The translations under genes and the position numbers were made by a program. 64,000 nucleotides of DNA, from positions 1 through 64,000 of the forward strand of contig JAUIHI010000012.1 in the NCBI GenBank assembly GCA_030432295.1. The letters are read 5' to 3'. The number at the start of each line of letters is the position of its first letter. The first letter of the stretch is position 1. Below the pieces are notes generated by a model, which was given only the letters and a program-made list of their open reading frames with translations, was not told the DNA's origin and did no database searches. This DNA comes from Anaerolineae bacterium. GTDB lineage: Bacteria; Chloroflexota; Anaerolineae; Caldilineales; Caldilineaceae. Shown here piece by piece: positions 1-64,000 of the stretch.

Positions 1-2
1 AA

Positions 3-122
3 GCAAAGTGGCAGCAACGCACACCCGGCATGGCTGCCGGATTGACAGACCATGTTTGGTCCTTCAGAGAGCTACTCACCGCCAAATTTGAGCCGATTCA
101 TTGTCAAAGTATTAGCGGATGA
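3..122 (+). mobile_element. C-terminal end of a transposase, cut by the window edge
   Basis: A frame open from the left edge ends in TGA at 120-122 and reads [16 protein letters not shown] followed by [12 protein letters not shown]. The pattern [20 protein letters not shown] is one I recognise from the C-termini of IS-element transposases (IS1-like or related DDE proteins); the exact family is from memory. Only about 39 codons are visible, so I cannot tell an intact element lying to the left from a remnant. No terminal inverted repeat is obvious between the stop codon and base 392. Confidence 0.5.
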
Positions 123-157
123 GCACCTAGTGATCAGACTGATGGTGAAAAAAGTTG

Positions 158-228
158 GACGCAGATGAACGCTGAAAAACGCGGATTTTTGCCTCTGGAT
201 CAGCGTTTATCTGCGTGAATCAGCGTCC
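158..228. repeat. Intergenic palindrome, CGCAGAT/CAGCGT family (family B)
   Basis: An imperfect inverted repeat built from short GACGCAGAT / AACGCTGA units; the right arm reads TCAGCGTTTATCTGCGTGAA. Related units occur at 3230-3298 and 14990-15078. It lies in the gap between the transposase end and the DUF2202 gene. Nothing else is apparent between 123 and 392. Confidence 0.6.
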
Positions 229-392
229 CATTTTCTGTTTCATCATCCTCCTGATCAGTACAGAATTCACAAAAGACTCACAAATCATTCATAGTCTCCT
301 CATCTCCACAGTGCATACTGTTGCTAATGGCATCTGCCACAACAGCCACAGCAAAATGCTGTGTCAGCATATGTATCACAAGGAGAAAAATC

Positions 393-1193
393 ATGAGAAA
401 GACCACACGCATTTCATCTGTAGTAGCCATTCTGACTCTTGCATTGACAACCGCGCTGGCGGTCAGTGCGATTGCCGTGCCACCTGTTGCCCAGGCGCAG
501 ACGGTAGCTGGCAACACCCAGAATTCCTCGTCCGCCGCACTTCTGCCTGCGCCCTCCATCGATCTGACGACCGTTGATGATGAGGGCAACACCAGCATTG
601 TGCTCACGGACTTGCAAGAGAGCCTTTCCCCTGCCACTGGCGATCTGACGGATGGGGAGATTGCGAGCCTACTCTATATGCGAGAAGAGGAGAAATTAGC
701 GAAGGATGTCTATCTGACGCTGTACGACCAATGGGGTGTGCGGGTTTTCCAGAATATCGCCAACAGCGAACAGACCCATATGGATGCAGTCAAGTCCCTG
801 TTGGATTTCTATAGACTGGAAGACCCAGCCGCGGGCAGCGCTGTGGGTGAGTTTGCCAATGCAGATTTGCAGGCCCTTTACGACCAATTGATCGCTCAGG
901 GCGCACAGTCGCTGGGCGACGCGCTGAAAGTCGGGGCAGCGATTGAGGAGATCGACATTCTCGATTTGGAGGAGAATCTGGCGGAAGTGGAGAGCGCCAA
1001 TATCCGCACAGTATATGAGAACCTTCTGAAGGGTTCCCGCAACCACCTGCGCTCCTTCACCTCCACACTGAGCCGACAGACCGGCGAAGTATACGAACCC
1101 CAGTACATGCAGGACGCTGCGTACCAGGCGATTGTGGGCAGCACACAGGAGACCGGTGGCAGGGGTAACGGCGGCAACCGGAATCGGTCCTAA
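393..1193 (+). CDS. Secreted DUF2202 (ferritin-like fold) protein
   Basis: A 266-aa protein with a Sec signal peptide (basic MRKTTR, a hydrophobic stretch, then Ala-rich cleavage region near residues 30-36). The mature part carries a DUF2202-type four-helix domain: 'SLLYMREEEKLAKDVYLTLY' near residues 87-106, followed by an EQTHMDA helix. The family is predicted ferritin-like, and acidic and His residues in these helices could bind metal; no activity is established. The ATG at 393 is preferred over an upstream ATG at 321 because AAGGAG precedes it and it creates the signal peptide. A small Gly/Arg-rich gene follows after 37 bp, then a terminator. Confidence 0.8.
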   Translation: MRKTTRISSVVAILTLALTTALAVSAIAVPPVAQAQTVAGNTQNSSSAALLPAPSIDLTTVDDEGNTSIVLTDLQESLSPATGDLTDGEIASLLYMREEEKLAKDVYLTLYDQWGVRVFQNIANSEQTHMDAVKSLLDFYRLEDPAAGSAVGEFANADLQALYDQLIAQGAQSLGDALKVGAAIEEIDILDLEENLAEVESANIRTVYENLLKGSRNHLRSFTSTLSRQTGEVYEPQYMQDAAYQAIVGSTQETGGRGNGGNRNRS

Positions 1194-1230
1194 TACCGAA
1201 TCGGACAAATGGGCTGACGGGAGATATACG

Positions 1231-1392
1231 ATGAGAGGCGGCGGTGGTTTTGGCCGGAGAGACGGTCCCCGACGCGGACGCCCATTCCTTCCCCGGCGGC
1301 GTCCCTGGGGCAGGCCCGGTTGTTTTGGCCTGATTGTACCAATCTTTGCAGCAGGAATGGTTATGCTGGTTGGCTTGGGTCGAATTCTCTAG
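1231..1392 (+). CDS. 53-aa Gly/Arg-rich single-span membrane microprotein
   Basis: This small frame starts at ATG 1231 with GGGAG about 7 bases upstream. It encodes an N-terminal Gly/Arg-rich half (MRGGGGFGRRDGPRRGR) and a C-terminal hydrophobic half (CFGLIVPIFAAGMVMLVGLG) long enough for one membrane span. It lies 37 bp after the DUF2202 gene and directly before a strong terminator, so co-transcription with that gene is likely. Charge bias predicts an inside N-terminus. I recognise no family. Evidence that it is real is the ribosome binding site, its position and its clear two-part composition. Confidence 0.5.
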   Translation: MRGGGGFGRRDGPRRGRPFLPRRRPWGRPGCFGLIVPIFAAGMVMLVGLGRIL

Positions 1393-1414
1393 CAGTGAAC
1401 GCCCAACCCAATCA

Positions 1415-1460
1415 GCAAAAAGAGAGTGGCACACGACGCTGTGTGCCACTCTCTTTTTGC
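1415..1460. terminator. Bidirectional intrinsic terminator
   Basis: A 20-bp perfect stem with a 6-base loop: the left arm GCAAAAAGAGAGTGGCACAC is followed by its exact complement ending CTCTCTTTTTGC. An A-tract on the left and a T-tract on the right let it work on both strands. It separates the convergent microprotein gene (+) and SDR gene (-). The stem base AAAAAGAGAG recurs in two other convergent terminators at 20909 and 22496. Confidence 0.85.
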
Positions 1461-1490
1461 TCAATCGCTCAGCCGTGCGGAATCGCCCTC

Positions 1491-2264
1491 CTACTCCTCC
1501 CAGCGCCGATCCGTCACCGAATAGCCGCCGTCCACCACAACAGTTGTGGCGGTGACGAAATCCGAGGCGGGCGAGGCCAAGAAGATGGCAGCGCCGGCCA
1601 GATCGTCGGGTGTGCCCAGGCGACGGGCGGGTGTCTTGTGGCGGATTTCATCGCCCAACGGCCCGTCCAGGAGTGCCCGGTTCAGGTCGGTCTTGTGCCA
1701 GCCAGGCAGCAGCGCATTGACCTGAATATTGTGCTCGCCCAGTTCCACGCCTAGGCCGCGAGTTAAGCCCACCATTCCCGTCTTGGCAGCGGCGTAGTTG
1801 ACCAGATTGGGCGGCCCCAGCAGGGAATACATCGAGCCGATGTTGATGATTTTACCACCCCGCCCAGCCGCTACCATCGCTTTGGCCGCGGCTCTGGCAC
1901 AGAAGAATGAACCGGTCAGGTGGGTTTCCAGCACCGCGTTCCAGTCCTCGGTAGACATCTCCAGCACAGCCACCCGGCGGGCAATCCCCGCGTTGTTGAC
2001 CAGAATGTCCAGGCTGCCGAAGCGGGCCACAATATCAGCCACGGCCTGGTTGACCGCGGCTTCGTCCCGCACATCCAATTCGATGACCGCGTGGCCCTTG
2101 CCCAGTTCAGCCGCCACAGCCGCGTTCTTGTCCGGGTTGCGCCCGGTGACGACGACTGTCGCTCCGTGTTCCTTGAAGCCCAGGGCAATCGAGCGCCCGA
2201 TGCCGCCGTTGCCGCCGGTGATCAACGCGACCCGGCCAGCCAGGGAAAAGAGGGAAGAATTCAT
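1491..2264 (-). CDS. Short-chain dehydrogenase/reductase (gluconate/deoxygluconate dehydrogenase type)
   Basis: A 257-aa classical SDR, predicted to be a cytosolic NAD(P)-dependent sugar or polyol oxidoreductase. Visible signatures: cofactor motif TGGNGGIG at residues 16-23, NNAG at 90-93, and the catalytic triad Ser144, Tyr157 (YAAAK) and Lys161. The C-terminal VDGGYSV is typical of KduD/Gno-like enzymes. The start is set at 2264 (MNSSLF...) because the frame upstream of it reads through a palindromic repeat. The true substrate cannot be read from sequence. The many sugar-acid genes in the window make a hexonate or ketosugar substrate plausible. Confidence 0.85.
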   Translation of the reverse strand: MNSSLFSLAGRVALITGGNGGIGRSIALGFKEHGATVVVTGRNPDKNAAVAAELGKGHAVIELDVRDEAAVNQAVADIVARFGSLDILVNNAGIARRVAVLEMSTEDWNAVLETHLTGSFFCARAAAKAMVAAGRGGKIINIGSMYSLLGPPNLVNYAAAKTGMVGLTRGLGVELGEHNIQVNALLPGWHKTDLNRALLDGPLGDEIRHKTPARRLGTPDDLAGAAIFLASPASDFVTATTVVVDGGYSVTDRRWEE

Positions 2265-2318
2265 GGGTTTTCTCGCTTTCTGGGTATAGGGAGGAATGTG
2301 TGTTGCGTGCAAAAGCAT

Positions 2319-2402
2319 TAACACCACAAAGTCACAAAGACACGAAGGAGGAAGACGCCGATAGGGCTGCTTTTCTTTGTGTCTTTGTGACTTTGTGGTT
2401 GA
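2319..2402. repeat. Intergenic palindrome, CACAAAG family (family A)
   Basis: An inverted repeat whose arms are built from tandem 8-base units, ACCACAAAG TCACAAAG, answered by CTTTGTGACTTTGTGGTT. It lies just upstream of the SDR start. Close relatives are at 14361-14434, 15467-15497 (one arm) and 54424-54499, with more diverged forms at 3006-3088 and 17710-17780. Confidence 0.75.
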
Positions 2403-2505
2403 CTGCTCTGGCAGGCAGAGACGGGCCGACAACGGTAAGAATAAGGAGAGGCTACAGGTGGTACGGCACGGGTTCAAATTCCTGAAGGGAGGTCGAGGTT
2501 TGGTG

Positions 2506-2817
2506 TCAATGCAGGGTTCGTTGCTCGATCTCCCACTTGACCTTCTGACGAAGCACCTTTAGTCCTCGGCGATTACGGTAGACAGTGATAATAAACTGGC
2601 CGCTCCGATCCATCAGAACTGTTGTCCCTTCCAGGCGCTGCACCCGCTTTCTATCCCTTGCGGGAATGTCGTTGTGACGTAGAAAGTAGTGCAATGCCCC
2701 ACCGCTCCGCACCCGGCAGCCAAACTGAATGACGTACTCGACGTCTTCAGTAGACAGGTTGCGTTGCGCCATACGTGTCACCGCGTGTTTGGATAGTTCG
2801 ATCTCTTCTTGCATCAT
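2506..2817 (-). CDS. DUF4258 family protein
   Basis: A 103-aa protein with the DUF4258 pattern: 'LSKHAVTRMAQRNLSTEDVE' near residues 8-27, then a beta-rich half with VLMDRSGQFIITVYRNRRG. The family is distantly related in fold to RelE-type toxins, but most members stand alone and have no proven function. The ATG at 2817 is favoured because GGAGG lies 6 bases upstream; the adjacent ATG at 2814 is an alternative. No antitoxin-like partner is visible on either side. Confidence 0.7.
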   Translation of the reverse strand: MMQEEIELSKHAVTRMAQRNLSTEDVEYVIQFGCRVRSGGALHYFLRHNDIPARDRKRVQRLEGTTVLMDRSGQFIITVYRNRRGLKVLRQKVKWEIEQRTLH

Positions 2818-3005
2818 AGCCGCCCTCCAAAGGGAGTAGCGTTGTCGGCCCATCTCTGCCCGCAAGAATGTGTGGATAGCCTACACGAAATCATTATTTT
2901 TAGCAATGGCGGTTGACTGACGTTTTACATCCATCCCCCCTCCATTGGCTGTCAGCAATCTCCCAATTTCTGTACTGGTCAACGGGATGGTGGAATGGCT
3001 ATTTC

Positions 3006-3088
3006 TTAACGCAAAGGTGCAAAGCGGCAAAGGCACAGAGAGAAAATCGATTTCTTTGCGTCTCTGCTCCTTTGCGTCATTGCGTTGA
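3006..3088. repeat. Intergenic palindrome, GCAAAG variant of family A
   Basis: An imperfect inverted repeat of short units: left arm TTAACGCAAAGGTGCAAAG, right arm CTCCTTTGCGTCATTGCGTT. It has the same architecture as the CACAAAG elements but with GCAAAG units. Confidence 0.6.
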
Positions 3089-3229
3089 AAATTCCACCAT
3101 CTTCTTGACTACTACACAATCTCCCAATTTCTGGATTAGACAGGCAATACCAGCCCTCCATTATCCTACTCTTTTCGCTTCTGGTGTACAATAGGACTAT
3201 TTGTAATTTCATTCACAATCAGCAATGAA

Positions 3230-3298
3230 AATAGGGACGCTGATAGACGCAGAAACAACCGATGACGCAGATTCTTTGCAACGTCATCCGCGTCCCAT
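3230..3298. repeat. Intergenic palindrome, family B
   Basis: An inverted repeat with left arm GGGACGCTGATAGACGCAGA and right arm ending CGTCATCCGCGTCCC. It lies directly upstream of the TauE/SafE gene start and contains a misleading in-frame ATG at 3225. Confidence 0.55.
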
Positions 3299-3320
3299 CT
3301 TCAGAACAGGCACATCCCTC

Positions 3321-4061
3321 ATGCCCGATAATCCCGTCGCTTTCTATACGATCACTGCTTTTGTCATTTTTCTCATCGGAATCTCCAAAGGCGGGCTGGG
3401 CGGTGCGGCTGGCGCGGCTGCCACCCCGCTGATGGCCCTGGTGATGCCTGTGGAGCAGGTGCTGGGGCTGATGCTCCCCCTGCTGATGATGGCCGATGTC
3501 TTCGCCGTGGCCTCCCACTGGCGGCGCTGGGACAACCGGCTGCTGCTGCTGCTCGTGCCCGCTTCACTGATTGGCATTACCGCGGGCACGGCCCTACTGA
3601 CCAGTATCTCGCCCAACGGTCTGCGCAAGGGGCTGGCGGTGATCGTCATTCTCTTTGTGCTCTACAAACTTTTCGAGACCCGCATCCAGGCCGCGGTGAC
3701 CTATCATCCCCGGCCCTGGCACGGCTACCTGACTGGCGCAGTAGCCGGCTTCACCAGCACCCTGGCCCACACGGGCGGGCCACCGGTCGCCATCTATCTG
3801 CTGATGCAGCAGGTGACGCCCCGGGTCTTTGTCGCCACCAGCGCGGTCTACTTCGCCCTCATCAATTGGCTGAAAGTGCCCTATTACATCTACGCCGGTG
3901 TGCTGGACCTGAACGAACTGCGCCAGGTGATTTGGCTGCTGCCTCTGATTCCCCTCAGCGTCCTGGCCGGGCGCTGGCTCTCCACCCGCATCGACAAAGT
4001 GACCTTCGAGCGGGTGATTATTGGGCTGTTGGCGGCGTCTGCGGTGTTATTGTTGCGATAG
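3321..4061 (+). CDS. TauE/SafE family sulfite/anion exporter
   Basis: A 246-aa inner-membrane protein with about seven to eight hydrophobic segments. It shows the TauE/SafE features 'GISKGGLGGAAGA' near residues 18-30 and 'FTSTLAHTGGPPVAIYLL' in the second repeat. The family exports sulfite, sulfoacetate or related organic anions, and the substrate of this member is not evident. The ATG at 3321 is chosen because the in-frame upstream ATG at 3225 lies inside a palindromic repeat. A family C palindrome follows the stop codon. Confidence 0.85.
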   Translation: MPDNPVAFYTITAFVIFLIGISKGGLGGAAGAAATPLMALVMPVEQVLGLMLPLLMMADVFAVASHWRRWDNRLLLLLVPASLIGITAGTALLTSISPNGLRKGLAVIVILFVLYKLFETRIQAAVTYHPRPWHGYLTGAVAGFTSTLAHTGGPPVAIYLLMQQVTPRVFVATSAVYFALINWLKVPYYIYAGVLDLNELRQVIWLLPLIPLSVLAGRWLSTRIDKVTFERVIIGLLAASAVLLLR

Positions 4062-4063
4062 GA

Positions 4064-4124
4064 ATTGGGTATTGGATATTTGGTACTGAAACACACGGCG
4101 TTACACTGCCAAATACCCAATACC
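4064..4124. repeat. Intergenic palindrome, ATTGGGTATTGG family (family C)
   Basis: Left arm AATTGGGTATTGGATATTTG, right arm CCAAATACCCAATACC. The same core appears as a longer perfect palindrome at 12438-12503 and as a half element at 41320-41335. Confidence 0.7.
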
Positions 4125-4155
4125 TGCTGTTCCCACAAACCAAAGGAGACTATCG

Positions 4156-4455
4156 ATGAACCTCAGCGAATTCAAAGCCACCCTCGCCCTTTCCACGCCC
4201 CCTGCGGGGCTGGCAGCGCCCTTGCTGGCCCTCTGGTTGGATGGCAAGGAGGATTGGGACGCATCCCACGACGCGCTGCAAGACCAGCCCGACGGCAACG
4301 GCTCGGCCTGGGTCCACGCCTATCTGCACCGCAAAGAGGGCGACCCGGCCAACGCCCGCTACTGGTATCGCCGGGCCAACAAACCGGAATCCAGCGCGAC
4401 GCTGGCCGAGGAATGGGATGCCATCGCCACCGCGCTGCTGGAGAGTGCAAAGTGA
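4156..4455 (+). CDS. Conserved-looking small cytosolic protein, translationally coupled to an aminotransferase
   Basis: A 99-aa soluble protein preceded by AAGGAG at good spacing. The first half has hydrophobic helices (GLAAPLLALWLDGKEDWDAS). The second resembles a single TPR-like helical hairpin (AYLHRKEGDPANARYWYRRA). I do not recognise a named family. Its stop overlaps the next gene's GTG start (GTGA, 4452-4455), so the two are probably translated together and the protein may assist the aminotransferase. Confidence 0.65.
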   Translation: MNLSEFKATLALSTPPAGLAAPLLALWLDGKEDWDASHDALQDQPDGNGSAWVHAYLHRKEGDPANARYWYRRANKPESSATLAEEWDAIATALLESAK

Positions 4456-5633
4456 GCGGCCCCACCCTTGCCCCCAGCCTGGCCGGAGTCCAGCCGTCGC
4501 TGATCCGGGAGCTGGCGAATGTGGCCTTTGGGATGGAGGGTGTGCTGCGCCTGCAATTTGGCGAATCCAACCTGCCCACGCCCGACTACATTGTGGCCGC
4601 GGTCAGTCAGGCCATCGCCGACGGCTACACCTTTTACACGGAAAACGCGGGGCTGCCCAGCCTACGCGCCGCCATCGCCGCCAAATATGCCCAACTCCAT
4701 CAGGTGGCCCTGGACCCGGCGCGGGAGGTGCTGATCACCGCCTCTGGTGTGCAGGCCCTCAACGTATCCATCCGCTGCGTCATCGACTACGGCGATGAGG
4801 CGCTGGTGCTCAGCCCCAACTGGCCCAACGGCTCGGCGATTGTGGAGATGTTCGGGGCGCGGGCACGGGAGATTCCTCTCGTCCGCCAGGGCAGCCGCTA
4901 CACTGTCGATTTCGACGCGCTGGCCGCCGCGCTCACCCCCCGCACCCGACTGCTGATTTACACATCGCCCTCCAATCCCCTGGGCTGGGTGGCGACGGTG
5001 GCCGAGCAGCAGGCGTTGCTGGACTTCTGCCGTGCCCACAATCTCTGGCTCCTGGCCGATGAGGTCTACGAGCGGCTCTACTATGGCAATTCACAGGGGG
5101 GCGGCTCAGTGGCCCCCTCGATTCTGCGCCTATGCAGCCGGGAGGACGCGGTGATCGTTGTCCAGTCCTTCTCCAAAAGCTATCGGATGACCGGCTGGCG
5201 GCTGGGCTGGGTGGTGAGCCGGGCCGATCTGGTGGCAAAAGCTTCCCAACTCAACGAATTTATCGTCTCCCACGCGGCGTCGATGATCCAGAAAGCGGGC
5301 GAGACCGCCCTGGCCCAGGGCGACGACGAGATCGCTGGAATGGTGGAGCTATTCCACGAGCGGATGAGTTTCTGCTATCAGGCCCTGACGTCGGTCCCCC
5401 GCATCTCCCTCGCCAAACCGGAAGGCGCGTTCTATCTCTTCCCGCAAATCGACGGGGTGGAAGATTCCTTTGCATTTGCGTTGGCGTTGTTGAAAGAGGA
5501 GAAAGTGGCCGTCGCGCCGGGCAATGCCTTTGGCAACGGCGGCGAAGGGGCCATCCGCATCTGCTACGCGCCGGAGATGGCGGTGCTGGAACCGGCGATG
5601 GAGCGGTTTGTCAGGTTTGTGGAGCGAATCTAA
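4452..5633 (+). CDS. PLP-dependent class I/II aminotransferase
   Basis: A 393-aa cytosolic fold-type I aminotransferase. The Schiff-base lysine is Lys242 in SFSKSYRMTGWRLGW. Other cofactor contacts are visible at Asn175 (SPSNPLG), Asp203 and Tyr206 (LADEVYERLYYG), and a C-terminal Arg binds the substrate carboxylate. Amino-donor specificity cannot be assigned. The GTG start overlaps the stop of the preceding gene by four bases. Longer in-frame extensions to 4065 read through that gene in another frame and are rejected. A 23-bp perfect palindrome follows. Confidence 0.85.
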   Translation: MSGPTLAPSLAGVQPSLIRELANVAFGMEGVLRLQFGESNLPTPDYIVAAVSQAIADGYTFYTENAGLPSLRAAIAAKYAQLHQVALDPAREVLITASGVQALNVSIRCVIDYGDEALVLSPNWPNGSAIVEMFGARAREIPLVRQGSRYTVDFDALAAALTPRTRLLIYTSPSNPLGWVATVAEQQALLDFCRAHNLWLLADEVYERLYYGNSQGGGSVAPSILRLCSREDAVIVVQSFSKSYRMTGWRLGWVVSRADLVAKASQLNEFIVSHAASMIQKAGETALAQGDDEIAGMVELFHERMSFCYQALTSVPRISLAKPEGAFYLFPQIDGVEDSFAFALALLKEEKVAVAPGNAFGNGGEGAIRICYAPEMAVLEPAMERFVRFVERI

Positions 5634-5662
5634 TCTGCTTGCTGCCTATTTTTCCATAGGCA

Positions 5663-5718
5663 GATGATGGGATAATGAGATGATGGCATAATGCGCATCA
5701 TCTCATTATCCCATCATC
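5663..5718. repeat. Perfect 23-bp palindrome between convergent genes
   Basis: GATGATGGGATAATGAGATG begins a 23-base arm (5663-5685) matched exactly by its complement at 5696-5718, with a 10-base loop. It fills the gap between the aminotransferase (+) and sortase (-) genes and overlaps the sortase stop codon. It lacks a T-run but is ideally placed to end transcription from both sides. Confidence 0.8.
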
Positions 5719-6382
5719 ATTTCCCCACCGGCTTCGCCACCACCACCACCCGATGGCTATTGCCCGTCTCCGGCCAGCAACTGACGAGGGTGAGCCGTTC
5801 GTCGTCGAAGGATTGAATCCAACGGGCGTTCTCCCGGCGCTGTTCGATGGGCGCGCCAGTTTCGGGCAGAATCAACACCTCTTCCACCAGATAATCGAAC
5901 TCTTTGCCCCCAGCCCAGACTTTGGCGATGTCGCCGGGCTGAAGTTGGTAGAGTTTGCGAAAGACTGCCCCCTGAATATTGTTGTGACCACTCAGCACCA
6001 CATTGCCGGTCTGACCGGGCAGGCTGCTGTTCTTGTGCCAGCCCGCCGCGAAATTGGCCACATCCCACTGGCTGGCGGTCTGGCCGTTGGCAAGCGTAAC
6101 CGACTGCCAGCCGATTTTTACCACATCCGTCTCTACACCGATGGAGGGCAGGGCGATACGCCGAGGCTGGTCTGCGGTGTTTGCGCCCAGCGAGGGGCCG
6201 AGGGGCGGCGCATTGTTGGCCTGCGCGGGCAGGGCATCCTGGCCCGCGGGCAGGACAGACGGCGCGTTATCCGCTGCGTTGCCTGTCTGACTGCAACCGG
6301 ACAGAAGAGCCAGGCACAGGCCGAAAATGCAGAGCCAGAGGCCCCACCGCTGATCCGTTCCTATCCGTCCAATCGGCTGCAT
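5717..6382 (-). CDS. Sortase-family transpeptidase, membrane-anchored
   Basis: A 221-aa protein with an N-terminal hydrophobic segment ending in a lipobox-like LLSGC (Cys30). A linker is followed by a sortase barrel at about residues 70-221. The catalytic set is complete: His133 (LSGHNN), Cys202 in TLVSCWP and Arg211 (SHRVVVVA). Sortases cleave a C-terminal sorting motif and transfer the protein to an acceptor on the cell surface. The ATG at 6382 leaves 7 bp after the acyltransferase stop; an ATG at 6421 would overlap that gene. No obvious LPXTG substrate is encoded nearby. See the finding on YLP tails. Confidence 0.8.
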   Translation of the reverse strand: MQPIGRIGTDQRWGLWLCIFGLCLALLSGCSQTGNAADNAPSVLPAGQDALPAQANNAPPLGPSLGANTADQPRRIALPSIGVETDVVKIGWQSVTLANGQTASQWDVANFAAGWHKNSSLPGQTGNVVLSGHNNIQGAVFRKLYQLQPGDIAKVWAGGKEFDYLVEEVLILPETGAPIEQRRENARWIQSFDDERLTLVSCWPETGNSHRVVVVAKPVGK

Positions 6383-6389
6383 CTGCGTG

Positions 6390-7082
6390 CTACTCCCCTT
6401 CTCCCGACAATCGGTCGCCATAAACCCCCCGGTATTCAGCGGGCAACATCCGGGCCAATGTCATCATCAGTTCGTCGGTGTGGGCGTCCAGATCCGGCGC
6501 GCGCAATTTGCTCGCGGGCAGATGGATCGGCTTGCCAAAGCGCAGGCAGATCGGTACTCTGCGCAGACGCAGCCAGCAGGCAAAGGCTTTCTCCTGCCCA
6601 AAGGCCGCCACGGGCAGAATCGGTGCGCTGGCCCGGCTGGCCAGATAGACAACCCCGGTGCGCCCCTTCTGCAATCCACCTGTGCGGCTGCGGGTTCCTT
6701 CCGGGGCCAACCCCAGCACGCCACCCCCCTTCAGCACATCCTGGGCCAGCCCCAGCGCTTTGCGGTCCGGCACGCCCCGATGCACGTAGATTGCGTCGCC
6801 AAAAAAGCTGAGCAGCCAGCCAAAGAGAGGAATTTTCTGCCATTTGTCCGCGGCGAAGACGACTGTGCGCCGGGGCAGATAGCCAAAGATCACCGGAATA
6901 TCGAACATATGGATGTGGTTTGGGGCCAGCACAAAGGGGCCTGTGGCCGGGATATTTTCTTCGCCTTCTACCTGAATGCGGGTCAGCAACCGGAGGATCA
7001 GTAGGACAAAAGCGCGAAACGCTGCCTGTCGTCTTGTCCACTGGGAATAGTCGATCTGCGCGTAATCGATAGTGTGATCCAT
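6390..7082 (-). CDS. 1-acyl-sn-glycerol-3-phosphate acyltransferase (PlsC-like)
   Basis: A 230-aa membrane-associated acyltransferase. It has the catalytic NHIHMFD motif at residues 55-61 (the NHx4D form) and the glycerophosphate-binding APEGTRS at 126-132. A hydrophobic helix near residues 22-34 precedes the domain. The predicted role is lysophosphatidic acid acylation in phospholipid synthesis, though relatives use other acceptors. The ATG at 7082 has AGGA at 7-base spacing; ATG 7100 and TTG 7106 are also possible. The sortase gene follows 7 bp downstream. Confidence 0.8.
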   Translation of the reverse strand: MDHTIDYAQIDYSQWTRRQAAFRAFVLLILRLLTRIQVEGEENIPATGPFVLAPNHIHMFDIPVIFGYLPRRTVVFAADKWQKIPLFGWLLSFFGDAIYVHRGVPDRKALGLAQDVLKGGGVLGLAPEGTRSRTGGLQKGRTGVVYLASRASAPILPVAAFGQEKAFACWLRLRRVPICLRFGKPIHLPASKLRAPDLDAHTDELMMTLARMLPAEYRGVYGDRLSGEGE

Positions 7083-7116
7083 CTTTCTGTCCTGCTTCAT
7101 TTCCAAAATTCTATGA

Positions 7117-7215
7117 GTCCACCGTAAAAAACCGAGTTTTTCGTGCAGAGCATCCGGATTCCCAGGAATGGACCGCTACTCAAAAACTCGGTTTTTTGGC
7201 CTTTTGCAGTGGAGT
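7117..7215. repeat. Intergenic palindrome, AAACCGAGTTTTT family (family F)
   Basis: Inverted arms AAAAAACCGAGTTTTT (near 7126) and AAAAACTCGGTTTTTT (near 7182), followed by CCTTTTGCAGTGGAGTC. The tail CTTTT-GCAGTGGA-TC recurs with the same arm remnants at 30066-30150. T-runs follow the stem on both strands, so terminator activity is likely between the LysM gene and the acyltransferase. Confidence 0.65.
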
Positions 7216-7218
7216 CTT

Positions 7219-8217
7219 TTATGGACTTGTACCTGACAGACGCCGCCCCTGGGCCACGGCGGCAATGCGGACCACAGGGCCGCCAGCGGGAACCAGCACA
7301 GCGCTGAATGTGGTTTCGCCGCCCTGGGCCACCACATTGTGTTCGGGCACAATTTTGCGCATGGCGACCACCCGGTCCAGGGTGTCATAGGCGGTCAGAA
7401 TCACCTGCACGCTGACCGCTTCCTCCGGGCCAGTGTTGCGCACAGTGCCGGTCACAGTATAGGAGGCGTAGCGCTCCCCTTCGCTGGCGACATTCTCCAC
7501 CACCAAGTCCCGGTAGTAGTTGCCGACATAGGCGGGCACTGCGCTGATGGCGAAGCTCTGATAGCGGGCGAATTCGCCGGGTACTTCGCCAAAGAGGATA
7601 GCGAAAGGGGCCGTATCGCTCACATCCAGCAGGTCCAGCGCAACCAGCCCATTGCTACGCGCAATTTCAACGTCGTCTGTCCCCAGCAACGAGACCGCCA
7701 CCCGCACCTGCTCCAAAGGCTGCCCGCTGGCATTCTGCACCTCTCCCAATACCCACAGGCCACCGATGGTTGTCTCGCTGAAGTGCATATTCTGCACAGT
7801 CACAGCCAGGGGCGTGGGTGTGGGCGTAGCATTGGCCAGGTCTTCTTCCGCTTCTTCGGGCAGAGGGATGACCAGTTGCTGGCCGATTTGCAGGGAGCGG
7901 GGATCGAGAATACCGTTGGCATCCTGCACCGCGGCCACTGTGACCCCGTAATCCTGGGCCACGCCGAGCAGACTGTCACCCGGCTGAATGGTGTAGAAGA
8001 TTGGGGTGGGCGTGACGGTAGGGGTGGGCGTGGGAGCCGGCGTATAGGGCGCGGGCGTGGCAGTGGGTGGCAGGGTTGCCAGGGCAGCAATCTCCACTGT
8101 GGGCGTCGGCTCCGGCGTGGGCGTGGGGGTCAGGGTGATGACCTGCCCGCAACCAGAGAGGACAAAGGCAAGGGATAGAAGCAGAAAGATCGGCCAGATG
8201 CGGGAGATCAGAGACAC
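7219..8217 (-). CDS. LysM-domain lipoprotein with Thr/Pro linker
   Basis: A 332-aa predicted exported lipoprotein. A hydrophobic signal ends in VLSGC (Cys23). A Thr/Pro-rich spacer spans residues 28-72, then one LysM domain lies at about 74-118 (YTIQPGDSL...IGQQLVIP), which in this family binds peptidoglycan glycan. The C-terminal 200 residues are beta-rich with an FxLYD-like segment (GLWVLGEVQNASGQPLEQV). The start codon is GTG at 8217 without a convincing ribosome binding site, so translation may be weak. The function is probably cell-wall associated; no catalytic motif is visible. Confidence 0.75.
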   Translation of the reverse strand: MSLISRIWPIFLLLSLAFVLSGCGQVITLTPTPTPEPTPTVEIAALATLPPTATPAPYTPAPTPTPTVTPTPIFYTIQPGDSLLGVAQDYGVTVAAVQDANGILDPRSLQIGQQLVIPLPEEAEEDLANATPTPTPLAVTVQNMHFSETTIGGLWVLGEVQNASGQPLEQVRVAVSLLGTDDVEIARSNGLVALDLLDVSDTAPFAILFGEVPGEFARYQSFAISAVPAYVGNYYRDLVVENVASEGERYASYTVTGTVRNTGPEEAVSVQVILTAYDTLDRVVAMRKIVPEHNVVAQGGETTFSAVLVPAGGPVVRIAAVAQGRRLSGTSP

Positions 8218-8370
8218 AGTTCAAATGCTCGGTGAATGAGAAAATCCTGTACAGATATTTCTGGACGAGTATACCACAGCGAAGGAAGAGGGGCACAAGC
8301 GAAGGGGAATGTACAAACAATCGAACACTTCTGGCAAAGCAGCTTCACATCTAATATGAACCAGAATTTT

Positions 8371-8429
8371 TGACTATCCACAGATTACAGAGAAAAATCT
8401 GTGTCCATCTGGAAATCTGTGGATAGTCA
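8371..8429. repeat. Intergenic palindrome
   Basis: Arms TGACTATCCACAGATT and AATCTGTGGATAGTCA flank a shorter GAGAAAAATCTGTGTCC segment. It lies between the Lon-domain gene end and the LysM gene start on the minus strand. Confidence 0.6.
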
Positions 8430-8444
8430 TTTTTGGATACGAGC

Positions 8445-9173
8445 CTAATTGGCGAAGAGATAACCCGTCGGGCCACTGGTCAGCGTCTGGAGCACGTGCT
8501 GGCTGTCCAGCATATAGCGCAGAAGTTGCAATTCCCGGCCCATCAGGTAGTTGCCCAGGTCAAGAATTTCGGGGATGCCAGCCTGATTGAGCATCCGCTG
8601 TTTTTCTTTGGGATTCACTTGCAGGGCAATCGCGATCAGAAAAGCCAGGGTTGTAGGGTCTTCAGGCAATTGGTCCAACTGCAATTGGACGCCTGTGGCT
8701 TTGGTCATCAGCTCCACATATTGCATAACTTTGGGCCGGACCCGCTGGGCCTGCTCCACAGCCAGTTGGGTGTCACCGTTCAACACCGGATAGTGGCTGA
8801 CCTCCGCGCTCAGATAGGCGTGTTCGTCGTTCAATTCCAAAATGCGAAAACGCTTGGTCCCCACGGCCACAATGTCCATACGGCCATCGGGTTTGCGATC
8901 CACCCGCGTGATGCGGGCCGCAGTGCCGATGGTGTGGGGTGTGGCTGTCTCGCCCACTTCCTTGCCCTCCTGAATGAGTACAACACCGAAAGGCAGCTTC
9001 TCATCCAGACAGCGATTGATCATCTCCCGGTAGCGCGGCTCGAAGATATGCAGTGGCAGCATCATCCCCGGAAAGAGAACGGTCTGCAAGGGAAAAAGGG
9101 GCAGTTCCATACCGGATGTCCATTGTTCTCGTTGGTAGTGACGATACCTACCAATGCGATTTTGCTCAGTCAT
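8445..9173 (-). CDS. Lon N-terminal-domain protein (LonN-only)
   Basis: A 242-aa protein carrying the substrate-binding domain of Lon protease without the AAA+ or protease parts. The hallmark is MELPLFPLQTVLFPGMMLPL and HIFEPRYREMI at residues 22-52. Such stand-alone proteins are common in bacteria; their role is not settled, though substrate recruitment is assumed. The C-terminal half is helical. ATG 9173 is preferred because TTGGAG lies 7 bases upstream; an internal ATG at 9110 has no such site. Confidence 0.8.
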   Translation of the reverse strand: MTEQNRIGRYRHYQREQWTSGMELPLFPLQTVLFPGMMLPLHIFEPRYREMINRCLDEKLPFGVVLIQEGKEVGETATPHTIGTAARITRVDRKPDGRMDIVAVGTKRFRILELNDEHAYLSAEVSHYPVLNGDTQLAVEQAQRVRPKVMQYVELMTKATGVQLQLDQLPEDPTTLAFLIAIALQVNPKEKQRMLNQAGIPEILDLGNYLMGRELQLLRYMLDSQHVLQTLTSGPTGYLFAN

Positions 9174-9237
9174 TTACACACTCCAAGAATTGACCGCCTA
9201 CAGAACAATACACGGGTCAGCGGTCTGTTGTCTGCCG

Positions 9238-10347
9238 TCATTCATCTTCTTCCGGCACAGAAGCCAGGGTTCCGTCCTCATTCTTCATCAGTTCCCGCAG
9301 CAGAGTCGTGGCGAATGCACCTTTGGGCAACGAGAAACGCACAACCAGCCCGTCTTCGCTGGTTTCCACAGCCAGATCGGTCAGACGCAGGCGGCCCATG
9401 CGCCGTGTCCCCGACAGCCGAGCCTTTGCCATCTGCTCAATCGTAAAACTGTGTTCGGCCAGCACCGCTTCTTCCAGCGTGCCGGATGGCCCTGACGCGC
9501 CCCACATATCCGGCCCATACATCGGCGCGGTAAAGCTAATCTCCTGGGCCAGGTAGCGGGGATTCTCCGCTTCCACATCGGCCACTTCAAAGAGACCACC
9601 CGTGTCCACTTTTTTGGCAATGTCTCCCAGCAGCAAATGGTCATAGCTGCCGTCGAGGATGCGCCGGGTCAGATAGCGGTTGCACAGATAGCTCTGCACA
9701 CTGGCCAGGAGCAGATTGCGCAGCCAGCGATCCGACACGTGCTGTTTGGTGCGCAAAATTTCCATGCCCCGCTGCACATTCATCCCATCCCGCCCCAGGC
9801 GCTGGGGGCCGTAAAAATTGGGCAGCCCCCGCTTTTCCAGCAGGTCAACAATGGCCTGTCCCCGTACCAGGGCTTCCTCCGGCGGCACGGCCAGATCGGT
9901 GATAGTGACGGTGAAACGGTTGCCCAGCAGATGGCCCCGTTTGAGTTTATTTTTGTGCAGCTTGGCCCAGTTGACAGTCACCGGCAGCTTCTCGGCGATG
10001 CGAGCCGGCGCGGCCTGGACAAAGGCTTCGTCCACATAACCCACCGAAACGCTGAATGTCTGGGTAGTGCGGGCGTGCTTGTCCTTCATCCCGGCAATGC
10101 CCACGTCCCGGTTGGCAATCCCAAAGACCCGGGCCAGCCCCATCTCCACATCCCGGGTGTTCAGTCCCTCTTTGGTGATGTTGACGTAGAGGTGCTGACC
10201 CTCGCCGGATGGTTCGTAGAGGGGAATCTCCTCCACAATAAAATGGTCTGTGCTGGCGCGCAGGCTACCGCCCACACCGGGCAGGTCACCGCTGATAAAG
10301 GGCAAAGTCAAGTCAAGTTCCAAAGGAGTCACCGTATCTGTTGTCAT
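9238..10347 (-). CDS. truD: tRNA pseudouridine synthase D
   Basis: A 369-aa enzyme that converts uridine 13 of tRNA to pseudouridine. The catalytic aspartate is Asp89 in the GMKDKHARTTQ motif. Other TruD markers are RGHLLGNRFTV, the segment PNFYGPQRLGRDGMN that begins the TRUD insertion domain, and the C-terminal LPKGAFATTLLRE. The start is placed at ATG 10347 (MTTDTV), since the upstream extension is low-complexity and unlike TruD. It lies in a minus-strand series with the methyltransferase and LonN genes. Confidence 0.93.
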   Translation of the reverse strand: MTTDTVTPLELDLTLPFISGDLPGVGGSLRASTDHFIVEEIPLYEPSGEGQHLYVNITKEGLNTRDVEMGLARVFGIANRDVGIAGMKDKHARTTQTFSVSVGYVDEAFVQAAPARIAEKLPVTVNWAKLHKNKLKRGHLLGNRFTVTITDLAVPPEEALVRGQAIVDLLEKRGLPNFYGPQRLGRDGMNVQRGMEILRTKQHVSDRWLRNLLLASVQSYLCNRYLTRRILDGSYDHLLLGDIAKKVDTGGLFEVADVEAENPRYLAQEISFTAPMYGPDMWGASGPSGTLEEAVLAEHSFTIEQMAKARLSGTRRMGRLRLTDLAVETSEDGLVVRFSLPKGAFATTLLRELMKNEDGTLASVPEEDE

Positions 10348-10479
10348 AGGGAAAGAGTAGCAGGTTTGAGTCGTGGAGGAAGGAAGGAACGTTCCAAAGG
10401 GTGCAGGTGGCAGTTGGAAAGTGCAAGTGGCAGGTGACATCCCGCGACTTCTGCCTTCTCCTTTTGCCTTCTATCCGCC

Positions 10480-11112
10480 CTATTCCCGAAAATAGAGCAG
10501 ACTGTAGCAGAAAGCGTTGCCCTGCTGACCGCCGTAGCGGAAGCCCGCCTCCCGCAATCGGCTGCGCACAACCGCCGCGGGCAGATAGCCGGGGTGGGGC
10601 ATCTCCTCGCTGATGCCGATGCGCCCACCGGGTTTGAGGACCCGGCGCAGTTCTTCCAGCAGGAGCAGGCCGTTGGGGACTTCGGAAAAGGTGGCGATCA
10701 GGATGGCAATGTCAATGCTCTCGTCGGCCAGGGGCAGCCGATATGCGCCGCTGTGGTGAAAACGGACACGGGCCGACAGCCCCGCCACATCCATCCGCAG
10801 CCGGGTCTTCTCCACCAGCGCGGACTGGATGTCCACCGCGTGAACGATGCCTGTCACGCCCACCTGTCGGGCCATCTCCGCGCTGAAAAGTCCCGTGCCG
10901 CAGCCCAAATCCAGCACAGTCATCCCTTCGGCCAGGCCAAAGGGGCCGAGGGTCTGGGCCGGTTCCCGGTATTTCAGGCGCAGGGGGTGTTCCAGAATTG
11001 TCGCCAGGACGCGGGGATGGGGCCGGGGCGTGCGCTGCCAGAGCGCACGCATACCGACCTGTGTGCCAGCCAATACGCCAGCGCCGAATGCGAGTGTGTC
11101 GAGAAGTCCCAT
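10480..11112 (-). CDS. SAM-dependent class I methyltransferase
   Basis: A 210-aa protein with a hydrophobic N-terminus and a Rossmann methyltransferase core. The SAM-binding motif is LDLGCGTG at residues 67-74, followed by an acidic residue in HAVDIQ and the motif 'RRVLKPGGRIGISEE'. It resembles UbiE/COQ5-like enzymes, but the acceptor is unknown. ATG 11112 with GGA 7 bases upstream is preferred over the TTG at 11124. A 26-bp palindrome lies upstream, toward the ArsA gene. Confidence 0.8.
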   Translation of the reverse strand: MGLLDTLAFGAGVLAGTQVGMRALWQRTPRPHPRVLATILEHPLRLKYREPAQTLGPFGLAEGMTVLDLGCGTGLFSAEMARQVGVTGIVHAVDIQSALVEKTRLRMDVAGLSARVRFHHSGAYRLPLADESIDIAILIATFSEVPNGLLLLEELRRVLKPGGRIGISEEMPHPGYLPAAVVRSRLREAGFRYGGQQGNAFCYSLLYFRE

Positions 11113-11130
11113 CTTTTCGTCCAATAATTT

Positions 11131-11197
11131 GTAGGTGCGGTTTCTAACCGCACAATTGGGGTATAAAAGTCATTGTGCGGTTAGAAACCGCACCTAC
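11131..11197. repeat. Perfect 26-bp palindrome
   Basis: A 26-base arm beginning GTAGGTGCGGTTTCTAACCG (11131-11156) is matched exactly at 11172-11197 around a 15-base loop. Each arm itself contains the smaller palindrome GCGGTTTCTAACCGC. It lies between the co-directional ArsA and methyltransferase genes on the minus strand. Confidence 0.8.
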
Positions 11198-12405
11198 GAA
11201 ACGCTATCGGCAACTTTCATCGGAAAGCGAATACGCAGACGACCGTCGGCAAAGACCGCGCCGCCTGCGTCCCGCTGGGCCAAGACCGCGGGTAACAACA
11301 ATTCTCGCTTGAAGTTGCCAATTGTGACAAATAACTCATCACCCCGTTTGGTCAGCTTCACTTTGTTCAGTTCCACATTGGGCAGGGGCAGCACTAGCAC
11401 AAAGTCGTTCCCCTCCTCCACAATCTCCTGAGGCTGGCCCACAAAAAAGATGCGTCCGGGGTCGTCGTTGCCAAAGAGAGAGGCGGCCAGAGAGCGCAAT
11501 TGGGGCAAGCCAACCATCTCCTCCCCGGACCAGCCGCTGCGGAAGATGGGCAGGGGATAGAAGTCCCGCTCGATCTCCGCCAGATATTGGGCCTGGGTTT
11601 CCTGCAGGCGCAGGAGATAGGGGTCGTTGCTCGGCTCGGCTACGCGCGCATTGCCCGCGCCGTCGGAGACAACGCCGGGCAAAATCCGGTTGACCACCGC
11701 CGCATCCACCGGGTAGCCGAAGAGCGAAAGATAGGTCACAGCCCGCGCGCCTTCCTTCACCACCATTTTTTCCGGGTTCAGCACCACCCGATAGCTGGTG
11801 ATCTCAGGATTGCTCAACACCCCCTGCAGCAATTTCACGTCGTCCACCAGCTTGGGCAGACCAGCCAGAGGATCGATGCTGGGCATCATCCGCCGCAGCA
11901 GACCGCCCGTCATGCGGATGGCTGTGTCGCCCCAATTGTTGAAACGGTCCACATACCACTGGAAGCTCTCCGGCATTGTGAGCAGGCGCATTGTCTCGCC
12001 GGTCGGCGCCGCGTCCACCACCACCCGGTCGTAGTCGCCTGTGGACGCAGCCCGGTAGATGTTGAGCAGGCTGACGATTTCCTCCATCCCCGGAATGATC
12101 GCCATCTCTTCGGCAATGGCTTTGTCCATCCCCTGACGGCGCAACATCGACCCCATATAGCCCTGGAGTTTGCCCCAATGCTCCCGCACTTCGTCCAGGA
12201 CGTTGATTTCCTGGGCGAAGAGATTGGGCGCGACTTCTATCGCCTCGCCTTTCAGCGGAGTGTCCAAACTATCGGCCAGGCTATGGGCGATGTCGGTGCT
12301 GACGACAAGCGTGCGGTGGCCCAGTTCCGCGCTGCGCAGGGCCGTGGCCGCAGCAATCGTCGTCTTGCCCACGCCGCCTTTGCCGAGATAGAGGATGATT
12401 CGCAA
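11194..12405 (-). CDS. ArsA/Get3-family ATPase with C-terminal HSP20-like domain
   Basis: A 403-aa protein. Residues 8-16 form the deviant Walker [10 protein letters not shown], followed by a [12 protein letters not shown] switch (Asp38) and [12 protein letters not shown], all typical of the ArsA/Get3 dimeric ATPase family. The last ~80 residues ([19 protein letters not shown] through LRIRF) resemble the alpha-crystallin/HSP20-like domain fused to some bacterial ArsA homologues. I see no CxxC metal or zinc motif, so arsenite pumping is unlikely and a chaperone-like role is more plausible. The TTG start at 12405 has AAGGAA 6 bases upstream; the longer ATG frame reads through a palindrome. Confidence 0.8.
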
Positions 12406-12437
12406 GTGGGGTTCCTTTCGGGTGAGAGGGTAGCAGG

Positions 12438-12503
12438 TATTGGGTATTGGATATTTCGTAGGGATGTTCTGGGGCATCCCTACGAAATATCCAATACCCA
12501 ATA
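12438..12503. repeat. Perfect 29-bp palindrome, family C
   Basis: The 29-base left arm begins TATTGGGTATTGGATATTTC (12438-12466) and pairs exactly with 12475-12503 around an 8-base loop. It is the longest perfect stem in the window. It carries the core also found at 4064-4124 and 41320-41335, and lies upstream of the ArsA gene on the minus strand. Confidence 0.85.
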
Positions 12504-12504
12504 T

Positions 12505-13179
12505 CTATTTCTTCTTCAACAACCAGGCCGCCATCAGCCCGGCCAGGGCTACACCGACGACTGTACCGACCGCGCCACTCCGGTCCAAGCCAAACCAGCC
12601 CCGAATCTGCCACCAGAAATAGGGAATGCTGGCCCAATAGGTGACAGCCAGGGGCCAGCGGTGACCGGTCTGGATCGCATATTTGCCCATCTGGTTTTGG
12701 GGACTCCAGACGGCCAGATAGAATCTGCCGCCCACAAGGGTGCGGGTGTCGATGACCGGGCCGGGATAGTAGCGGGCGCGGGTCAGCACATCTTCTATGG
12801 GTTGCAGCAGTTTGCTGGGCGGCGGTGCGACAATCGCGCTGTAGCCTTTGGGCAGTTCAATCGGCAGTTGCTGGGCGTCCGCGCTATAGGGCAGGCTCTG
12901 TCCAATCAGGGCAAAAGCAGGCACGGCTGTCCCCCCTCGGGTCAGCACAGGCACAAGCAGTTGGGCGCGCAGCCGCTCCCCTGCCGCGCAATCGGCCCGG
13001 TAAATGTGTACCTGGCCGGGTGTGCCCAGATGATTGAAGATCAGCCGTTTTTTGGCAAAATCGTCCAGGGGCAGTCCATTCGCCAGCTTTCCCCCAGGCA
13101 GACCGGGAAAAATCGGACGACTGCCCGCCAGATCAGCGCCGGGAATCGTTGGCAAATTGGTTTGGGATAGAGAAGACAC
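12505..13179 (-). CDS. Hypothetical C-terminally membrane-anchored protein
   Basis: A 224-aa protein of no family that I recognise. Residues 1-170 are predicted soluble and beta-rich (PGQVHIYRADCAAGERLRAQ). A Trp/Tyr-rich segment (YWASIPYFWWQIRGWFG) and a hydrophobic span (AVGTVVGVALAGLMAAWLL) ending in KKK follow, which fits a C-terminal anchor. There is no N-terminal signal. The GTG at 13179 is preferred because AGGAG lies 5 bases upstream. It precedes ArsA on the same strand. Get3-like ATPases act on tail-anchored proteins, so the pairing is suggestive, but that is inference only. Confidence 0.6.
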   Translation of the reverse strand: MSSLSQTNLPTIPGADLAGSRPIFPGLPGGKLANGLPLDDFAKKRLIFNHLGTPGQVHIYRADCAAGERLRAQLLVPVLTRGGTAVPAFALIGQSLPYSADAQQLPIELPKGYSAIVAPPPSKLLQPIEDVLTRARYYPGPVIDTRTLVGGRFYLAVWSPQNQMGKYAIQTGHRWPLAVTYWASIPYFWWQIRGWFGLDRSGAVGTVVGVALAGLMAAWLLKKK

Positions 13180-13398
13180 AGGCACTCCTGAGCAAAAGTA
13201 GGGACAGGGATTATCGCGGGTTTTGTGGGTTCTGACAGATGGCCTTACCCTTCCAGTGTAGCAGCCGTCGCAGAGAGCGTCAATCCGTACATCATCTAAT
13301 CATCCCACCATCCAGCGCCGTTTGACCGACCGCCCCCAATGCAGTAGGATAGCAGCAGCGATTGTCTGTCTTTCTACCCACCCGCAGGCGGCAAACCC

Positions 13399-14364
13399 AT
13401 GACCGAAACGGCCCCCGTCACACTTTCGATTATTGTTCCCATCTACAACGAAGAGGCGGTCATCCCGGAACTCTACAAGCGGATCACCGGCGTAATGGAC
13501 GAAATCGGCGTAAGCTGGGAGATGGTCTGCATCAACGACGGTAGCCGGGATCGTTCCGTCGAAATGCTGCTCGACCTGCGCCGGGCCGATTCCCGCATCA
13601 AACTGCTCGATTTCAGCCGCAACTTCGGCCATCAGCTTGCCATCACCGCCGGGCTGGACTACGCGGAGGGCGACGCGGTGGTCATCATCGACGCTGACCT
13701 ACAAGACCCGCCGGAAGTCATCGCCGAGATGCTGGCCCGCTGGCGGGAGGGCTACGAAGTGGTCTATGCGGTGCGGGCCGAGCGCCAGGGCGAATCCTTT
13801 TTCAAGCTGTGGACCGCCAATGCCTTCTACCGTCTGCTACGCTCGATTACCGATGTGGACATCCCCCTGGACGCGGGCGACTTTCGCCTGATGGACCGCA
13901 AAGTTGTGCAGACAATGCGCAGCCTACGCGAGAACCACCGCTTTATGCGCGGGCTGAGCAGTTGGGTGGGCTACAGGCAGATCGGTGTGGAATATCACCG
14001 GGCCGAGCGCTTTGCCGGGGAGACGAAATATCCCCTGCGCAAGATGCTGCGCCTGACCACCGACGCCATCACCAGCTTCAGCTATGTGCCACTACGCATG
14101 GCGACCTGGTTTGGTTTCTCTTTGGCCCTCATCAGCCTCGTCGGCGTGGCTATTACCGTCGGTCTGCGTCTCTCCGGCAACAACGCCTTCTACGGTCAGG
14201 CGACGACGCTTGTGGCCGTGCTTTTCCTCGGCGGCATTCAGCTCATTTTTCTGGGCATTCTGGGCGAATATCTGGGCCGCATCTACGACGAAGTGAAGGA
14301 ACGCCCGCTCTACATTGTCGCCCGCGCCCACGGCTTCGAGGAAACGGACAATTCAAAATCTTGA
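13399..14364 (+). CDS. Family 2 glycosyltransferase, polyprenyl-phosphate type
   Basis: A 321-aa GT-A enzyme of the dolichol/undecaprenyl-phosphate sugar transferase group (GtrB/ArnC-like). Residues 9-60 give the nucleotide-binding start [11 protein letters not shown] and INDGSRDRS. The metal-binding DAD is at 98-100, followed by LQDPP. Two transmembrane helices lie in the C-terminal region (about 238-260 and 272-294). The predicted role is transfer of a sugar from its nucleotide carrier to a membrane polyprenyl phosphate for envelope glycans. A family A palindrome follows. Confidence 0.88.
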
Positions 14365-14434
14365 CCACAAAGACACAAAGGCACAAAGAAGAGCAAGAAA
14401 TGTCTCTTTGTTTTTCCTTCGTGGCTTTGTGGTG
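14361..14434. repeat. Intergenic palindrome, CACAAAG family (family A)
   Basis: Left arm TTGACCACAAAGACACAAAG, right arm TTCGTGGCTTTGTGGTGA. It begins at the stop of the GT2 gene and ends 14 bases before the Nudix start. Confidence 0.75.
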
Positions 14435-14447
14435 ATACAGGAGTGAT

Positions 14448-14993
14448 ATGAAAGCGTCAGAGCAGGGGGTGGGCAAGGGAAAAGCGGGCCGCTATCAGGT
14501 GGTGCCGCGCACGCTGATTTTTGTGACGAGCGTCAACCCGGCCACGGGCAGCGAGGAAATGCTGCTGATCCAAGGCGCACCGGACAAACGGCTGTGGGCC
14601 AACAAATTCAACGGCATCGGTGGCCACATCGAAGCGGGCGAAGACTTTCTCGCCGCGGCCCACCGGGAGCTGGCCGAAGAGACTGGGCTGCGGGATGTGG
14701 ACCTGACTCTACGCGGGCTGATCAACATCGCCGTCCACCCGGATGGGGACGCGCCCAGCGGCGTAGGTGTACTCGTCTTCACCGGCCACACCGCCAGCCG
14801 GGAGATCGCAGCCAGCAGCGAAGGCGGGCTGCATTGGGTTCCTGTGGCGGATTTGGCTTCCCTGCCGCTGGTGGATGATCTCTACCAACTGCTGCCCCTC
14901 CTGCGCGACAGCCAGGCGGTAATCTACGGTCACTACCAGCCCAACGACAGCGGAAAAATGGTCTACCATTTTCATCAGCAAGCCAGAGCGTAA
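14448..14993 (+). CDS. Nudix hydrolase
   Basis: A 181-aa protein with a complete Nudix box: Gly59, Glu65 and REx2EExG (Arg73-Gly80) in GHIEAGEDFLAAAHRELAEE. These residues bind the metal that drives hydrolysis of nucleoside-diphosphate-linked substrates. It resembles 8-oxo-dGTP-type hydrolases in layout, but the substrate is not evident. It lies in a plus-strand series with GT2 and AcpS, separated by palindromic repeats. Confidence 0.85.
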   Translation: MKASEQGVGKGKAGRYQVVPRTLIFVTSVNPATGSEEMLLIQGAPDKRLWANKFNGIGGHIEAGEDFLAAAHRELAEETGLRDVDLTLRGLINIAVHPDGDAPSGVGVLVFTGHTASREIAASSEGGLHWVPVADLASLPLVDDLYQLLPLLRDSQAVIYGHYQPNDSGKMVYHFHQQARA

Positions 14994-15078
14994 CGCAGAT
15001 TACGCAGAAACCGCAGATTGCGCAGAAAAAAATCTGCTTTTATCCGTCTGTTCCGCCCAATCCGCGTTCTATTCTTTA
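14990..15078. repeat. Intergenic palindrome, GATTACGCAGA family (family B)
   Basis: The left arm has tandem units, TAACGCAGATTACGCAGAAA, then CCGCAGATTGCGCAG. The right arm is degraded (CCGCCCAATCCGCGTT). It starts on the stop codon of the Nudix gene and ends 11 bases before acpS. Confidence 0.65.
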
Positions 15079-15088
15079 ACGGTCCCCA

Positions 15089-15469
15089 ATGATTCTCCGA
15101 ACCGGCGTTGACCTCATCGAAATCGAACGAATGGGCCAGGCCATCGAGCGCCACGGCGAACGCTTTTTGAAGCGGGTCTTCACTCCGGGCGAGCTGGCCC
15201 ACTGCGCGGGACGGGTGGAATCCCTGGCCGCCCGTTTTGCGGCCAAAGAGGCCGGGGCCAAAGCCCTGCAAACCGGCATCTGGCGGCAGGGCATCGGCTG
15301 GACCGATCTGGAAGTGGTGCGGGACGAAACCAGCGGCGCACCTTCTCTGATTCTGCACAACGCGGCAGCCCAGTTGGCCGCGGCCCACGGCCTGACCGAA
15401 TGGTCGGTCAGCCTCAGCCACGACCGCACCCACGCCATCGCCTTCGTCGTGGCAATGGGAAGTCAATAA
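15089..15469 (+). CDS. acpS: Holo-[acyl-carrier-protein] synthase
   Basis: A 126-aa protein of the usual AcpS length. It transfers the 4'-phosphopantetheine arm from CoA to acyl carrier protein. The two metal-ligand motifs are present: GVDLIEIERM with Asp8, and RFAAKEA with Glu54, followed by KAL. A half copy of a CACAAAG repeat follows directly. Confidence 0.92.
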   Translation: MILRTGVDLIEIERMGQAIERHGERFLKRVFTPGELAHCAGRVESLAARFAAKEAGAKALQTGIWRQGIGWTDLEVVRDETSGAPSLILHNAAAQLAAAHGLTEWSVSLSHDRTHAIAFVVAMGSQ

Positions 15470-15497
15470 AACCACAAAGGCACAAAGACACAAAGGA
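15467..15497. repeat. Single arm of a CACAAAG repeat (family A)
   Basis: AAACCACAAAGGCACAAAGA followed by CACAAAGGAAAAG, with no matching right arm. It covers the acpS stop codon region, and its last unit supplies AAAGGA as ribosome binding site for the next gene. Confidence 0.7.
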
Positions 15498-15505
15498 AAA
15501 GCAAG

Positions 15506-16171
15506 ATGACTGCTGGTCCGTTTGCCCCCCTCAATTTCCAGCGCCTGCCCGAAGCTGAAATGCAGGAAAGGGCCGCCGCCTTCCACCAACAGTTGCGCGG
15601 CCGCCGCTCTGTGCGGGACTATTCTGACCGGGCTGTACCGATGGATGTGATCGAAAATTGCCTGCTGGCCGCGGGCAGCGCACCCAGCGGGGCAAACAAA
15701 CAGCCCTGGCACTTTGCGGTGGTGACGGACCCGGCGGTGAAACAGCGCATCCGGGCAGCCGCCGAGGAGGAGGAGCGGGCCTTCTACACCCAGCGGGCCT
15801 CGGAGGAGTGGCTCAATGATTTGGCTCCCCTGGGAACCGACGCCAACAAACCCTTTCTGGAGATTGCGCCCTGTCTGATCGCCATTTTCTCCCAGAGCTA
15901 CCAGCTGGACAACGAAGGCCAGAAGCATCTCAACTACTACGTCACCGAATCTGTGGGGATTGCCACCGGTTTTCTCATCGCCGCCCTACACAACGCGGGG
16001 CTGGCTTGCCTGACCCACACCCCCAGTCCTATGCGCTTTCTCAACGAAATTTTGGGACGGCCCAGCAACGAACGCCCCTTTCTCCTGCTGGTGGTCGGCT
16101 ACCCCACCGACGACGCCCAGGTTCCGGTCATTGCAAAAAAGCCGTTGTCCGACATCGCGACATTCATCTAA
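15506..16171 (+). CDS. Nitroreductase-fold flavoprotein, iodotyrosine-deiodinase-like
   Basis: A 221-aa FMN enzyme of the nitroreductase superfamily. The FMN-binding start is [13 protein letters not shown] (residues 33-45), followed by [12 protein letters not shown] (60-70) and the C-terminal VGYP. Glu90, Tyr94 and Lys115 have the spacing (+4, +21) of the Glu-Tyr-Lys set that grips the amino-acid zwitterion in iodotyrosine deiodinases. This suggests reductive dehalogenation of a halotyrosine, or a reaction on a similar aromatic amino acid. The AAAGGA ribosome binding site comes from the preceding repeat arm. Confidence 0.8.
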
Positions 16172-16204
16172 ACCCACATTTGCGCCCCACAGAAAGAGAC
16201 CCAA

Positions 16205-17698
<1,494 letters not shown>

Positions 17699-17709
17699 AT
17701 TGTCTTTTT

Positions 17710-17780
17710 AACGCAGAGGCGCGGAGACGGGGAGGCGCAGAGAAAATCAGATTCTCTGCGCCTCCCCGTCTCCGCGTTAC
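17710..17780. repeat. Palindrome with 24-bp perfect stem, family A-like
   Basis: GCGGAGACGGGGAGGCGCAG begins a 24-base arm (17721-17744) matched exactly at 17752-17775. Outer arms of AACGCAGAGGC and GCGTTAC extend it. It sits between the convergent GH51 (+) and dehydratase (-) genes and is a likely two-way terminator, although there is no long T-run. Confidence 0.75.
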
Positions 17781-17786
17781 GCTTTT

Positions 17787-18932
17787 CTACCCCGCCACCA
17801 CAACCTTCGACGAATCGGCCGCGCTGGCGCTGCCCCGCCGGTATTTCTCCACCAGCGCCGGGTTCAGGCGATGGCCCAGCCCCGGCTCTTGGGAGAGGAC
17901 CAGATGGCCGTCTTCGATCTTCTCTGCCGGTTGCAGCAGATCGGCCCGCCAATCCACCTCGCCCCAGGCGTATTCCAGAATGTAGAAATTAGGCCAGGTG
18001 GCCGCTACCTGCGCCGTCGCCGCGGTGGAAAGGGGACCTGCCGGGTTGTGGGGTGCGACCTGCACCTGATGCATCCGGGCCGCGGCCGCGATTTCGCTCA
18101 ATTCCAGAATGCCGCCGCAATGCTTCACATCGGGCATAATCACATCCACACAGCGCTGGGCCAGGAAGGGGCGGAAACCCTCCACGCCGAAGACACTCTC
18201 GGCGGAAGCAGTGGGCATGGGCACGGACGCGGTGATGGCAGCCAGCATCTCCGGGTGGTCGTGGGAGACCGGCTCCTCGTACCAGAAAAGATTGCAGTCG
18301 GCCAACTCCTGTCCCACAATTTTGGCGACTGACGCCTCCATCCGGCTGTGACAGTCCACGGCCAACTCGACTTCATCACCGATGGCCTTGCGCACAGCCC
18401 GCACCCGGGCCACCCCCATCTGCCAGTCGGCCAGGGGACCCGTGGCATGGCGGTAGGGATGGCGCATTTCGTCGAAGGGGGCCAGTTTGATGGCCGTAAA
18501 GCCCTGGTCCGCGGCCTGGGCCGCTGCGGTGGCAAAGCCCTCCGGTGTGCGGTTGTTGACGTGGCGGTTGATGTTGGCGTACAAGCGCAGTCGATCCCGC
18601 ACAGCGCCGCCAAAGAGGGTATGCACGGGCACGCCCAGGTGCTGGCCGAGGATGTCCCACAACGCCTGTTCCAGCCCGCTCAGCGCGGTGTTCCAGACCC
18701 GGCCGCCCTCTTTCTGGCGCAGGCTCTGGCGGATGCCGGCGATCTCCAGGGGATTTTTGCCCACCAGCCGCTGGGCAAAGACGCCGAGCGTCGCCACGCA
18801 GAGGGCATCGTTCATATTGTGGCTGGCCTCGCCGATGCCGGTGATGCCCGCGTCCGTATGCACAAGGACGTGCAGCCAGTCGCCCCGGCGGTTGACTTGC
18901 AGGACGAGGGGTTCGATGGATGTAATTTGCAT
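17787..18932 (-). CDS. Enolase-superfamily acid-sugar dehydratase (galactonate-dehydratase-like)
   Basis: A 381-aa protein with the N-terminal cap and barrel of the mandelate racemase/dehydratase group. The metal ligands are Asp193, Glu219 and Glu245. His195 in AVDCHS and His295 in APHNPAG match the general acid/base pair of D-galactonate-type dehydratases. The expected reaction is dehydration of an aldonic acid to a 2-keto-3-deoxy acid. The start at 18932 lies 2 bp after the SMP-30 gene stop, so lactonase and dehydratase are one operon and act in sequence. Confidence 0.88.
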   Translation of the reverse strand: MQITSIEPLVLQVNRRGDWLHVLVHTDAGITGIGEASHNMNDALCVATLGVFAQRLVGKNPLEIAGIRQSLRQKEGGRVWNTALSGLEQALWDILGQHLGVPVHTLFGGAVRDRLRLYANINRHVNNRTPEGFATAAAQAADQGFTAIKLAPFDEMRHPYRHATGPLADWQMGVARVRAVRKAIGDEVELAVDCHSRMEASVAKIVGQELADCNLFWYEEPVSHDHPEMLAAITASVPMPTASAESVFGVEGFRPFLAQRCVDVIMPDVKHCGGILELSEIAAAARMHQVQVAPHNPAGPLSTAATAQVAATWPNFYILEYAWGEVDWRADLLQPAEKIEDGHLVLSQEPGLGHRLNPALVEKYRRGSASAADSSKVVVAG

Positions 18933-18934
18933 GG

Positions 18935-19813
18935 CTATGCACCCACCGCTTTCCCCTGGCGATCTGTCTTGGCCCGCAGCAGATGACCTTTGATGCTGGT
19001 GACGTAGAGATCGGTCAATTCTGGCCCGCCAAAGGTGCAGTTGGTGGGGCGCTGGCAGGGCAGGGGATGGGTTTCCAGCACCCGGCCATTGGGGGCGAAG
19101 ACGTAGATCATCCCGCCTGGCCCGCTGACTTCCCAGCCTGCGGTGGCGACGATATTGCCGTCGCTGTCCAGTGTCATGCCGTCGATGCCCCGGTGGGGAT
19201 AGAAGTTGTGGAGCACTTCGTATTGCCCTACACTGCCGTCCGGGTTGACGGGATAGGCCCGCAGTTCCCGTAGTTGGCCGTCGCCGTATTTGGACTGGGC
19301 CACGTAAAGGGTCTTCTCGTCGTGGGAGAGGAGCAGGCCGTTGGGAGAGGTGGTGTCGTAAGTGACGCGCACACACTGCCAGCTTCCGTCGGCCTGAGGA
19401 TCCAGCCGCAAGACCGATTCGTGATCCAATTCCATATCGTCCCGGAAGTCGCCATAGCGAGGGTCGGTGAACCAGACGCGGCCCTGGCTGTCCACGGCCA
19501 GATCGTTGGGGCTGTTGAGCCGCTTGCCGCCATAATTGTCACCGAGGACGACGGTTTCGCCGCCGTCTGCTGGGTAGTGGACCATTCGCCGTCCGCCGCC
19601 CTCACAGGCGAAGAGACGGCCCTGGCTATCCAGCATCAGCCCGTTGGCGTTGTTCGTGCCCTCACGCCAGACGCTGATTTGGCCGCTGACCGGATCGTAG
19701 CGTAGGATTCGACTGTTGGGAATGTTGGTGTAGAGCAGACCACTGCCGTCCCAGACAGGGCCTTCGGTCAGGCCGTCCGTCGGTTCGGCAAGGATTTCAA
19801 ATGTCCAGGACAT
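18935..19813 (-). CDS. SMP-30/gluconolactonase family sugar lactonase
   Basis: A 292-aa six-bladed propeller protein. Typical segments are 'LTEGPVWDGSGLLYTNI' near the N-terminus, NSPNDLAVDSQGRVWFTD in the middle and SPNGLLLSHDEKTLYV. Family members use Glu, Asn and Asp ligands for a divalent metal and open sugar lactones. The start at 19813 has AGGAG 7 bases upstream. With the adjacent dehydratase it forms two successive steps of oxidative sugar breakdown. Confidence 0.87.
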   Translation of the reverse strand: MSWTFEILAEPTDGLTEGPVWDGSGLLYTNIPNSRILRYDPVSGQISVWREGTNNANGLMLDSQGRLFACEGGGRRMVHYPADGGETVVLGDNYGGKRLNSPNDLAVDSQGRVWFTDPRYGDFRDDMELDHESVLRLDPQADGSWQCVRVTYDTTSPNGLLLSHDEKTLYVAQSKYGDGQLRELRAYPVNPDGSVGQYEVLHNFYPHRGIDGMTLDSDGNIVATAGWEVSGPGGMIYVFAPNGRVLETHPLPCQRPTNCTFGGPELTDLYVTSIKGHLLRAKTDRQGKAVGA

Positions 19814-19945
19814 TGGGTGTCTCCTGTGGATTGAGGTGGGTAGAAACAACGGTTTTATTGTACGCCAGCCGGGGAGGAAGTTCAAACGAAGTTTGGCGGC
19901 GGTCCGATTGAATAGTCACAGACAGGGAAAGGATACACAACCAGA

Positions 19946-20845
19946 ATGACAACTGAAATATACACTGGCTTGATAGCAAAAACGTTGGAATACGGAGATG
20001 TTCGCAATAAGCCATTCCGCCTGGATGATGGGTACAACTATCTGGCCGATGGTTTTGACGAAAGTCACGTTCCCGATCTCATCCGCATTTTGGAAGACGA
20101 CGAGTTGGCTGACGGCGACCTGGATCAGCCAGCGGTGTGGGCGCAAACCCACGCTTGGCGAATTTTGGGCCAGCTACGTGCCCAAGATGCGATTGTTCCC
20201 CTGCTCAATCTGCTTCGTTATATCGATGAGCGGGGCGATGATAGGGTTGGAGAAGAGATGCCCGGTATTTTGGTCCAGATTGGGATCGATTCTTTGCAAC
20301 CGGCGGCCAATTTTCTTGCTGACACGGAGAAAGGCGTTTGGGCGCGGGTAGGCAGCGCCAGGATCGTCGAAGAGATCGGCAAAGCATATCCAGAAAGTCG
20401 TCCGCACTGCGTACAGATTGCTACACAACAACTCGAACTATTTGCCGATCAAGACGAAATTATCAATACGGCGCTGATTGACTGCCTGGCCGAGTTGAAA
20501 GCTGTCGAAGCAGCGCCGGTAATAGAGCGTGCCTTTGCAGCGGGAAAAGTAGACCTTTCCCTGCGCGGTGACTGGGAGGATGTCCAAGTTGATATGGGCT
20601 TGCTGGACGCGCGTATCACCCCCAAGCGAAATTACATCGCAGAAACTCTTTTTGGGGGTGGCAGGCTCGAAGATAGCTGGCTGGGCGGCGAGGATGAAGA
20701 CGAAGATGAGGACGAGCCGGGGAGTCCCGGTCTGCTTATATTCGGTCTGGAATCGCCAGTTGGGGTTGATCCCAAGAAAAAGAAGCGCAAACGCAAAGAT
20801 GCCCAAAAGCAGCGTAAGGCGCAACGCAGGAAGAAAAAGAAGTAG
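19946..20845 (+). CDS. HEAT-like repeat protein with acidic run and Lys/Arg tail
   Basis: A 299-aa cytosolic protein. Residues about 30-200 are alpha-helical repeats (AWRILGQLRAQDAIVPLLNL; ALIDCLAELKAVEAAPVIER) resembling HEAT or DUF1186-type arrays. Then comes an acidic run (EDEDEDEDEPG, near 247-257) and a very basic tail rich in KKKKRKRK. The layout suggests a protein- or nucleic-acid-binding scaffold. I cannot assign a function. The convergent terminator at 20909 follows. Confidence 0.7.
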   Translation: MTTEIYTGLIAKTLEYGDVRNKPFRLDDGYNYLADGFDESHVPDLIRILEDDELADGDLDQPAVWAQTHAWRILGQLRAQDAIVPLLNLLRYIDERGDDRVGEEMPGILVQIGIDSLQPAANFLADTEKGVWARVGSARIVEEIGKAYPESRPHCVQIATQQLELFADQDEIINTALIDCLAELKAVEAAPVIERAFAAGKVDLSLRGDWEDVQVDMGLLDARITPKRNYIAETLFGGGRLEDSWLGGEDEDEDEDEPGSPGLLIFGLESPVGVDPKKKKRKRKDAQKQRKAQRRKKKK

Positions 20846-20908
20846 ACGGAATTGGGGATTGGTGGGTCAAAGAATTCAGACAATTCCCCCGCAAGAAAGA
20901 TATCCAGG

Positions 20909-20951
20909 CAAAAAGAGAGGCTTCCCGTACGTCGGGAAGCCTCTCTTTTTG
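20909..20951. terminator. Bidirectional intrinsic terminator
   Basis: A 19-bp perfect stem: CAAAAAGAGAGGCTTCCCG, loop TACGT, then the exact complement ending CTCTCTTTTTG. It sits between the convergent HEAT-like (+) and DUF1328 (-) genes. The lower stem is identical to the terminators at 1415 and 22496. Confidence 0.88.
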
Positions 20952-20999
20952 TTCGGAGAAAGTGGACAGGGGGAAGTCCACTCCCCCAATAATCACTCC

Positions 21000-21164
21000 T
21001 TATGTGACGACTTTGCGCCCAAAGAAAAGGGAAGCGACAAAGAGCACCACAAACACCCAGAAAAGCAGCTTGGCGATGCCTGCCGCGGCTCCGGCAATTC
21101 CGCCAAAGCCAAGCACAGCAGCGATCAGTGCGACTACGAAAAAGATGACTGCCCAGCGTAACAT
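21000..21164 (-). CDS. DUF1328 small membrane protein
   Basis: A 54-aa protein with two hydrophobic segments ([20 protein letters not shown] and [17 protein letters not shown]). The composition and length match the YtjA-like DUF1328 family. Members are common beside stress genes; the function is unknown. The start at 21164 has GGAGG 6 bases upstream. A longer frame to 21218 lacks support. It diverges from the MscS gene across about 260 bases. Confidence 0.85.
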
Positions 21165-21244
21165 TTTGAACCTCCAGTTCTGAATCAGTGAATATTCGGA
21201 TGGTTTCGGTCCTGCCAAACTTCTGCCTATAGCCTAGACCGGTT

Positions 21245-21385
21245 GGTTCTATTCCTCAACGGTGTGCCGGACAGTTCACCGCTGGCAATCGAGGCCAAGC
21301 CGACCTGTCGCTCCCGACAGGGGAAACCTGCGCGATACGCCATTGTAAGCAGGGGGGTGAACCGCTACGCTTAATCTGCTCACTT
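21245..21385 (+). promoter_or_regulatory. Structured leader upstream of the MscS gene (possible RNA element)
   Basis: The gap between the DUF1328 and MscS genes contains a short hairpin (CCTGTCGCTCCCGACAGG) and the strings GGGGAAACC, GGGGGGTGAACCG and CGCTTAATCTG. These recall segments of the c-di-AMP (ydaO/yuaA) riboswitch, a regulator of osmotic-stress genes. The order and the missing 3' core do not match well, so I list it only as a candidate structured leader. Confidence 0.25.
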
Positions 21386-21424
21386 CACTTATCATCCGAT
21401 TTATCCCAATAGAAGGAGAACGAG

Positions 21425-22444
21425 ATGCAAGCGTATCTATCAGAAATTTTCGCAAGTGCCAATAGAATTGGCTCTCAGTTGATTGCCCGTATCCCCTATA
21501 TCCTCCTGGGGTTACTGGTCATTATCCTATTCCTCTTCATCGCAGGCTCAGTCCAGTCGCTGGTCGAAAAGCTATTGAAGAAAGCTGGCAGACGGGACAA
21601 TGTGGCATTGGTCTTTGGACGGCTGGCCCGCTGGTCAACCGTCATTGCCGGTTTCTTGCTGGGCCTGATGGTGGTCCTGCCCGGTTTTTCTCCGGCAGAG
21701 CTATTGGCCTCTCTGGGAATCGCCAGTGTTGCGATTGGTTTCGCCTTCAAAGACATCCTGCAAAACTTCCTGGCCGGTATGCTCTTGCTGCTCACTGCGC
21801 CGATTGAAGAAGGGGACCAGATCGTAGTCAGCGGCCACGAAGGCACAATTGAAAACATCTACACCCGTGCCACCTACCTGCGAACTTATGACGGACGATT
21901 GGTGCTGATTCCCAATACAAAGCTCTTCACCAATCCGATCACTATCAACACAGCAACCGACCGTCGCCGCCAGGATTTCGACGTAGGCATCGGTTACGGC
22001 GACGATATGGATGGCGCAAAAAAGCAGATTCTGGAAGCGATCCAGAGCGTGCCGGATGTGCTGGAAGAACCAGCCCCGGAGGTATTGGCAACTGAATTGG
22101 CCGACTCCTCCGTTGTGCTGCGCGCCCGCTGGTGGGTGAAGCCCCAGCGCAGCAATGTGGTCCGGGTGCAAGACAAAGTGATCACAGCCATCAAGACACG
22201 CCTGGACACGGAAGGAGTCGATATGCCCTATCCTACCCAGGTCATGCTCTTCCACGATCAGACAGAAGCCACCGACGGCGACCGCAGCCGTCAACGGGAG
22301 GGCTGGCCGAAGGGTTCTGGCACTGTCCCTGAGCCACGGCCCGTTGGTTCTGTCAAGGCAGACGCAAAAGCCAATGGCAACGGTCAATCGGAGAAACAGA
22401 ATGCAGGTGGTTCGAATGGCAGAGTCAAAATGCCCGTTGCCTGA
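21425..22444 (+). CDS. Mechanosensitive channel, MscS family
   Basis: A 339-aa inner-membrane protein with three N-terminal helices. The third is the Gly/Ala-rich pore helix (LASLGIASVAIGFAFKDILQ, near residues 92-111). The MscS beta domain follows (GDQIVVSGHEGTIENI; NTKLFTNPI), then a cytoplasmic alpha/beta part. The last ~50 residues are polar and low-complexity. It opens on membrane tension to release solutes during osmotic downshock. AGAAGGAG sits just upstream of the ATG. Confidence 0.92.
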   Translation: MQAYLSEIFASANRIGSQLIARIPYILLGLLVIILFLFIAGSVQSLVEKLLKKAGRRDNVALVFGRLARWSTVIAGFLLGLMVVLPGFSPAELLASLGIASVAIGFAFKDILQNFLAGMLLLLTAPIEEGDQIVVSGHEGTIENIYTRATYLRTYDGRLVLIPNTKLFTNPITINTATDRRRQDFDVGIGYGDDMDGAKKQILEAIQSVPDVLEEPAPEVLATELADSSVVLRARWWVKPQRSNVVRVQDKVITAIKTRLDTEGVDMPYPTQVMLFHDQTEATDGDRSRQREGWPKGSGTVPEPRPVGSVKADAKANGNGQSEKQNAGGSNGRVKMPVA

Positions 22445-22495
22445 GATTCTGTCAATTCAAGAATCTTGCAGGGCCGAAGTTTCAGCCCCTCCGAG

Positions 22496-22537
22496 CAAAA
22501 AGAGAGCCGCTCCCTCACAGGAGCGGCTCTCTTTTTG
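22496..22537. terminator. Bidirectional intrinsic terminator
   Basis: Left arm CAAAAAGAGAGCCGCTCC, loop of six or seven bases, and complementary right arm ending CTCTCTTTTTG. It separates the convergent MscS (+) and YCII-domain (-) genes and shares the AAAAAGAGAG stem base with two others. Confidence 0.88.
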
Positions 22538-22583
22538 TGAGAATCTGGACACTACTCATTTCGCGTTGAGCCGCGCCCAACCG

Positions 22584-22898
22584 CTACATTTCCATCGTCT
22601 CATATACAGTAATCTGCCCGCCGCTCTGCAGATGGGGGCAGCCCTTTGCCAATTCCACAGCCGCGTCGTGAGAGTCGGCGCTGATGACAGAGTAACCCGT
22701 ATTGCGCGTCCCAACCGGGCCGTCGCTCACGCTGCCATCAGGCGAGATATTCTTGGCGTTCGTAAAGGGGTTGCCGCCGTCCACCAGGGCTGCGCCCAGA
22801 CTGCCCATCCATGCCCCCCACGCCGCTATCACTTTTGCTCCTTCTTCCTCGCTCGCAGGCATTCCACCACCGCTGTAGAGCAAAACATACTTTGCCAT
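22584..22898 (-). CDS. YCII-related domain protein
   Basis: A 104-aa ferredoxin-like protein (MAKYVLLYSGGG, ALVDGGNPFT, GYSVISADSHDAAVELAKGC, VYETMEM) of the YCII/DGPF group. The domain is widespread, sometimes beside ECF sigma factors; the biochemical role is unclear. The start at 22898 has GAGGAG upstream. A longer frame to 23018 is unsupported. Confidence 0.8.
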   Translation of the reverse strand: MAKYVLLYSGGGMPASEEEGAKVIAAWGAWMGSLGAALVDGGNPFTNAKNISPDGSVSDGPVGTRNTGYSVISADSHDAAVELAKGCPHLQSGGQITVYETMEM

Positions 22899-23071
22899 CT
22901 TTGTCTCTCCTCGAAACTTGTGGTTATAAGCGCTCAGTTGCGCCCATCTGTGAATACGACGAATGGGGGAGATGAAAATCGACAGCAATGAACAGTCAAT
23001 TTGAGAATCCGTAGCCACAGCATTCGGGGATGGAACGAAGGCAGATGAAGTCAGCCACTCACCTGCTCAAC

Positions 23072-23107
23072 AAAAAAGTCCGTCACCAGCATTGGTGACG
23101 GACTTTT
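23072..23107 (-). terminator. Intrinsic terminator of tRNA-Asn
   Basis: A stem of AAAAGTCCGTCACCA and its complement with a short loop, followed on the minus strand by a run of T. It lies 8 bases past the tRNA 3' end. Confidence 0.8.
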
Positions 23108-23114
23108 CTCAGGC

Positions 23115-23186
23115 TCCTCGACTTGGACTCGAACCAAGAACCCTGCGGTTAACAGCCGCATGCTCTGCCAATTGAGCTATCGAGGA
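23115..23186 (-). tRNA. tRNA-Asn (GTT)
   Basis: A 72-base cloverleaf on the minus strand. The acceptor stem is TCCTCGA paired with TCGAGGA. The D arm contains AGCTCAATTGGCAGAGC, the anticodon loop is CTGTTAA (anticodon GTT), and the T arm contains GGTTCGAGTCC. CCA is not encoded. It is flanked by its own promoter and terminator, so it is transcribed independently of rpoD. Confidence 0.95.
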
Positions 23187-23204
23187 TCGGCGTTTGCGCT
23201 GTCT

Positions 23205-23232
23205 AGTATACGGTTTTTGGGCGGAATGTCAA
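23205..23232 (-). promoter_or_regulatory. Sigma-70-type promoter of tRNA-Asn
   Basis: On the minus strand, TTGACA (23227-23232) and TATACT (23205-23210) are separated by 16 bases and end 18 bases before the tRNA. It lies in the short gap after the rpoD stop. Confidence 0.75.
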
Positions 23233-23238
23233 ATTCCC

Positions 23239-24543
23239 CTACCCCAAATAATCCCGCAGTTTGCGGCTGCGCAGTGGATGGCGCAGTTTACGCAGAGCTT
23301 TGGCCTCGATCTGGCGCACCCGCTCCCGGGTCACCTTGAACTCCTTGCCTACATCTTCCAGGGTGCGGCTGATACCGTCCTCCAGGCCAAAGCGCATGAT
23401 CAATACCTGGCGCTCCCGCTCGGCCAACTGGTCCAGAATCTCCCCCATCTGTTCTTTGAGCATATGCCGACTGGCCGCATCCACAGGGCCGGGCAGACTT
23501 TCGTCCTCGATAAAGTCGCCCAGATAGCTGTTCTCCTCGGAACCGACCGGTGTGTCCAAGCTGATCGGTTCCCGGCTCAGGCGTTGAATTTTCTGCACTT
23601 TGGTCGAGGCCCGTTCCAGGCTGTGTTGCAGCGCGGGGTCCAGTTCCACCCCGGCCCGCAAGGCTCTGCGGATATCCTCCACATCCTTTGGCTCCATAAA
23701 CTCCATTTCCAGGGCGATCTCTTCCGCGGTCGGCTCCCGGCCCATCTCCTGCTGCAAGCGACGCTGCACCCGTACCTGCCGGTTGATCGTCTCCACCATA
23801 TGCACAGGAATGCGGATGGTGCGGGCCTGATCAGCAATGGCCCGGCTGATGGCCTGACGGATCCACCAGGTGGCGTAGGTGCTGAATTTGAAGCCCAGAG
23901 AGTGATCGAACTTCTCCACAGCCCGCAACAGCCCTACATTGCCCTCCTGGATCAGGTCCTGAAAGTTCAGCCCCCGGCCAATATAACGCTTGGCCACACT
24001 GACTACCAGGCGCAGATTGCTCTGGGCCAACTGGTCCTGGGCCAGCTTGCCATCCCGGATAAGATGGCGCAGCCGGTCCAGTTCGTCAAAATCAATATCC
24101 TCCGGCGACCCATCCAGCACATCGCCGTCGGCGTTCAGATCTTCCAAACTCTCTGTGGCGTGCAAGCCCAGTTCAATACGCTTGGCCAGAGAAACTTCCT
24201 CTTCCCCGGTCAACAGGGCATGTCGCCCGATCTCGCGCAGATACATTCGCACCGGGTCCAGGGCCTGGCCCAGCTCGGGCACATCTTCGATCACTTTTTC
24301 TACCGGGACATATTTTTCTGCTTCGATCTCTTCTTCCAGCTTTATATCCCGGGCAATACGGGGCAGAGGCGCGCTCTCGTCGTCGTCCTCTTCTTCTTCG
24401 ATGTCCGAAAAGACATCTTCTTCCTCTTCTTTTGCTTCGCCCATGTGGATGTACTCATCCAGTTCGCTTACCTTGGACTTAGCTGCCGAAGCCCGGCCAT
24501 TGCCGGATGTTTGTCGGATCGGGCGTTTTTCACGTGTGGTCAT
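23239..24543 (-). CDS. rpoD: Primary RNA polymerase sigma factor
   Basis: A 434-aa group 1 sigma-70 factor. The acidic N-terminal part ([19 protein letters not shown]) precedes region 1.2 ([17 protein letters not shown]). Region 2 contains [26 protein letters not shown] and [13 protein letters not shown]. Region 4 ends with [20 protein letters not shown]. The ATG at 24543 is chosen, 25 bp after dnaG. An ATG at 24609 would overlap dnaG and adds residues unlike sigma factors, but cannot be excluded. It is co-transcribed with dnaG, the classical arrangement. Confidence 0.95.
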
Positions 24544-24568
24544 GCGCTGTCTCGCAGTCGAGGGATCA

Positions 24569-26626
24569 TCAGGCGATACGGACGCCTTGTTCCGTGCGGG
24601 TGACGCCATATGGCGCCCGGTTGATACTGGCCGAAACCCTGTCCAGGTGGTGCCGTTCCCGGCGGTTGCTGTTGATAGCAGTGGAAAATCCCAACAGAGC
24701 CTGTCGATCTCCGCTCTCTTGGGCGTCCTGCAATAAAAAGTTGAGTGTGCTGAATACGTCCGAGAGACGTTCGCGGCGCATCCGAAGAATGCCTTTGACC
24801 AACGCTTCCCGGATTGCTTCGGTTTCTCGTTCTGGCAAGGCCATACCCTGTAGCAACAATTCTGTCATAGCTTCATGAAGATCCACATTAAGGGATGTCT
24901 GAAACTGCTCCAAATCCCACAATTCATCCCCGGCCAGAAAATGCTTCAGGGCCGCAAATATCTCCCGGTGTTTGATGTCATCCATATCATCTACTTCCAA
25001 GGGCGGAATCTCCAATTTCTCCATCACCTCGGAAAGCCATATCAGCAGATTCGGCTCGATCAGCAGCATCGCCAGCACATAACGCTCCAAACGGGTCTCC
25101 GGGTCCACAAGGGTAGGCACTTTGGCCTCTGGGCCAGGAGTTTGGATCTGTCGCCTCTGGCTGCCATTCTGCACCGGGCCGGGGACTGGTTCTGGGGCTG
25201 GTTCTGCTCCCGATGGTGTCGGGCTGGCCGGTTCGTTGCTCTGCGCTGGCTGACCCGGCTGTCTGGTTGTGGATCGTCGGTGGCTGGCCGAGCGCCCGGC
25301 TGCCTGGACCCGATGGGCGATAGTCTGTTCGTCGATCTGCACCAGACGGCTGAGCAGTTGGGTGTAGTGCTCCCGCTCGATCTCATCGCCCAACTCGGCG
25401 ATCAGTGGAGCCAGTTCACCCACAGCCTGTCCCTTGCCCTGGGCGCTGTCCAGATCGGTCTGGGCGGTGATCACACTGATATAGTAGTCGACTAGCGGCT
25501 GGGCATTCTTGACCAGCTCCCGCCAGAGGTCCGCGTCCTGCCGGACAATGTCGTCCGGGTCCCGGCCTGTGGGCAGGGCCACGATGCGCAGATCCGCTAC
25601 CAGCCGATCTTCCAGCCGCACCCGGCCATTGGGAGCGATCACCGGTTTGCTCACCCGTTGCAGGGCTTGCCGGGCCTGGTTCAGCCCCCGGATGGTGGCC
25701 TGCTGGCCCGCGTTGTCCGCGTCCAGGGCCAGCACAAAGTTGTTGGTGTAGCGTTGCAACTGGCGCAACTGTTCTTCGGTGATGGCCGTGCCCATACAGG
25801 CCACTACATTGCCAAAACCAAATTGTTGGGCCGCAATCACATCCATATAGCCTTCCACAATCACCACCGCATCCGCATCCCGAATGGCCCGATAGGCTTT
25901 GTCGAAACCGTAGATGACGGAGGACTTGTGGAAGAGGGGCGTATCGGCTGTGTTGAGATATTTGGGAACCGAATCGTCCAGCACCCGTCCGCCGAAACCG
26001 ATGATACGTCCCTGCCGGTCGCAGATGGGAATCATCAGCCGGTTGCGAAAGGCGTCGTAGTAGCTGTCCCGCTCCTCGTTATATTTCAGCAATCCGGCTT
26101 TGTGTTGCCAGGCATAGTCATAGCCCTGGCCAGCCAGATGATCGCGCAGAGTGTCCCAACTCTCCGGGGCAAAGCCAAGCTGGAACGATTCAGCCACACT
26201 GGCATCGATGCCGCGCTTGCGCAGATAGTCCCGGGCCGCCTGGGCCGAGGGATGACGGTGTAACAGATTACGGAAAAAGTGGGCGGCCTGGGCGTTGACG
26301 TCGTAAAGCCGTTCCCGCTCTTTGCTGCTGTCGTCTTCGTCCGGCTGGACAAGCTCCACCCCGGCTTCGGCGGCAAGTATCTGGAGAGCGTCGCGAAAAT
26401 CGACATTCTCCTTCTTCATTATAAATGAAAAGATGTCGCCGCCTTCGCCGCAAGCGCCAAAACAGTACCAGGTGCCCCGATCTGGGGTGACGACGAAGCT
26501 AGGGGTGCGTTCTTCGTGAAAGGGGCAACACGCCTTATACGAACGTCCGGCGCGTTTTAAGGGCACATAGCGGGAGACAAGATCGACAATATCGATGCGG
26601 GCCTTGATATCATCTATAACACTCAT
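24569..26626 (-). CDS. dnaG: DNA primase
   Basis: A 685-aa protein that makes RNA primers for replication. The N-terminal zinc module reads [12 protein letters not shown] (Cys34, His37) and [11 protein letters not shown] (Cys55, Cys59). The last pair is spaced CxxxC rather than the common CxxC. The catalytic TOPRIM core shows [11 protein letters not shown] and ALDADNAG. A Pro/Ser-rich linker near residues 445-500 precedes a C-terminal helicase-binding domain. GGAG precedes the ATG, and a consensus promoter lies 60 bp upstream. Confidence 0.95.
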
Positions 26627-26685
26627 TCTGCTCCTTCAATATCAACACCAGCAGTTAGACACCAGTGCGCAGAACGGCTGGGGGC

Positions 26686-26714
26686 ATTATAACGAGACAT
26701 ACGAGGCGTGTCAA
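26686..26714 (-). promoter_or_regulatory. Consensus sigma-70 promoter of the dnaG-rpoD operon
   Basis: On the minus strand a perfect TTGACA (26709-26714), a 17-base spacer and a perfect TATAAT (26686-26691) stand 60 bases before the dnaG start. This is the strongest promoter match I found in the window. Confidence 0.88.
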
Positions 26715-26730
26715 AGCGCAAAAAGATCGC

Positions 26731-27129
26731 TCAACTCCGCCCCATCTCTGCAAGCACGTGGGGATAGGCCGCCTCGGCTTCGCGAAAGAGGTCTGTCAAT
26801 TTCATCGCCCGCAGCATATTCCCCTTCATCTGAATCTGACCGCTAAAGAAAGCGGTCTTCAGTTCCGTCTGCCCCAGCCAGATTTTATGCAGCAGATCCG
26901 CGTCCATCGCCAACTCTAAATCGGCAGCGCCGGGCCGGGTCCCAAAAAAGACCTCCAGGGGCGGCTGACGACCGTCCAGCAGCACTTCCGCCTCTGGCCC
27001 GGAAAAGCGCATCCGGATCACCAGATTGCTGCTGGTAAAGGCCGTGATGTGCTCCGGCTCCTGGTTCACCCGGTCAAAGACTTCTTTGAGTACGGCATAC
27101 AATTCGTCGGCGGTGGCGTAAACGGGCAT
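26731..27129 (-). CDS. SCP2 sterol-carrier-like domain protein
   Basis: A 132-aa protein with the SCP-2 lipid-binding layout: VIRMRFSGPEAEVLLD, then DLELAMDADLLHKIWLGQTE, and FFSGQIQMKGNMLRAMKLTDLF near the C-terminus. The family binds lipids or acts as an accessory fold in a hydrophobic tunnel. Several Met codons compete for the start; 27129 gives the usual domain boundary. It ends next to the dnaG promoter. Confidence 0.78.
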   Translation of the reverse strand: MPVYATADELYAVLKEVFDRVNQEPEHITAFTSSNLVIRMRFSGPEAEVLLDGRQPPLEVFFGTRPGAADLELAMDADLLHKIWLGQTELKTAFFSGQIQMKGNMLRAMKLTDLFREAEAAYPHVLAEMGRS

Positions 27130-27340
27130 GGCTCTCAGCATTCGGTGACAGGATGGCAATCGGTGATCTCCCCGTCATTATAGAGTCTGCGGGGGGAAGC
27201 GTCAAAAGCGCGCAGACCAGCGGGTTCATCACAGCTTTCCAAATCCACGTGCCTTTCGGCCCTGGCCCAATCTGGGAAGCAGCCGGGCCAGCAATGTGGT
27301 ATACTGGTCCGGTGTGATACAGGAAGGGAAGGAGTACACA

Positions 27341-28285
27341 ATGATTCGTGCAACTCGTCGGGTGCTGGCGTTGGGGCTGGTGCTTCTGCTGGGCGCATTG
27401 GGCTGCGTCCCTTTGCAGGGCAGCGATAGTTCACCGGCCACCCCCTTGCCCCCCACAGCCCCCGGCTCTGCCACCCCCCGCTCTGGGCCAGACATCGAGC
27501 AGTCTGAGCCAGACATTAAAGAGTCTGGGAGCGACATCTGGCAGCCCCCACCAGGCACAACCTGGCAGTGGCAACTGAAGGAGACCATCGACACCTCCTT
27601 CGATGTGACGATGTATGACATCGATCTCTTCGATGCGCCCCAAGCCACCATCGACCAACTCCACAACGACGGGCGGATTGTCATCTGCTATTTCAGCGCG
27701 GGTAGCTGGGAGAACTGGCGCGATGACGCTTCGGCCTTTCCGGAAGAGGTGCTGGGCAAAGCCCTAGACGGCTGGCCCGACGAGAAATGGCTGGACATTC
27801 GCCAGATCGATCAGTTGGCACCGGTGATGACCGCCCGGCTCGACTTGGCTGTGACCAAACAGTGCGACGGCGTGGAGCCGGACAACGTAGACGGCTATGC
27901 GAATGACAGCGGCTTCCCCCTCTCTGGAGCCGACCAGTTGGCCTTCAATCGCTGGCTGGCCCAGCAGGCCCATGACCGGAATCTCTCCATCGGGCTAAAA
28001 AATGATCTGGACCAGATTCCCGATCTGGTAGGGGATTTTGACTGGGCGCTCAACGAGCAATGCTACGAATTCGACGAGTGCGACACCCTACTGCCCTTTG
28101 TTCAGGCGGGCAAGGCGGTCTTTGGGGTAGAATACAGCGGTGATCCAGCCGACTTCTGTCCCCGGGCCAATGCCGCAAACTATAGCTGGCTCAAGAAGAA
28201 TCTGGACCTGGACGCGCAACGATTGGACTGTCTGGATCAGCGAGCAGCGATTTCGCTCTATCTGCCGAGCATTCTACGCCCATGA
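27341..28285 (+). CDS. Secreted GH114-like endo-alpha-1,4-polygalactosaminidase
   Basis: A 314-aa exported protein. The signal ends in LLLGALGC (lipobox Cys22). A Pro/Thr linker contains the imperfect repeats PDIEQSEPDIKESGSDIWQ. The GH114 TIM-barrel domain follows (FDVTMYDIDLFD; GRIVICYFSAGSWENWR; DGVEPDNVDGY; GLKNDLDQIPDL). Relatives cut galactosamine-rich exopolysaccharide. The protein ends in ISLYLPSILRP, a tail shared in pattern with the next gene's product. GGAAGGGAAGGAG precedes the ATG. Its stop overlaps the next start (ATGA). Confidence 0.82.
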   Translation: MIRATRRVLALGLVLLLGALGCVPLQGSDSSPATPLPPTAPGSATPRSGPDIEQSEPDIKESGSDIWQPPPGTTWQWQLKETIDTSFDVTMYDIDLFDAPQATIDQLHNDGRIVICYFSAGSWENWRDDASAFPEEVLGKALDGWPDEKWLDIRQIDQLAPVMTARLDLAVTKQCDGVEPDNVDGYANDSGFPLSGADQLAFNRWLAQQAHDRNLSIGLKNDLDQIPDLVGDFDWALNEQCYEFDECDTLLPFVQAGKAVFGVEYSGDPADFCPRANAANYSWLKKNLDLDAQRLDCLDQRAAISLYLPSILRP

Positions 28286-29904
28286 AACTCCATCGCGTCA
28301 TCGCCGTCCTACTCCTATTGATCAGTATGTCCAGCGTCTACACACTGATCGCGGGCACACCCCGCTATCGTCTGCGTCCGCTACCAGTCCTCACCCCCAA
28401 AGGCCCGGCAACCGAAGGAACCCTGCGCTTTGCGGCCATCGGCGATTATGGCATGGGCAATCAGGCCGAAAGCGATGTGGCAGCCCTGGTGAAAAGCTGG
28501 AACCCGGAATTTGTCATCACCCTGGGCGACAACAATTATCCCAGCGGCGAGGCAGCGACCATCGACCAGCACATCGGCAAAGACTACGCGAGTTTTATCT
28601 CCCCCTACACCGGTGCTTTTGGACCGGGAGCCACAGAGAATCGCTTCTTTCCCGCCCTGGGCAACCACGACTGGCTTTCCCTGGAATGTGTGCAGAATAG
28701 CTGTACTGGCCCCTATCTCGAGTATTTCACCCTGCCCGGAAACGAGCGCTATTACGACTTTGTGCGGGGGCCGGTCCACTTTTTTGTCATCGACAGCGCC
28801 CCCCAGGAGCCGGCTGGACAGGACGCGGAATCGGTGCAGGCCCGCTGGCTGAAAGAGGGGTTGGAACATTCCACTGCGCCCTGGAAACTGGTCTATATGC
28901 ACCACACCATCTACTCGTCGTCCCTGCACGGCTCCGAGCCGATCTTGCAGTGGCCCTACCGGGAATGGGGTGCCAGCGCGGTATTGAGCGGCCACGACCA
29001 CACCTACGAGCGGGTGATGCTCGACGGCTTCCCCTATTTTGTCAACGGTATGGGCGGCGCGGGCATTCGCGCATTCGGTGAACCTGTGCAAGGCAGCACA
29101 GCCCGCTACAACGGGGATCACGGCGCACAACTGATCGAGGCCAGCCCAACTGAGCTTCGTTTCCAGTTCATCAACCGTTCGGGAGAAGTGATCGACGACT
29201 TTGCCCTGGACAAGACAGCACCACCCACTGCCACCCCCACGCCCCAGGCCACTGTGGTTTTGCAGCCATTGGCCGACGCCTTCGTCAGCGCGGATGCGCC
29301 CGACACCAACTTTGGCACAGAGACCCTCCTGCAGATCGACGGCAGCCCGCAAAAGTTGGCCTATCTGCTCTTTGGCCTGGATGATCTGGCCGGGGCCACC
29401 CTGCGCTCGGCCCATCTGCGCCTGCGGGTGGCTGCAGTTGCCGACGCGGAATCGACCAGCAGCCAGAGTGTGCGGCTGACTGCCGACGGAGATTGGGGGG
29501 AAACCAGTCTTGTCTTCGCCAATCGTCCGGGGCTGGAAAACGGACAGATAGGCACAGCCAACGGCGGTTCTCAGGGAGAGTGGATTTCCATTGAACTGGA
29601 TAGTGCCCTGCAAATTTTCTTTGGCGAATCTGTTACCCTTGCCGTTGAGTCCAGCGGCAGCGATGGGCTGGACATTTCATCCAGAGAGGGCAACGACCCG
29701 CCCCAATTGGTGCTGGCCTATGACCGGTCTACGCCGACTGCGACTGTCACACCCCAACGAGGCTCGACCGGGACACCGACAGCCACGCCCACAACGACAT
29801 CGACAGCCACCGCAGGGCCGTCTGCCACGCCGACAGCCACGCCGACAGCCACGCCCACTTCCACATCGGAGACGAACGTCTATCTGCCGAAGGTGAATCG
29901 CTAG
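28282..29904 (+). CDS. Secreted metallophosphoesterase with DNRLRE-type domain and YLP tail
   Basis: A 540-aa exported protein, translationally coupled to the GH114-like gene. After a signal or anchor helix the calcineurin-like domain shows GDYG (54-57), LGDNNY (Asp83, Asn84), GNHD (127-130), His207 and GHDH (237-240), a complete two-metal site as in purple acid phosphatases. Residues about 325-475 form a DNRLRE/CBM96-like beta sandwich (DAFVSADAPDTNFGTE). A long Thr/Pro linker leads to the terminal NVYLPKVNR. It likely releases phosphate at the cell surface. Confidence 0.85.
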   Translation: MKLHRVIAVLLLLISMSSVYTLIAGTPRYRLRPLPVLTPKGPATEGTLRFAAIGDYGMGNQAESDVAALVKSWNPEFVITLGDNNYPSGEAATIDQHIGKDYASFISPYTGAFGPGATENRFFPALGNHDWLSLECVQNSCTGPYLEYFTLPGNERYYDFVRGPVHFFVIDSAPQEPAGQDAESVQARWLKEGLEHSTAPWKLVYMHHTIYSSSLHGSEPILQWPYREWGASAVLSGHDHTYERVMLDGFPYFVNGMGGAGIRAFGEPVQGSTARYNGDHGAQLIEASPTELRFQFINRSGEVIDDFALDKTAPPTATPTPQATVVLQPLADAFVSADAPDTNFGTETLLQIDGSPQKLAYLLFGLDDLAGATLRSAHLRLRVAAVADAESTSSQSVRLTADGDWGETSLVFANRPGLENGQIGTANGGSQGEWISIELDSALQIFFGESVTLAVESSGSDGLDISSREGNDPPQLVLAYDRSTPTATVTPQRGSTGTPTATPTTTSTATAGPSATPTATPTATPTSTSETNVYLPKVNR

Positions 29905-30065
29905 TCGGGCGTAGGTCGAATGGCAGCCCAGCGCCGGGCAACCGGCCCAAACGGAAACCGACAAACGGGGAAAGTGGGGAACCAGAGGCCGAAAAGCTGC
30001 GTTTTGCCGTTGCAGGAGAGGGATTGAAGGCTGATTTTTGCGTGAAGCCATATCCGGCTCCAATG

Positions 30066-30150
30066 AAAAATCGAGTTTTTGGCGAAATTGTCCGAAAACC
30101 CAAGATTAGTCAGCCTTAAATGCTCGGTTTTTGATCTTTTTGCAGTGGAC
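30066..30150. repeat. Degenerate palindrome, family F
   Basis: AAAAATCGAGTTTTTGG and GCTCGGTTTTTGATC form the arms, followed by TTTTTGCAGTGGACTCAT. The tail and arms match the element at 7117-7215 closely. It fills most of the 325-base gap before the bactofilin gene; nothing else is apparent there except a possible promoter. Confidence 0.6.
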
Positions 30151-30162
30151 TCATACCTGTTT

Positions 30163-30192
30163 TTGCATCAGACCCGCTGGGTCTGGTATGCT
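30163..30192 (+). promoter_or_regulatory. Possible promoter of the bactofilin gene
   Basis: TTGCAT (30163-30168) and TATGCT (30187-30192) stand 18 bases apart, 38 bases before the start codon. The spacer contains the small hairpin CAGACCCGCTGGGTCTG, which could affect activity. Confidence 0.4.
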
Positions 30193-30229
30193 CCCCTGTA
30201 TAGCGCGCATATGCGCGGAGGAAAGAAAA

Positions 30230-31081
30230 ATGCAACTATTTCGACGAGACAAACGAGACGAACAAGAGGAAGAGACAAAGCTGGCGAGCGAGCAACCGAT
30301 CACCCCGGCCAATTGGTATGAGAATGGCTCTGCGCGTGGGTATGAACGCCGCCCTGTAACTGTGACAGAATCAGTCCAGGCCCCACCAACCGTGACGGAC
30401 TACGACCAGCCAATTGCACCGTCCCAACCAACAGAACCCCCACCCGCGCCGCCGGATGTGATGGAACAAAAGAGGAGTCAGCCAGCGATGAGCAACATTG
30501 CACGCGAAAATCTACCCTATCCCGACCTGCCCGTCCAGGGCAACAGCCGCCAGGCGAAACCAACCGGCCAGGCCACTGTAATCGATGCCCAGTCCCATTT
30601 CACCGGCAACTACCGCTCGGACTCGGACTTGATTATCGAAGGCCATTTTGAGGGTGAAATCGAATGTAACGCGACAGTGACTGTGGCGGAAAACGCCACC
30701 CTATCGGCCACTGTCAAGGCACGCAACGTCGTGATCGCCGGTTCGGCCAACGGCGAAGTGACCTGTGACGAGCGCTTTACTGTGCGTGCCACCGGTGAGA
30801 TGCGGGGCAAGGCCCAGGCCGCCACACTGGTTGTGGAAGAGGGCGCTTTCTTTGAGGGCGAATTCCGCATGGGTAGCAGCTATGCAGCCACCACATCCTC
30901 CAGCTACGGCGGGTGGGAGTCTGCCCGCAAAGCCCCGGCAGAGAGCAGCTCGACCTATAGTATGAGCGTGGACACCAGCGATTTGGCTGTAGAGGATGAG
31001 GATGAGGACGCCGCCGTCGCTGCCGACCCCTTCTCGGTGGATGAGCTGTGGGACGAAGACGCCCAGGATGAAGAGAAGTAG
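30230..31081 (+). CDS. Bactofilin family cytoskeletal protein
   Basis: A 283-aa protein. Residues about 115-205 form the bactofilin beta-helix, with repeats such as GNYRSDSDLIIEGHFEGEIE, ATVTVAENATLSATVKARNV and ERFTVRATGEMRGKAQ. It is flanked by a charged, Pro-rich N-terminal region and an acidic C-terminal tail (EDEDEDAAVA). Bactofilins polymerise without nucleotides and scaffold wall or shape functions. The ATG at 30230 has GGAGG 8 bases upstream; the longer frame upstream is rejected. Confidence 0.87.
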   Translation: MQLFRRDKRDEQEEETKLASEQPITPANWYENGSARGYERRPVTVTESVQAPPTVTDYDQPIAPSQPTEPPPAPPDVMEQKRSQPAMSNIARENLPYPDLPVQGNSRQAKPTGQATVIDAQSHFTGNYRSDSDLIIEGHFEGEIECNATVTVAENATLSATVKARNVVIAGSANGEVTCDERFTVRATGEMRGKAQAATLVVEEGAFFEGEFRMGSSYAATTSSSYGGWESARKAPAESSSTYSMSVDTSDLAVEDEDEDAAVAADPFSVDELWDEDAQDEEK

Positions 31082-31115
31082 TCAGTAGCCTGTGCGCAGT
31101 AATCGTTCAGATACG

Positions 31116-31152
31116 AAAGGCCGAAGTTCCGACGGAACTTCGGCCTTTTTTT
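31116..31152. terminator. Bidirectional intrinsic terminator
   Basis: The stem AAAGGCCGAAGTTCCG and its complement is followed by a T7 run on the plus strand. It lies between the convergent bactofilin (+) and CcmC-like (-) genes and touches the stop of the latter. Confidence 0.88.
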
Positions 31153-31807
31153 ATCCCTTCACCCCTTCGTCCCAACCCTTTACGGCCACAACCACTAGCG
31201 CCGCTGCCAGAGAAAAGAGCACGAAAACGCCCAGGAAAGCGTACTGGATCGCCACGGATGTGGAGGTACGAATCGGATCGTCGGGATGCAACACCAGAGG
31301 CGTTGTGAGATCGGACCAGACGAAAACCGATACCACAACCATCCGCAATAGCCCTTTGGATCGGATCCAGACCGGCCAGCTTCCCCAAATCTGCACAATC
31401 AGCGCCACAGACAGAACCATCAGCGCCGACACATTGCGGGGTTCGGCCAGAAAGACACCACCCCAATTGATGGACGAAGCCAGCATACTGGAGAGAAAAC
31501 CAGCGGCAAAGAAGCCACAGGCCACCCAACCCACCGTCTGCGCCCAGCTATCCAGCCGGGCATCGTCCCGCCACAGGACGAGCAATCCCAGCAGCCCGCT
31601 GGCTGTGAAACCGGCGATCCCCGTCCAGATCAATCCCACGTGCAGATAGACCGAACGCATGCCTGTGCCCAGTGTCTTTTCCGCAGGGGCCAGCCACAGC
31701 AGCAGGGCGATAGCCACGGCCAGAAAAGTAAATCCCCGCACCAGCCCTGCCGGTGAACGCAAGAATTTCCAACTTCTTTGCGTCTTTGTCTCTTCGTGTT
31801 TACTCAT
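31151..31807 (-). CDS. Multi-pass membrane protein, divergent CcmC-like
   Basis: A 218-aa inner-membrane protein with about six hydrophobic segments. The segment GTGMRSVYLHVGLIWTGIAG resembles the start of CcmC heme-handling proteins. INWGGVFLAEPRNVSALMVL sits where CcmC/CcsA have the Trp-rich WGxxWxWDxR heme motif. Most of the tryptophans are replaced, so heme handling is doubtful. The start overlaps the stop of the class V aminotransferase gene (ATGA, 31804-31807), so the two are co-translated. No other cytochrome c maturation gene is near. Confidence 0.45.
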   Translation of the reverse strand: MSKHEETKTQRSWKFLRSPAGLVRGFTFLAVAIALLLWLAPAEKTLGTGMRSVYLHVGLIWTGIAGFTASGLLGLLVLWRDDARLDSWAQTVGWVACGFFAAGFLSSMLASSINWGGVFLAEPRNVSALMVLSVALIVQIWGSWPVWIRSKGLLRMVVVSVFVWSDLTTPLVLHPDDPIRTSTSVAIQYAFLGVFVLFSLAAALVVVAVKGWDEGVKG

Positions 31808-33267
31808 CCGACCTCCGCTTCTCTGTCCAAAAAGCCCGCGGCGAAGCCCAAAAAACGGTAGACATCGGCAAAGTTGCTGGCGATGCCCAGAGAGACCCGC
31901 ACGGCGCCCGCGCTCTTCTGATGTTTGCTCAGTACAATCGCCTGAAACTGGTCCATAGTCATGCGCTCCTCGTTCTGAAAAGCCTCGGCCATCTCGTCCG
32001 CGGTCAGGCCGTGGGCCAGTTCCCCCGCGCCGGGATTGCAGAAGCAGCCCGTGCGCAGAGAGATGTTGAAACCGTTGGCAAGCTGCTCCACTTTGTGATA
32101 GTCCACCAGACGGGCATCCGGATCATAGAAGTTGAAGGCGATTGTTCCGCCCCGGCTCTCCGTATCCGTCGGGCCGTAGATACGCACAAGCGGCGCATCG
32201 TTGCTGTGGCGCAGGCCGGTCAACGCATCCAGCAGCCAGCTGGTGAGCGCTTCCACCCGCTCGTGGATCAGGTCCACGCCGATAGAGTCGATGTATTCCA
32301 GGCCGATGTGGACGGCGGGCAGATTGAGATAGTCCACTGTCCCGTCCTCAAACGCGGCCTCACTGTCGGCCAGAACGTGGCCGCAGCCCTGGACGGAGGC
32401 AATGGTGATTGTCCCTCCGGCGAACCAGGGACGGCGCAGCTTTTTCAGTGCGTTTTTGCGGGCCAGCAGACAGCCCACGCCGGTCGGATAGCCAAAGATT
32501 TTGTAGAAGGAGAGAGTGACAAAATCGGGCTTCCAGACGCTCAGGTCCAGCCGATTGGTGGGGGTGAAGGCGGCCGCGTCCAACAGCACATCCCAGCCCG
32601 CGGCTTTGGCCTGCTCGATGAATTCCAACGGGTGTTGCACACCGGAGAAGTTGGATTGGGCCGGGAAGGCGAAAAGGTTGGCCTGTTCCGGCGCGGCCCG
32701 GCCCAGAAAATCGTCCAGCCGTTCCTGATTGATGCGCAAGTCCGGCGGCACAACCGGCAGATAATTGACTTCTGCGCCTTTGGCCTGGGCAAATTCCCGG
32801 ATACCGTTGACTGAATTGTGGTTGTCGAAAGTGAGCAGATAGTGGCCGCCCGGCGCAAAGGGATAGGCTTCGCCCACCAGTTTGAGCGCGCCGCTGGCGT
32901 TGGGGGTGAAGATGACCGTATATTCGTCGGGCGAGGCCCGGAAGAAGTCGTAGACGTAGGCCCGGGCCTCGTCCACCAGGCGGGTGGCGGCCATCGACGT
33001 GGGATTGACCGAATGGGGGTTGCCGAAGACGTTCTCCTGCAACAGTTCCCAATGGCGGCGCACCTGCCCCTCGGCGTAGAGGCCGCCCCCCGTATAGTCC
33101 AGATAGGTGTGTCCCTGGCGGTCCAGACGCGCGTATTCGGTGGCCCGCAGGTCGCGCAGACGCGCGGTGGCCGCGTAGGACGGATTGGCTTGCAAAAAGG
33201 CAGAACGGGCCGATTCCAGCCCTTCGGGAGCGTATAACTGATCGGGAGAGTGTGTAGTGACGGGCAT
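31804..33267 (-). CDS. Class V aminotransferase, molybdenum-cofactor-sulfurase-like
   Basis: A 487-aa PLP enzyme of the NifS/MOCOS group. The PLP lysine is Lys256 in LSFYKIFGYPTG, the form seen in Moco sulfurases. The C-terminal RTGCFCNPGA holds Cys408 and Cys410, the likely persulfide carriers. The N-terminal part (LDYTGGGLYAEG; FGNPHSVNP) also fits. There is no MOSC domain, so it is a NifS-only form. It may activate a molybdoenzyme or move sulfur to another acceptor. GGAG lies 7 bases before the ATG. Confidence 0.78.
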   Translation of the reverse strand: MPVTTHSPDQLYAPEGLESARSAFLQANPSYAATARLRDLRATEYARLDRQGHTYLDYTGGGLYAEGQVRRHWELLQENVFGNPHSVNPTSMAATRLVDEARAYVYDFFRASPDEYTVIFTPNASGALKLVGEAYPFAPGGHYLLTFDNHNSVNGIREFAQAKGAEVNYLPVVPPDLRINQERLDDFLGRAAPEQANLFAFPAQSNFSGVQHPLEFIEQAKAAGWDVLLDAAAFTPTNRLDLSVWKPDFVTLSFYKIFGYPTGVGCLLARKNALKKLRRPWFAGGTITIASVQGCGHVLADSEAAFEDGTVDYLNLPAVHIGLEYIDSIGVDLIHERVEALTSWLLDALTGLRHSNDAPLVRIYGPTDTESRGGTIAFNFYDPDARLVDYHKVEQLANGFNISLRTGCFCNPGAGELAHGLTADEMAEAFQNEERMTMDQFQAIVLSKHQKSAGAVRVSLGIASNFADVYRFLGFAAGFLDREAEVG

Positions 33268-33344
33268 AGGGCATCTCCATTCATGACGGTTGGCACGAAT
33301 TTCATTCTACGCTACACTGATCCGCGAATGGCGTCAAATTGCGC

Positions 33345-33407
33345 GGCGGACGGCGGACGACAGACGGCCGACGGCTGGTTCGGTCTGCGGTCCGCCGTCC
33401 ACCGTCA
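33345..33407. repeat. Intergenic palindrome, GGCGGACGACGGAC family (family D)
   Basis: Left arm GCGGACGGCGGACGACAGAC, right arm GTCTGCGGTCCGCCGTCC. It lies in the divergent gap between the MOCOS-like and MDR genes. Relatives are at 37447-37512, 44552-44624 and 45648-45712. Confidence 0.7.
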
Positions 33408-33472
33408 CAAACCCGAACCGACGTGCTTCAAGCAGATGAACAATCCCAAGGAATCCACTGAAGGAGATCCCA

Positions 33473-34489
33473 ATGCAGATTCGCGAAGTGGTGGTGACGG
33501 GCAAAGAGCAGGTGGTGCTGAAACCGGGAGAGGTGGACGAGCACCCCGGCCCCGGTGAATTGCTGATTGAGAGTGAAGCGACTTTCATCAGTTCGGGCAC
33601 GGAGCTGGCAAACTACACGGCCAAAGACCCGGATGTCTACCTGCCGGGCAAGTGGTGCAGCTATCCCTGGCGCTCTGGCTATGCGAATGTGGGCATTGTG
33701 CGGGCTGTGGGCGAAGGGGTGAACCGGGCAGAGGTGGGCCAGCGGGTCTTTTCCTACGGCTCCCACGCTTCGGCTTTTCGCTACCCCCAGGAACGGCTGA
33801 TCGTCCCCGTGCCGGAGCGGCTGGATTCGATGACAGCAGCGGCCTCGCGTATGGCCGGGGTGGCGGCTTCGTCGATTCTGCTGGCAGAGATTCGGGAAAA
33901 CCCCTGGGTGGTAGTCTTTGGCCTGGGGCTAGTGGGCAATCTGGCCGCGCAGCTATTTCGCATCCGGGGCTGCCGGGTCATCGGCGTGGACCCGGTGGCG
34001 GCCCGGCGGGAACTGGCCGAGGAGTGCGGCGTGGAATGGACGGTGGGTGGCACCTCCGACGAAGCCCTGGACGGGGTGCGTTCGCTAACCGGTGTGGGCG
34101 GCGCACATATCAGCGTGGACGCGGTGGGGCACAGCGGCGTGCTGATGGACTGCCTCAATATCACCGGGACCGAAGGGCAGGTCATCGCACTGGGCACGCC
34201 CCGGGTCTCTGTGCCCGGCGACCTGACCGCGACTTTCAACCGCATCCACCGGGGGCGGCTGACTGTGCGGGGCGCGCACGAGTGGTTTCTGCCTATGTAC
34301 CCGGACATCGGCAACCGCACCTCCCAGTTCAGCAAACAGCAGATGCTCCTGGATTGGATGGAGCGACGCCTGCTGCGGGTGGAGCCGCTCATCTCCCACC
34401 GGATGCCAGCGGAGCGGGTCAAAACGGCCTACGAGGGGCTGCTGCATCAGCCGGATGTATTCACAGGGGTTGGGCTGCTGTGGGGGTAA
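33473..34489 (+). CDS. Medium-chain dehydrogenase (threonine/sorbitol-dehydrogenase-like), zinc ligands not evident
   Basis: A 338-aa MDR-fold oxidoreductase. The N-terminal part shows ISSGTELANYT and YANVGIVRAVGEGV. The cofactor motif is VVFGLGLVGNLAAQLF (residues about 147-162), and acidic Asp178 in VIGVDP suggests NAD. I do not see the usual Cys/His catalytic zinc set or the four-cysteine structural lobe, so it may be a zinc-free member. It probably oxidises a sugar or polyol as the first step for the catabolic island that follows on the other strand. Confidence 0.78.
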   Translation: MQIREVVVTGKEQVVLKPGEVDEHPGPGELLIESEATFISSGTELANYTAKDPDVYLPGKWCSYPWRSGYANVGIVRAVGEGVNRAEVGQRVFSYGSHASAFRYPQERLIVPVPERLDSMTAAASRMAGVAASSILLAEIRENPWVVVFGLGLVGNLAAQLFRIRGCRVIGVDPVAARRELAEECGVEWTVGGTSDEALDGVRSLTGVGGAHISVDAVGHSGVLMDCLNITGTEGQVIALGTPRVSVPGDLTATFNRIHRGRLTVRGAHEWFLPMYPDIGNRTSQFSKQQMLLDWMERRLLRVEPLISHRMPAERVKTAYEGLLHQPDVFTGVGLLWG

Positions 34490-34495
34490 GTGGAG

Positions 34496-34533
34496 AATTC
34501 AACGGCCCGGCAGATGTGCCGGGCCGTTGAATT
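34496..34533. terminator. Palindromic terminator between convergent genes
   Basis: AATTCAACGGCCCGGCA, loop GATG, then the exact complement, giving a 17-bp stem. It lies between the MDR (+) and TIM-barrel (-) genes. The base of the stem is AT-rich but has no long T-run. Confidence 0.75.
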
Positions 34534-34553
34534 GGAAATGAAGCGGTGCTGTA

Positions 34554-35426
34554 CTAAAAGTGTGGAACCTGCAAAGTTTCAGTCAGATAGCGGCAGTTGA
34601 TACCGATTTTCTCATCGACGGAACCCTCGCCTTCGTTGGGTCGGGGCGGGTCGAGATCGAGGGTGATCCATCCGTTGTAGCCCCGCTCAACCAGCATCGC
34701 CCAGATCGCCGGGTGGTCAACGCCGCCAGCCCCCAGGTCCTTGTAGAGAATCTCCTGCGCGTGCATCTCCTTCGTCGGTGTCGGGCCGGTATAGCCCCGA
34801 TAAGACGCCTTTGAGTCCTTCCAATGGACGGCGGCCAGTCGGTCGTAGTAGTCGTCGATCAACTGAACCGGGTCGCCGCCGCCCAGGTTGAGCTGCGCGG
34901 TGTCAGGAATCCACGAGACGATCGCCGGATCGGTCTGGTCGAGCAGGGCACGCACCTCCTCTGGCCGCTCGATCGGTCCCCAGATGTGGGGGTGTGGCGC
35001 GATGGTGACGCCCATATCCAGAGTTCGCTTGCCGATTTCTGTCACAGTTTCGGCGATGGCTTTGATGTCTTCTGCGGTGGTCCCGTTCTGAGGGCGGCCC
35101 CCCATATTAATTTTGAAGTGGGTGCAACCGAAAATCGTCAGAAAATCCCGGCAGAAGGCCACGTGGTCGGCGACAGTTTCCGCACGCTTGGATGGATCGA
35201 TGAACTCTGTGGACTGGCCCGGCCCGCCGTTCGAGGCGGTAATCAGCCGGATGCCGTGCTCGTCCAAAAGGTCCTTCAGTGCCTGGGGTTTGTCCAGCCA
35301 GTCGAGCAGCCAGCCCCGGTAGGGTTCGACACCGGGTAGGCCGTACTTGGCGATCATCTGGGCGGATTCGGCGGTGAATTGGCCAAAAATGGCGCCGCCC
35401 ATTGCAAAGTGGATGTTTGTTGACAC
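34554..35426 (-). CDS. Xylose-isomerase-like TIM-barrel sugar epimerase/isomerase
   Basis: A 290-aa AP-endonuclease-2/IolE-like barrel. Metal-site-type segments include HFKINMGG, TIAPHPHIWG, WIPDTAQLNLGGG and AAVHWKDSK, with a late LDLDPPR. Such enzymes isomerise or epimerise sugars or inositol derivatives. The GTG at 35426 follows GGGAGA at good spacing; the longer frame to 35582 is unlike the family. The substrate is not assigned. Confidence 0.8.
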   Translation of the reverse strand: MSTNIHFAMGGAIFGQFTAESAQMIAKYGLPGVEPYRGWLLDWLDKPQALKDLLDEHGIRLITASNGGPGQSTEFIDPSKRAETVADHVAFCRDFLTIFGCTHFKINMGGRPQNGTTAEDIKAIAETVTEIGKRTLDMGVTIAPHPHIWGPIERPEEVRALLDQTDPAIVSWIPDTAQLNLGGGDPVQLIDDYYDRLAAVHWKDSKASYRGYTGPTPTKEMHAQEILYKDLGAGGVDHPAIWAMLVERGYNGWITLDLDPPRPNEGEGSVDEKIGINCRYLTETLQVPHF

Positions 35427-35509
35427 GCTTCTCTCCCGTTCAGTGTTGTTGTGGGTGTGTGGGGTACTTCGGTGTTCTCGGATTCCCGTCCGAGGATAGG
35501 CAGGCCATT

Positions 35510-36334
35510 CTACCAGCGGATGTGGGACTGCACCGGGCCGGTGTGCTGATCCTGGCGTTTGGCGATGGGCCAGTTCTGCCATTCGGTCGCCACCTCCACC
35601 AGCCCGTTCACCGCAGCCTCAAAGATAGCTTTGCCCTTTTCCGGGGTCGCGGTGGTCGGGTCGCCGTGTACGCCCAGATTCGTCCAACGCCCCCAATAGT
35701 CGTTGAAGCGGACCGGGTTTTTGTAGACGCTGTCCGAACTGACAAATTTACCCCGCACGTCGTCGTCGGCCGCGGCTTTGTCCATCTGCACCCGCTCCGG
35801 GGCCAGGTGCAGGTAGAGGGACGTCTCAAATTCGTCGGCGTGGGCCATCACTTCCGTATCCTTCACCGCGTTGAATGCCTCTGTCGCCAGGGGGAAATAG
35901 CCCAGTGCGCCGCATACCGAATCGGTTTCCAGCGTCACCCGCCGGGCGATCAAGTCGATGAGAGGCGTGTTGGAGCCGTGGCCGTTGACCAGCAGCATAT
36001 GGGTAAAGCCGTGATAAGCGACGCTTTTGAGGATATTCAGACAGAAGGCGATGAAGACATCCGGCTCGATGTGGATTGTGCCGGGAAAGTCGATGTGATG
36101 ACGATTCAGCCCGTAGGCGATAGGCGGCAGGACGAGAATTTTGTCTGGGGCGCGGCGGCCCGCTTCCAGGCAGACCGATTCAGCCAGGAAGAGGTCCACG
36201 TCCAGAGGCAGGTGGCGTCCGTGCTGCTCGGTGGAGCCGGTGGGCAGGATGACGACCTTTTGCATAGCAATGGCGTCGTTCATCTCAGCCCAGGTCAGCC
36301 GGTTGTAGCGGTGTTCGGTGGCGGCGGAGGTCAT
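35510..36334 (-). CDS. Creatininase family protein
   Basis: A 274-aa metal-dependent amidohydrolase-like protein. Creatininase-type metal ligands are seen in PTGSTEQHGRHLPLDVD (residues about 31-47), the central LVNGHGSN and HADEFETS. The family hydrolyses creatinine, mycofactocin precursor, or lactam- and formamide-like bonds; in sugar islands its role is open. The ATG at 36334 has GGAG about 8 bases upstream. Confidence 0.83.
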   Translation of the reverse strand: MTSAATEHRYNRLTWAEMNDAIAMQKVVILPTGSTEQHGRHLPLDVDLFLAESVCLEAGRRAPDKILVLPPIAYGLNRHHIDFPGTIHIEPDVFIAFCLNILKSVAYHGFTHMLLVNGHGSNTPLIDLIARRVTLETDSVCGALGYFPLATEAFNAVKDTEVMAHADEFETSLYLHLAPERVQMDKAAADDDVRGKFVSSDSVYKNPVRFNDYWGRWTNLGVHGDPTTATPEKGKAIFEAAVNGLVEVATEWQNWPIAKRQDQHTGPVQSHIRW

Positions 36335-36378
36335 AGGGAAAAACTCCTGTAGGGTGTGGATCTGTTTGCAGAAGAAGT

Positions 36379-36429
36379 GTGCTGCGTGCTGCGTGAGATC
36401 ACCGTTTGATCTCACGCAGCACGCAGCAC
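36379..36429. repeat. Perfect 23-bp palindrome
   Basis: GTGCTGCGTGCTGCGTGAGA begins a 23-base arm (36379-36401) matched exactly at 36407-36429 with a 5-base loop. Each arm has the tandem unit GTGCTGC. It lies between the UxuA-like and creatininase genes on the minus strand. Confidence 0.8.
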
Positions 36430-36439
36430 CTATCGTTGG

Positions 36440-37396
36440 TCAGGCAACCAGCGCAGTAATCAGCGCCTTCACATAGCCAATCGAATAGCCCCAGCCGATG
36501 TCTTTGGTGCTGTTATCGCCGGGGATGGCCGGGATGTGGTCCGGGTTGATGCAGCCGTCAAAGCCGACTTTGACCAGTTCGCGCAGGATTTTCATCATAT
36601 TCAGGTCGCCGTCGTCCAGCAACGTCTCTTCGTAGCCGCCGGATGTGGCCAGGCTGCCCCGCACGTTGCGCATGTGCACCATAAAAATCTTGCCCTTGCG
36701 CCCGTAGTTGTTGATTTCGTCGATGACCAGACTGCTCCCTCCCGCCTCGGCCCGGGTGCCGATGCAGTAGACGTAGCCCACATTGGCGCTGGGGAAAGCG
36801 TCGATGACCCGGTGAAAGCCGATGCCGCCGAAGGGTGTGTCTACATTAGGCGTGTCTGAGGGATGTACGGCCAGTTTGATGTCGTACTCCTCGGCGATGG
36901 GAACCGTACGCTCGAAGGCGTAGCAGAAGCGGTCCCACCACTTCTGCAACTGGGCCGGGGAGGGAATCTCCACCGGCTCCCGCACAAGCGTCTCGGCCCG
37001 GGCCAGATAACCGCCCCGGTGGGCCGTCTGCTCCCGGCGCATCATCTGTTTGAAGACATCGCCCTCCACCCGCTGGCGGGCGATGGGAATTCCGGCTTCA
37101 CCGTAGACCCGCAACGCCTTGCAGACGTTCTCCAGCTCGTCCTCTGCGCCCACCCGGTCCTCGACAAAGACTTCGCTCAGGTTGGGCAGAGTGACCCGGT
37201 TGATGTCCATGCCCAGGGCGCGCAGACGGCGGCGTAGCGTCTTGACACCCTCCAAATCCGGGTAGCCCTGCTCGGCCACACCGGGCATCTCCCGGTCGCC
37301 GCCAAAGTCGATGGCGTCCGCGCCCAGCGCCACCCGCTGGCGCAGAAATGTGTCGGTCAGTTCGGCATTGTGGGAAAAGATAGAAACGCGAAGCAT
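36440..37396 (-). CDS. Mannonate dehydratase-like (UxuA family)
   Basis: A 318-aa TIM-barrel enzyme of the UxuA type. Matching segments are KLAVHPSDTPN, YVYCIGTRAEAG, IFMVHMRNVRG, DDGDLNMMKILREL and CINPDHIPAIPGD; the His, Cys and Asp residues here bind metal in UxuA. It would dehydrate mannonate to 2-keto-3-deoxygluconate. It is somewhat shorter than the roughly 350-400 aa of typical UxuA, so it may be a subfamily with another aldonate. Confidence 0.82.
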   Translation of the reverse strand: MLRVSIFSHNAELTDTFLRQRVALGADAIDFGGDREMPGVAEQGYPDLEGVKTLRRRLRALGMDINRVTLPNLSEVFVEDRVGAEDELENVCKALRVYGEAGIPIARQRVEGDVFKQMMRREQTAHRGGYLARAETLVREPVEIPSPAQLQKWWDRFCYAFERTVPIAEEYDIKLAVHPSDTPNVDTPFGGIGFHRVIDAFPSANVGYVYCIGTRAEAGGSSLVIDEINNYGRKGKIFMVHMRNVRGSLATSGGYEETLLDDGDLNMMKILRELVKVGFDGCINPDHIPAIPGDNSTKDIGWGYSIGYVKALITALVA

Positions 37397-37446
37397 TGGG
37401 GGTTGTCCTTTCGAAAATTGGTTCTGAAATGTTTTTTTTGACGGCG

Positions 37447-37512
37447 GACCGCGGACGACGGACGAACGTATGGCGAGAAAAGGTGCTCAACGTTCGTCCG
37501 TCGTCCGCGGTC
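37447..37512. repeat. Perfect 22-bp palindrome, family D
   Basis: GACCGCGGACGACGGACGAA begins a 22-base arm (37447-37468) matched exactly at 37491-37512. A TTTTTTTTG run precedes it. It lies between the RraA-like and UxuA-like genes. Confidence 0.8.
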
Positions 37513-37516
37513 TTTC

Positions 37517-38398
37517 CTACCACGTCCGTTCTTTCAACAAATCCTGAATCGCATCCCGCGACACGGAGAGTTCGTCGATGTGATCCTCCAGCCAACGGGA
37601 GAAATCAGCTTCGATGTGGTCCTCCCAGCGCCGGTCGATCTCGCCAGAGGTATAGACTTCTTCCCGCAGACGCTGCTTGCCGAACTGGTCCCGCAGGCGG
37701 ATGAGTTCGGAGGTCTTCACCACCTTTTCGGCCAGATGGGGCGGGATGAAGACAACGCCGTCCTTGCGCCCCAGCACCACATCGCCAGGCATAACAGTCA
37801 CCTGGCCGATGCGGGTGGGGCAGTTGACCCCGGCCAGCATAATTGTGGGCGAGGCATAGCTGGGGTGGACGCCCCGGAAGAAGCTGACGAAACCGGGCAG
37901 TTCCTCCACACCGTCGATGTCCCGGATGGCCGCGTCGTGGACGACGCCGTTGCCCGACTTGCGCAGGATACTCGTGGCCAGATTGTCGCCGATGACCGCG
38001 CCCTGCTCGATCTTGCCGTAGACATCGGCCACGTAGACATCCCCCGGCACGAGCATATCAATCGGCCAGGAAATCTGATCGCCAATCGCGCCCACGCGTG
38101 CGCCTTTCTCCTCCATCAGCTTGCGCATATCCGGGCGGCGGGGCATATACATCGCTGTCAGCGCCCGGCCCACCAGAACCTCGCTGGGATGGGTGCAGAT
38201 AAAATCGCCCGCGTACTGGTAGTGAAAGTTGTCCCCGCGCAGAATTCCCCAAGCTTCGGTGACCGTCACCAGCCGCATACGCTCCAGAATGCTGTCGGGC
38301 ACTCTGGGCCGTCCGTCGGCAAAACGCTCACCGGTCCATTCGGGGGTATAGTCGATAATCTCTTCGGGGTTGAGATTCAACGGTGCAAACTTTTCCAC
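37517..38398 (-). CDS. RraA-like protein (aldolase/dimethylmenaquinone methyltransferase family)
   Basis: A 293-aa protein with the RraA fold: AVIGDNLATSILRKSGNGVVHDAAIRD and MPGDVVLGRKDGVVFIPPHLAEKV. The family includes HMG/CHA aldolases and the RNase E inhibitor RraA; beside sugar-acid genes an aldolase or hydratase role is more likely. The Gly-Asp and Arg-Asp dyads of the aldolase active site are recognisable. The GTG at 38398 has GAGGAG upstream; an ATG at 38431 is the alternative. Confidence 0.8.
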   Translation of the reverse strand: MEKFAPLNLNPEEIIDYTPEWTGERFADGRPRVPDSILERMRLVTVTEAWGILRGDNFHYQYAGDFICTHPSEVLVGRALTAMYMPRRPDMRKLMEEKGARVGAIGDQISWPIDMLVPGDVYVADVYGKIEQGAVIGDNLATSILRKSGNGVVHDAAIRDIDGVEELPGFVSFFRGVHPSYASPTIMLAGVNCPTRIGQVTVMPGDVVLGRKDGVVFIPPHLAEKVVKTSELIRLRDQFGKQRLREEVYTSGEIDRRWEDHIEADFSRWLEDHIDELSVSRDAIQDLLKERTW

Positions 38399-38620
38399 TG
38401 GACGTACTCTCCTCTGTTGGGTTGAAATCATTAAGATATCCCAACCACCCGATAACCGAATGGATTGTCAAGCGATTGGGTGATGGGATCGTTCTCTCGT
38501 TACGCTTCGAGCCAAACCGGCAGCGCGCGGGGTCTGCTCTGTGTTTTTGGAAGATAGCGTCGATCTTCTGCCGTCCCCCGGTGCTGAGAGGCCAGGCGAG
38601 AAAATCTGTCGGCTCTTCGA

Positions 38621-39757
38621 TCAACAGACTTCCACTGTCAACTTCTTCACCCGCGCCTCGTCCCAGACCGCGCCCCAGCCCGGTGCATCCTCCGGCGGGG
38701 CGATGTGGCCGTCTTCGATCAGCGGCGCGTTGAGCAGACCCCACGCCTCGCCCATCTGCCGGTTGAGGGTGTTGTCCCTGCCAAAATATTCGTAGTAGTC
38801 GGTGTTGTCGATGCAACAGCCCACGTGGGCGTGGACCAGTCCGAAGAGTCCGCCCTGGCCGTTGAGTTCCACATTCGTGCCGTGGAGTTCGGCCAGGTGG
38901 GCCAGTTTCAGCACTTGGGTCGTGCCAAAGGTGGCCCGCGCCCGCAGCCGGTCCGTCGCGCCCTGGATCAGCCACTGGGCAGTGATGTCCATATCGTGAA
39001 AGAGCCGCTCGGTCGCCATCACCGGCATCGTCAGCGCTGCGCACAATTCCTGATACTGGTTCATCTTCTGCTCGTGCATCGGCTCTTCCAGCCATACGAA
39101 GTCGAGTTCCTCCATCACCCGTCCGGTTTCGATGGCTTCACGCAGACTGTAGGAGCAGACCGGGTCGCTGATCAGCGCGTAGTCGTCGCCCACTTCCCGG
39201 CGCACCGCGTGATAGATGGGGATGTCGGCTTTGCCCCCTTTGTAGCTGTGGAATTTGTAGGCTGTCACGCCGTAGTCCCGCCCGCCGTCGATGTGGGCCA
39301 GATAGCCTGCGGTGTCCATATCCCCGCCGGTGAGGTAGACGGGCAGGCGATCCCGCACCCGGCCAATCAGCGCGTGGACAGGCAGCCCGGCCACCTGCCC
39401 GGCGATGTCCCACAGGCAGTTGTCGAACTCGCCAAACCAGCCCGGCTCCTGGTAGACCCAGCGGGTCCCCTTCTGCAGCATCTGAAAGAGACGTTCCCGG
39501 TGGAAGGGGTTTTCACCGATGACGTGGCGGCGCAGAATCTCCGCCTGGGCCGGGGTGATGGAAGTGGGAGCCATCCGCCCCACAACGCCCGCGTCGGTGT
39601 GGACTTCGATGATGTGGAGCCGGGCGGGCTGGTCGCCGGGCAAGGCTTTGTGGGTGTATTGGGTGCGGTGCAGACCGGGGACCTGGACCAAACGGTGGCC
39701 GCCCCGTTTCTGTTCAGGGTTTTCGAGAATCAACAATTTTACGTCGGTAATGCGCAT
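38621..39757 (-). CDS. Enolase-superfamily dehydratase/racemase, divergent (starvation-sensing/ManD-like)
   Basis: A 378-aa protein. The catalytic face shows Lys168-Phe-His170 and Lys173 (AYKFHSYKGG), metal ligands Asp198, Glu224 (WLEEPM) and Glu250 (MATER). The end of the barrel reads LNGQGGLFGLVHAHVGCC in place of the usual His-Pro/Gly strand. Substrate and stereochemistry cannot be predicted; mannonate or gluconate type acids are likely. GGAGG stands 5 bases before the ATG at 39757. Confidence 0.82.
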   Translation of the reverse strand: MRITDVKLLILENPEQKRGGHRLVQVPGLHRTQYTHKALPGDQPARLHIIEVHTDAGVVGRMAPTSITPAQAEILRRHVIGENPFHRERLFQMLQKGTRWVYQEPGWFGEFDNCLWDIAGQVAGLPVHALIGRVRDRLPVYLTGGDMDTAGYLAHIDGGRDYGVTAYKFHSYKGGKADIPIYHAVRREVGDDYALISDPVCSYSLREAIETGRVMEELDFVWLEEPMHEQKMNQYQELCAALTMPVMATERLFHDMDITAQWLIQGATDRLRARATFGTTQVLKLAHLAELHGTNVELNGQGGLFGLVHAHVGCCIDNTDYYEYFGRDNTLNRQMGEAWGLLNAPLIEDGHIAPPEDAPGWGAVWDEARVKKLTVEVC

Positions 39758-39901
39758 GGGTTCCTCCAGGGGGATGAAGAAAGTAAATGGAACGTCCCCA
39801 ATCATACCCGTCACGCTACCGAACCGCAAGCGGCCAAAAACCCGGGCCGCAGCGGGAATGGAGAGCTTCGGCTCTACTGTCCAGGCTGACCGGCACTCAA
39901 T

Positions 39902-41233
39902 TTACACCGGCGGGCTGTCGATCGCCTTGACTGCCTGGGGTGCGACGGGAGTGGCCGTGCGTTCGCTCTTCCTGCGCCGGAAATCGCGGAAGAACCACCA
40001 GAAGATAAACGCGCCAGCCAGATTAAGCCCACCCGTCAACAGGAAGAGGCTCTCGTAGCCCAGGCGCGTAATCATATAGCCGCCGCCCAGGGCCAGACTG
40101 GTGAAGGAGATGCCCGCGGCCATCTCCCCCGCGCCGGTGAGGGTTCCCCGCTGGCGGGGCGCCACAATGCGCATGGAAAAATTCATTGTGGCCGGGTAGC
40201 GCATGGCCGACAGCCCCACAATCGCAATATAGCCCACCGCAGCCGCGCCGACTGTGGGCAGAAAGGTCATAGGCAGATAGCCGAGGGTGACGATCAGGCA
40301 GGAGACCACCACCACATTCAGGTTGCCAAAGCGCCGGGTGAAGACGGGGGTGAGCAGAGCCACGGGCACGGCGATCAGCCGCCCTGCCGCCGAGATCAGC
40401 CCAATTGTCGAAGTGGCGGCCTGCAAGTGGGTGTCCAGATAGACGTTGAAAAAGACGAAGACAGTGGCGACCCCAGCCACCTGTAGCACACGCACGACCA
40501 GCAGCAGCAGAAAGAGGCCGAAGGGCAGAGGCTCTTTGCCCGCTGGTGCAGGCGCGCGGGGGTCTTTGTCCGGCACTTCCTCCTCGTTGTCGTCAGCGGC
40601 CACATTCTCGGCACGGCGCAGAACCAGAATAGCGGGCACTATCAGCAGCCCGGCCAGCAGCAATGGCAAGCGATAGGGCACAGGTGAGTCCAGCGTCGTC
40701 CCCAGCAGGGGCGCAAAGAGCGCAGGCAGCGCGCCACCGATCAGACTGCCCGCAAAAGCAGCGGTCGCCATCAGCCCGGTCTGCATGGAAAAGAGGTGGT
40801 CCCGGTTGGCTGGGGCCGTACTCGCCATCATAAAAGGCGCGCTGTTGACAAAATAGAGGGACATCCCCAAAAAGACGACGATATACGCGCCGGTCAACCC
40901 AGCCTGCTGCCAGCCACCCCCCAGCATTTCGGCCACAGGCAACAGAGCCGCACCCAGCAGCAGCACACTTAATCCCACCAGAATCATCCGACGCACGCCC
41001 CACCAGTTGCCAAAGAGGGCCGCAGGCAGGCTGAAAAGGGCAAAGGCGAAGAGTCCGGCGGAGTTGATCGCACCCACTGCTTCCGGCCCGTAGCCCAGAC
41101 GCAGGAGGTAGAGGTTGAAGAGGACGGAAAAAATACCGCCGTCGAAACCGAAGCCGACCAGAAAGGCCGAAAACAAAAAGAGGCGCACATTGGGGCTGAA
41201 AAGTCGCACTGTGGCGCGCAAAGATGTGAGCAT
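39902..41233 (-). CDS. Major facilitator superfamily transporter
   Basis: A 443-aa inner-membrane protein with about 12 helices and a charged loop in the middle (AADDNEEEVPDKDP). The first loop lacks a clear GxxxDRxGRR motif but has GNWWGVRRM. It likely imports or exports small solutes; in this island a sugar acid is plausible. There is no binding-protein partner. Confidence 0.82.
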   Translation of the reverse strand: MLTSLRATVRLFSPNVRLFLFSAFLVGFGFDGGIFSVLFNLYLLRLGYGPEAVGAINSAGLFAFALFSLPAALFGNWWGVRRMILVGLSVLLLGAALLPVAEMLGGGWQQAGLTGAYIVVFLGMSLYFVNSAPFMMASTAPANRDHLFSMQTGLMATAAFAGSLIGGALPALFAPLLGTTLDSPVPYRLPLLLAGLLIVPAILVLRRAENVAADDNEEEVPDKDPRAPAPAGKEPLPFGLFLLLLVVRVLQVAGVATVFVFFNVYLDTHLQAATSTIGLISAAGRLIAVPVALLTPVFTRRFGNLNVVVVSCLIVTLGYLPMTFLPTVGAAAVGYIAIVGLSAMRYPATMNFSMRIVAPRQRGTLTGAGEMAAGISFTSLALGGGYMITRLGYESLFLLTGGLNLAGAFIFWWFFRDFRRRKSERTATPVAPQAVKAIDSPPV

Positions 41234-41262
41234 ACGAAATGCCAGTCCTGTTGCTGAAACGT

Positions 41263-41335
41263 AAAACGTGAAACGTGAGAGTAGACAACGATCTCACGCT
41301 TCACGCTTTTTCGGTCTATACGAAATACCCAATAT
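41263..41335. repeat. Compound palindrome, families E and C
   Basis: AAAACGTGAAACGTGAGA and ATCTCACGCTTCACGCTTTT form a hairpin (41263-41310, family E, relative of 59756-59816). It is followed by a half family C element, ACGAAATACCCAATATT (41320-41335). It lies between the glycosidase and MFS genes. Confidence 0.65.
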
Positions 41336-41338
41336 TTT

Positions 41339-42601
41339 TTACGCCACGATACCAGTGCGTTCAATCACCCGTCCGTCGCGCAGATGAATCTCGGCCCGCC
41401 ATTCGTCGCCAGAGACCGACGGCACACCGCCCTGTCGCCAGTTGCTCTGATAGTGTACCATAAACGACTCGTCCCAGGCGCTATCGTAGAGTTCGCCGTT
41501 GCGGAAAAAGTCCACGTGTTCAATGCTCTCCGGGTAGAGGCTGGCCACCCGCAGCCAGCGCTGGCCGATGTCGGTCATGTGGGGTTCCAGCCCTTGCAGA
41601 TAATACTGCTCATCCGCGGGGATGGGGTCTACACCGATGCCGATACCCTCTGCCATGCGACAGGCGAAGAAACGATCCTCGCCGGGCAGCACAGACCAGT
41701 ACGCGGGCGGCTCCTGTTTGGTCATATTGTTGTAATAGCCCCAGGAGACCCCCTCTTTGTAGGTCACCGCCATCTGACCGATGGCCTGGGAATCCTCGTT
41801 GCAGACGATAGGCCGGTTGAGGTTCCAGCCCCGAATCTCCCGAATCATATTGTGCAACCGCTGGCGTGTGCAGCCGTTGCCATGGATCAGAATCACATCG
41901 CTGGCTTCGGCGATCTCCCGGAAGACGGAGCCACCCTTGCCGCTGCATCCCACGGGCAGGCCACCCGATTCAGCCCGGGCCAGGTCATTAAGCGCGGCCA
42001 CTCCTTCCGGATAGAAGAGCAGGGGGTGCTTCTGAAAGGGGGGGATGTCGTGCTCGTTGGCCACTTCGATGATCACATTTGTGTAGCCCCCCTCTTTCAA
42101 GAAGCGGGAAGCGGTGGTGACAGCCGCGCGCACGGCCCGGCCATCCCGCAGGCGCGCGGTCTGGTCGCCGTAGAAATAGCTGACGATCACAACCATTCCG
42201 ATCGCGTCCGCGGCCCGGATCAGCCGGTCCAGACGGCCCGCGTAGGCCGGATCCAGGCTGGTTCCGTCCTCGCCAAAGGGGTTGTTGTCGATGGTCAGAT
42301 TGTTGACTGTGAAGCAGGGGCCACCGCCTTGCAGACCGACGGTAAAGGCGCGCAGGCCGTAGCTGTACCATTCGGGCAGGGCCGCGATCAGTTCGTCCGT
42401 GTGCTGCTCCGGGTCCCAGGCGTCCCGGCCATAGCGGGCAAAGCGGGCCGGGTCGGCTTTGTCGTCGAAGATGCCCTGGATGAAGCGGGCGTTCATCAAC
42501 AGGCCGTGGGCCGCGAGTTTGCTGCCGGGAATGTCGCTGTAGACCAGTTTGTCGTTGATCAGAAATTTCTCGCCGGAAATGGAAAGGTGGGTCTGGGGCA
42601 T
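41339..42601 (-). CDS. Clan GH-A glycoside hydrolase-like protein
   Basis: A 420-aa TIM-barrel protein without a signal peptide. Glu183 in IIEVANEHD has the NE pattern of the GH-A acid/base, and Glu269 in PIVCNEDS is a candidate nucleophile. A beta-rich C-terminal part (about 350-420) follows. I cannot place it in a numbered GH family. It probably cleaves imported glycosides for the sugar-acid pathway. AGGAGA precedes the ATG. Confidence 0.65.
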   Translation of the reverse strand: MPQTHLSISGEKFLINDKLVYSDIPGSKLAAHGLLMNARFIQGIFDDKADPARFARYGRDAWDPEQHTDELIAALPEWYSYGLRAFTVGLQGGGPCFTVNNLTIDNNPFGEDGTSLDPAYAGRLDRLIRAADAIGMVVIVSYFYGDQTARLRDGRAVRAAVTTASRFLKEGGYTNVIIEVANEHDIPPFQKHPLLFYPEGVAALNDLARAESGGLPVGCSGKGGSVFREIAEASDVILIHGNGCTRQRLHNMIREIRGWNLNRPIVCNEDSQAIGQMAVTYKEGVSWGYYNNMTKQEPPAYWSVLPGEDRFFACRMAEGIGIGVDPIPADEQYYLQGLEPHMTDIGQRWLRVASLYPESIEHVDFFRNGELYDSAWDESFMVHYQSNWRQGGVPSVSGDEWRAEIHLRDGRVIERTGIVA

Positions 42602-42702
42602 GGGGTTGTTTCTCCTGAGAGGATGAAATTGGATTTGAATCGGATGGAATAGATGTGTTAAACTACAAGAAAGTCAGTGCGTAAGTATCAAAGGAGGTTT
42701 TT

Positions 42703-42930
42703 ATGAGCGTTGCAACCTACGAAGGATTTGTCGACGAGTCAGGACAGGTGCGTCTATTGGAACCAGTGGTTCTGCCGATCCGCGCCCGGGTCTTTATCGT
42801 CGTGCCAGAATTTGACGAGAAGTTAGGGAAACAGCCACGGCATATCTATTCGCCCCGATTGGTCAATGCCAAAGATGCAGCGGACTTCCAGCTAAACGAG
42901 GTAACATCAACCGATTATGCCGCGCTATGA
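42703..42930 (+). CDS. Antitoxin-like/DUF104-type small protein
   Basis: A 75-aa protein beginning MSVATYEGFVDESGQVRLLE, an AbrB/DUF104-like beta start (first strand, then 'G.V.L...V.LP'), with a polar C-terminal half. AAAGGAGG gives a strong ribosome binding site. It overlaps the retropepsin-like gene by 14 bp, so it is translated with it. Small proteins of this type often precede toxins or retropepsin-like proteases; its function here is unproven. Confidence 0.6.
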   Translation: MSVATYEGFVDESGQVRLLEPVVLPIRARVFIVVPEFDEKLGKQPRHIYSPRLVNAKDAADFQLNEVTSTDYAAL

Positions 42931-43294
42931 CGCCCTTCAATTTAATCCACCTGCACCGGTCGCCCAGGTCCAACTGCGCAATCCTCAGCAACCAAGCCGA
43001 CTCACTTCGGTGCTGATGCTCATCGATTCCGGGGCGGATGTCACGCTTGTGCCCTTAGCCGCTGCAACGGAGATCGGACTGAGTATCGATACTGAGCAAG
43101 GGTATGAACTCAGCGGCTTCGACGGCCAGCAGAGTATCGCCTTTCCCGTTGCGCTGGAATTGACCTTTTCCGGGCGCACTTTCCGCGGCCAGTTCCTCGT
43201 GCTAGACCACTCCATGGGAATCATCGGACGCAATCTCCTCAACCTTCTGCGCATCACCCTCGACGGCCCTCAGTTGGCGTGGACTTTGGCCTGA
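42917..43294 (+). CDS. Retropepsin-like aspartic protease
   Basis: A 125-aa protein of clan AA length. The catalytic motif is LMLIDSGADVTLVP (Asp37-Ser-Gly-Ala), and the second conserved segment is MGIIGRNLLN (residues 100-109), the ILG-R-N pattern of single-domain retropepsins. It would act as a dimer, each subunit giving one Asp. It overlaps the small upstream gene. The substrate is unknown. Confidence 0.78.
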   Translation: MPRYDALQFNPPAPVAQVQLRNPQQPSRLTSVLMLIDSGADVTLVPLAAATEIGLSIDTEQGYELSGFDGQQSIAFPVALELTFSGRTFRGQFLVLDHSMGIIGRNLLNLLRITLDGPQLAWTLA

Positions 43295-43310
43295 TTGTGT
43301 CACATCCCTC

Positions 43311-44495
43311 CTACCGCGCGTGGGGATAATGACCTGCTGGGTGCTTCAACAATTCCGCTTCAATCAAATCCGAACCCAGCCCAGGCCGGGTGGGCAGGAG
43401 CAGATGGCCTTCCTCGATTGTAAAGGGGTGGGTCATTAGATCGTCGCGCCAGGGCGCGTCGTCCACGTCCAGTTCGTGGATGTAGAAGTTGGGAATGGTG
43501 GCGCAGACATTGGCCGAGACAAGCGTATTGATGGGACTGTGACAATTATGCGGCGCGACCAGCACGTCGTAGGCGTGGGCCAAATCGCAGATTTTCTTGC
43601 CCAGCGTAATCCCGTTCCAAGCGAAGTCCGGCATAATCACATCCTGGGCGTGGCGTTCCAAAAAGGGCCGATAGCCGTGGGTTCCAAAGAGGCTCTCGCC
43701 GTGGCAGATGGTCGTCATCGTCGCCTCCCGAATCGTGCGCAGGGCGTCCGGGTCGAGGGTCTCCGTCTCCAGCCACATCAGATTGTAGGGTTCCAGAGCC
43801 TGGGCCAGTTTGATGGCCCCGCCTAGTTTGAAGGTGAAGGCTACGTCCAACGCAATGCCCACATCCGACCCCAGGGCTTCGCGAAAAGTACCAACAATCG
43901 CCTCAGCGCTGCGGATGGTGGCGGGCGGACAATCCCCGGCCCGGTTCCAGAAGCGGTTGAGTACGGGCTGGGCGTCGGCCCGATCTGCGAGCGGGAAGAG
44001 ATTGGTTTTGATGGCGGTATAGCCCCGTTCCAATACTTCATCGGCCAGACGGCGCAGATCGTCGGTGGTCTCTACCGGAGGCAGGCCGAGGGTCTGGGCG
44101 TGGGCCGCGCGCACGCTGCCGCAGTGGGACCAGTAGAGGCGCAGGCGATCCCGCATTTTGCCGCCCAACAGTTGCCAGACCGGCACACCCAACTCTTTGC
44201 CCCGGATGTCCCAGAGGGCCGAGTCGATGCCTGACATCGCCTTATAGGCAATACCCCCTATATGCCGCACGGAAGCCGCAGCCAAATCCCACCAGATCGC
44301 CTCGGCCTGCATAGGGTCCCGGCCAATCACCCACTCGCTATAGCGCTCGACCGTCGCAGCTACCGGGCCGGGGGACCCCCAGTCCGTGCAGTCGCCCCAG
44401 CCGACAAGTCCGGGCTGGTCGGTTTCGACTTTCACGAATGTCCAAGGACGGAAGCCGCCGTCCACAAGAAAGGTTTTGATCGCGGTGATTTTCAT
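43311..44495 (-). CDS. Enolase-superfamily dehydratase with unusual LETE ligand motif
   Basis: A 394-aa protein. Lys163 (AIKTNLFP), Asp217 (ALDVAF), Glu243 in WLETETL where most relatives have LEEP, Glu267 (CHGESLFG) and His316 (APHNCHSPI) outline a working active site. The predicted reaction is aldonate dehydration. The ATG at 44495 has AGAGG upstream. The gene ends 16 bp from the convergent retropepsin gene, the only convergent junction in the window with no palindrome. Confidence 0.83.
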   Translation of the reverse strand: MKITAIKTFLVDGGFRPWTFVKVETDQPGLVGWGDCTDWGSPGPVAATVERYSEWVIGRDPMQAEAIWWDLAAASVRHIGGIAYKAMSGIDSALWDIRGKELGVPVWQLLGGKMRDRLRLYWSHCGSVRAAHAQTLGLPPVETTDDLRRLADEVLERGYTAIKTNLFPLADRADAQPVLNRFWNRAGDCPPATIRSAEAIVGTFREALGSDVGIALDVAFTFKLGGAIKLAQALEPYNLMWLETETLDPDALRTIREATMTTICHGESLFGTHGYRPFLERHAQDVIMPDFAWNGITLGKKICDLAHAYDVLVAPHNCHSPINTLVSANVCATIPNFYIHELDVDDAPWRDDLMTHPFTIEEGHLLLPTRPGLGSDLIEAELLKHPAGHYPHAR

Positions 44496-44551
44496 GGAAT
44501 GCCTCTTTCGCTGAGGAAAAGTCAGAGAAATGCGCAACAATCTTCGTTCAG

Positions 44552-44624
44552 GGACGACAGACGGCAGACGGCAGACGAACCGATTCGGAAGTAAGTTCGT
44601 CTATCCTCCACCGTCCATCGTCAT
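44552..44624. repeat. Intergenic palindrome, family D
   Basis: GGACGACAGACGGCAGACGG and AGTTCGTCTATCCTCCACCG are imperfect arms of the GGACGACAGACG family. It lies upstream of the preceding dehydratase gene and after the aldo/keto reductase gene on the minus strand. Confidence 0.65.
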
Positions 44625-44627
44625 CTC

Positions 44628-45617
44628 CTACCGCATCCGGGACGGCGACATCCACGGGTCCGGGTTGTTGCCCAGCGCCCGTTTGACCGGCTCCGTGACC
44701 CGGTTCAACGCCGCCACCACCTCCGCCGACAATTCCAGTCCCAGGCTGGGCAGATTCCAGGCCAACTCCTCCGGCTTGCGCGCCCCCACCAAAAACGAAG
44801 TGACACCCGCCTGCTGACGCACCCAGGCCAGCGCCACCGCGGCCATAGGCTGGCCCAATCCGTCGGCGATACGACGAATCTCGGCCAGGGCTGCAAAGAC
44901 CTCTGCCTCGCAGCCCGCTTCGCCGTGCTGGGACTGGGGGCGACTGTCGGCGTAGAGACGGGTGCGGGCCAATCCTTCCGGCACATCGTCGGCAGAAGCG
45001 TAGCGCCCGGTCAGCAGCCCCTGGGCCAAGGGGCTGTAGCAGATGATCCCCACGCCCCGTTCCACGCAAAGGGGCAGCACATCGCCTTCGATCACCCGCC
45101 AGAGCAGAGAAAAGGGCATTTGGTCTGTCACCACATCGGTCAGTTCCAGGATGGCGGATAAATCCTGCACGCCGAAATTGCTTACACCGATGGCGCGGAT
45201 TTTGCCTTGGCTTTGCAGGGTCTCCAGTGCGCCAACGGTCTCCTCCAACTGCACAGCCCAGTTGGGCCAGTGAATCTGGTAGAGGTCGATGACGTCCGTC
45301 TGCAAATTGCGCAGGCTCTGTTCACAGGCAGCAATTACATCTGCCCCGGCCAGATGGGAGGGGCTGACTTTGGTGGCGATGACCGCTTCGTCCCGGCGGC
45401 CAACCAATCCCCGGCCCAGCACCCGCTCGGAAGTGCCCGCTTCGTAGCCCTCGGCCGTGTCGAAAAAGTTGATGCCCGCGTCCAGCGCGGCGTGGACAGT
45501 GGCGATGGAGTCGTCGTCGCTCTGCTCGCCCCAGACTTTGCCGCCCGCAAAGGGCCAGCAGCCCAGGGCAATGGCCGAAACATCGATGTCTGTTTTGCCC
45601 AGTTGTCGATAGTGCAT
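44628..45617 (-). CDS. Aldo/keto reductase
   Basis: A 329-aa (beta/alpha)8 NADPH-dependent oxidoreductase. The tetrad is complete: Asp53 and Tyr58 (FDTAEGYEAG), Lys83 (ATKV) and His116 (YQIHWPN). The C-terminal part shows the cofactor-binding FLVGARKPEELAWN. It resembles L-fucose/L-galactose dehydrogenase-like and YdjG/YajO-type members, which suits a first oxidation of a sugar before lactonase and dehydratase steps. Confidence 0.87.
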   Translation of the reverse strand: MHYRQLGKTDIDVSAIALGCWPFAGGKVWGEQSDDDSIATVHAALDAGINFFDTAEGYEAGTSERVLGRGLVGRRDEAVIATKVSPSHLAGADVIAACEQSLRNLQTDVIDLYQIHWPNWAVQLEETVGALETLQSQGKIRAIGVSNFGVQDLSAILELTDVVTDQMPFSLLWRVIEGDVLPLCVERGVGIICYSPLAQGLLTGRYASADDVPEGLARTRLYADSRPQSQHGEAGCEAEVFAALAEIRRIADGLGQPMAAVALAWVRQQAGVTSFLVGARKPEELAWNLPSLGLELSAEVVAALNRVTEPVKRALGNNPDPWMSPSRMR

Positions 45618-45647
45618 CTTTTTCCCTCCGGTGAATCTGAAAGCTCG

Positions 45648-45712
45648 ACGACGGACGGTGGACGATAGACGAAGAAAGGGCCGAATTGGTTCGTCTGTCG
45701 TCTATCGTCAGC
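45648..45712. repeat. Intergenic palindrome, family D
   Basis: ACGGACGGTGGACGATAGAC and GTCTGTCGTCTATCGTC are the arms. It lies between the dehydratase at 45722 and the aldo/keto reductase. Confidence 0.7.
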
Positions 45713-45721
45713 CGTTTGCGC

Positions 45722-46879
45722 TCAAAGCGCGCTCTTCTGCCGGGCTACACTCAGCCGCGCCACCGCCGCCTCGTCGATCTCCACCCCCAGCCCTGGACCT
45801 GTAGGCACAGCCAAAAAGCCGTCCACCTGATCGAAAGGCGTGGCGATGCCTTCCCGGATGGGGCTGGGCGTGCGGTCGAACTCCATCACCGGCTCCTGCT
45901 GATAGGGAAGCGGGTTGCGGGCGGGCGGGCAGGGCGGGATCGTCGAGGCCACGTGCAGGCTGGCCGCAATCATCACCGGTGAACCCCAGACATGCGGGTT
46001 GCACAGAATACCAAAACTGTTCGCCATCTGGGCCACCCGGTGCAGTTCGGTGACGCCGCCGACGATTACCACATCGGGCTGGACGATGTCCACGGCCCGC
46101 CGCCCGATAAAGTCTTTGGCCTCGAAGCGGGTGCGCAGATTCTCGCCCCCGGCAATCGCCATCGGGAGCGCGTTTTTCACCTGTAAATAGCCCTCCACAT
46201 CCTTAGCGCCGACCGGCTCCTCGAACCAGAAGACCTCCAGATTGTCCATCTCCCGGCCAATGCGGATGGCGGTGGTGGCGTTGTAGGCCTGGTTGGCGTC
46301 CACCATCAGAAAGATGTCCGGGCCGATGACCTCCCGAATGGCGGCCACCCGCTCCACATCTTCCCGCACGGAGAGGCCGCCGACTTTCGTCTTCATCCCC
46401 TGAAAGCCCAACTCCACATACATCCGGGCCTCGTCCAGCAGCCGGTCGGGAAATTCGCCCTCTGTGTAATAGAGGCCGGTGGCGTAGACTGCGATTTTGT
46501 CCCGCACTTTGCCGCCCAGCAGCGCGGAGACGGGCAGCCCCGCGGCTTTGCCCGCGATGTCCCACAGGGCAATGTCCACCGCGCTGATGGCGCTGCCCCC
46601 GTAGCCACCGGCCAGGCCAGCGTTGTAGAGGCTGTGATACATCCGCTCCCACAGGCCGTTGCGCTGCATCGGGTCTGCGCCCAACAGAAGGGGCGCAAAG
46701 CCGTCGTGGAGGAGTGCGGCTGTCGGGCTGCTCAGCCCCTCGCCCCAGCCCACCAGTCCGTCGTCGGTGGTGATCTTCACCAGCCCGCAGGCTCGCTTTT
46801 CGGTCCAGCCCTGAGACCAGCCAAAGGGGATATGGATGGGGGCTTCCAGCAGAAAACTTTCGATGGATGTGATACGCAT
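45722..46879 (-). CDS. Mandelate racemase subgroup enolase-superfamily protein
   Basis: A 385-aa protein with the full MR-type active site: KxK at Lys163/Lys165 (GMKTKVGG), metal ligands Asp194 (MVDANQAYN), Glu220 (WFEEPV) and Glu246, and His296 (NPHVWGS). The two-base arrangement fits racemisation or dehydration of an acid sugar. The start at 46879 gives the usual MRITSIES N-terminus. It is the most upstream gene of this minus-strand run. Confidence 0.87.
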   Translation of the reverse strand: MRITSIESFLLEAPIHIPFGWSQGWTEKRACGLVKITTDDGLVGWGEGLSSPTAALLHDGFAPLLLGADPMQRNGLWERMYHSLYNAGLAGGYGGSAISAVDIALWDIAGKAAGLPVSALLGGKVRDKIAVYATGLYYTEGEFPDRLLDEARMYVELGFQGMKTKVGGLSVREDVERVAAIREVIGPDIFLMVDANQAYNATTAIRIGREMDNLEVFWFEEPVGAKDVEGYLQVKNALPMAIAGGENLRTRFEAKDFIGRRAVDIVQPDVVIVGGVTELHRVAQMANSFGILCNPHVWGSPVMIAASLHVASTIPPCPPARNPLPYQQEPVMEFDRTPSPIREGIATPFDQVDGFLAVPTGPGLGVEIDEAAVARLSVARQKSAL

Positions 46880-47009
46880 CAAAGGGTCCTCACGGGTGGG
46901 AGATGGAAGTTGAGGAAGGAGAGACAAAATAGTAGACTATAATGCGCTGTCCATCTCTATTCTATACGGCACAGCCCTATCGAGCAATTGCGCTGAAAGG
47001 AAGCCAGCA

Positions 47010-47846
47010 ATGAGTGAATCACTTTTTTGGGGCAATCTCCACGACAGGCTGCGGCGGCTGGTCGATGGCTTCCCGGGCGTGGCTGGTGTCTCCCTGCGCG
47101 ACCTGAGCGCTGGCGGCGGTGTGCAGATCAACGGCGACGAGGTTTTCCCGACCGCATCCACCATCAAAATCCACGTGCTGCTGCAACTGCTGGCGCGAGC
47201 AGAACGGGGCGAAGTGGACCTGACCGAGCGGATACCCATCGACCTGACGAATACCGTCCAGGGCAGCGGCGTCCTCTGGCACTTGAGCGGGCCGGTGACT
47301 CTCTCCCTGCGCGATATCGCCACGCTGATGATTATCGTTTCGGACAATACGGCCACAAACATCTGCATCGAGCGGGCAGGTATCGACGACACAAACGGGC
47401 TGCTTCGCTCGCTGGGGTTGAAGGAGACCGTCCTGCGCCGCAAAATGCTGGACGCCATAGCCGCCGTGGCGGATCGGGAAAACGTCTCCACACCGGATGA
47501 ACTGGTGAAGACATTCGGCCTGCTACACGAAGGGAGGCTGACCGGTTGGGTGGTGACGGAGGCGCTGGAAATTCTGCGCAAACCCAAAGGGGGATTTATC
47601 GATCGGGGGCTGCCATCGGGTACAATCTTCGCCAGCAAACCGGGCCACGTGGACGGCGCGATGTGCGATGCAGCGCTGGTCAGCCTGCCCCGCCGCCCCT
47701 ACGCGCTTGCGGTGATGACGAAATATGCCCAGTGCGGCGACCGGCAGGTGGAGGATTTCATCGCCCAGGTAACGGAGACGGTTCACAGAGCGATGGCCGT
47801 CTGGGATCGCAGCAATGGCTACGGACGCATTGTACACGAGGAATAA
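47010..47846 (+). CDS. Class A beta-lactamase-like serine hydrolase, no signal peptide
   Basis: A 278-aa protein of the beta-lactamase/transpeptidase-like fold. The nucleophile motif is STIK (Ser50-Lys53) and the second motif is SDN (111-113). The usual KTG triad is replaced by SKPGHVDG. No signal peptide is present, so unlike true beta-lactamases it seems cytosolic. Antibiotic hydrolysis should not be assumed. It lies 3 bp before an ABC-F gene, so the two are co-transcribed. A TATAAT at 46938 may be its -10 element, but no -35 is clear. Confidence 0.75.
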   Translation: MSESLFWGNLHDRLRRLVDGFPGVAGVSLRDLSAGGGVQINGDEVFPTASTIKIHVLLQLLARAERGEVDLTERIPIDLTNTVQGSGVLWHLSGPVTLSLRDIATLMIIVSDNTATNICIERAGIDDTNGLLRSLGLKETVLRRKMLDAIAAVADRENVSTPDELVKTFGLLHEGRLTGWVVTEALEILRKPKGGFIDRGLPSGTIFASKPGHVDGAMCDAALVSLPRRPYALAVMTKYAQCGDRQVEDFIAQVTETVHRAMAVWDRSNGYGRIVHEE

Positions 47847-47849
47847 CAG

Positions 47850-49505
47850 ATGCTTCTCACCCTTTCCAACATTTCCAAAAGCTACGGCGACCAGACCGTA
47901 CTGAGCGATGTCAATTTTGTTCTGAATCCGGGGTGCCACGTGGGGCTGGTGGGCGCAAACGGCGCGGGCAAATCCACCCTGCTCAAAATTGTGGCGGGCG
48001 AAGTGGAGGCCGATACCGGTGAAGCCGGGTGGATGGCCGGTGTCACAACCGGCTATCTGCCCCAAACCCTGGCCCTGTGGAGTGACCACAGCCTGGCCCA
48101 ACTCATCGACAGCGCGGCGGGCAATCTGAGCGAACTGGCGGCGAAAATGCGCAGGCTGGAAGCGCGCATGGCCACCGCTACCGCTGATAGCGACAGTGAC
48201 TTCGACTTTGGCCAGGTGGTGGCCGAGTACGGGCGTCTGGTCAAGCGCTTCGAGCGGTTGGGTGGCTACGATCTGGACTACCGCATCGACATTGTGTTGG
48301 AAGGGCTGGGGCTGGCCGGTCTGGATCGATCCCGGGTGGTTGCCACACTCTCCGGCGGCGAGAAAGTGCGGGCGAGCCTGGCCGCGCTGCTCCTCACCGG
48401 GCCGGATGTGCTGCTGCTGGATGAGCCGACAAACCATCTGGACCCCAGCGCGCTGGCCTGGCTGGAGGACTATCTGGCTGGCTATGCGGGCGGGCTGCTG
48501 GTTGTCTCCCACGACCGCCACTTTCTCAACCGCACTGTCCACGAAATTCTGGAGATCGACGAACACAGCCATCAGGCGCGTCTTTACACCGGCGACTACG
48601 ACGCCTACGCCGGGGCCAAAGCCCAGGAACGGGTGCGCTGGGAAGCCGAGTTTGCCGCACAGCAGGAGGAGATTGTGGACCTGCGCGCCGCTATCAAAGG
48701 CAAAAGTCGCCAGGTGGCCCACAACCGCCCGGCCCGGGACAACGACAAATTCCTCAAACATTTCAAGCGGGAACGCATTGATACGGCTGTGGCCCGCAAT
48801 GTCCACTCGGCCGAGGAACGTCTGCGCCGGATCGAGGCCGACCCCATCCCCCGGCCGCCGGATCGGCTGAAGATCAACCCGGAATTCGATCCCCTGGAGC
48901 TGGCGGGCCGCTCCCCTCTGGGCGTGGAGGGGTTGTCCAAGTGCTACGACGACCGGCTGCTCTTTGAGGATGTGACCTTCTCCCTCTCGCCCCGCAGCCG
49001 GGTGGTGATTACAGGCGGCAACGGCACGGGCAAATCCACACTGCTCAAAATATTGGCCGGGCTGGAGAGTGCGGATAGAGGCGAAATCAACCGGGCCGCC
49101 AGCGTGCGCCTGGGCTATCTGGACCAGGAACAGGAGCGGCTGGCCCAGGCAGGCACACTCATCGACGCCTATCGGGAGAATCTGTCCGGCCACTGGGAGG
49201 AGCGCAAGGCCGAACTGATGGGCTATGGACTCTTCGCCTGGCCGGAGCTACTGAAGCCCGTTGCCAGCCTGAGCATCGGCCAGAAGCGCAAGTTGCAGAT
49301 CGCCCGGTTAATTGCCCAGCAGGCCAATCTGCTGCTGCTGGACGAACCAACCAATCACATCAGCTTCGATGTGTTGGAAGAGTTCGAGCAGGCCCTGCTG
49401 GAATTCCCCGGCCCGATTCTGGCCGTCTCCCACGACAGACGCTTTATCCAGCGCTTTGCCGAGGAGGTATGGGAATTGCGCGAGGGAATTCTGCACAAAA
49501 GCTGA
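47850..49505 (+). CDS. ABC-F family ATPase
   Basis: A 551-aa soluble protein with two ABC domains and no membrane segment. Walker A motifs are GANGAGKST (35-43) and GGNGTGKST in the second half. The first signature is intact (LSGGEKVR) and the second is LSIGQKRK. Both halves have LLLDEPTNH. A charged linker carries GKSRQVAHNRPARDNDK. ABC-F proteins act on ribosomes: some resolve stalled translation and others give antibiotic protection. Here it lies just upstream of tmRNA, which is also a ribosome rescue factor. The subtype is not assigned. Confidence 0.87.
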   Translation: MLLTLSNISKSYGDQTVLSDVNFVLNPGCHVGLVGANGAGKSTLLKIVAGEVEADTGEAGWMAGVTTGYLPQTLALWSDHSLAQLIDSAAGNLSELAAKMRRLEARMATATADSDSDFDFGQVVAEYGRLVKRFERLGGYDLDYRIDIVLEGLGLAGLDRSRVVATLSGGEKVRASLAALLLTGPDVLLLDEPTNHLDPSALAWLEDYLAGYAGGLLVVSHDRHFLNRTVHEILEIDEHSHQARLYTGDYDAYAGAKAQERVRWEAEFAAQQEEIVDLRAAIKGKSRQVAHNRPARDNDKFLKHFKRERIDTAVARNVHSAEERLRRIEADPIPRPPDRLKINPEFDPLELAGRSPLGVEGLSKCYDDRLLFEDVTFSLSPRSRVVITGGNGTGKSTLLKILAGLESADRGEINRAASVRLGYLDQEQERLAQAGTLIDAYRENLSGHWEERKAELMGYGLFAWPELLKPVASLSIGQKRKLQIARLIAQQANLLLLDEPTNHISFDVLEEFEQALLEFPGPILAVSHDRRFIQRFAEEVWELREGILHKS

Positions 49506-49568
49506 TGGGATTGGTCTGTCTTTGGCGAGGCAAAGGACAAATGCCAACAAATTTCAAATGCAAATCGC

Positions 49569-49597
49569 TTGCATCCGCAGCCCATCTGTGCTATTGT
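49569..49597 (+). promoter_or_regulatory. Promoter of tmRNA
   Basis: TTGCAT (49569-49574) and TATTGT (49592-49597) are 17 bases apart, and the -10 ends 12 bases before the tmRNA 5' end. No other start signal is visible between the ABC-F stop and the RNA. Confidence 0.65.
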
Positions 49598-49609
49598 ATA
49601 GACACCCGT

Positions 49610-50017
49610 GGGGATGATCGGCTTCGACGGGGCAGGAAGAACTGAGATTGCAAGCCGTAGAGTGTCGACTACGTTAAAAAGGCGCAAACACTACAAATGC
49701 CAAAACAACTGGCAAGGCTTTTAACTTCGGATTCGCCAACGCTGCTCCTGTAGCGATGGCCGCCTAAGTTAGGCCATAACCTCCCTCGAGGGGTTACGGT
49801 CGTTTCAGTGGGGCCAGCAGGCTGAAACGTAACCGACATATACTGTGAGCTGCGGTAGCCCGACGCCGATGACGGCTGCCTAAGACTTTCGGCTAGTTGG
49901 GGCTGAACTCTCGTTGCCCAGAGGTCCCCCAGCGAACCACCAAAGTGAGCAACTACGCTTGTAGACGTCTCAGGTCAAATGTTTCGGACGCGGGTTCGAT
50001 TCCCGCCATCTCCACCA
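49610..50017 (+). ncRNA. ssrA: Transfer-messenger RNA
   Basis: A 408-base tmRNA. The 5' end GGGGATGATCGGCTTCGACG and the 3' end TTCGATTCCCGCCATCTCCACCA (T arm, acceptor and encoded CCA; shown in two parts: TTCGATTCCCGCC, ATCTCCACCA) form the tRNA-like domain. The tag frame runs from GCA at 49684 to TAA at 49765-49767. It has 27 sense codons, starting Ala-Asn-Thr-Thr-Asn and ending Pro-Val-Ala-Met-Ala-Ala. SmpB is not in the window. It frees stalled ribosomes and tags the peptide for proteolysis. Confidence 0.95.
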
Positions 50018-50018
50018 C

Positions 50019-50058
50019 AAAAAGCGGCCCCGGCAGATATTGCCGGGGCCGCTTTCGT
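50019..50058 (+). terminator. Terminator of tmRNA
   Basis: AAAGCGGCCCCGGCA, loop GATAT, and the exact complement ending GCTTTCGTC form a 15-bp stem two to four bases after CCA. The T-run is short. Confidence 0.8.
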
Positions 50059-50283
50059 CATACCGTAGGCAGTGCTATACTACCCCCAGCTTCTCGCCCC
50101 ATTTTGGTCGGAAAATTGCTTCTGCTGTGGCATCCCCTGCCACACAAAGGGTCGATGGTATTTCTCCGTATTTCTCACACTTGAAACAGTCAGCTACCTG
50201 TACAAGAATAGGCAGGGGGTGGCCTGCGTTATGTGAGCGCCACACCAGACCCAGAGACGATAGCTGATTCCAGGGAGGTTGGC

Positions 50284-51336
50284 ATGTCTATACAAGCAAG
50301 CAGAACGATCAGCGAACAGGCATCTGGCCTGGCGGAGCAGGTGGTGGAGAATATCTATCGCCGCCAGCGGGAGCGTTGGGGCTCCTATGGGGAGGAAGGC
50401 CGCCAAAAGAGTGTGCGGGACACAGTCTATCATCTGCGCTATCTGGCAGAGGCGCTGGCCGCGGACGACGCTGCCCTCTACACAGAGTATCTGGCCTGGG
50501 TCAAAGTTCTATTTACCGGGCTGAATTTCTCTCCGAGTGTGTTGCCCGATACTCTGGCCGAAATGCATACGGTCATTTCCGAATCGGTCCCGGAGGATGT
50601 ACGGGCCGAAATTCTCGAAGTCCTGGAGAGTGGACGACAGGAGGTGGAGGCTGCGCCTGTTCTGCCCCCCTCCTTCCTCGACGGCGATGGCGAACTGGAC
50701 CAACTGGCCAGAGAGTTTCTGGCTTCCTTGCTTGATGGAAATCGACGTCGGGCCAGCGAGATGATTCTGGCGGCAGTCCAGGGCGGTGTCACAGTAAAAG
50801 AAATCTACGCCCAAGTATTCGAGCGCACCCAGCGGGAAGTGGGTCGCCTGTGGCAGATCAACAGCATCAGTGTAGCCCAGGAGCATTTCTGTACAGCCGC
50901 CACCCAAATGGTCATGTCCCAACTCTACCCCTATATTTTCACCGGCCAGCGCACAGGGCGGCGGATGGTGATGGCCTGTGTGGGCGGCGAACTGCACGAG
51001 ATCGGGGCGCGGATGGTGGCGGACTTCTTTGAGATGGAGGGCTGGGACACCTATTTTGTGGGTGCGAATATGCCAGCGAAGAGCGTACTACAATCGGTGG
51101 ACGAACTCCAGGCGGATGTATTGGCAATTTCTGCTACAATGACATATCACGTCGGTCAGGTTGCGGAGATGATCCAGGAACTGCGTAAAACGCGTAGCAA
51201 ACAGCAGACCCGGGTGCTTGTGGGGGGCTATCCATTCAATCTTGCCCCCCAATTGTGGCAGAAAGTGGGGGCCGATGGCTGCGCCCGTGACGCGGCCACG
51301 GCCCTACAGGAAGCAGAGAGAGTGATGGCAGAATGA
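50284..51336 (+). CDS. B12-binding sensor protein with CarH-type photosensory signature, no DNA-binding domain
   Basis: A 350-aa cytosolic protein. Residues 1-130 are helical with no MerR helix-turn-helix. A B12-cap bundle follows with Trp190, Glu200 and His201 (LWQINSISVAQEHF), exactly the Wx9EH spacing of CarH light sensors. The cobalamin domain starts at about 225, with VGGELHEIGARMV; His238 in ExHxxG replaces the usual DxHxxG and is the predicted lower ligand. The ATG at 50284 has GGGAGG upstream. Its stop overlaps the histidine kinase start (ATGA), so it is likely the kinase's sensor partner. Confidence 0.8.
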   Translation: MSIQASRTISEQASGLAEQVVENIYRRQRERWGSYGEEGRQKSVRDTVYHLRYLAEALAADDAALYTEYLAWVKVLFTGLNFSPSVLPDTLAEMHTVISESVPEDVRAEILEVLESGRQEVEAAPVLPPSFLDGDGELDQLAREFLASLLDGNRRRASEMILAAVQGGVTVKEIYAQVFERTQREVGRLWQINSISVAQEHFCTAATQMVMSQLYPYIFTGQRTGRRMVMACVGGELHEIGARMVADFFEMEGWDTYFVGANMPAKSVLQSVDELQADVLAISATMTYHVGQVAEMIQELRKTRSKQQTRVLVGGYPFNLAPQLWQKVGADGCARDAATALQEAERVMAE

Positions 51337-52505
51337 AGACAGAAAACGGGCTGGGATTGGTTCTCGACGCAGAGGGCAATATCACAGAAATCATAAGCGA
51401 CCCGCTCGGCCTGGGCGCCGCCGTCACAATCGGGATGCCCTTTGCGCGCCTGGCTGCCAGGGGTTCATTGGCCAAGGCCCTTTCCTTCGTCACACAGATC
51501 CAGCAAAAGGGTGTAGCTTTCGATTGGGAATTCAGTCTCGCCGTGGAGCAGCCCCGCTCGCTTCACTTTACCGGAGGCAAAATCGGAGATCGGGTGCTGG
51601 TGGTGGCCGCTCTGGATGGCGCTGTAGCCCTGCGCTATTACCAAGAGATGATGAACGTCAACAACGAGCAGACCAATGCGTTGCGCCAGGTCTATGGAGG
51701 GATGAAACGGGACAGAAATCTGTACGATGAGGTAAGCCGCCTCAACAACGAGTTGGTGGATATGCAGCGGGAACTGGCCAAGAAGAACGCTCAACTTACA
51801 GAGATTAACCAGGAGAAGAATCGTCTTTTGGGTATCGCCGCCCACGACCTGCGCAACCCTCTGCATGCAATTTTGATGCTGAGTCAATTTCTGCTGGATG
51901 AGGGTCCTGAAGGGGAGCAGAAGGAATTTCTCGAAGAAATTCGTTCCAGCACCACTTTTATGGCCCGCCTCGTCGACGATCTGCTGGATGTAGCCAAGAT
52001 CGAATCCGGCCAGGTCGCACTGGAACTTGCCCCGTGCGACATCAATGATCTGCTGAAAGCCACTATCAAGCGACAGAATCTACTGGCCTCTCGCAAGCAG
52101 ATTGAGATATCTTTTGTGGGTCAACCCCTCCCCGCTGCCCAGTTAGACATTTCCAAGATTGAACAGGTTCTCAACAATCTCATCGGCAACGCAGTCAAAT
52201 TCTCTTTGCCCGGTGGACGTGTCGAAGTGCGCCTTCATCAAGCCCGCGAACGCTTTGAAATTGCGGTGCAGGACTGGGGCACGGGCATCCCGCCGGAAAT
52301 TCAGAACCGGTTATTTACAGCATTTGCCAAAGGGCAGACAGGAACCGCTGGCGAGAAAAGCACCGGCCTTGGACTGCTGATTGTCAAACGGATTGTCGAG
52401 GTGCATGGCGGCGACATCCACCTGGAGAGTACGTCGGAGGTTGGTTCCACATTCACTGTTTCGCTCCCTTTTGAACCGACGCCTACGGAGGAGATCGGTG
52501 GATGA
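51333..52505 (+). CDS. Cytosolic sensor histidine kinase
   Basis: A 390-aa protein without membrane spans. An N-terminal PAS-like part (residues about 1-105), a coiled coil (110-165), then the dimerisation domain with His171 (AAHDLRNPL). The ATPase domain has the N box (NNLIGNAVKFS), DWGTGIP and GLGLLIVKRIV. There is no receiver or response regulator next to it. It overlaps the B12-binding gene by four bases, so the input is probably that protein. Confidence 0.88.
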   Translation: MKTENGLGLVLDAEGNITEIISDPLGLGAAVTIGMPFARLAARGSLAKALSFVTQIQQKGVAFDWEFSLAVEQPRSLHFTGGKIGDRVLVVAALDGAVALRYYQEMMNVNNEQTNALRQVYGGMKRDRNLYDEVSRLNNELVDMQRELAKKNAQLTEINQEKNRLLGIAAHDLRNPLHAILMLSQFLLDEGPEGEQKEFLEEIRSSTTFMARLVDDLLDVAKIESGQVALELAPCDINDLLKATIKRQNLLASRKQIEISFVGQPLPAAQLDISKIEQVLNNLIGNAVKFSLPGGRVEVRLHQARERFEIAVQDWGTGIPPEIQNRLFTAFAKGQTGTAGEKSTGLGLLIVKRIVEVHGGDIHLESTSEVGSTFTVSLPFEPTPTEEIGG

Positions 52506-52636
52506 AGAGTACAGACTTTTTGGGTGGCTACGCATCAAAAGCAACTTTGGCAAGGGTAATTTTCCGATTACTCTCCCCGCGGTAAAGATGGTAGAATAGC
52601 CATGAACTGATCCTTCCTCCTATTCTGAAAAGTCCT

Positions 52637-54418
52637 ATGGCTGGTCAAGAACAGATCGAGATCGTCTCTCCCCACGGCCAAATCCGTTTCTACACACTGG
52701 ACCCCTCTCTGGGCGTGGTCAATATCGGCCAGCACCCGGACAACGACATTGTGTTGGACGGGCGGGACGTGCGCCCCTTCCACGGGCTGATCGACTACCG
52801 ACGCCATCCCTACCACTACGCATCCCTGGCAGACGGCGGCGGCTTTGACGAGGAGCGGCCCTTTTCCCAGTGGGATCGACTGCGCATTGGCGAACACGAA
52901 CTGGTGTTGATAGACGGCGAACGGATGGGCCAATCCCAGGCGCCAGCGCACGCGGCCGCGGCTGAAACCGCCAGTCTGCCGCCTGCTGTGCCCTTGCCCG
53001 CAGACAGCGAAGCCGCGCCCCGCTGGCGTGCCAGACCAGGCCAGACCGTGCGCCACAACCTCACCATCCAGAACAGCGGGGACAACCCGGCCACCTTTCT
53101 GATCAGTGCCGGTGGCGTGCCGGAGGAGTGGCTTTTTCTCTCCCAGCAGGCAGTCACCCTGCAACCGGGCGGTCAGGCCGGGGTCCAATTGGCCATCACC
53201 CCGCCCACCGGCCCCGACACCCAGCCCGGCGTCTACCCTCTCACCTGGCAGATGGAATCCCCTGAATATCCGGGCTGGACACAGAGCGAGCCGCTCTACC
53301 TCCAGATCGACGCCGCGCCCCTTGTCCAGATGAGCAGGCCAGAGCCGAGCCACATCGTCTCCCGCCCTTTTCGCCGGGCTGGCCGTGGCCACATCACCGT
53401 TGCCAATTGGGGCAATATCCCCGCCCAGCTCTACCTGAGCGGTCGGGAACGGCGGGACGACTGCGCGGTGCAGATCGATCCCGTATTGGACGAGAGTAGC
53501 ATCGAAGAGGGCCTGGAATGGGAACGCCCCCAGGCCGATGGAGAGGTCTACCCTTCTGATCTTTTGCTCCATCTGCCCCCCGGCCACCTGGCCCACCTGC
53601 GCCTGACAATTACCCCCCTCAGTGGGCGGCGCTTCGGCCTGGGGTCTATCCACCACCGCTTCACCGTCAGCGCCCAATCGCCAGAAGGGACCTTTGCCCC
53701 CCAGACCACTGGCGGCACTTTTGAGAGTCGTCCGGCCATTCGCGTGGGTTTTCTGTTGCTGCTGCTCTTTCTTCTGGCCCTCTCCACACTCTACTTTTTT
53801 CGGGGCGATATCTCTGCCAGCTCTGGCCGGGCCAGGGCAGCGCCACTGGTAATCCAAGAGACAGTCACAATTCCCCGCCTGGCCTGGATGGCCCCCAGCG
53901 CCGAGACTGTGCCCCGCCCTCTGCTGGCAACCGGTGGAGCCAAAGCCAGGCCATCTGGCGAAATGACCTACGCGGAAATATTCCAGGAGATCGGCGCACT
54001 CTACGGCCAGGACTGGCGGCAGTTGGCCTCCCACGCCCAGCGGGAGAGCCGAATGAATCCCAACGCCCAGGGCGCTGCCGGAGAATACGGGTTGATGCAG
54101 ATACTCCCATCCACCTGGAACGAGTGGGCGCCTCTGGTCCAAGTGAGCGATCCCTGGGACCCCTACAGCAATGTGCTGGTGGGCGCGGCCTACTACTCCT
54201 ACATCCACAGCTATTTCAGCGATCTGGGCTACACCGACCCCAAATGGTCCCTGGCTGCCTACAATTGGGGACCAGAACGCACGCTGGGGCTGCTGGACAG
54301 CGGCAGCGGCTGGTTCTCCGTGCCCCTAACCCAGCGGATGTACGTGGCGGATATTCTGATCGGCGTGGAAAACGCCCAGGCACTGGTGGACGAAGCAGAA
54401 GTGCGCTACCCACGTTAA
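52637..54418 (+). CDS. FHA-like, Ig-like and lytic transglycosylase membrane protein
   Basis: A 593-aa single-pass protein with an unusual domain order. An FHA-like fold occupies residues about 5-95 (NIGQHPDNDIVLDGRDVRPF, His49), but the phosphothreonine-binding Arg is Gln and the Ser is Pro. Two Ig-like/NEW3-type beta domains follow (about 125-350). The membrane helix is 369-387. A transglycosylase-like SLT domain closes it, with Glu469 (HAQRES) and GEYGLMQILPSTW (481-493). The topology would put FHA and Ig parts inside and the muramidase part outside. A family A palindrome follows. Confidence 0.8.
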   Translation: MAGQEQIEIVSPHGQIRFYTLDPSLGVVNIGQHPDNDIVLDGRDVRPFHGLIDYRRHPYHYASLADGGGFDEERPFSQWDRLRIGEHELVLIDGERMGQSQAPAHAAAAETASLPPAVPLPADSEAAPRWRARPGQTVRHNLTIQNSGDNPATFLISAGGVPEEWLFLSQQAVTLQPGGQAGVQLAITPPTGPDTQPGVYPLTWQMESPEYPGWTQSEPLYLQIDAAPLVQMSRPEPSHIVSRPFRRAGRGHITVANWGNIPAQLYLSGRERRDDCAVQIDPVLDESSIEEGLEWERPQADGEVYPSDLLLHLPPGHLAHLRLTITPLSGRRFGLGSIHHRFTVSAQSPEGTFAPQTTGGTFESRPAIRVGFLLLLLFLLALSTLYFFRGDISASSGRARAAPLVIQETVTIPRLAWMAPSAETVPRPLLATGGAKARPSGEMTYAEIFQEIGALYGQDWRQLASHAQRESRMNPNAQGAAGEYGLMQILPSTWNEWAPLVQVSDPWDPYSNVLVGAAYYSYIHSYFSDLGYTDPKWSLAAYNWGPERTLGLLDSGSGWFSVPLTQRMYVADILIGVENAQALVDEAEVRYPR

Positions 54419-54423
54419 AATCT

Positions 54424-54499
54424 TAACCACTAAGACACAAAGTCACAAAGAAAAGCAGGAAAGAAGGCTGTTCTTTGTGACTTTGTGTCTTGGTGGTTT
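54424..54499. repeat. Intergenic palindrome, CACAAAG family (family A)
   Basis: TAACCACTAAGACACAAAGT begins a 29-base arm (54424-54452) answered at 54471-54499 with about two mismatches. It lies between the transglycosylase and acyl-CoA synthetase genes, which are co-directional. Confidence 0.8.
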
Positions 54500-54545
54500 A
54501 CTCCTTTGGCGAACAGAAGAAAAATTTTCACGGACAAGGACAGTT

Positions 54546-56063
54546 ATGAATCTCTCGACACTTTTTGCGATTGCCCTGGAACGCACGCCGGACAAACTGG
54601 CCCTGGAATTTGCCGACGCGGAACAGCCTGACTTTGTGGAGTCCTACACCTACCGGGAACTCTACGCGGCGGTTGAACGCTGGGCCGCGGCCTTCCAGCA
54701 GATGGGGCTGCAAAAGGGGGACCGCATCGCCTTCTTTCTGGGCAATCGCTCGGAATTTGTCATCGCCTATCTGGCCGTCATCCGCATCGGTGGGGTGATG
54801 GTTCCGGTCAATCTGCGCTATCGCAAGCGGGAGATCAACCACATCCTCCACGACTGCACGGCCAAAATCCTTTTGACCGAAGCTGTCCAGCAGCCGGTGT
54901 TAGACGAACTGGAGCCGGAGGACCTGGCCGATGTGGAGCGGGTGCTGCTGGTGGACGAGGCAGAAAATTGGCTGGGCGATGCCACAACCCCCACGCCGGT
55001 GGTTGTCCAGGGCGAAGAGCTGGCCCTGATTATGTACACCAGCGGCACCACCGGGCGCAGCAAAGGCGCGATGATCACCCACAACAATGTGCTGGCGACG
55101 GTGACGGGGCTGCTCTCCGCTTGGGCCTGGGAGCAGGAGGATGTGATTCTGTTGCCCCTGCCCCTCTTTCACACCCACGGGCTGATGGTGGGGCTGCACT
55201 GTGCACTGGCCGCCGGAGCCACCACCCGCCTGCGCCCGAAGTTCGATCTGGCCGAGACGCTGGATGTGCTGGGCAGCGGCGGAGCGACACTCTTTTTCGC
55301 AGTGCCGACAGTCTATTTCCGGCTGGTAGAGACGATCCGGGGGATGGACCCCAGCCCAGATTTCCGCCGGATGCGCCTCTTCTGCTCCGGCAGCGCGCCC
55401 CTGCCCGCCGAGACCCACAACGAATTCGAGCAGTTGACCGGTCTGCGCATTCTGGAGCGCTATGGGATGACCGAAACAGGGATGAACTTCAGCAATCCAT
55501 ACGCGGGGCCGCGCATCGCCGGGACAGTCGGCACGCCTCTGCCCGGCGTCTTTGGCCGCATTGTGGATGGGCAGAATCAGCCGGTGCAGCCGGGCGAGGA
55601 GGGGGAGATGCTGGTGCGGGGCAGCAATGTCTTTGACGGCTACTGGCAGGACCCGGAGAAGACCGCGGCCAGTTTCAGCATCGACGCCGAGGGTATCCGC
55701 TGGTTTCACACGGGTGACCTGGCCCGGCAGGACACGAAGACCGGATACGTCACCTTGCTGGGCCGCCGCCACGAACTGATTATTAGTGGGGGGTTCAACA
55801 TTTATCCGCGGGAAATCGAGGAGATGCTTTGCACCTTTGCCGGGGTGGTGGAGGCAGCGGTGGTGGGGATGCCCCATCCCGAATGGGGTGAGGTGCCCGC
55901 GGCCTATCTGGTCTGTGATGGCACAGTGGACGAGGATGCGCTGGTGGTCTATTGCCGATCACAACTTGCCAGCTTCAAACTGCCCCGTCGCTTTCGTTAC
56001 ATCGAGCAGTTGCCCCGCAACGCGATGGGGAAAGTGCAGAAGCATCTGCTGCCCAAAGAGTAG
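54546..56063 (+). CDS. AMP-forming acyl-CoA synthetase
   Basis: A 505-aa member of the ANL superfamily. Core motifs are IMYTSGTTGRSKGAM (P-loop), RYGMTETG, WFHTGDLAR and the C-terminal lysine in RNAMGKVQK. It activates a carboxylic acid with ATP and joins it to CoA; malonyl-CoA, fatty acid or aryl acid substrates are all possible. AAGGA lies 5 bases before ATG 54546. A frame extending to 54477 runs into the preceding repeat. Confidence 0.88.
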   Translation: MNLSTLFAIALERTPDKLALEFADAEQPDFVESYTYRELYAAVERWAAAFQQMGLQKGDRIAFFLGNRSEFVIAYLAVIRIGGVMVPVNLRYRKREINHILHDCTAKILLTEAVQQPVLDELEPEDLADVERVLLVDEAENWLGDATTPTPVVVQGEELALIMYTSGTTGRSKGAMITHNNVLATVTGLLSAWAWEQEDVILLPLPLFHTHGLMVGLHCALAAGATTRLRPKFDLAETLDVLGSGGATLFFAVPTVYFRLVETIRGMDPSPDFRRMRLFCSGSAPLPAETHNEFEQLTGLRILERYGMTETGMNFSNPYAGPRIAGTVGTPLPGVFGRIVDGQNQPVQPGEEGEMLVRGSNVFDGYWQDPEKTAASFSIDAEGIRWFHTGDLARQDTKTGYVTLLGRRHELIISGGFNIYPREIEEMLCTFAGVVEAAVVGMPHPEWGEVPAAYLVCDGTVDEDALVVYCRSQLASFKLPRRFRYIEQLPRNAMGKVQKHLLPKE

Positions 56064-56076
56064 CTACCAGAAACTT

Positions 56077-56112
56077 GAGAAGTTCGACTTTTCAGAAAAA
56101 GTCGAACTTCTT
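56077..56112. terminator. Palindrome between convergent genes, likely terminator
   Basis: GAAGTTCGACTTTTTC-type arms: GAAGTTCGACTTTT and AAAAGTCGAACTTC flank a 4-base loop. It separates the acyl-CoA synthetase (+) from the amidohydrolase (-). The stem has both A and T tracts. Confidence 0.75.
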
Positions 56113-56142
56113 CGGGGCTGTCCTGCATAACGGAGAGGGTAG

Positions 56143-56943
56143 CTACCAGGGCAGCAACTTCGCCAGCGTCCCGCCCTTGACCAGCGCCCGCTCTGCTGCG
56201 GAGAAGTGGGCCAGATGGGCGTCCACAATCTGAGGCGAACCGCTGCCCCAGACCATCCGTTCGGGGCCAAAGGCGTCGGCCACCCAGCGGGTGAAAGGCA
56301 GCGCGCTGGTGTAGAGGGGAGCGTCTGTGGCGAAGTGGTTGAGGCCAGAAAGTTTCATATAGACGTTCGGATACTCGGCCAACGCCAGCACATTGCCGAA
56401 TTCCACGCCTGTGCCCAAATGGGGTTCGGCCAGATGGTCGATGAGCACCCGGGTCTCCGGGAAGCGTTCCACCAGCGGCACAACCTGGGCGGCAAAGTCC
56501 GGGCCGATGTGCAATTCCACCCACAGCCCCAGTTCGGCAGCCGTCTCCCACAGGGCTGTCACCCCTGGATCCGCAAAACTGTTCAAATAGTGTGACTTAC
56601 CCTGATGTGCGTGAAAGCGCGTGGCAATGATACGCGGCTGTTGCGCGACCAGTGCCCGCAGCTTTTTCGGTGCGTCCGGGTCTTCTGGATAGAAGAGGGA
56701 TGTGCCCAGAAAGCGGTCTGGCTCCCGTTCCAGGCTTTCCAACACCAGCCGGTGATCGTCGCCGTAGGGTTCCGGGTGGACGAGGATTGCCCGGTCGATG
56801 GCGTGGGCATCCATATGGGCCAGATAGTCGGCCAGGGGATCAGCCGGGAAGCGGCTGGCGTCGGGCCGATAGGCGGCCTTCGGATGAAAGGGATAGCGGG
56901 CCGTATCCCCGTGGAAGAGGTGATGGTTCCATTCGATGATCAT
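56143..56943 (-). CDS. Amidohydrolase_2 (lactonase-type) family protein, altered active site
   Basis: A 266-aa TIM barrel of the COG3618/amidohydrolase_2 group, which includes L-fucono- and L-rhamnono-lactonases. His145 (ELHIG) and His170 (IDHLAEP) are kept. The N-terminal His-x-His is NHH, and the usual Asp near the C-terminus (GSDWP) is Gly235 in WGSGSP. It may be a lactonase with altered metal use, or inactive. It is the last gene of the ABC sugar operon. Confidence 0.75.
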   Translation of the reverse strand: MIIEWNHHLFHGDTARYPFHPKAAYRPDASRFPADPLADYLAHMDAHAIDRAILVHPEPYGDDHRLVLESLEREPDRFLGTSLFYPEDPDAPKKLRALVAQQPRIIATRFHAHQGKSHYLNSFADPGVTALWETAAELGLWVELHIGPDFAAQVVPLVERFPETRVLIDHLAEPHLGTGVEFGNVLALAEYPNVYMKLSGLNHFATDAPLYTSALPFTRWVADAFGPERMVWGSGSPQIVDAHLAHFSAAERALVKGGTLAKLLPW

Positions 56944-56986
56944 CGGCGTGTTCCTGCGTCTGTCGAACTAACAGTTCGACGTACAG

Positions 56987-57832
56987 TTATCTGTCCCAAG
57001 TGCGTTTTAGGGGATCGGCGCAGCGTACGACCAGCGCGGGTCCCAGCCCTTCTACTTGCAGGCGGATGGTATCCCCGTCCTGCACGGGCGAAAGACCGAA
57101 GTGGTGGGTCCCGGTGGAGACAACATCGCCGGGTTCCAGGGGCAGCACTTTCGTCACCTCCACCAGCAGTTCGGGGATGTGACGGTCCATATCTCTGGTG
57201 GAAATGTCGTGGCGCTGCTCGTCGTTCACCCACAGGCCGATGGAGAGATCGTTGGCATTCGGCACAGAATCGCGAGTGGTCAACACAGGCCCCATCGGTC
57301 CAAAGGTGTGCCAGGATTTGCCCAGGAAGAAGCCACCGGGCAGGCCACGGGCCGACACATCCATAAATTGGGTGTAGCCAAAGACGCAATCCAGTGCGTC
57401 CTCTGGCCGGAGATGGCTGGCGGCTTTGCCGATGACCAGCGCCATCTCCGGCTCAAAGTGGAAGACCGACGCGTCCGTGTCGGGCAACGTCACTGTTCCG
57501 CCGTGGCCGACGAGGCTGTTGGGCGATTTGAGAAAGGCGTTGAAGAGTCCCCGCTCCGGTTTGGCCGGTTCCAGATAGTTGCCAGCCAGACAGACCAGTT
57601 GGCCGGGTCGGGGCATAGGCGGGCGGCAGGTCACAGAGTCCAGGGGCACGCCAGCAGATTTCCCCGCGGCCTCTGCCACCCGGCCTTCCATCTGCGCCCA
57701 GCCGGTGATGAGCATCTGCATCATCTCCTGGGGCGAGTGATAATCCAGCCCGGCCACCGCCGCAGAAGCGTCGTGGACCGCGCCGTCGATCAGTACGCCC
57801 AGTTTGTAGTCGTTGAAGAGAAGCAGTTGCAT
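56987..57832 (-). CDS. Fumarylacetoacetate hydrolase family protein
   Basis: A 281-aa FAH-fold enzyme. Metal ligands include Glu127 and Glu129 (HFEPEMALVIG) and Asp158 (FMDVSARG); Lys172 (GKSWHTFGPMGP) fits the site. The FAH superfamily includes 2-keto-3-deoxy-arabinonate dehydratase and 2,4-diketo-3-deoxy-acid hydrolase of sugar-acid pathways, matching the neighbours here. The ATG at 57832 is 5 bp past the permease stop with GGAT upstream. Confidence 0.85.
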   Translation of the reverse strand: MQLLLFNDYKLGVLIDGAVHDASAAVAGLDYHSPQEMMQMLITGWAQMEGRVAEAAGKSAGVPLDSVTCRPPMPRPGQLVCLAGNYLEPAKPERGLFNAFLKSPNSLVGHGGTVTLPDTDASVFHFEPEMALVIGKAASHLRPEDALDCVFGYTQFMDVSARGLPGGFFLGKSWHTFGPMGPVLTTRDSVPNANDLSIGLWVNDEQRHDISTRDMDRHIPELLVEVTKVLPLEPGDVVSTGTHHFGLSPVQDGDTIRLQVEGLGPALVVRCADPLKRTWDR

Positions 57833-57836
57833 GGGA

Positions 57837-58754
57837 TTATCCTTTGAGGCCGGTGGTTGCGATACCCTGCACAAAGTATTTCTGGGCGGCGAAGAAGAGC
57901 ATAAGCACAGGTGCAGCCGTAATCAGCGAAGCCGCCATCAGAATCGCTTCGCGGGGTTCGTCGCTTTCAAAGGGATTGGAGACGAAATAGCGCAGGCCGA
58001 TGGAGATAGTGAATTTATCGGGGGAGTTGAGATAGATCAGCGGCCCAAAAAATTCGTTCCAGTGGCCGATAAAGGAGAAGATAGCCACAGTCGCCAGAGC
58101 TGCTTTGGAAAGGGGCAGCATAATATTCCAGAAGATGCGGAAGGAGGAAGCGCCGTCCAGTTTGGCCGCTTCGTCCAGGTCTCTGGGAATAGTAAGAAAG
58201 AACTGGCGGAGCATAAAGATGTAAAAGGCCCCACCGCCGAAAAATGAGGGCACAATCAGGGGCGCAAAGGTATTGATCCAGCCCAGATAGCGAAAGAGCA
58301 AAAACTGGGGCACAACCGTCACCTGCCAGGGCAGCATCAGCGTACTCAGCACCAGCACAAAGAGCGGCTCGCGTCCAGGAAAGCGGAAACGGGTAAAACC
58401 GAAGGCCACGACCGCCGCCGAAAGAATCTGGCCGATCATTGCCAGAGAGGTCACAATCACCGTATTCCAGATGAAGAGAGCAAACGGCGCAATTGTAAAG
58501 ACATCGGCGTAGTTCTGCCAGCGGATATTCTCTGGCCACACAGTGGGGGGGAAGACAAACAGCTCAGTGATCGGCTTGAGAGAACTGGAAATTGTCCAGA
58601 AAAAGGGCAGACCAAAGGCAAGGCCCGCCACCAAAAGCAGGACATAGATCCAAAATTTCGACAATTGTCGCCTGTTAGCGCGGCGGGATACATTTGTGCC
58701 TGTGGAAGGAGTGCCGCCGCCAGAAAGGGGTGTAGTAGGATTGGATGTGGTCAT
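57837..58754 (-). CDS. Carbohydrate ABC transporter permease, MalG-type
   Basis: A 305-aa inner-membrane protein with six helices. The EAA loop reads LDEAAKLDGASSFRIFWNIM, which contacts the ATPase. The N-terminal ~35 residues are polar, Ser/Thr/Gly-rich. The start at 58754 is 2 bp from the other permease. It pairs with that permease to form the channel; no ABC ATPase is in this operon, so a shared MsmX-like ATPase probably serves it. Confidence 0.9.
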   Translation of the reverse strand: MTTSNPTTPLSGGGTPSTGTNVSRRANRRQLSKFWIYVLLLVAGLAFGLPFFWTISSSLKPITELFVFPPTVWPENIRWQNYADVFTIAPFALFIWNTVIVTSLAMIGQILSAAVVAFGFTRFRFPGREPLFVLVLSTLMLPWQVTVVPQFLLFRYLGWINTFAPLIVPSFFGGGAFYIFMLRQFFLTIPRDLDEAAKLDGASSFRIFWNIMLPLSKAALATVAIFSFIGHWNEFFGPLIYLNSPDKFTISIGLRYFVSNPFESDEPREAILMAASLITAAPVLMLFFAAQKYFVQGIATTGLKG

Positions 58755-58755
58755 C

Positions 58756-59679
58756 TTAGGAGAACTCGTAGTAGACCCAACGGTCTGAGGTTTTGATCTG
58801 AATAAAAGAGAGCACAAAAATAATCAGGAAGAATACCCAAGCCAGGGCCGAGGCGTATCCCATCTGGAAATAGGTAAATGCGCTGTAGTACAGGTGTAAC
58901 ACATAAAAATAGGTGGCGTAGCTGGGACCGCCATCGGTGGCGACGTAGGCCAGGGAGAAGACGCTGAAGCTACCGATCACCCCCAGAAGCACATTGAACA
59001 GAATCACGGGCGAGATCATCGGCAGGGTAATATTAAAGAAGCGTTGGAGCGTACTGGCCCCGTCCAGTTCCGCGGATTCGTACAACTCGATGGGCACGCC
59101 TTGCAGACCGGCCAGAAAGATAATCATACGCCCGCCGCCGATGCCAGCCCACAGGGAAATAAGAATCAGCGAAGGGAGCGCCCATTGACGGCTGGTCATC
59201 CAGCCCGGTCCTTCGATGCCAAACTGATAGAGTGTGTAGTTGACAAAGCCTACCTGGGGTTGAAGCAGCCATTGCCAAAGAATCGCCAAAGCTACGACCG
59301 GCGTCAGGGAAGGCAGGTAGAAGAGAGCACGAAAGAAATTGCGGCCGCGCACGTTCTGATTGAGCAGAATCGCGGCCAGCAGTGAGCCAACCGTGCCCAA
59401 AATAACAGTGGCGACAGCAAAATAGACTGTGCGCCAGAGCGAATCCCAGAAGAGCTTATCCTGGCCGCTGAAGGCACGTATATAATTGTCGAACCCGAGC
59501 CACTCTGGCGTGCCTCCAATCTTATAGGAGGTCATACTGAGATAAAGGGAACCGATCATCGGTCCCAGCGTAAAAAGAAGAAAGCCAATGACCCAAGGGC
59601 TGATCCAGAGGTATCCTTCCAGGGCTTCCCGCCGTTGCGTCGGTGATTTCCACCAACTGCTCGCTGTTGCTGCTGCCAT
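58756..59679 (-). CDS. Carbohydrate ABC transporter permease, MalF/UgpA-type
   Basis: A 307-aa protein with six helices. The EAA motif is ELYESAELDGASTLQRFFNI. The N-terminal part (EGYLWISPWVIGFLLFTLGP) is characteristic of UgpA-like subunits. It follows the substrate-binding protein gene and precedes the MalG-type partner. Confidence 0.9.
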   Translation of the reverse strand: MAAATASSWWKSPTQRREALEGYLWISPWVIGFLLFTLGPMIGSLYLSMTSYKIGGTPEWLGFDNYIRAFSGQDKLFWDSLWRTVYFAVATVILGTVGSLLAAILLNQNVRGRNFFRALFYLPSLTPVVALAILWQWLLQPQVGFVNYTLYQFGIEGPGWMTSRQWALPSLILISLWAGIGGGRMIIFLAGLQGVPIELYESAELDGASTLQRFFNITLPMISPVILFNVLLGVIGSFSVFSLAYVATDGGPSYATYFYVLHLYYSAFTYFQMGYASALAWVFFLIIFVLSFIQIKTSDRWVYYEFS

Positions 59680-59755
59680 CGGGGTGTCGATCCTTTGGAT
59701 GTTAAGAAAAATTGAAAAATCGTTTTCGGTAGGTTGGGAAAATTTCGGCCATACT

Positions 59756-59816
59756 GATGCGTGGTGCGTAAAATGTGAGAATATTCGACAATCTCACGTT
59801 TCACGCACCACGCATC
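59756..59816. repeat. Intergenic palindrome, family E
   Basis: GATGCGTGGTGCGTAAAATG and TTTCACGCACCACGCATC are the arms, with the centre GTGAGAATATTCGACAATCT. The centre resembles the element at 41263. It lies between the binding-protein and first permease genes and may lower permease transcription relative to the binding protein. Confidence 0.7.
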
Positions 59817-59847
59817 ATGGGCCTCACGCGTACTGGTGCGCGGTCGG

Positions 59848-61203
59848 TTACGGTTTCGGCAAGTCCATAATCGCCTGGACCTGCTCGGTCACACTGTCGA
59901 TGAACTCCTGGGTGGGCTGCTCTTCGCCTGCCCACAGGGGTTGCATCACCTGGGCGAAGGTGTTCTGGGCCTCAGTTTGGCGCCAGTTGGCGATGATGCG
60001 GCTAGCCTGGGCATTGTCCATGACATCCTTGAAGACCTGGCGGAAGGGGAAGGCCAGCAGTTCAGGCGCATTGTAGACGTCCGGGCGACCACCAACTGTG
60101 CCGCCGATGAGGCCCAGTTGGACACCGCTGTCTTTGCTGCACAGGTACTGCACCCACTTAAAGGCTTCCGGTGCGTGCTCTGTTACGGTAGTGACACAAT
60201 AGGCATCCACCTCGAAGTCCGAGCCACCGACACCAGCTGGCCCGACCGCATTGGGAGCAACCATCCATTCAAACTTATCGCCAATCGAGCCACCTGTCAC
60301 GGAGACAGATGTGCCGCCCTGGTACAAGCCTAACACACCGCTGATCCACATATCATTGCCGCTGCCCAACACCTGATCCGGTGACGGGGAAACTTCATGG
60401 GTGTGGAAGAGATCGTAGAGGTGATTGATGGCCTGCATTCCCAACTCGGAATTGAGTTGGAAGACCGTGCCGTCTTCGTTGATCAACTCGGCGCCATAGG
60501 CTCGGAAGAGGGTGACATGGGACTTCCAATCTACGCCGGGCAAGTAACCGAACTGCACCGTGCGGTCGCCGTCCTTCTTCGTGGCAGCCTTGGCAATCTC
60601 AACCTGTTCGTCGATAGTGGTTGCCGCCGTGGGATAATCGACCCCAGCCTCATCCAAAATGTTCTGATTGTAGTAAATGATAGCAAGACCAGGATGAGCC
60701 TTAAACGGCAAGCCCAACAGGTTGCCTTCCAGGGTAATCGCATTCAGACAACCCTCGTACCACTGGCTCAAATCCACCCCTTCCGAGGCCGCCAGATCGC
60801 TGATGGAAGCAACTTGGTTTTGGGCATAAGCAAACTGAATTGTCGAACCGCCCAGCGCGCTCCACATCACATCACCCAATGTGCCACCTGCCATCATCGT
60901 GGACATTTTGGTGTTGAACTCAGCGCCAGGGAAGGATTCCTTGACAATCTCGATGTCAGGATTCTCTTCCATAAACTTCGGCATCTGCATATCGTACAGG
61001 GTGTCTTCCTGCTGGCCGATGCGGGCGTGGAAGCGGACGGTCACCTTCTCGGCCGCGGGGGCAGCGGCAGACTCACCGGAACTGGCCTCGGGGGCAGCAG
61101 GAGCGGCGGCGGGCGCGGCGCAGGCGGCCAGGGCCAACCCTACGGCGCTGAAAGCAGTGGTCCGCAAGAAATCACGGCGGGACAGGCTTCGTTTGTCAGA
61201 CAT
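59848..61203 (-). CDS. Extracellular sugar-binding protein, twin-arginine lipoprotein
   Basis: A 451-aa ABC solute-binding protein. The signal has SRRDFL (residues 8-13), a Tat-like motif, and a lipobox LAAC (Cys28), then an Ala/Pro/Glu linker. The mature part is family 1 type (IEIVKESFPGAEFNTK-like region; KWVQYLCSKDSG). It captures a sugar or oligosaccharide outside the cell for the two permeases. The ATG at 61203 has GGAGA upstream. Confidence 0.9.
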   Translation of the reverse strand: MSDKRSLSRRDFLRTTAFSAVGLALAACAAPAAAPAAPEASSGESAAAPAAEKVTVRFHARIGQQEDTLYDMQMPKFMEENPDIEIVKESFPGAEFNTKMSTMMAGGTLGDVMWSALGGSTIQFAYAQNQVASISDLAASEGVDLSQWYEGCLNAITLEGNLLGLPFKAHPGLAIIYYNQNILDEAGVDYPTAATTIDEQVEIAKAATKKDGDRTVQFGYLPGVDWKSHVTLFRAYGAELINEDGTVFQLNSELGMQAINHLYDLFHTHEVSPSPDQVLGSGNDMWISGVLGLYQGGTSVSVTGGSIGDKFEWMVAPNAVGPAGVGGSDFEVDAYCVTTVTEHAPEAFKWVQYLCSKDSGVQLGLIGGTVGGRPDVYNAPELLAFPFRQVFKDVMDNAQASRIIANWRQTEAQNTFAQVMQPLWAGEEQPTQEFIDSVTEQVQAIMDLPKP

Positions 61204-61232
61204 TTCTTCTCTCCTCTGATAGGAACTCTTCG

Positions 61233-62363
61233 TCAATGGTCAATAGCCGCGCCGTCGTCCGGATGGAACAAGCCCGGATGACGACGGAAAATACCGATTT
61301 TGTCTTGCAGCGCCTCCTCGTCGATCTCAATGCCCAGACCGGGCGCGGTGGGCAGGTCGATATAGCCATCTTTGACAACGAAAGGCTGTTTTAGGTAGCC
61401 CTCGCCCAGATGGACCTGCTCCTGACAGAGAAAGTTGGGAATGGATGCGTCCAGTTGGATGCCCGCGGCCAGGGAAATCGGCCCCAGCGGGCAGTGGGGT
61501 GCGACCAGCGCATAGTGGCTTTCCGCCATCCCTGCGATCAGCCGCCCCTCAAAGATACCCCCAGCGTGGCTGATGTCGGGCTGGAGAATGGAAGCAGCGC
61601 CTTTCTCCAAAAGCTCCCGAAAGCCCCATTTGGTGAAGATACGTTCACCCGCAGCAATGGGCAGATGGGTTTTACGGGCCAGGTCGGCCAGCACATCCAC
61701 ATTCTGGCATTGCACAGGCTCTTCAATAAACATCGGCTGAAAGGGTTCAAGCGCTTTGATGAGCGTGCCGGCCATCTGGGGGCTGACTGCGCCGTGGAAG
61801 TCGATGGCGATGTCCACGTCCCGGCCTGCACCCTCCCGCAGCGCAGCAAAACGATCCACCACAGCGTCCACAAAGGCGGGGGTCTCGATGAAGCGATGGG
61901 CACTCTGGCCTGTGGCTGTGCGCGGCCCCGTCTTGAAAGCACGAAAGCCCTCGGCTTTGCGCGCCTGCACATAGGCAATCTGTTCGTCCAGAGTATTGCC
62001 CCGGATGTGGGAATAGACTTTGATGCGATCGCGCAGGGGACCACCGAAGAGTTTGTAGACAGGCACGCCCAGTGCCTTGCCCGCGATATCCCAAAGGGCG
62101 TGTTCAATGCCGGAAAGGGCGCTGGTGAGGACGGGGCCGCCCCGATAGAAGGCGTGCTTGTAGATGGACTGCCAGTGGTGCATCACCCGGGTCGGGTCTT
62201 TGCCCAGCAGATAGGGTTCCACTTCGGCGATAGCCTGGGCCACCGTATGCACGCGGTTTTCCAGCGTCGGCTCGCCCCACCCGACAATGCCTTCATCGGT
62301 GTGGATTTTCAAGAAGAGCCAACGAGGAGCAACCTGGAAAGTTTCAACGCGGGAGATGCGCAT
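61233..62363 (-). CDS. Galactonate-dehydratase-type enolase-superfamily enzyme (DgoD-like)
   Basis: A 376-aa enzyme with metal ligands Asp188, Glu214 (FIEEPV) and Glu240 (AAGER), and acid/base residues His190 (IDFHGAVS) and His290 in APHCPLGPI, the DgoD signature. It dehydrates an aldonic acid such as D-galactonate to a 2-keto-3-deoxy acid. It is the first gene of the ABC/FAH/amidohydrolase operon, behind an operator-promoter at 62435-62467. The ATG at 62363 is preferred over TTG 62369. Confidence 0.88.
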   Translation of the reverse strand: MRISRVETFQVAPRWLFLKIHTDEGIVGWGEPTLENRVHTVAQAIAEVEPYLLGKDPTRVMHHWQSIYKHAFYRGGPVLTSALSGIEHALWDIAGKALGVPVYKLFGGPLRDRIKVYSHIRGNTLDEQIAYVQARKAEGFRAFKTGPRTATGQSAHRFIETPAFVDAVVDRFAALREGAGRDVDIAIDFHGAVSPQMAGTLIKALEPFQPMFIEEPVQCQNVDVLADLARKTHLPIAAGERIFTKWGFRELLEKGAASILQPDISHAGGIFEGRLIAGMAESHYALVAPHCPLGPISLAAGIQLDASIPNFLCQEQVHLGEGYLKQPFVVKDGYIDLPTAPGLGIEIDEEALQDKIGIFRRHPGLFHPDDGAAIDH

Positions 62364-62434
62364 AAACAACTCGTCAGATAGTTTAGATTTGCTGCAATAA
62401 TAGATTGAGGTAGGGGTAGAATCAAGTTACTTAG

Positions 62435-62467
62435 GGTAACGTTACCACGAGGTGGATATGATGTCAA
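62435..62467 (-). promoter_or_regulatory. Promoter with overlapping LacI-type operator for the sugar-acid operon
   Basis: On the minus strand TTGACA (62462-62467) is followed after 17 bases by TAACGT (62439-62444) as a weak -10. The perfect 12-base palindrome GGTAACGTTACC (62435-62446) covers that -10. Its central CG and size are typical of LacI-family operators, so repression by promoter blocking is likely. No LacI gene is in the window. Confidence 0.6.
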
Positions 62468-62730
62468 AAGTCGTCTCTTATTGTGGGCATCAAACTCCGC
62501 TTTTCGTAATAGACGTTGCCGTCGGCCAAATGCAGTTTCGGATTCTTTCCGGGATACCAGTAGCGCTCCAGCCGTATCCCGGATGGGTCCAGCACAAGCC
62601 GATAGGCCGGAGATAGGCGGTGGATGTGGGCGTAGCCGGTCTGGCTACCGTCGCCCATCATACCGATGAAATCTGGGCGATGCGGGCCAGAGGGCAAGGC
62701 CAGTCGCCGTTCAGAAAGCCCAGAGTGCAT
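62464..62730 (-). CDS. Hypothetical 88-aa protein or gene fragment
   Basis: A short frame (…YAHIHRLSPAYRLVLDPSG…) ending in the operon promoter region. It has a plausible protein-like composition and may be the C-terminal remnant of a larger enzyme, but I recognise no family. There is no convincing ribosome binding site. Confidence 0.25.
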   Translation of the reverse strand: MHSGLSERRLALPSGPHRPDFIGMMGDGSQTGYAHIHRLSPAYRLVLDPSGIRLERYWYPGKNPKLHLADGNVYYEKRSLMPTIRDDF

Positions 62731-63014
62731 TCAAGCCAGGACAGAGCGCAAAGGGATCACAACACCGATTTGTAACCGATGCTATTGCGCCGATTACCCG
62801 ATCTGTTTTTTTATTCACAACAACGGATTTCCTGTCGCAGACTTGCCGCGCAGAGACCAATTCATTTGGTGGGCAGAATTCTTCCGACCGTCTATGATAG
62901 AATAGACAGTACCCCCGCAAATAACGCTGGCAGTGTCCAGCGTGACGGTTGCGTCGTAACTCCGTTGCGGAACCATTTTTCAGGCTCACATCGCTCCTCT
63001 CTTTTGGTGGCTCT
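62731..63014. other. Gap before the AfsR-like gene
   Basis: About 280 bases with no credible gene. A TATGAT at 62893 could be a -10 element, but no -35 matches at proper distance. No palindrome of the families above is seen. Confidence 0.4.
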
Positions 63015-64000
63015 ATGCAACAGCACCTACCCCAGCGGTCTCCGGCAGATACCCCAGTTCTACAGCTTTTTCTGATGGGAACCCCCCATCTCCTCTTCAA
63101 CGGCCAGCCGATTCCCCAATTTCGGCAGGAAAAGGTGCAAGCCCTTTTCGCCTATCTGGCCATCGAGGCTCGCCAGCGCCCGGTCGCCAGGGCTTATCTT
63201 ATCGATCTGCTTTGGCCCGGCTATGCACCCAAGAGTGGTCAGGCCAATCTGCGCACCACACTCTATCGTCTGCGCCAACTCTGCCTGCCCTACGAAATAA
63301 TCAAGTCCAACCACAAAGAGATTCAACTCTGCCCCCAGCCCGGCGAATTCTGGTGCGATTGGGAGACGGTGACGAACGGTTCGCCGCCAATTGAGCCACA
63401 GGGCCGCCACCCGGAGCTGATGGAAGGCTTCCACCTGCCCGACTGCCCGGCCTTTATGGGCTGGCTGGACGAGCAGCGCGGCCTGCTTCGCCAGCGGCTA
63501 GCCCAGGCTGCCAGAGAAAGAGAGCCATCCCCACTCCACGCTGGGGTCGGCCCTATCCCCGAACACCGCCCACCGGTCGGGCGAGAGACCCAATTGGCCC
63601 AGCTTCATACCTGGCTGGTTGCCCAACCGGGACGGCTGGTCGGTATTTTTGGGATGGGCGGACAGGGCAAGACGACCCTGGCCGCCACCTTTGCCCGCAG
63701 CCTGGAAGAGGGCGACTTTGAGCTGATCCTCTGGTCTACACTTGTCAACGCCCAGCCCTGGACAGCCCTCTTTTCCGAGTGGGTACACACGCTGACCCAC
63801 GCCCCCCGCTGCGGTTGCCCGACCACCTGGAAGGCCAACTGGCCCTGCTCCTGGGCCTGGCCCGCCAACGCCGGGTGCTCTTTGTGCTGGACAATCTGGA
63901 GACGATTCTGGAAGCGGGCGTAGTGGCCGGGCGCTTTCTGCCTAGCTACGAAGCCTATGGCCAATTCCTGGAACGTATGGCCCAGAGCGCCCAGAGCAGC
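63015..64000 (+). CDS. AfsR/SARP-like regulator with NB-ARC-type ATPase, frameshifted and cut by the window end
   Basis: Residues about 14-95 form a SARP winged helix (RQEKVQALFAYLAIEARQRP; YLIDLLWPG; ANLRTTLYRLRQ). A STAND-type NTPase follows, with P-loop GMGGQGKT (213-220). After a run of six C at 63802-63807 the frame is lost. The +1-corrected frame continues as LEGQLALLLGL and RVLFVLDNLETILEAG (Walker B) to the window edge. One missing C would explain it: either an assembly error or a real mutation. Such proteins activate secondary metabolism or transport operons. Confidence 0.7.

What the first reader, a model, noticed from the sequence alone, without database searches (positions are those of the whole stretch)
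50284..52505. CarH-type B12 light-sensing signature fused to no DNA-binding domain and coupled to a histidine kinase
The protein has Wx9EH (Trp190, Glu200, His201) in the B12-cap bundle and ExHxxG in the cobalamin domain. CarH photoreceptors use the same Trp/Glu/His set to sense AdoCbl photolysis, but they carry a MerR DNA-binding domain. Here it is replaced by an unassigned helical N-terminus, and the stop overlaps (ATGA) the start of a soluble histidine kinase with its own PAS-like part. This suggests a light- or B12-dependent two-component input rather than direct repression. No response regulator lies next to it.
Basis: partly seen in the sequence, partly recalled or inferred. Interest (0 to 1): 0.7.

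Follow-up and report, generated by a model that had tools for sequence, protein, structure and literature searches.

The report
Photocobilin light sensor with partner kinase
Two overlapping genes encode a probable vitamin-B12 light sensor, whose supposedly unassigned front end is a bilin-pocket globin (so it is a 'photocobilin'), and a soluble histidine kinase; this pairing recurs in bacteria and archaea, which points to a widespread but still untested B12-based two-component system.

Summary
In detail: W190-x9-E200-H201 and H238-x-x-G241 are present and invariant in 77 relatives, the genes overlap by ATGA, and no response regulator lies on this contig. One correction: residues 1-120 are not unassigned. 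They are a phycobilisome-like photoglobin (Pfam PF00502 above cut-off) whose D46 and W72 align with biliverdin-contacting Asp270 and Trp296 of photocobilin SasPcob. The protein is a photocobilin with an N-terminal globin, an arrangement already noted in the literature, not a CarH that lost its DNA-binding domain. The kinase link is real: in 65 of 76 relatives a kinase follows immediately, and 73 of 77 have a homologous PAS/coiled-coil partner. That segment persists without a kinase in Hymenobacteraceae and before other kinase types; its divergence tracks the photocobilin (r=0.61) better than its own kinase domain (r=0.25). Heme oxygenase adjoins the photocobilin in four loci, but none was found in the window's genome. 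Best reading: AdoCbl photolysis changes the photocobilin, which signals through the partner's PAS/coiled coil to an unlinked response regulator. Light as the stimulus is inferred. Known receptor kind; the two-gene module was not found in the papers readable here.

The parts
50272..50279 (+). Shine-Dalgarno-like AGGGAGGT before the ATG at 50284
   Evidence: sequence read; relatives' alignments begin at this ATG
50284..51336 (+). photocobilin-type B12 protein, 350 aa
   Evidence: translation; Pfam PF00502 + PF02607 + PF02310; best PDB matches are the photocobilins 8J2W/8J2X/8J2Y; AlphaFold2 pLDDT 93.4
50287..50625 (+). N-terminal photoglobin (phycobilisome-like) domain, aa 2-114; D46 and W72 correspond to biliverdin-contacting Asp270 and Trp296 of SasPcob; the usual bilin-linking Cys is Ser43
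   Evidence: PF00502 30.9 bits, cut-off 22.2; D46 in 72/72 and W72 in 71/72 relatives; profile alignment to 8J2X; residue roles from PMC10979010
50707..50925 (+). B12-binding_2 four-helix cap, aa 142-214
   Evidence: PF02607 52.3 bits
50851..50886 (+). W190-x9-E200-H201, AdoCbl-adenosyl pocket motif
   Evidence: 77/77 relatives identical; absent from corrinoid methyltransferase-type proteins
50962..51312 (+). B12-binding Rossmann domain, aa 227-343
   Evidence: PF02310 85.4 bits
50989..51006 (+). E236-x-H238-x-x-G241; H238 is the presumed lower axial cobalt ligand (His108 of SasPcob)
   Evidence: 77/77 for H238 and G241; alignment to 8J2X
51333..51336 (+). ATGA overlap of stop and start
   Evidence: sequence read; 19 relatives show the same -4 spacing
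51333..52505 (+). soluble sensor histidine kinase, 390 aa
   Evidence: PF00512 + PF02518; complete catalytic boxes
51348..51611 (+). PAS-fold domain of the partner, aa 6-93, no Pfam match
   Evidence: AlphaFold2 secondary structure; long Foldseek match to LOV-histidine kinases 4gcz and 8a6x; tracks the B12 protein better than its own kinase domain
51618..51827 (+). coiled coil with conserved LSRLNNELVxxQRELAKKNAELE, aa 96-165
   Evidence: alignments A3/A4; part of it retained in Paenibacillus (no PAS) and in Hymenobacteraceae (no kinase)
51816..52010 (+). HisKA domain, phospho-accepting H171 at 51843-51845
   Evidence: PF00512 63.9 bits
52146..52475 (+). HATPase_c ATP-binding domain
   Evidence: PF02518 99.4 bits

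Best explanation
The first gene encodes a stand-alone photocobilin: a photoglobin domain followed by a CarH-type AdoCbl-binding domain. In the dark AdoCbl is held by H238 below and by W190 and E200/H201 above; green light breaks the Co-C bond and rearranges the E200/H201 helix. A tetrapyrrole in the globin pocket (D46, W72) would widen the spectral range where one is available. The change is passed by protein contact to the PAS/coiled-coil part of the co-translated second protein, and through its coiled coil to the HisKA/HATPase core. The kinase then phosphorylates a response regulator encoded elsewhere in the genome. Shown by sequence: the domains, the invariant pocket residues, the conserved gene pair, the intact kinase. 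Inferred: AdoCbl and bilin binding, light as the signal, direct docking, direction of the kinase response.
For: Domains and motifs. The profile matches photocobilins 8J2W/8J2X in both domains, 145 bits in all, with D46 on Asp270 and W72 on Trp296. Proteins with the same signature were light-responsive when tested (PMC11796333), and photocobilin control of a diguanylate cyclase, fused or added in trans, is published (PMC10979010). Kinase next door in 65/76 relatives and PAS/coiled-coil partner in 73/77. PAS divergence follows the B12 protein, r=0.61, against r=0.25 with its own kinase domain, in 500 of 500 subsamples. Heme oxygenase adjoins the photocobilin in L021, L024, L026 and L032. The window's genome has a PduO-type adenosyltransferase to make AdoCbl and no second copy of the partner domain.
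Against: No heme oxygenase was found in the window's genome and PF01126 hits in only 3 of 50 carriers, so biliverdin is probably not made in most hosts; but two Rufibacter genomes with phytochromes also gave no hit, so the search misses some. Many carriers come from sediments or belong to anaerobic groups (titles), which is odd for a light sensor. Only one of six searched congeners also has the gene, so the function is accessory. No complex could be modelled.
Confidence: 0.66

Rival explanations
1. B12-status sensor: the protein reports AdoCbl availability (bound versus apo), and light sensitivity is incidental. The kinase would adjust B12-dependent metabolism or uptake.
For: Carriers include many anaerobic groups and sediment organisms (titles); heme oxygenase is rare among them; AdoCbl binding alone changes the activity of a photocobilin cyclase (PMC10979010).
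Against: The adenosyl-pocket residues W190, E200 and H201 are invariant, as in light-responsive proteins; the bilin-contact residues are kept too; heme oxygenase adjoins the gene in four loci; no cobalamin riboswitch anywhere in the window.
Confidence: 0.2
2. Corrinoid carrier protein of a methyltransferase that happens to sit beside a kinase.
For: NCBIfam corrinoid-protein models match the B12 domains, but far below their cut-offs.
Against: No methyltransferase gene recognised beside it; W-x9-EH is absent from the corrinoid proteins compared; a globin is present; the neighbour is a kinase across phyla.
Confidence: 0.03
3. The globin has lost chromophore binding and is a structural lid on the corrin, so this is a B12-only green-light sensor rather than a two-chromophore one (a variant of the best explanation, compatible with it).
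For: No heme oxygenase or phytochrome found in the window's genome; Ser at the Cys position; AbDPcob binds biliverdin weakly yet still works (PMC10979010); W72 matches Trp296, which also hydrogen-bonds the corrin.
Against: D46 is invariant in 72/72 although its homologue's described role is bilin contact (PMC10979010); AbPcob, which binds biliverdin poorly, has lost exactly that Asp.
Confidence: 0.35

Closest known systems
Photocobilins SasPcob (8J2W/8J2X) and AbDPcob (8J2Y)
   Same: B12 four-helix cap plus Rossmann fold with W-x9-EH and E/DxH, and a phycobilisome-like globin; as in SasPcob, Asp (D46=Asp270) and Trp (W72=Trp296) in the bilin pocket and no linking Cys
   Different: Globin is N-terminal rather than C-terminal; the apparent output is a separately encoded PAS/coiled-coil histidine kinase rather than a fused cyclase or an unknown partner. 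N- and C-terminal placements are both mentioned in PMC10979010.
Photoglobins (Schneider et al. 2022, cited in PMC10151467 and PMC10979010)
   Same: Globin-B12 fusions; the CXQD motif given for photoglobins (PMC10151467) is seen in several relatives here at positions 43-46
   Different: The window has SVRD (no Cys). The original paper is not held here, so whether it already lists the kinase pairing could not be checked.
CarH/LitR
   Same: AdoCbl pocket with Trp, Glu, His and the lower His ligand
   Different: No MerR DNA-binding domain; an extra globin; a kinase as neighbour and probable output
LOV and phytochrome histidine kinases
   Same: Photosensor feeding a coiled coil and HisKA/HATPase core; Foldseek aligns the kinase model over its length with LOV-kinases
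   Different: The chromophore-binding sensor is a separate polypeptide here; the kinase's PAS has no known chromophore

Membership tests
Photocobilin | B12-binding_2 plus B12-binding domains with W-x9-EH and E/DxH | tested here: met
Photocobilin | Phycobilisome-like globin fused to the B12 module, with the bilin-contact Asp and Trp | tested here: met
   PF00502 above cut-off; D46=Asp270 and W72=Trp296 in the profile alignment
Photocobilin | Globin C-terminal to the B12 domain, as in the solved structures | tested here: not met
   Globin is N-terminal; PMC10979010 includes both orders, so this is not a defining feature
Photocobilin | No bilin-linking cysteine | tested here: met
   S43 in the window; 16 of 71 relatives have Cys there
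Photocobilin | Binds AdoCbl and biliverdin; light cleaves Co-C | not testable with these tools
   needs purified protein
Photocobilin | Host can make biliverdin (supporting, not defining) | tested here: inconclusive
   no heme oxygenase found in this genome, but the search gave none in phytochrome-bearing Rufibacter either; adjacent heme oxygenase in four relatives
CarH/LitR | MerR DNA-binding domain | tested here: not met
   no such domain
CarH/LitR | AdoCbl pocket Trp/Glu/His | tested here: met
Corrinoid methyltransferase protein | Methyltransferase partner nearby; cap motif of corrinoid proteins instead of W-x9-EH | tested here: not met
HisKA-type histidine kinase | H, N, G1 and G2 boxes intact | tested here: met
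   H171, N286, D314-G316-G318 and G345-G347 invariant in 42 rows; PF00512, PF02518
Two-component system | Cognate response regulator | tested here: inconclusive
   none on the contig; 19 relatives have a receiver-domain gene next in line

The most novel reading that the evidence does not exclude
A cross-phylum split photoreceptor system in which the photocobilin's dedicated partner is a PAS/coiled-coil adaptor rather than a kinase, so that different outputs (HisKA, HisKA_2, hybrid kinases, or none) have been placed behind the same receptor. In hosts without heme oxygenase the globin pocket would hold another tetrapyrrole or serve only the corrin.
Probability: 0.35. Interest if true: 0.75.

Novelty: new variant of a known kind. 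Interest (0 to 1): 0.56.

Why it matters
For stand-alone photocobilins PMC10979010 calls the function unclear; its test used the cyclase domain of another photocobilin. Here a partner is predicted by gene order and co-divergence in dozens of species, including named Paenibacillus, Rufibacter, Adhaeribacter and Methanolobus strains, which makes the question directly testable. It would add B12 to the chromophores that feed two-component systems and raise the question of why anaerobes keep such a receptor.

Tried and rejected
MerR replacement by an unknown domain: rejected, the N-terminus is a photoglobin. Corrinoid methyltransferase protein: rejected on motif and neighbourhood. Cobalamin riboswitch control: none; only a tmRNA and a tRNA in the window. 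A nearby response regulator: none on the contig. A search for the partner domain elsewhere in the genome gave only the window copy. Alignment A1 was made by mistake and not used. Schneider 2022 and Cheng 2016 are not held. The first version of the neighbourhood script stopped half-way; one search is the complete one. The distance correlation is not a proof of contact: the genes are co-inherited as an operon, kinase distances may be noisier, and no unlinked control gene was available.

Full report
What is there. Gene 1 (50284-51336, +) encodes 350 aa and gene 2 (51333-52505, +) 390 aa; they overlap as ATGA. Pfam gives gene 1 three domains, all above their cut-offs: Phycobilisome PF00502 (aa 2-114), B12-binding_2 PF02607 (142-214) and B12-binding PF02310 (227-343); gene 2 has HisKA and HATPase_c.

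The motifs are under strong constraint. One scan of 84,980 species genomes with the protein returned 80 loci, with 34-60% identity in the 60 full-length members aligned. In 77 readable relatives G187, L189, W190, E200, H201, H238, G241, R243 and others are invariant. The published light-responsive signature GxxW, EH, GxxH, GxxxP (PMC11796333) is complete. As a control, the corrinoid proteins of the same genome and of related genomes align over the same stretch but mostly read F instead of W and VPEM or VPEV instead of AQEH. L104, from another genome of the same family, does carry W-x9-EH.

The N-terminus is a photoglobin. The single sequence matches PF00502 at 30.9 bits (cut-off 22.2), and 33 of 61 aligned members match at E 0.01 or better. 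A profile of the family finds the photocobilins 8J2W/8J2X/8J2Y first, with two separate matched stretches, the B12 module and the globin, in swapped order. In that alignment chain index plus five gives the published SasPcob numbering: W190=Trp61, E200/H201=Glu71/His72, H238=His108, D46=Asp270, W72=Trp296. PMC10979010 assigns Asp270 and Trp296 to biliverdin contact, and Trp296 also to the corrin. D46 is identical in 72 of 72 and W72 in 71 of 72 relatives; AbPcob, a poor biliverdin binder, has His at the Asp270 position, as the alignment shows. Position 43, the Cys of phycobiliproteins, is Ser here and Cys in 16 of 71 relatives. PMC10979010 states that photocobilins fall into groups with the B12 domain at either end, so the domain order alone is not new. 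AlphaFold2 gives pLDDT 93.4 with five N-terminal helices, the cap helices and a Rossmann fold. Foldseek matches the B12 part to CarH-type and photocobilin structures; the globin cannot be included in a sequential alignment because of the swap.

The kinase pairing is the main finding. In 65 of 76 relatives with a readable next gene, a histidine kinase follows on the same strand, 51 of them at 10 nt or less or overlapping, 19 with the same 4-nt overlap. Three more were called by their N-terminal part alone. By record titles, many of them MAGs, the loci come from many phyla of Bacteria (Chloroflexota, Desulfobacterota, Bacteroidota, Acidobacteriota, Bacillota, Planctomycetota, Gammaproteobacteria and others) and from Archaea (Lokiarchaeota, Methanolobus). 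The sample was drawn by similarity to gene 1, so the figures describe this subfamily, not all photocobilins.

The constant part of the partner is not the kinase. A profile of residues 6-159 of the partner finds a homologous segment in the neighbour of 73 of 77 loci. In Adhaeribacter and Rufibacter (L038, L048, L057, L071) the neighbour is only 164-200 aa: PAS plus coiled coil, no kinase. In Paenibacillus and a planctomycete the PAS is missing and only the coiled coil (profile positions about 106-162) precedes a hybrid kinase; L076 is HisKA-HATPase-receiver-Hpt. In a methanogen MAG (L075) the same PAS/coiled coil precedes a HisKA_2 kinase. Across 52 pairs, PAS distances correlate with B12-domain distances at r=0.61 (0 of 500 Mantel permutations reach it) and with the kinase domain of the same polypeptide at r=0.25; the difference is positive in 500 of 500 subsamples. 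The simplest reading is that PAS/coiled coil belongs to the receptor and outputs were exchanged behind it. Operon co-inheritance by itself would give correlation with the B12 protein, but does not explain the weaker link to the attached kinase; noisier kinase distances might in part. A search of the window's genome found no second copy of this PAS/coiled coil. Its AlphaFold2 model is a PAS-type fold (strands 6-11, 16-22, 61-69, 76-84, 87-93) followed by long helices, and Foldseek lists LOV-histidine kinases aligned over the whole length.

Chromophore supply. The genome has a PduO-type cobalamin adenosyltransferase. It has no heme oxygenase by the Pfam model or by a profile of three heme oxygenases from carrier genomes, and no phytochrome PHY domain. 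Of 50 carrier genomes only 3 gave a PF01126 hit; two Rufibacter genomes have phytochromes but no hit, so absence is not proven. Against that, in L021, L024 and L026 a heme oxygenase gene lies divergently next to the photocobilin and in L032 upstream on the same strand. Four adjacencies of a gene that is rare in these genomes are hard to ascribe to chance (though L021, L024 and L026 are related and may be one event) and argue that, in those lineages, the N-terminal globin receives a bilin.

Output. None of 74 response-regulator hits in this genome is on contig C58. In 19 relatives a gene with a receiver domain follows the pair; those scanned are receiver alone, receiver-PAS, receiver-HD_5 or receiver-kinase proteins. 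The target in the window organism is unknown.

Distribution. Among 30 related genomes only one, a congener (66% identity), has the full-length protein, again followed by the kinase and then by the same 593-596-aa transglycosylase-like gene. The module is accessory within the genus.

Verdict. The receptor is a known kind. I did not find the conserved two-gene module with an exchangeable output in the papers I could search and read, but the key photoglobin paper is not held, so novelty of the pairing is not certain.

Noticed in passing
window 49610-50017 (+): A tmRNA gene (tag AKTTGKAFNFGFANAAPVAMAA) lies directly upstream of the pair.
   Followed up: partly
window 52637-54418 (+); L109:898-2688 (-): A gene for a 593-aa protein with NPCBM-associated and transglycosylase SLT domains follows the pair here and in the one congener that has the pair.
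   Followed up: partly
L021:5129-5719, L024:5141-5731, L026:5141-5770 (-); L032:4897-5709 (+): Heme oxygenase genes adjacent to the photocobilin, supporting a bilin ligand in those lineages.
   Followed up: yes
L038:7026-7520, L048:7046-7567, L057:6983-7552, L071:6939-7541: Kinase-less PAS/coiled-coil partner proteins in Hymenobacteraceae; their target is unknown and no Pfam model matches the three scanned.
   Followed up: partly
L080:5366-5881, L081:457-957, L083:5917-6465: Photoglobin and B12 domain in separate reading frames: either split genes or frameshifts.
   Followed up: partly
G000 contig C53, about 9667-17956: Four B12-binding-domain hits within about 8 kb of the same genome, apparently a corrinoid or B12-radical gene cluster.
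   Followed up: no
window 17787-19376, 38621-39829, 43311-44540, 45722-46927, 61233-62369 (all -): By eye, five enolase-superfamily (mandelate racemase-like) proteins with sugar-transport genes nearby: probably a sugar-acid catabolic region.
   Followed up: no
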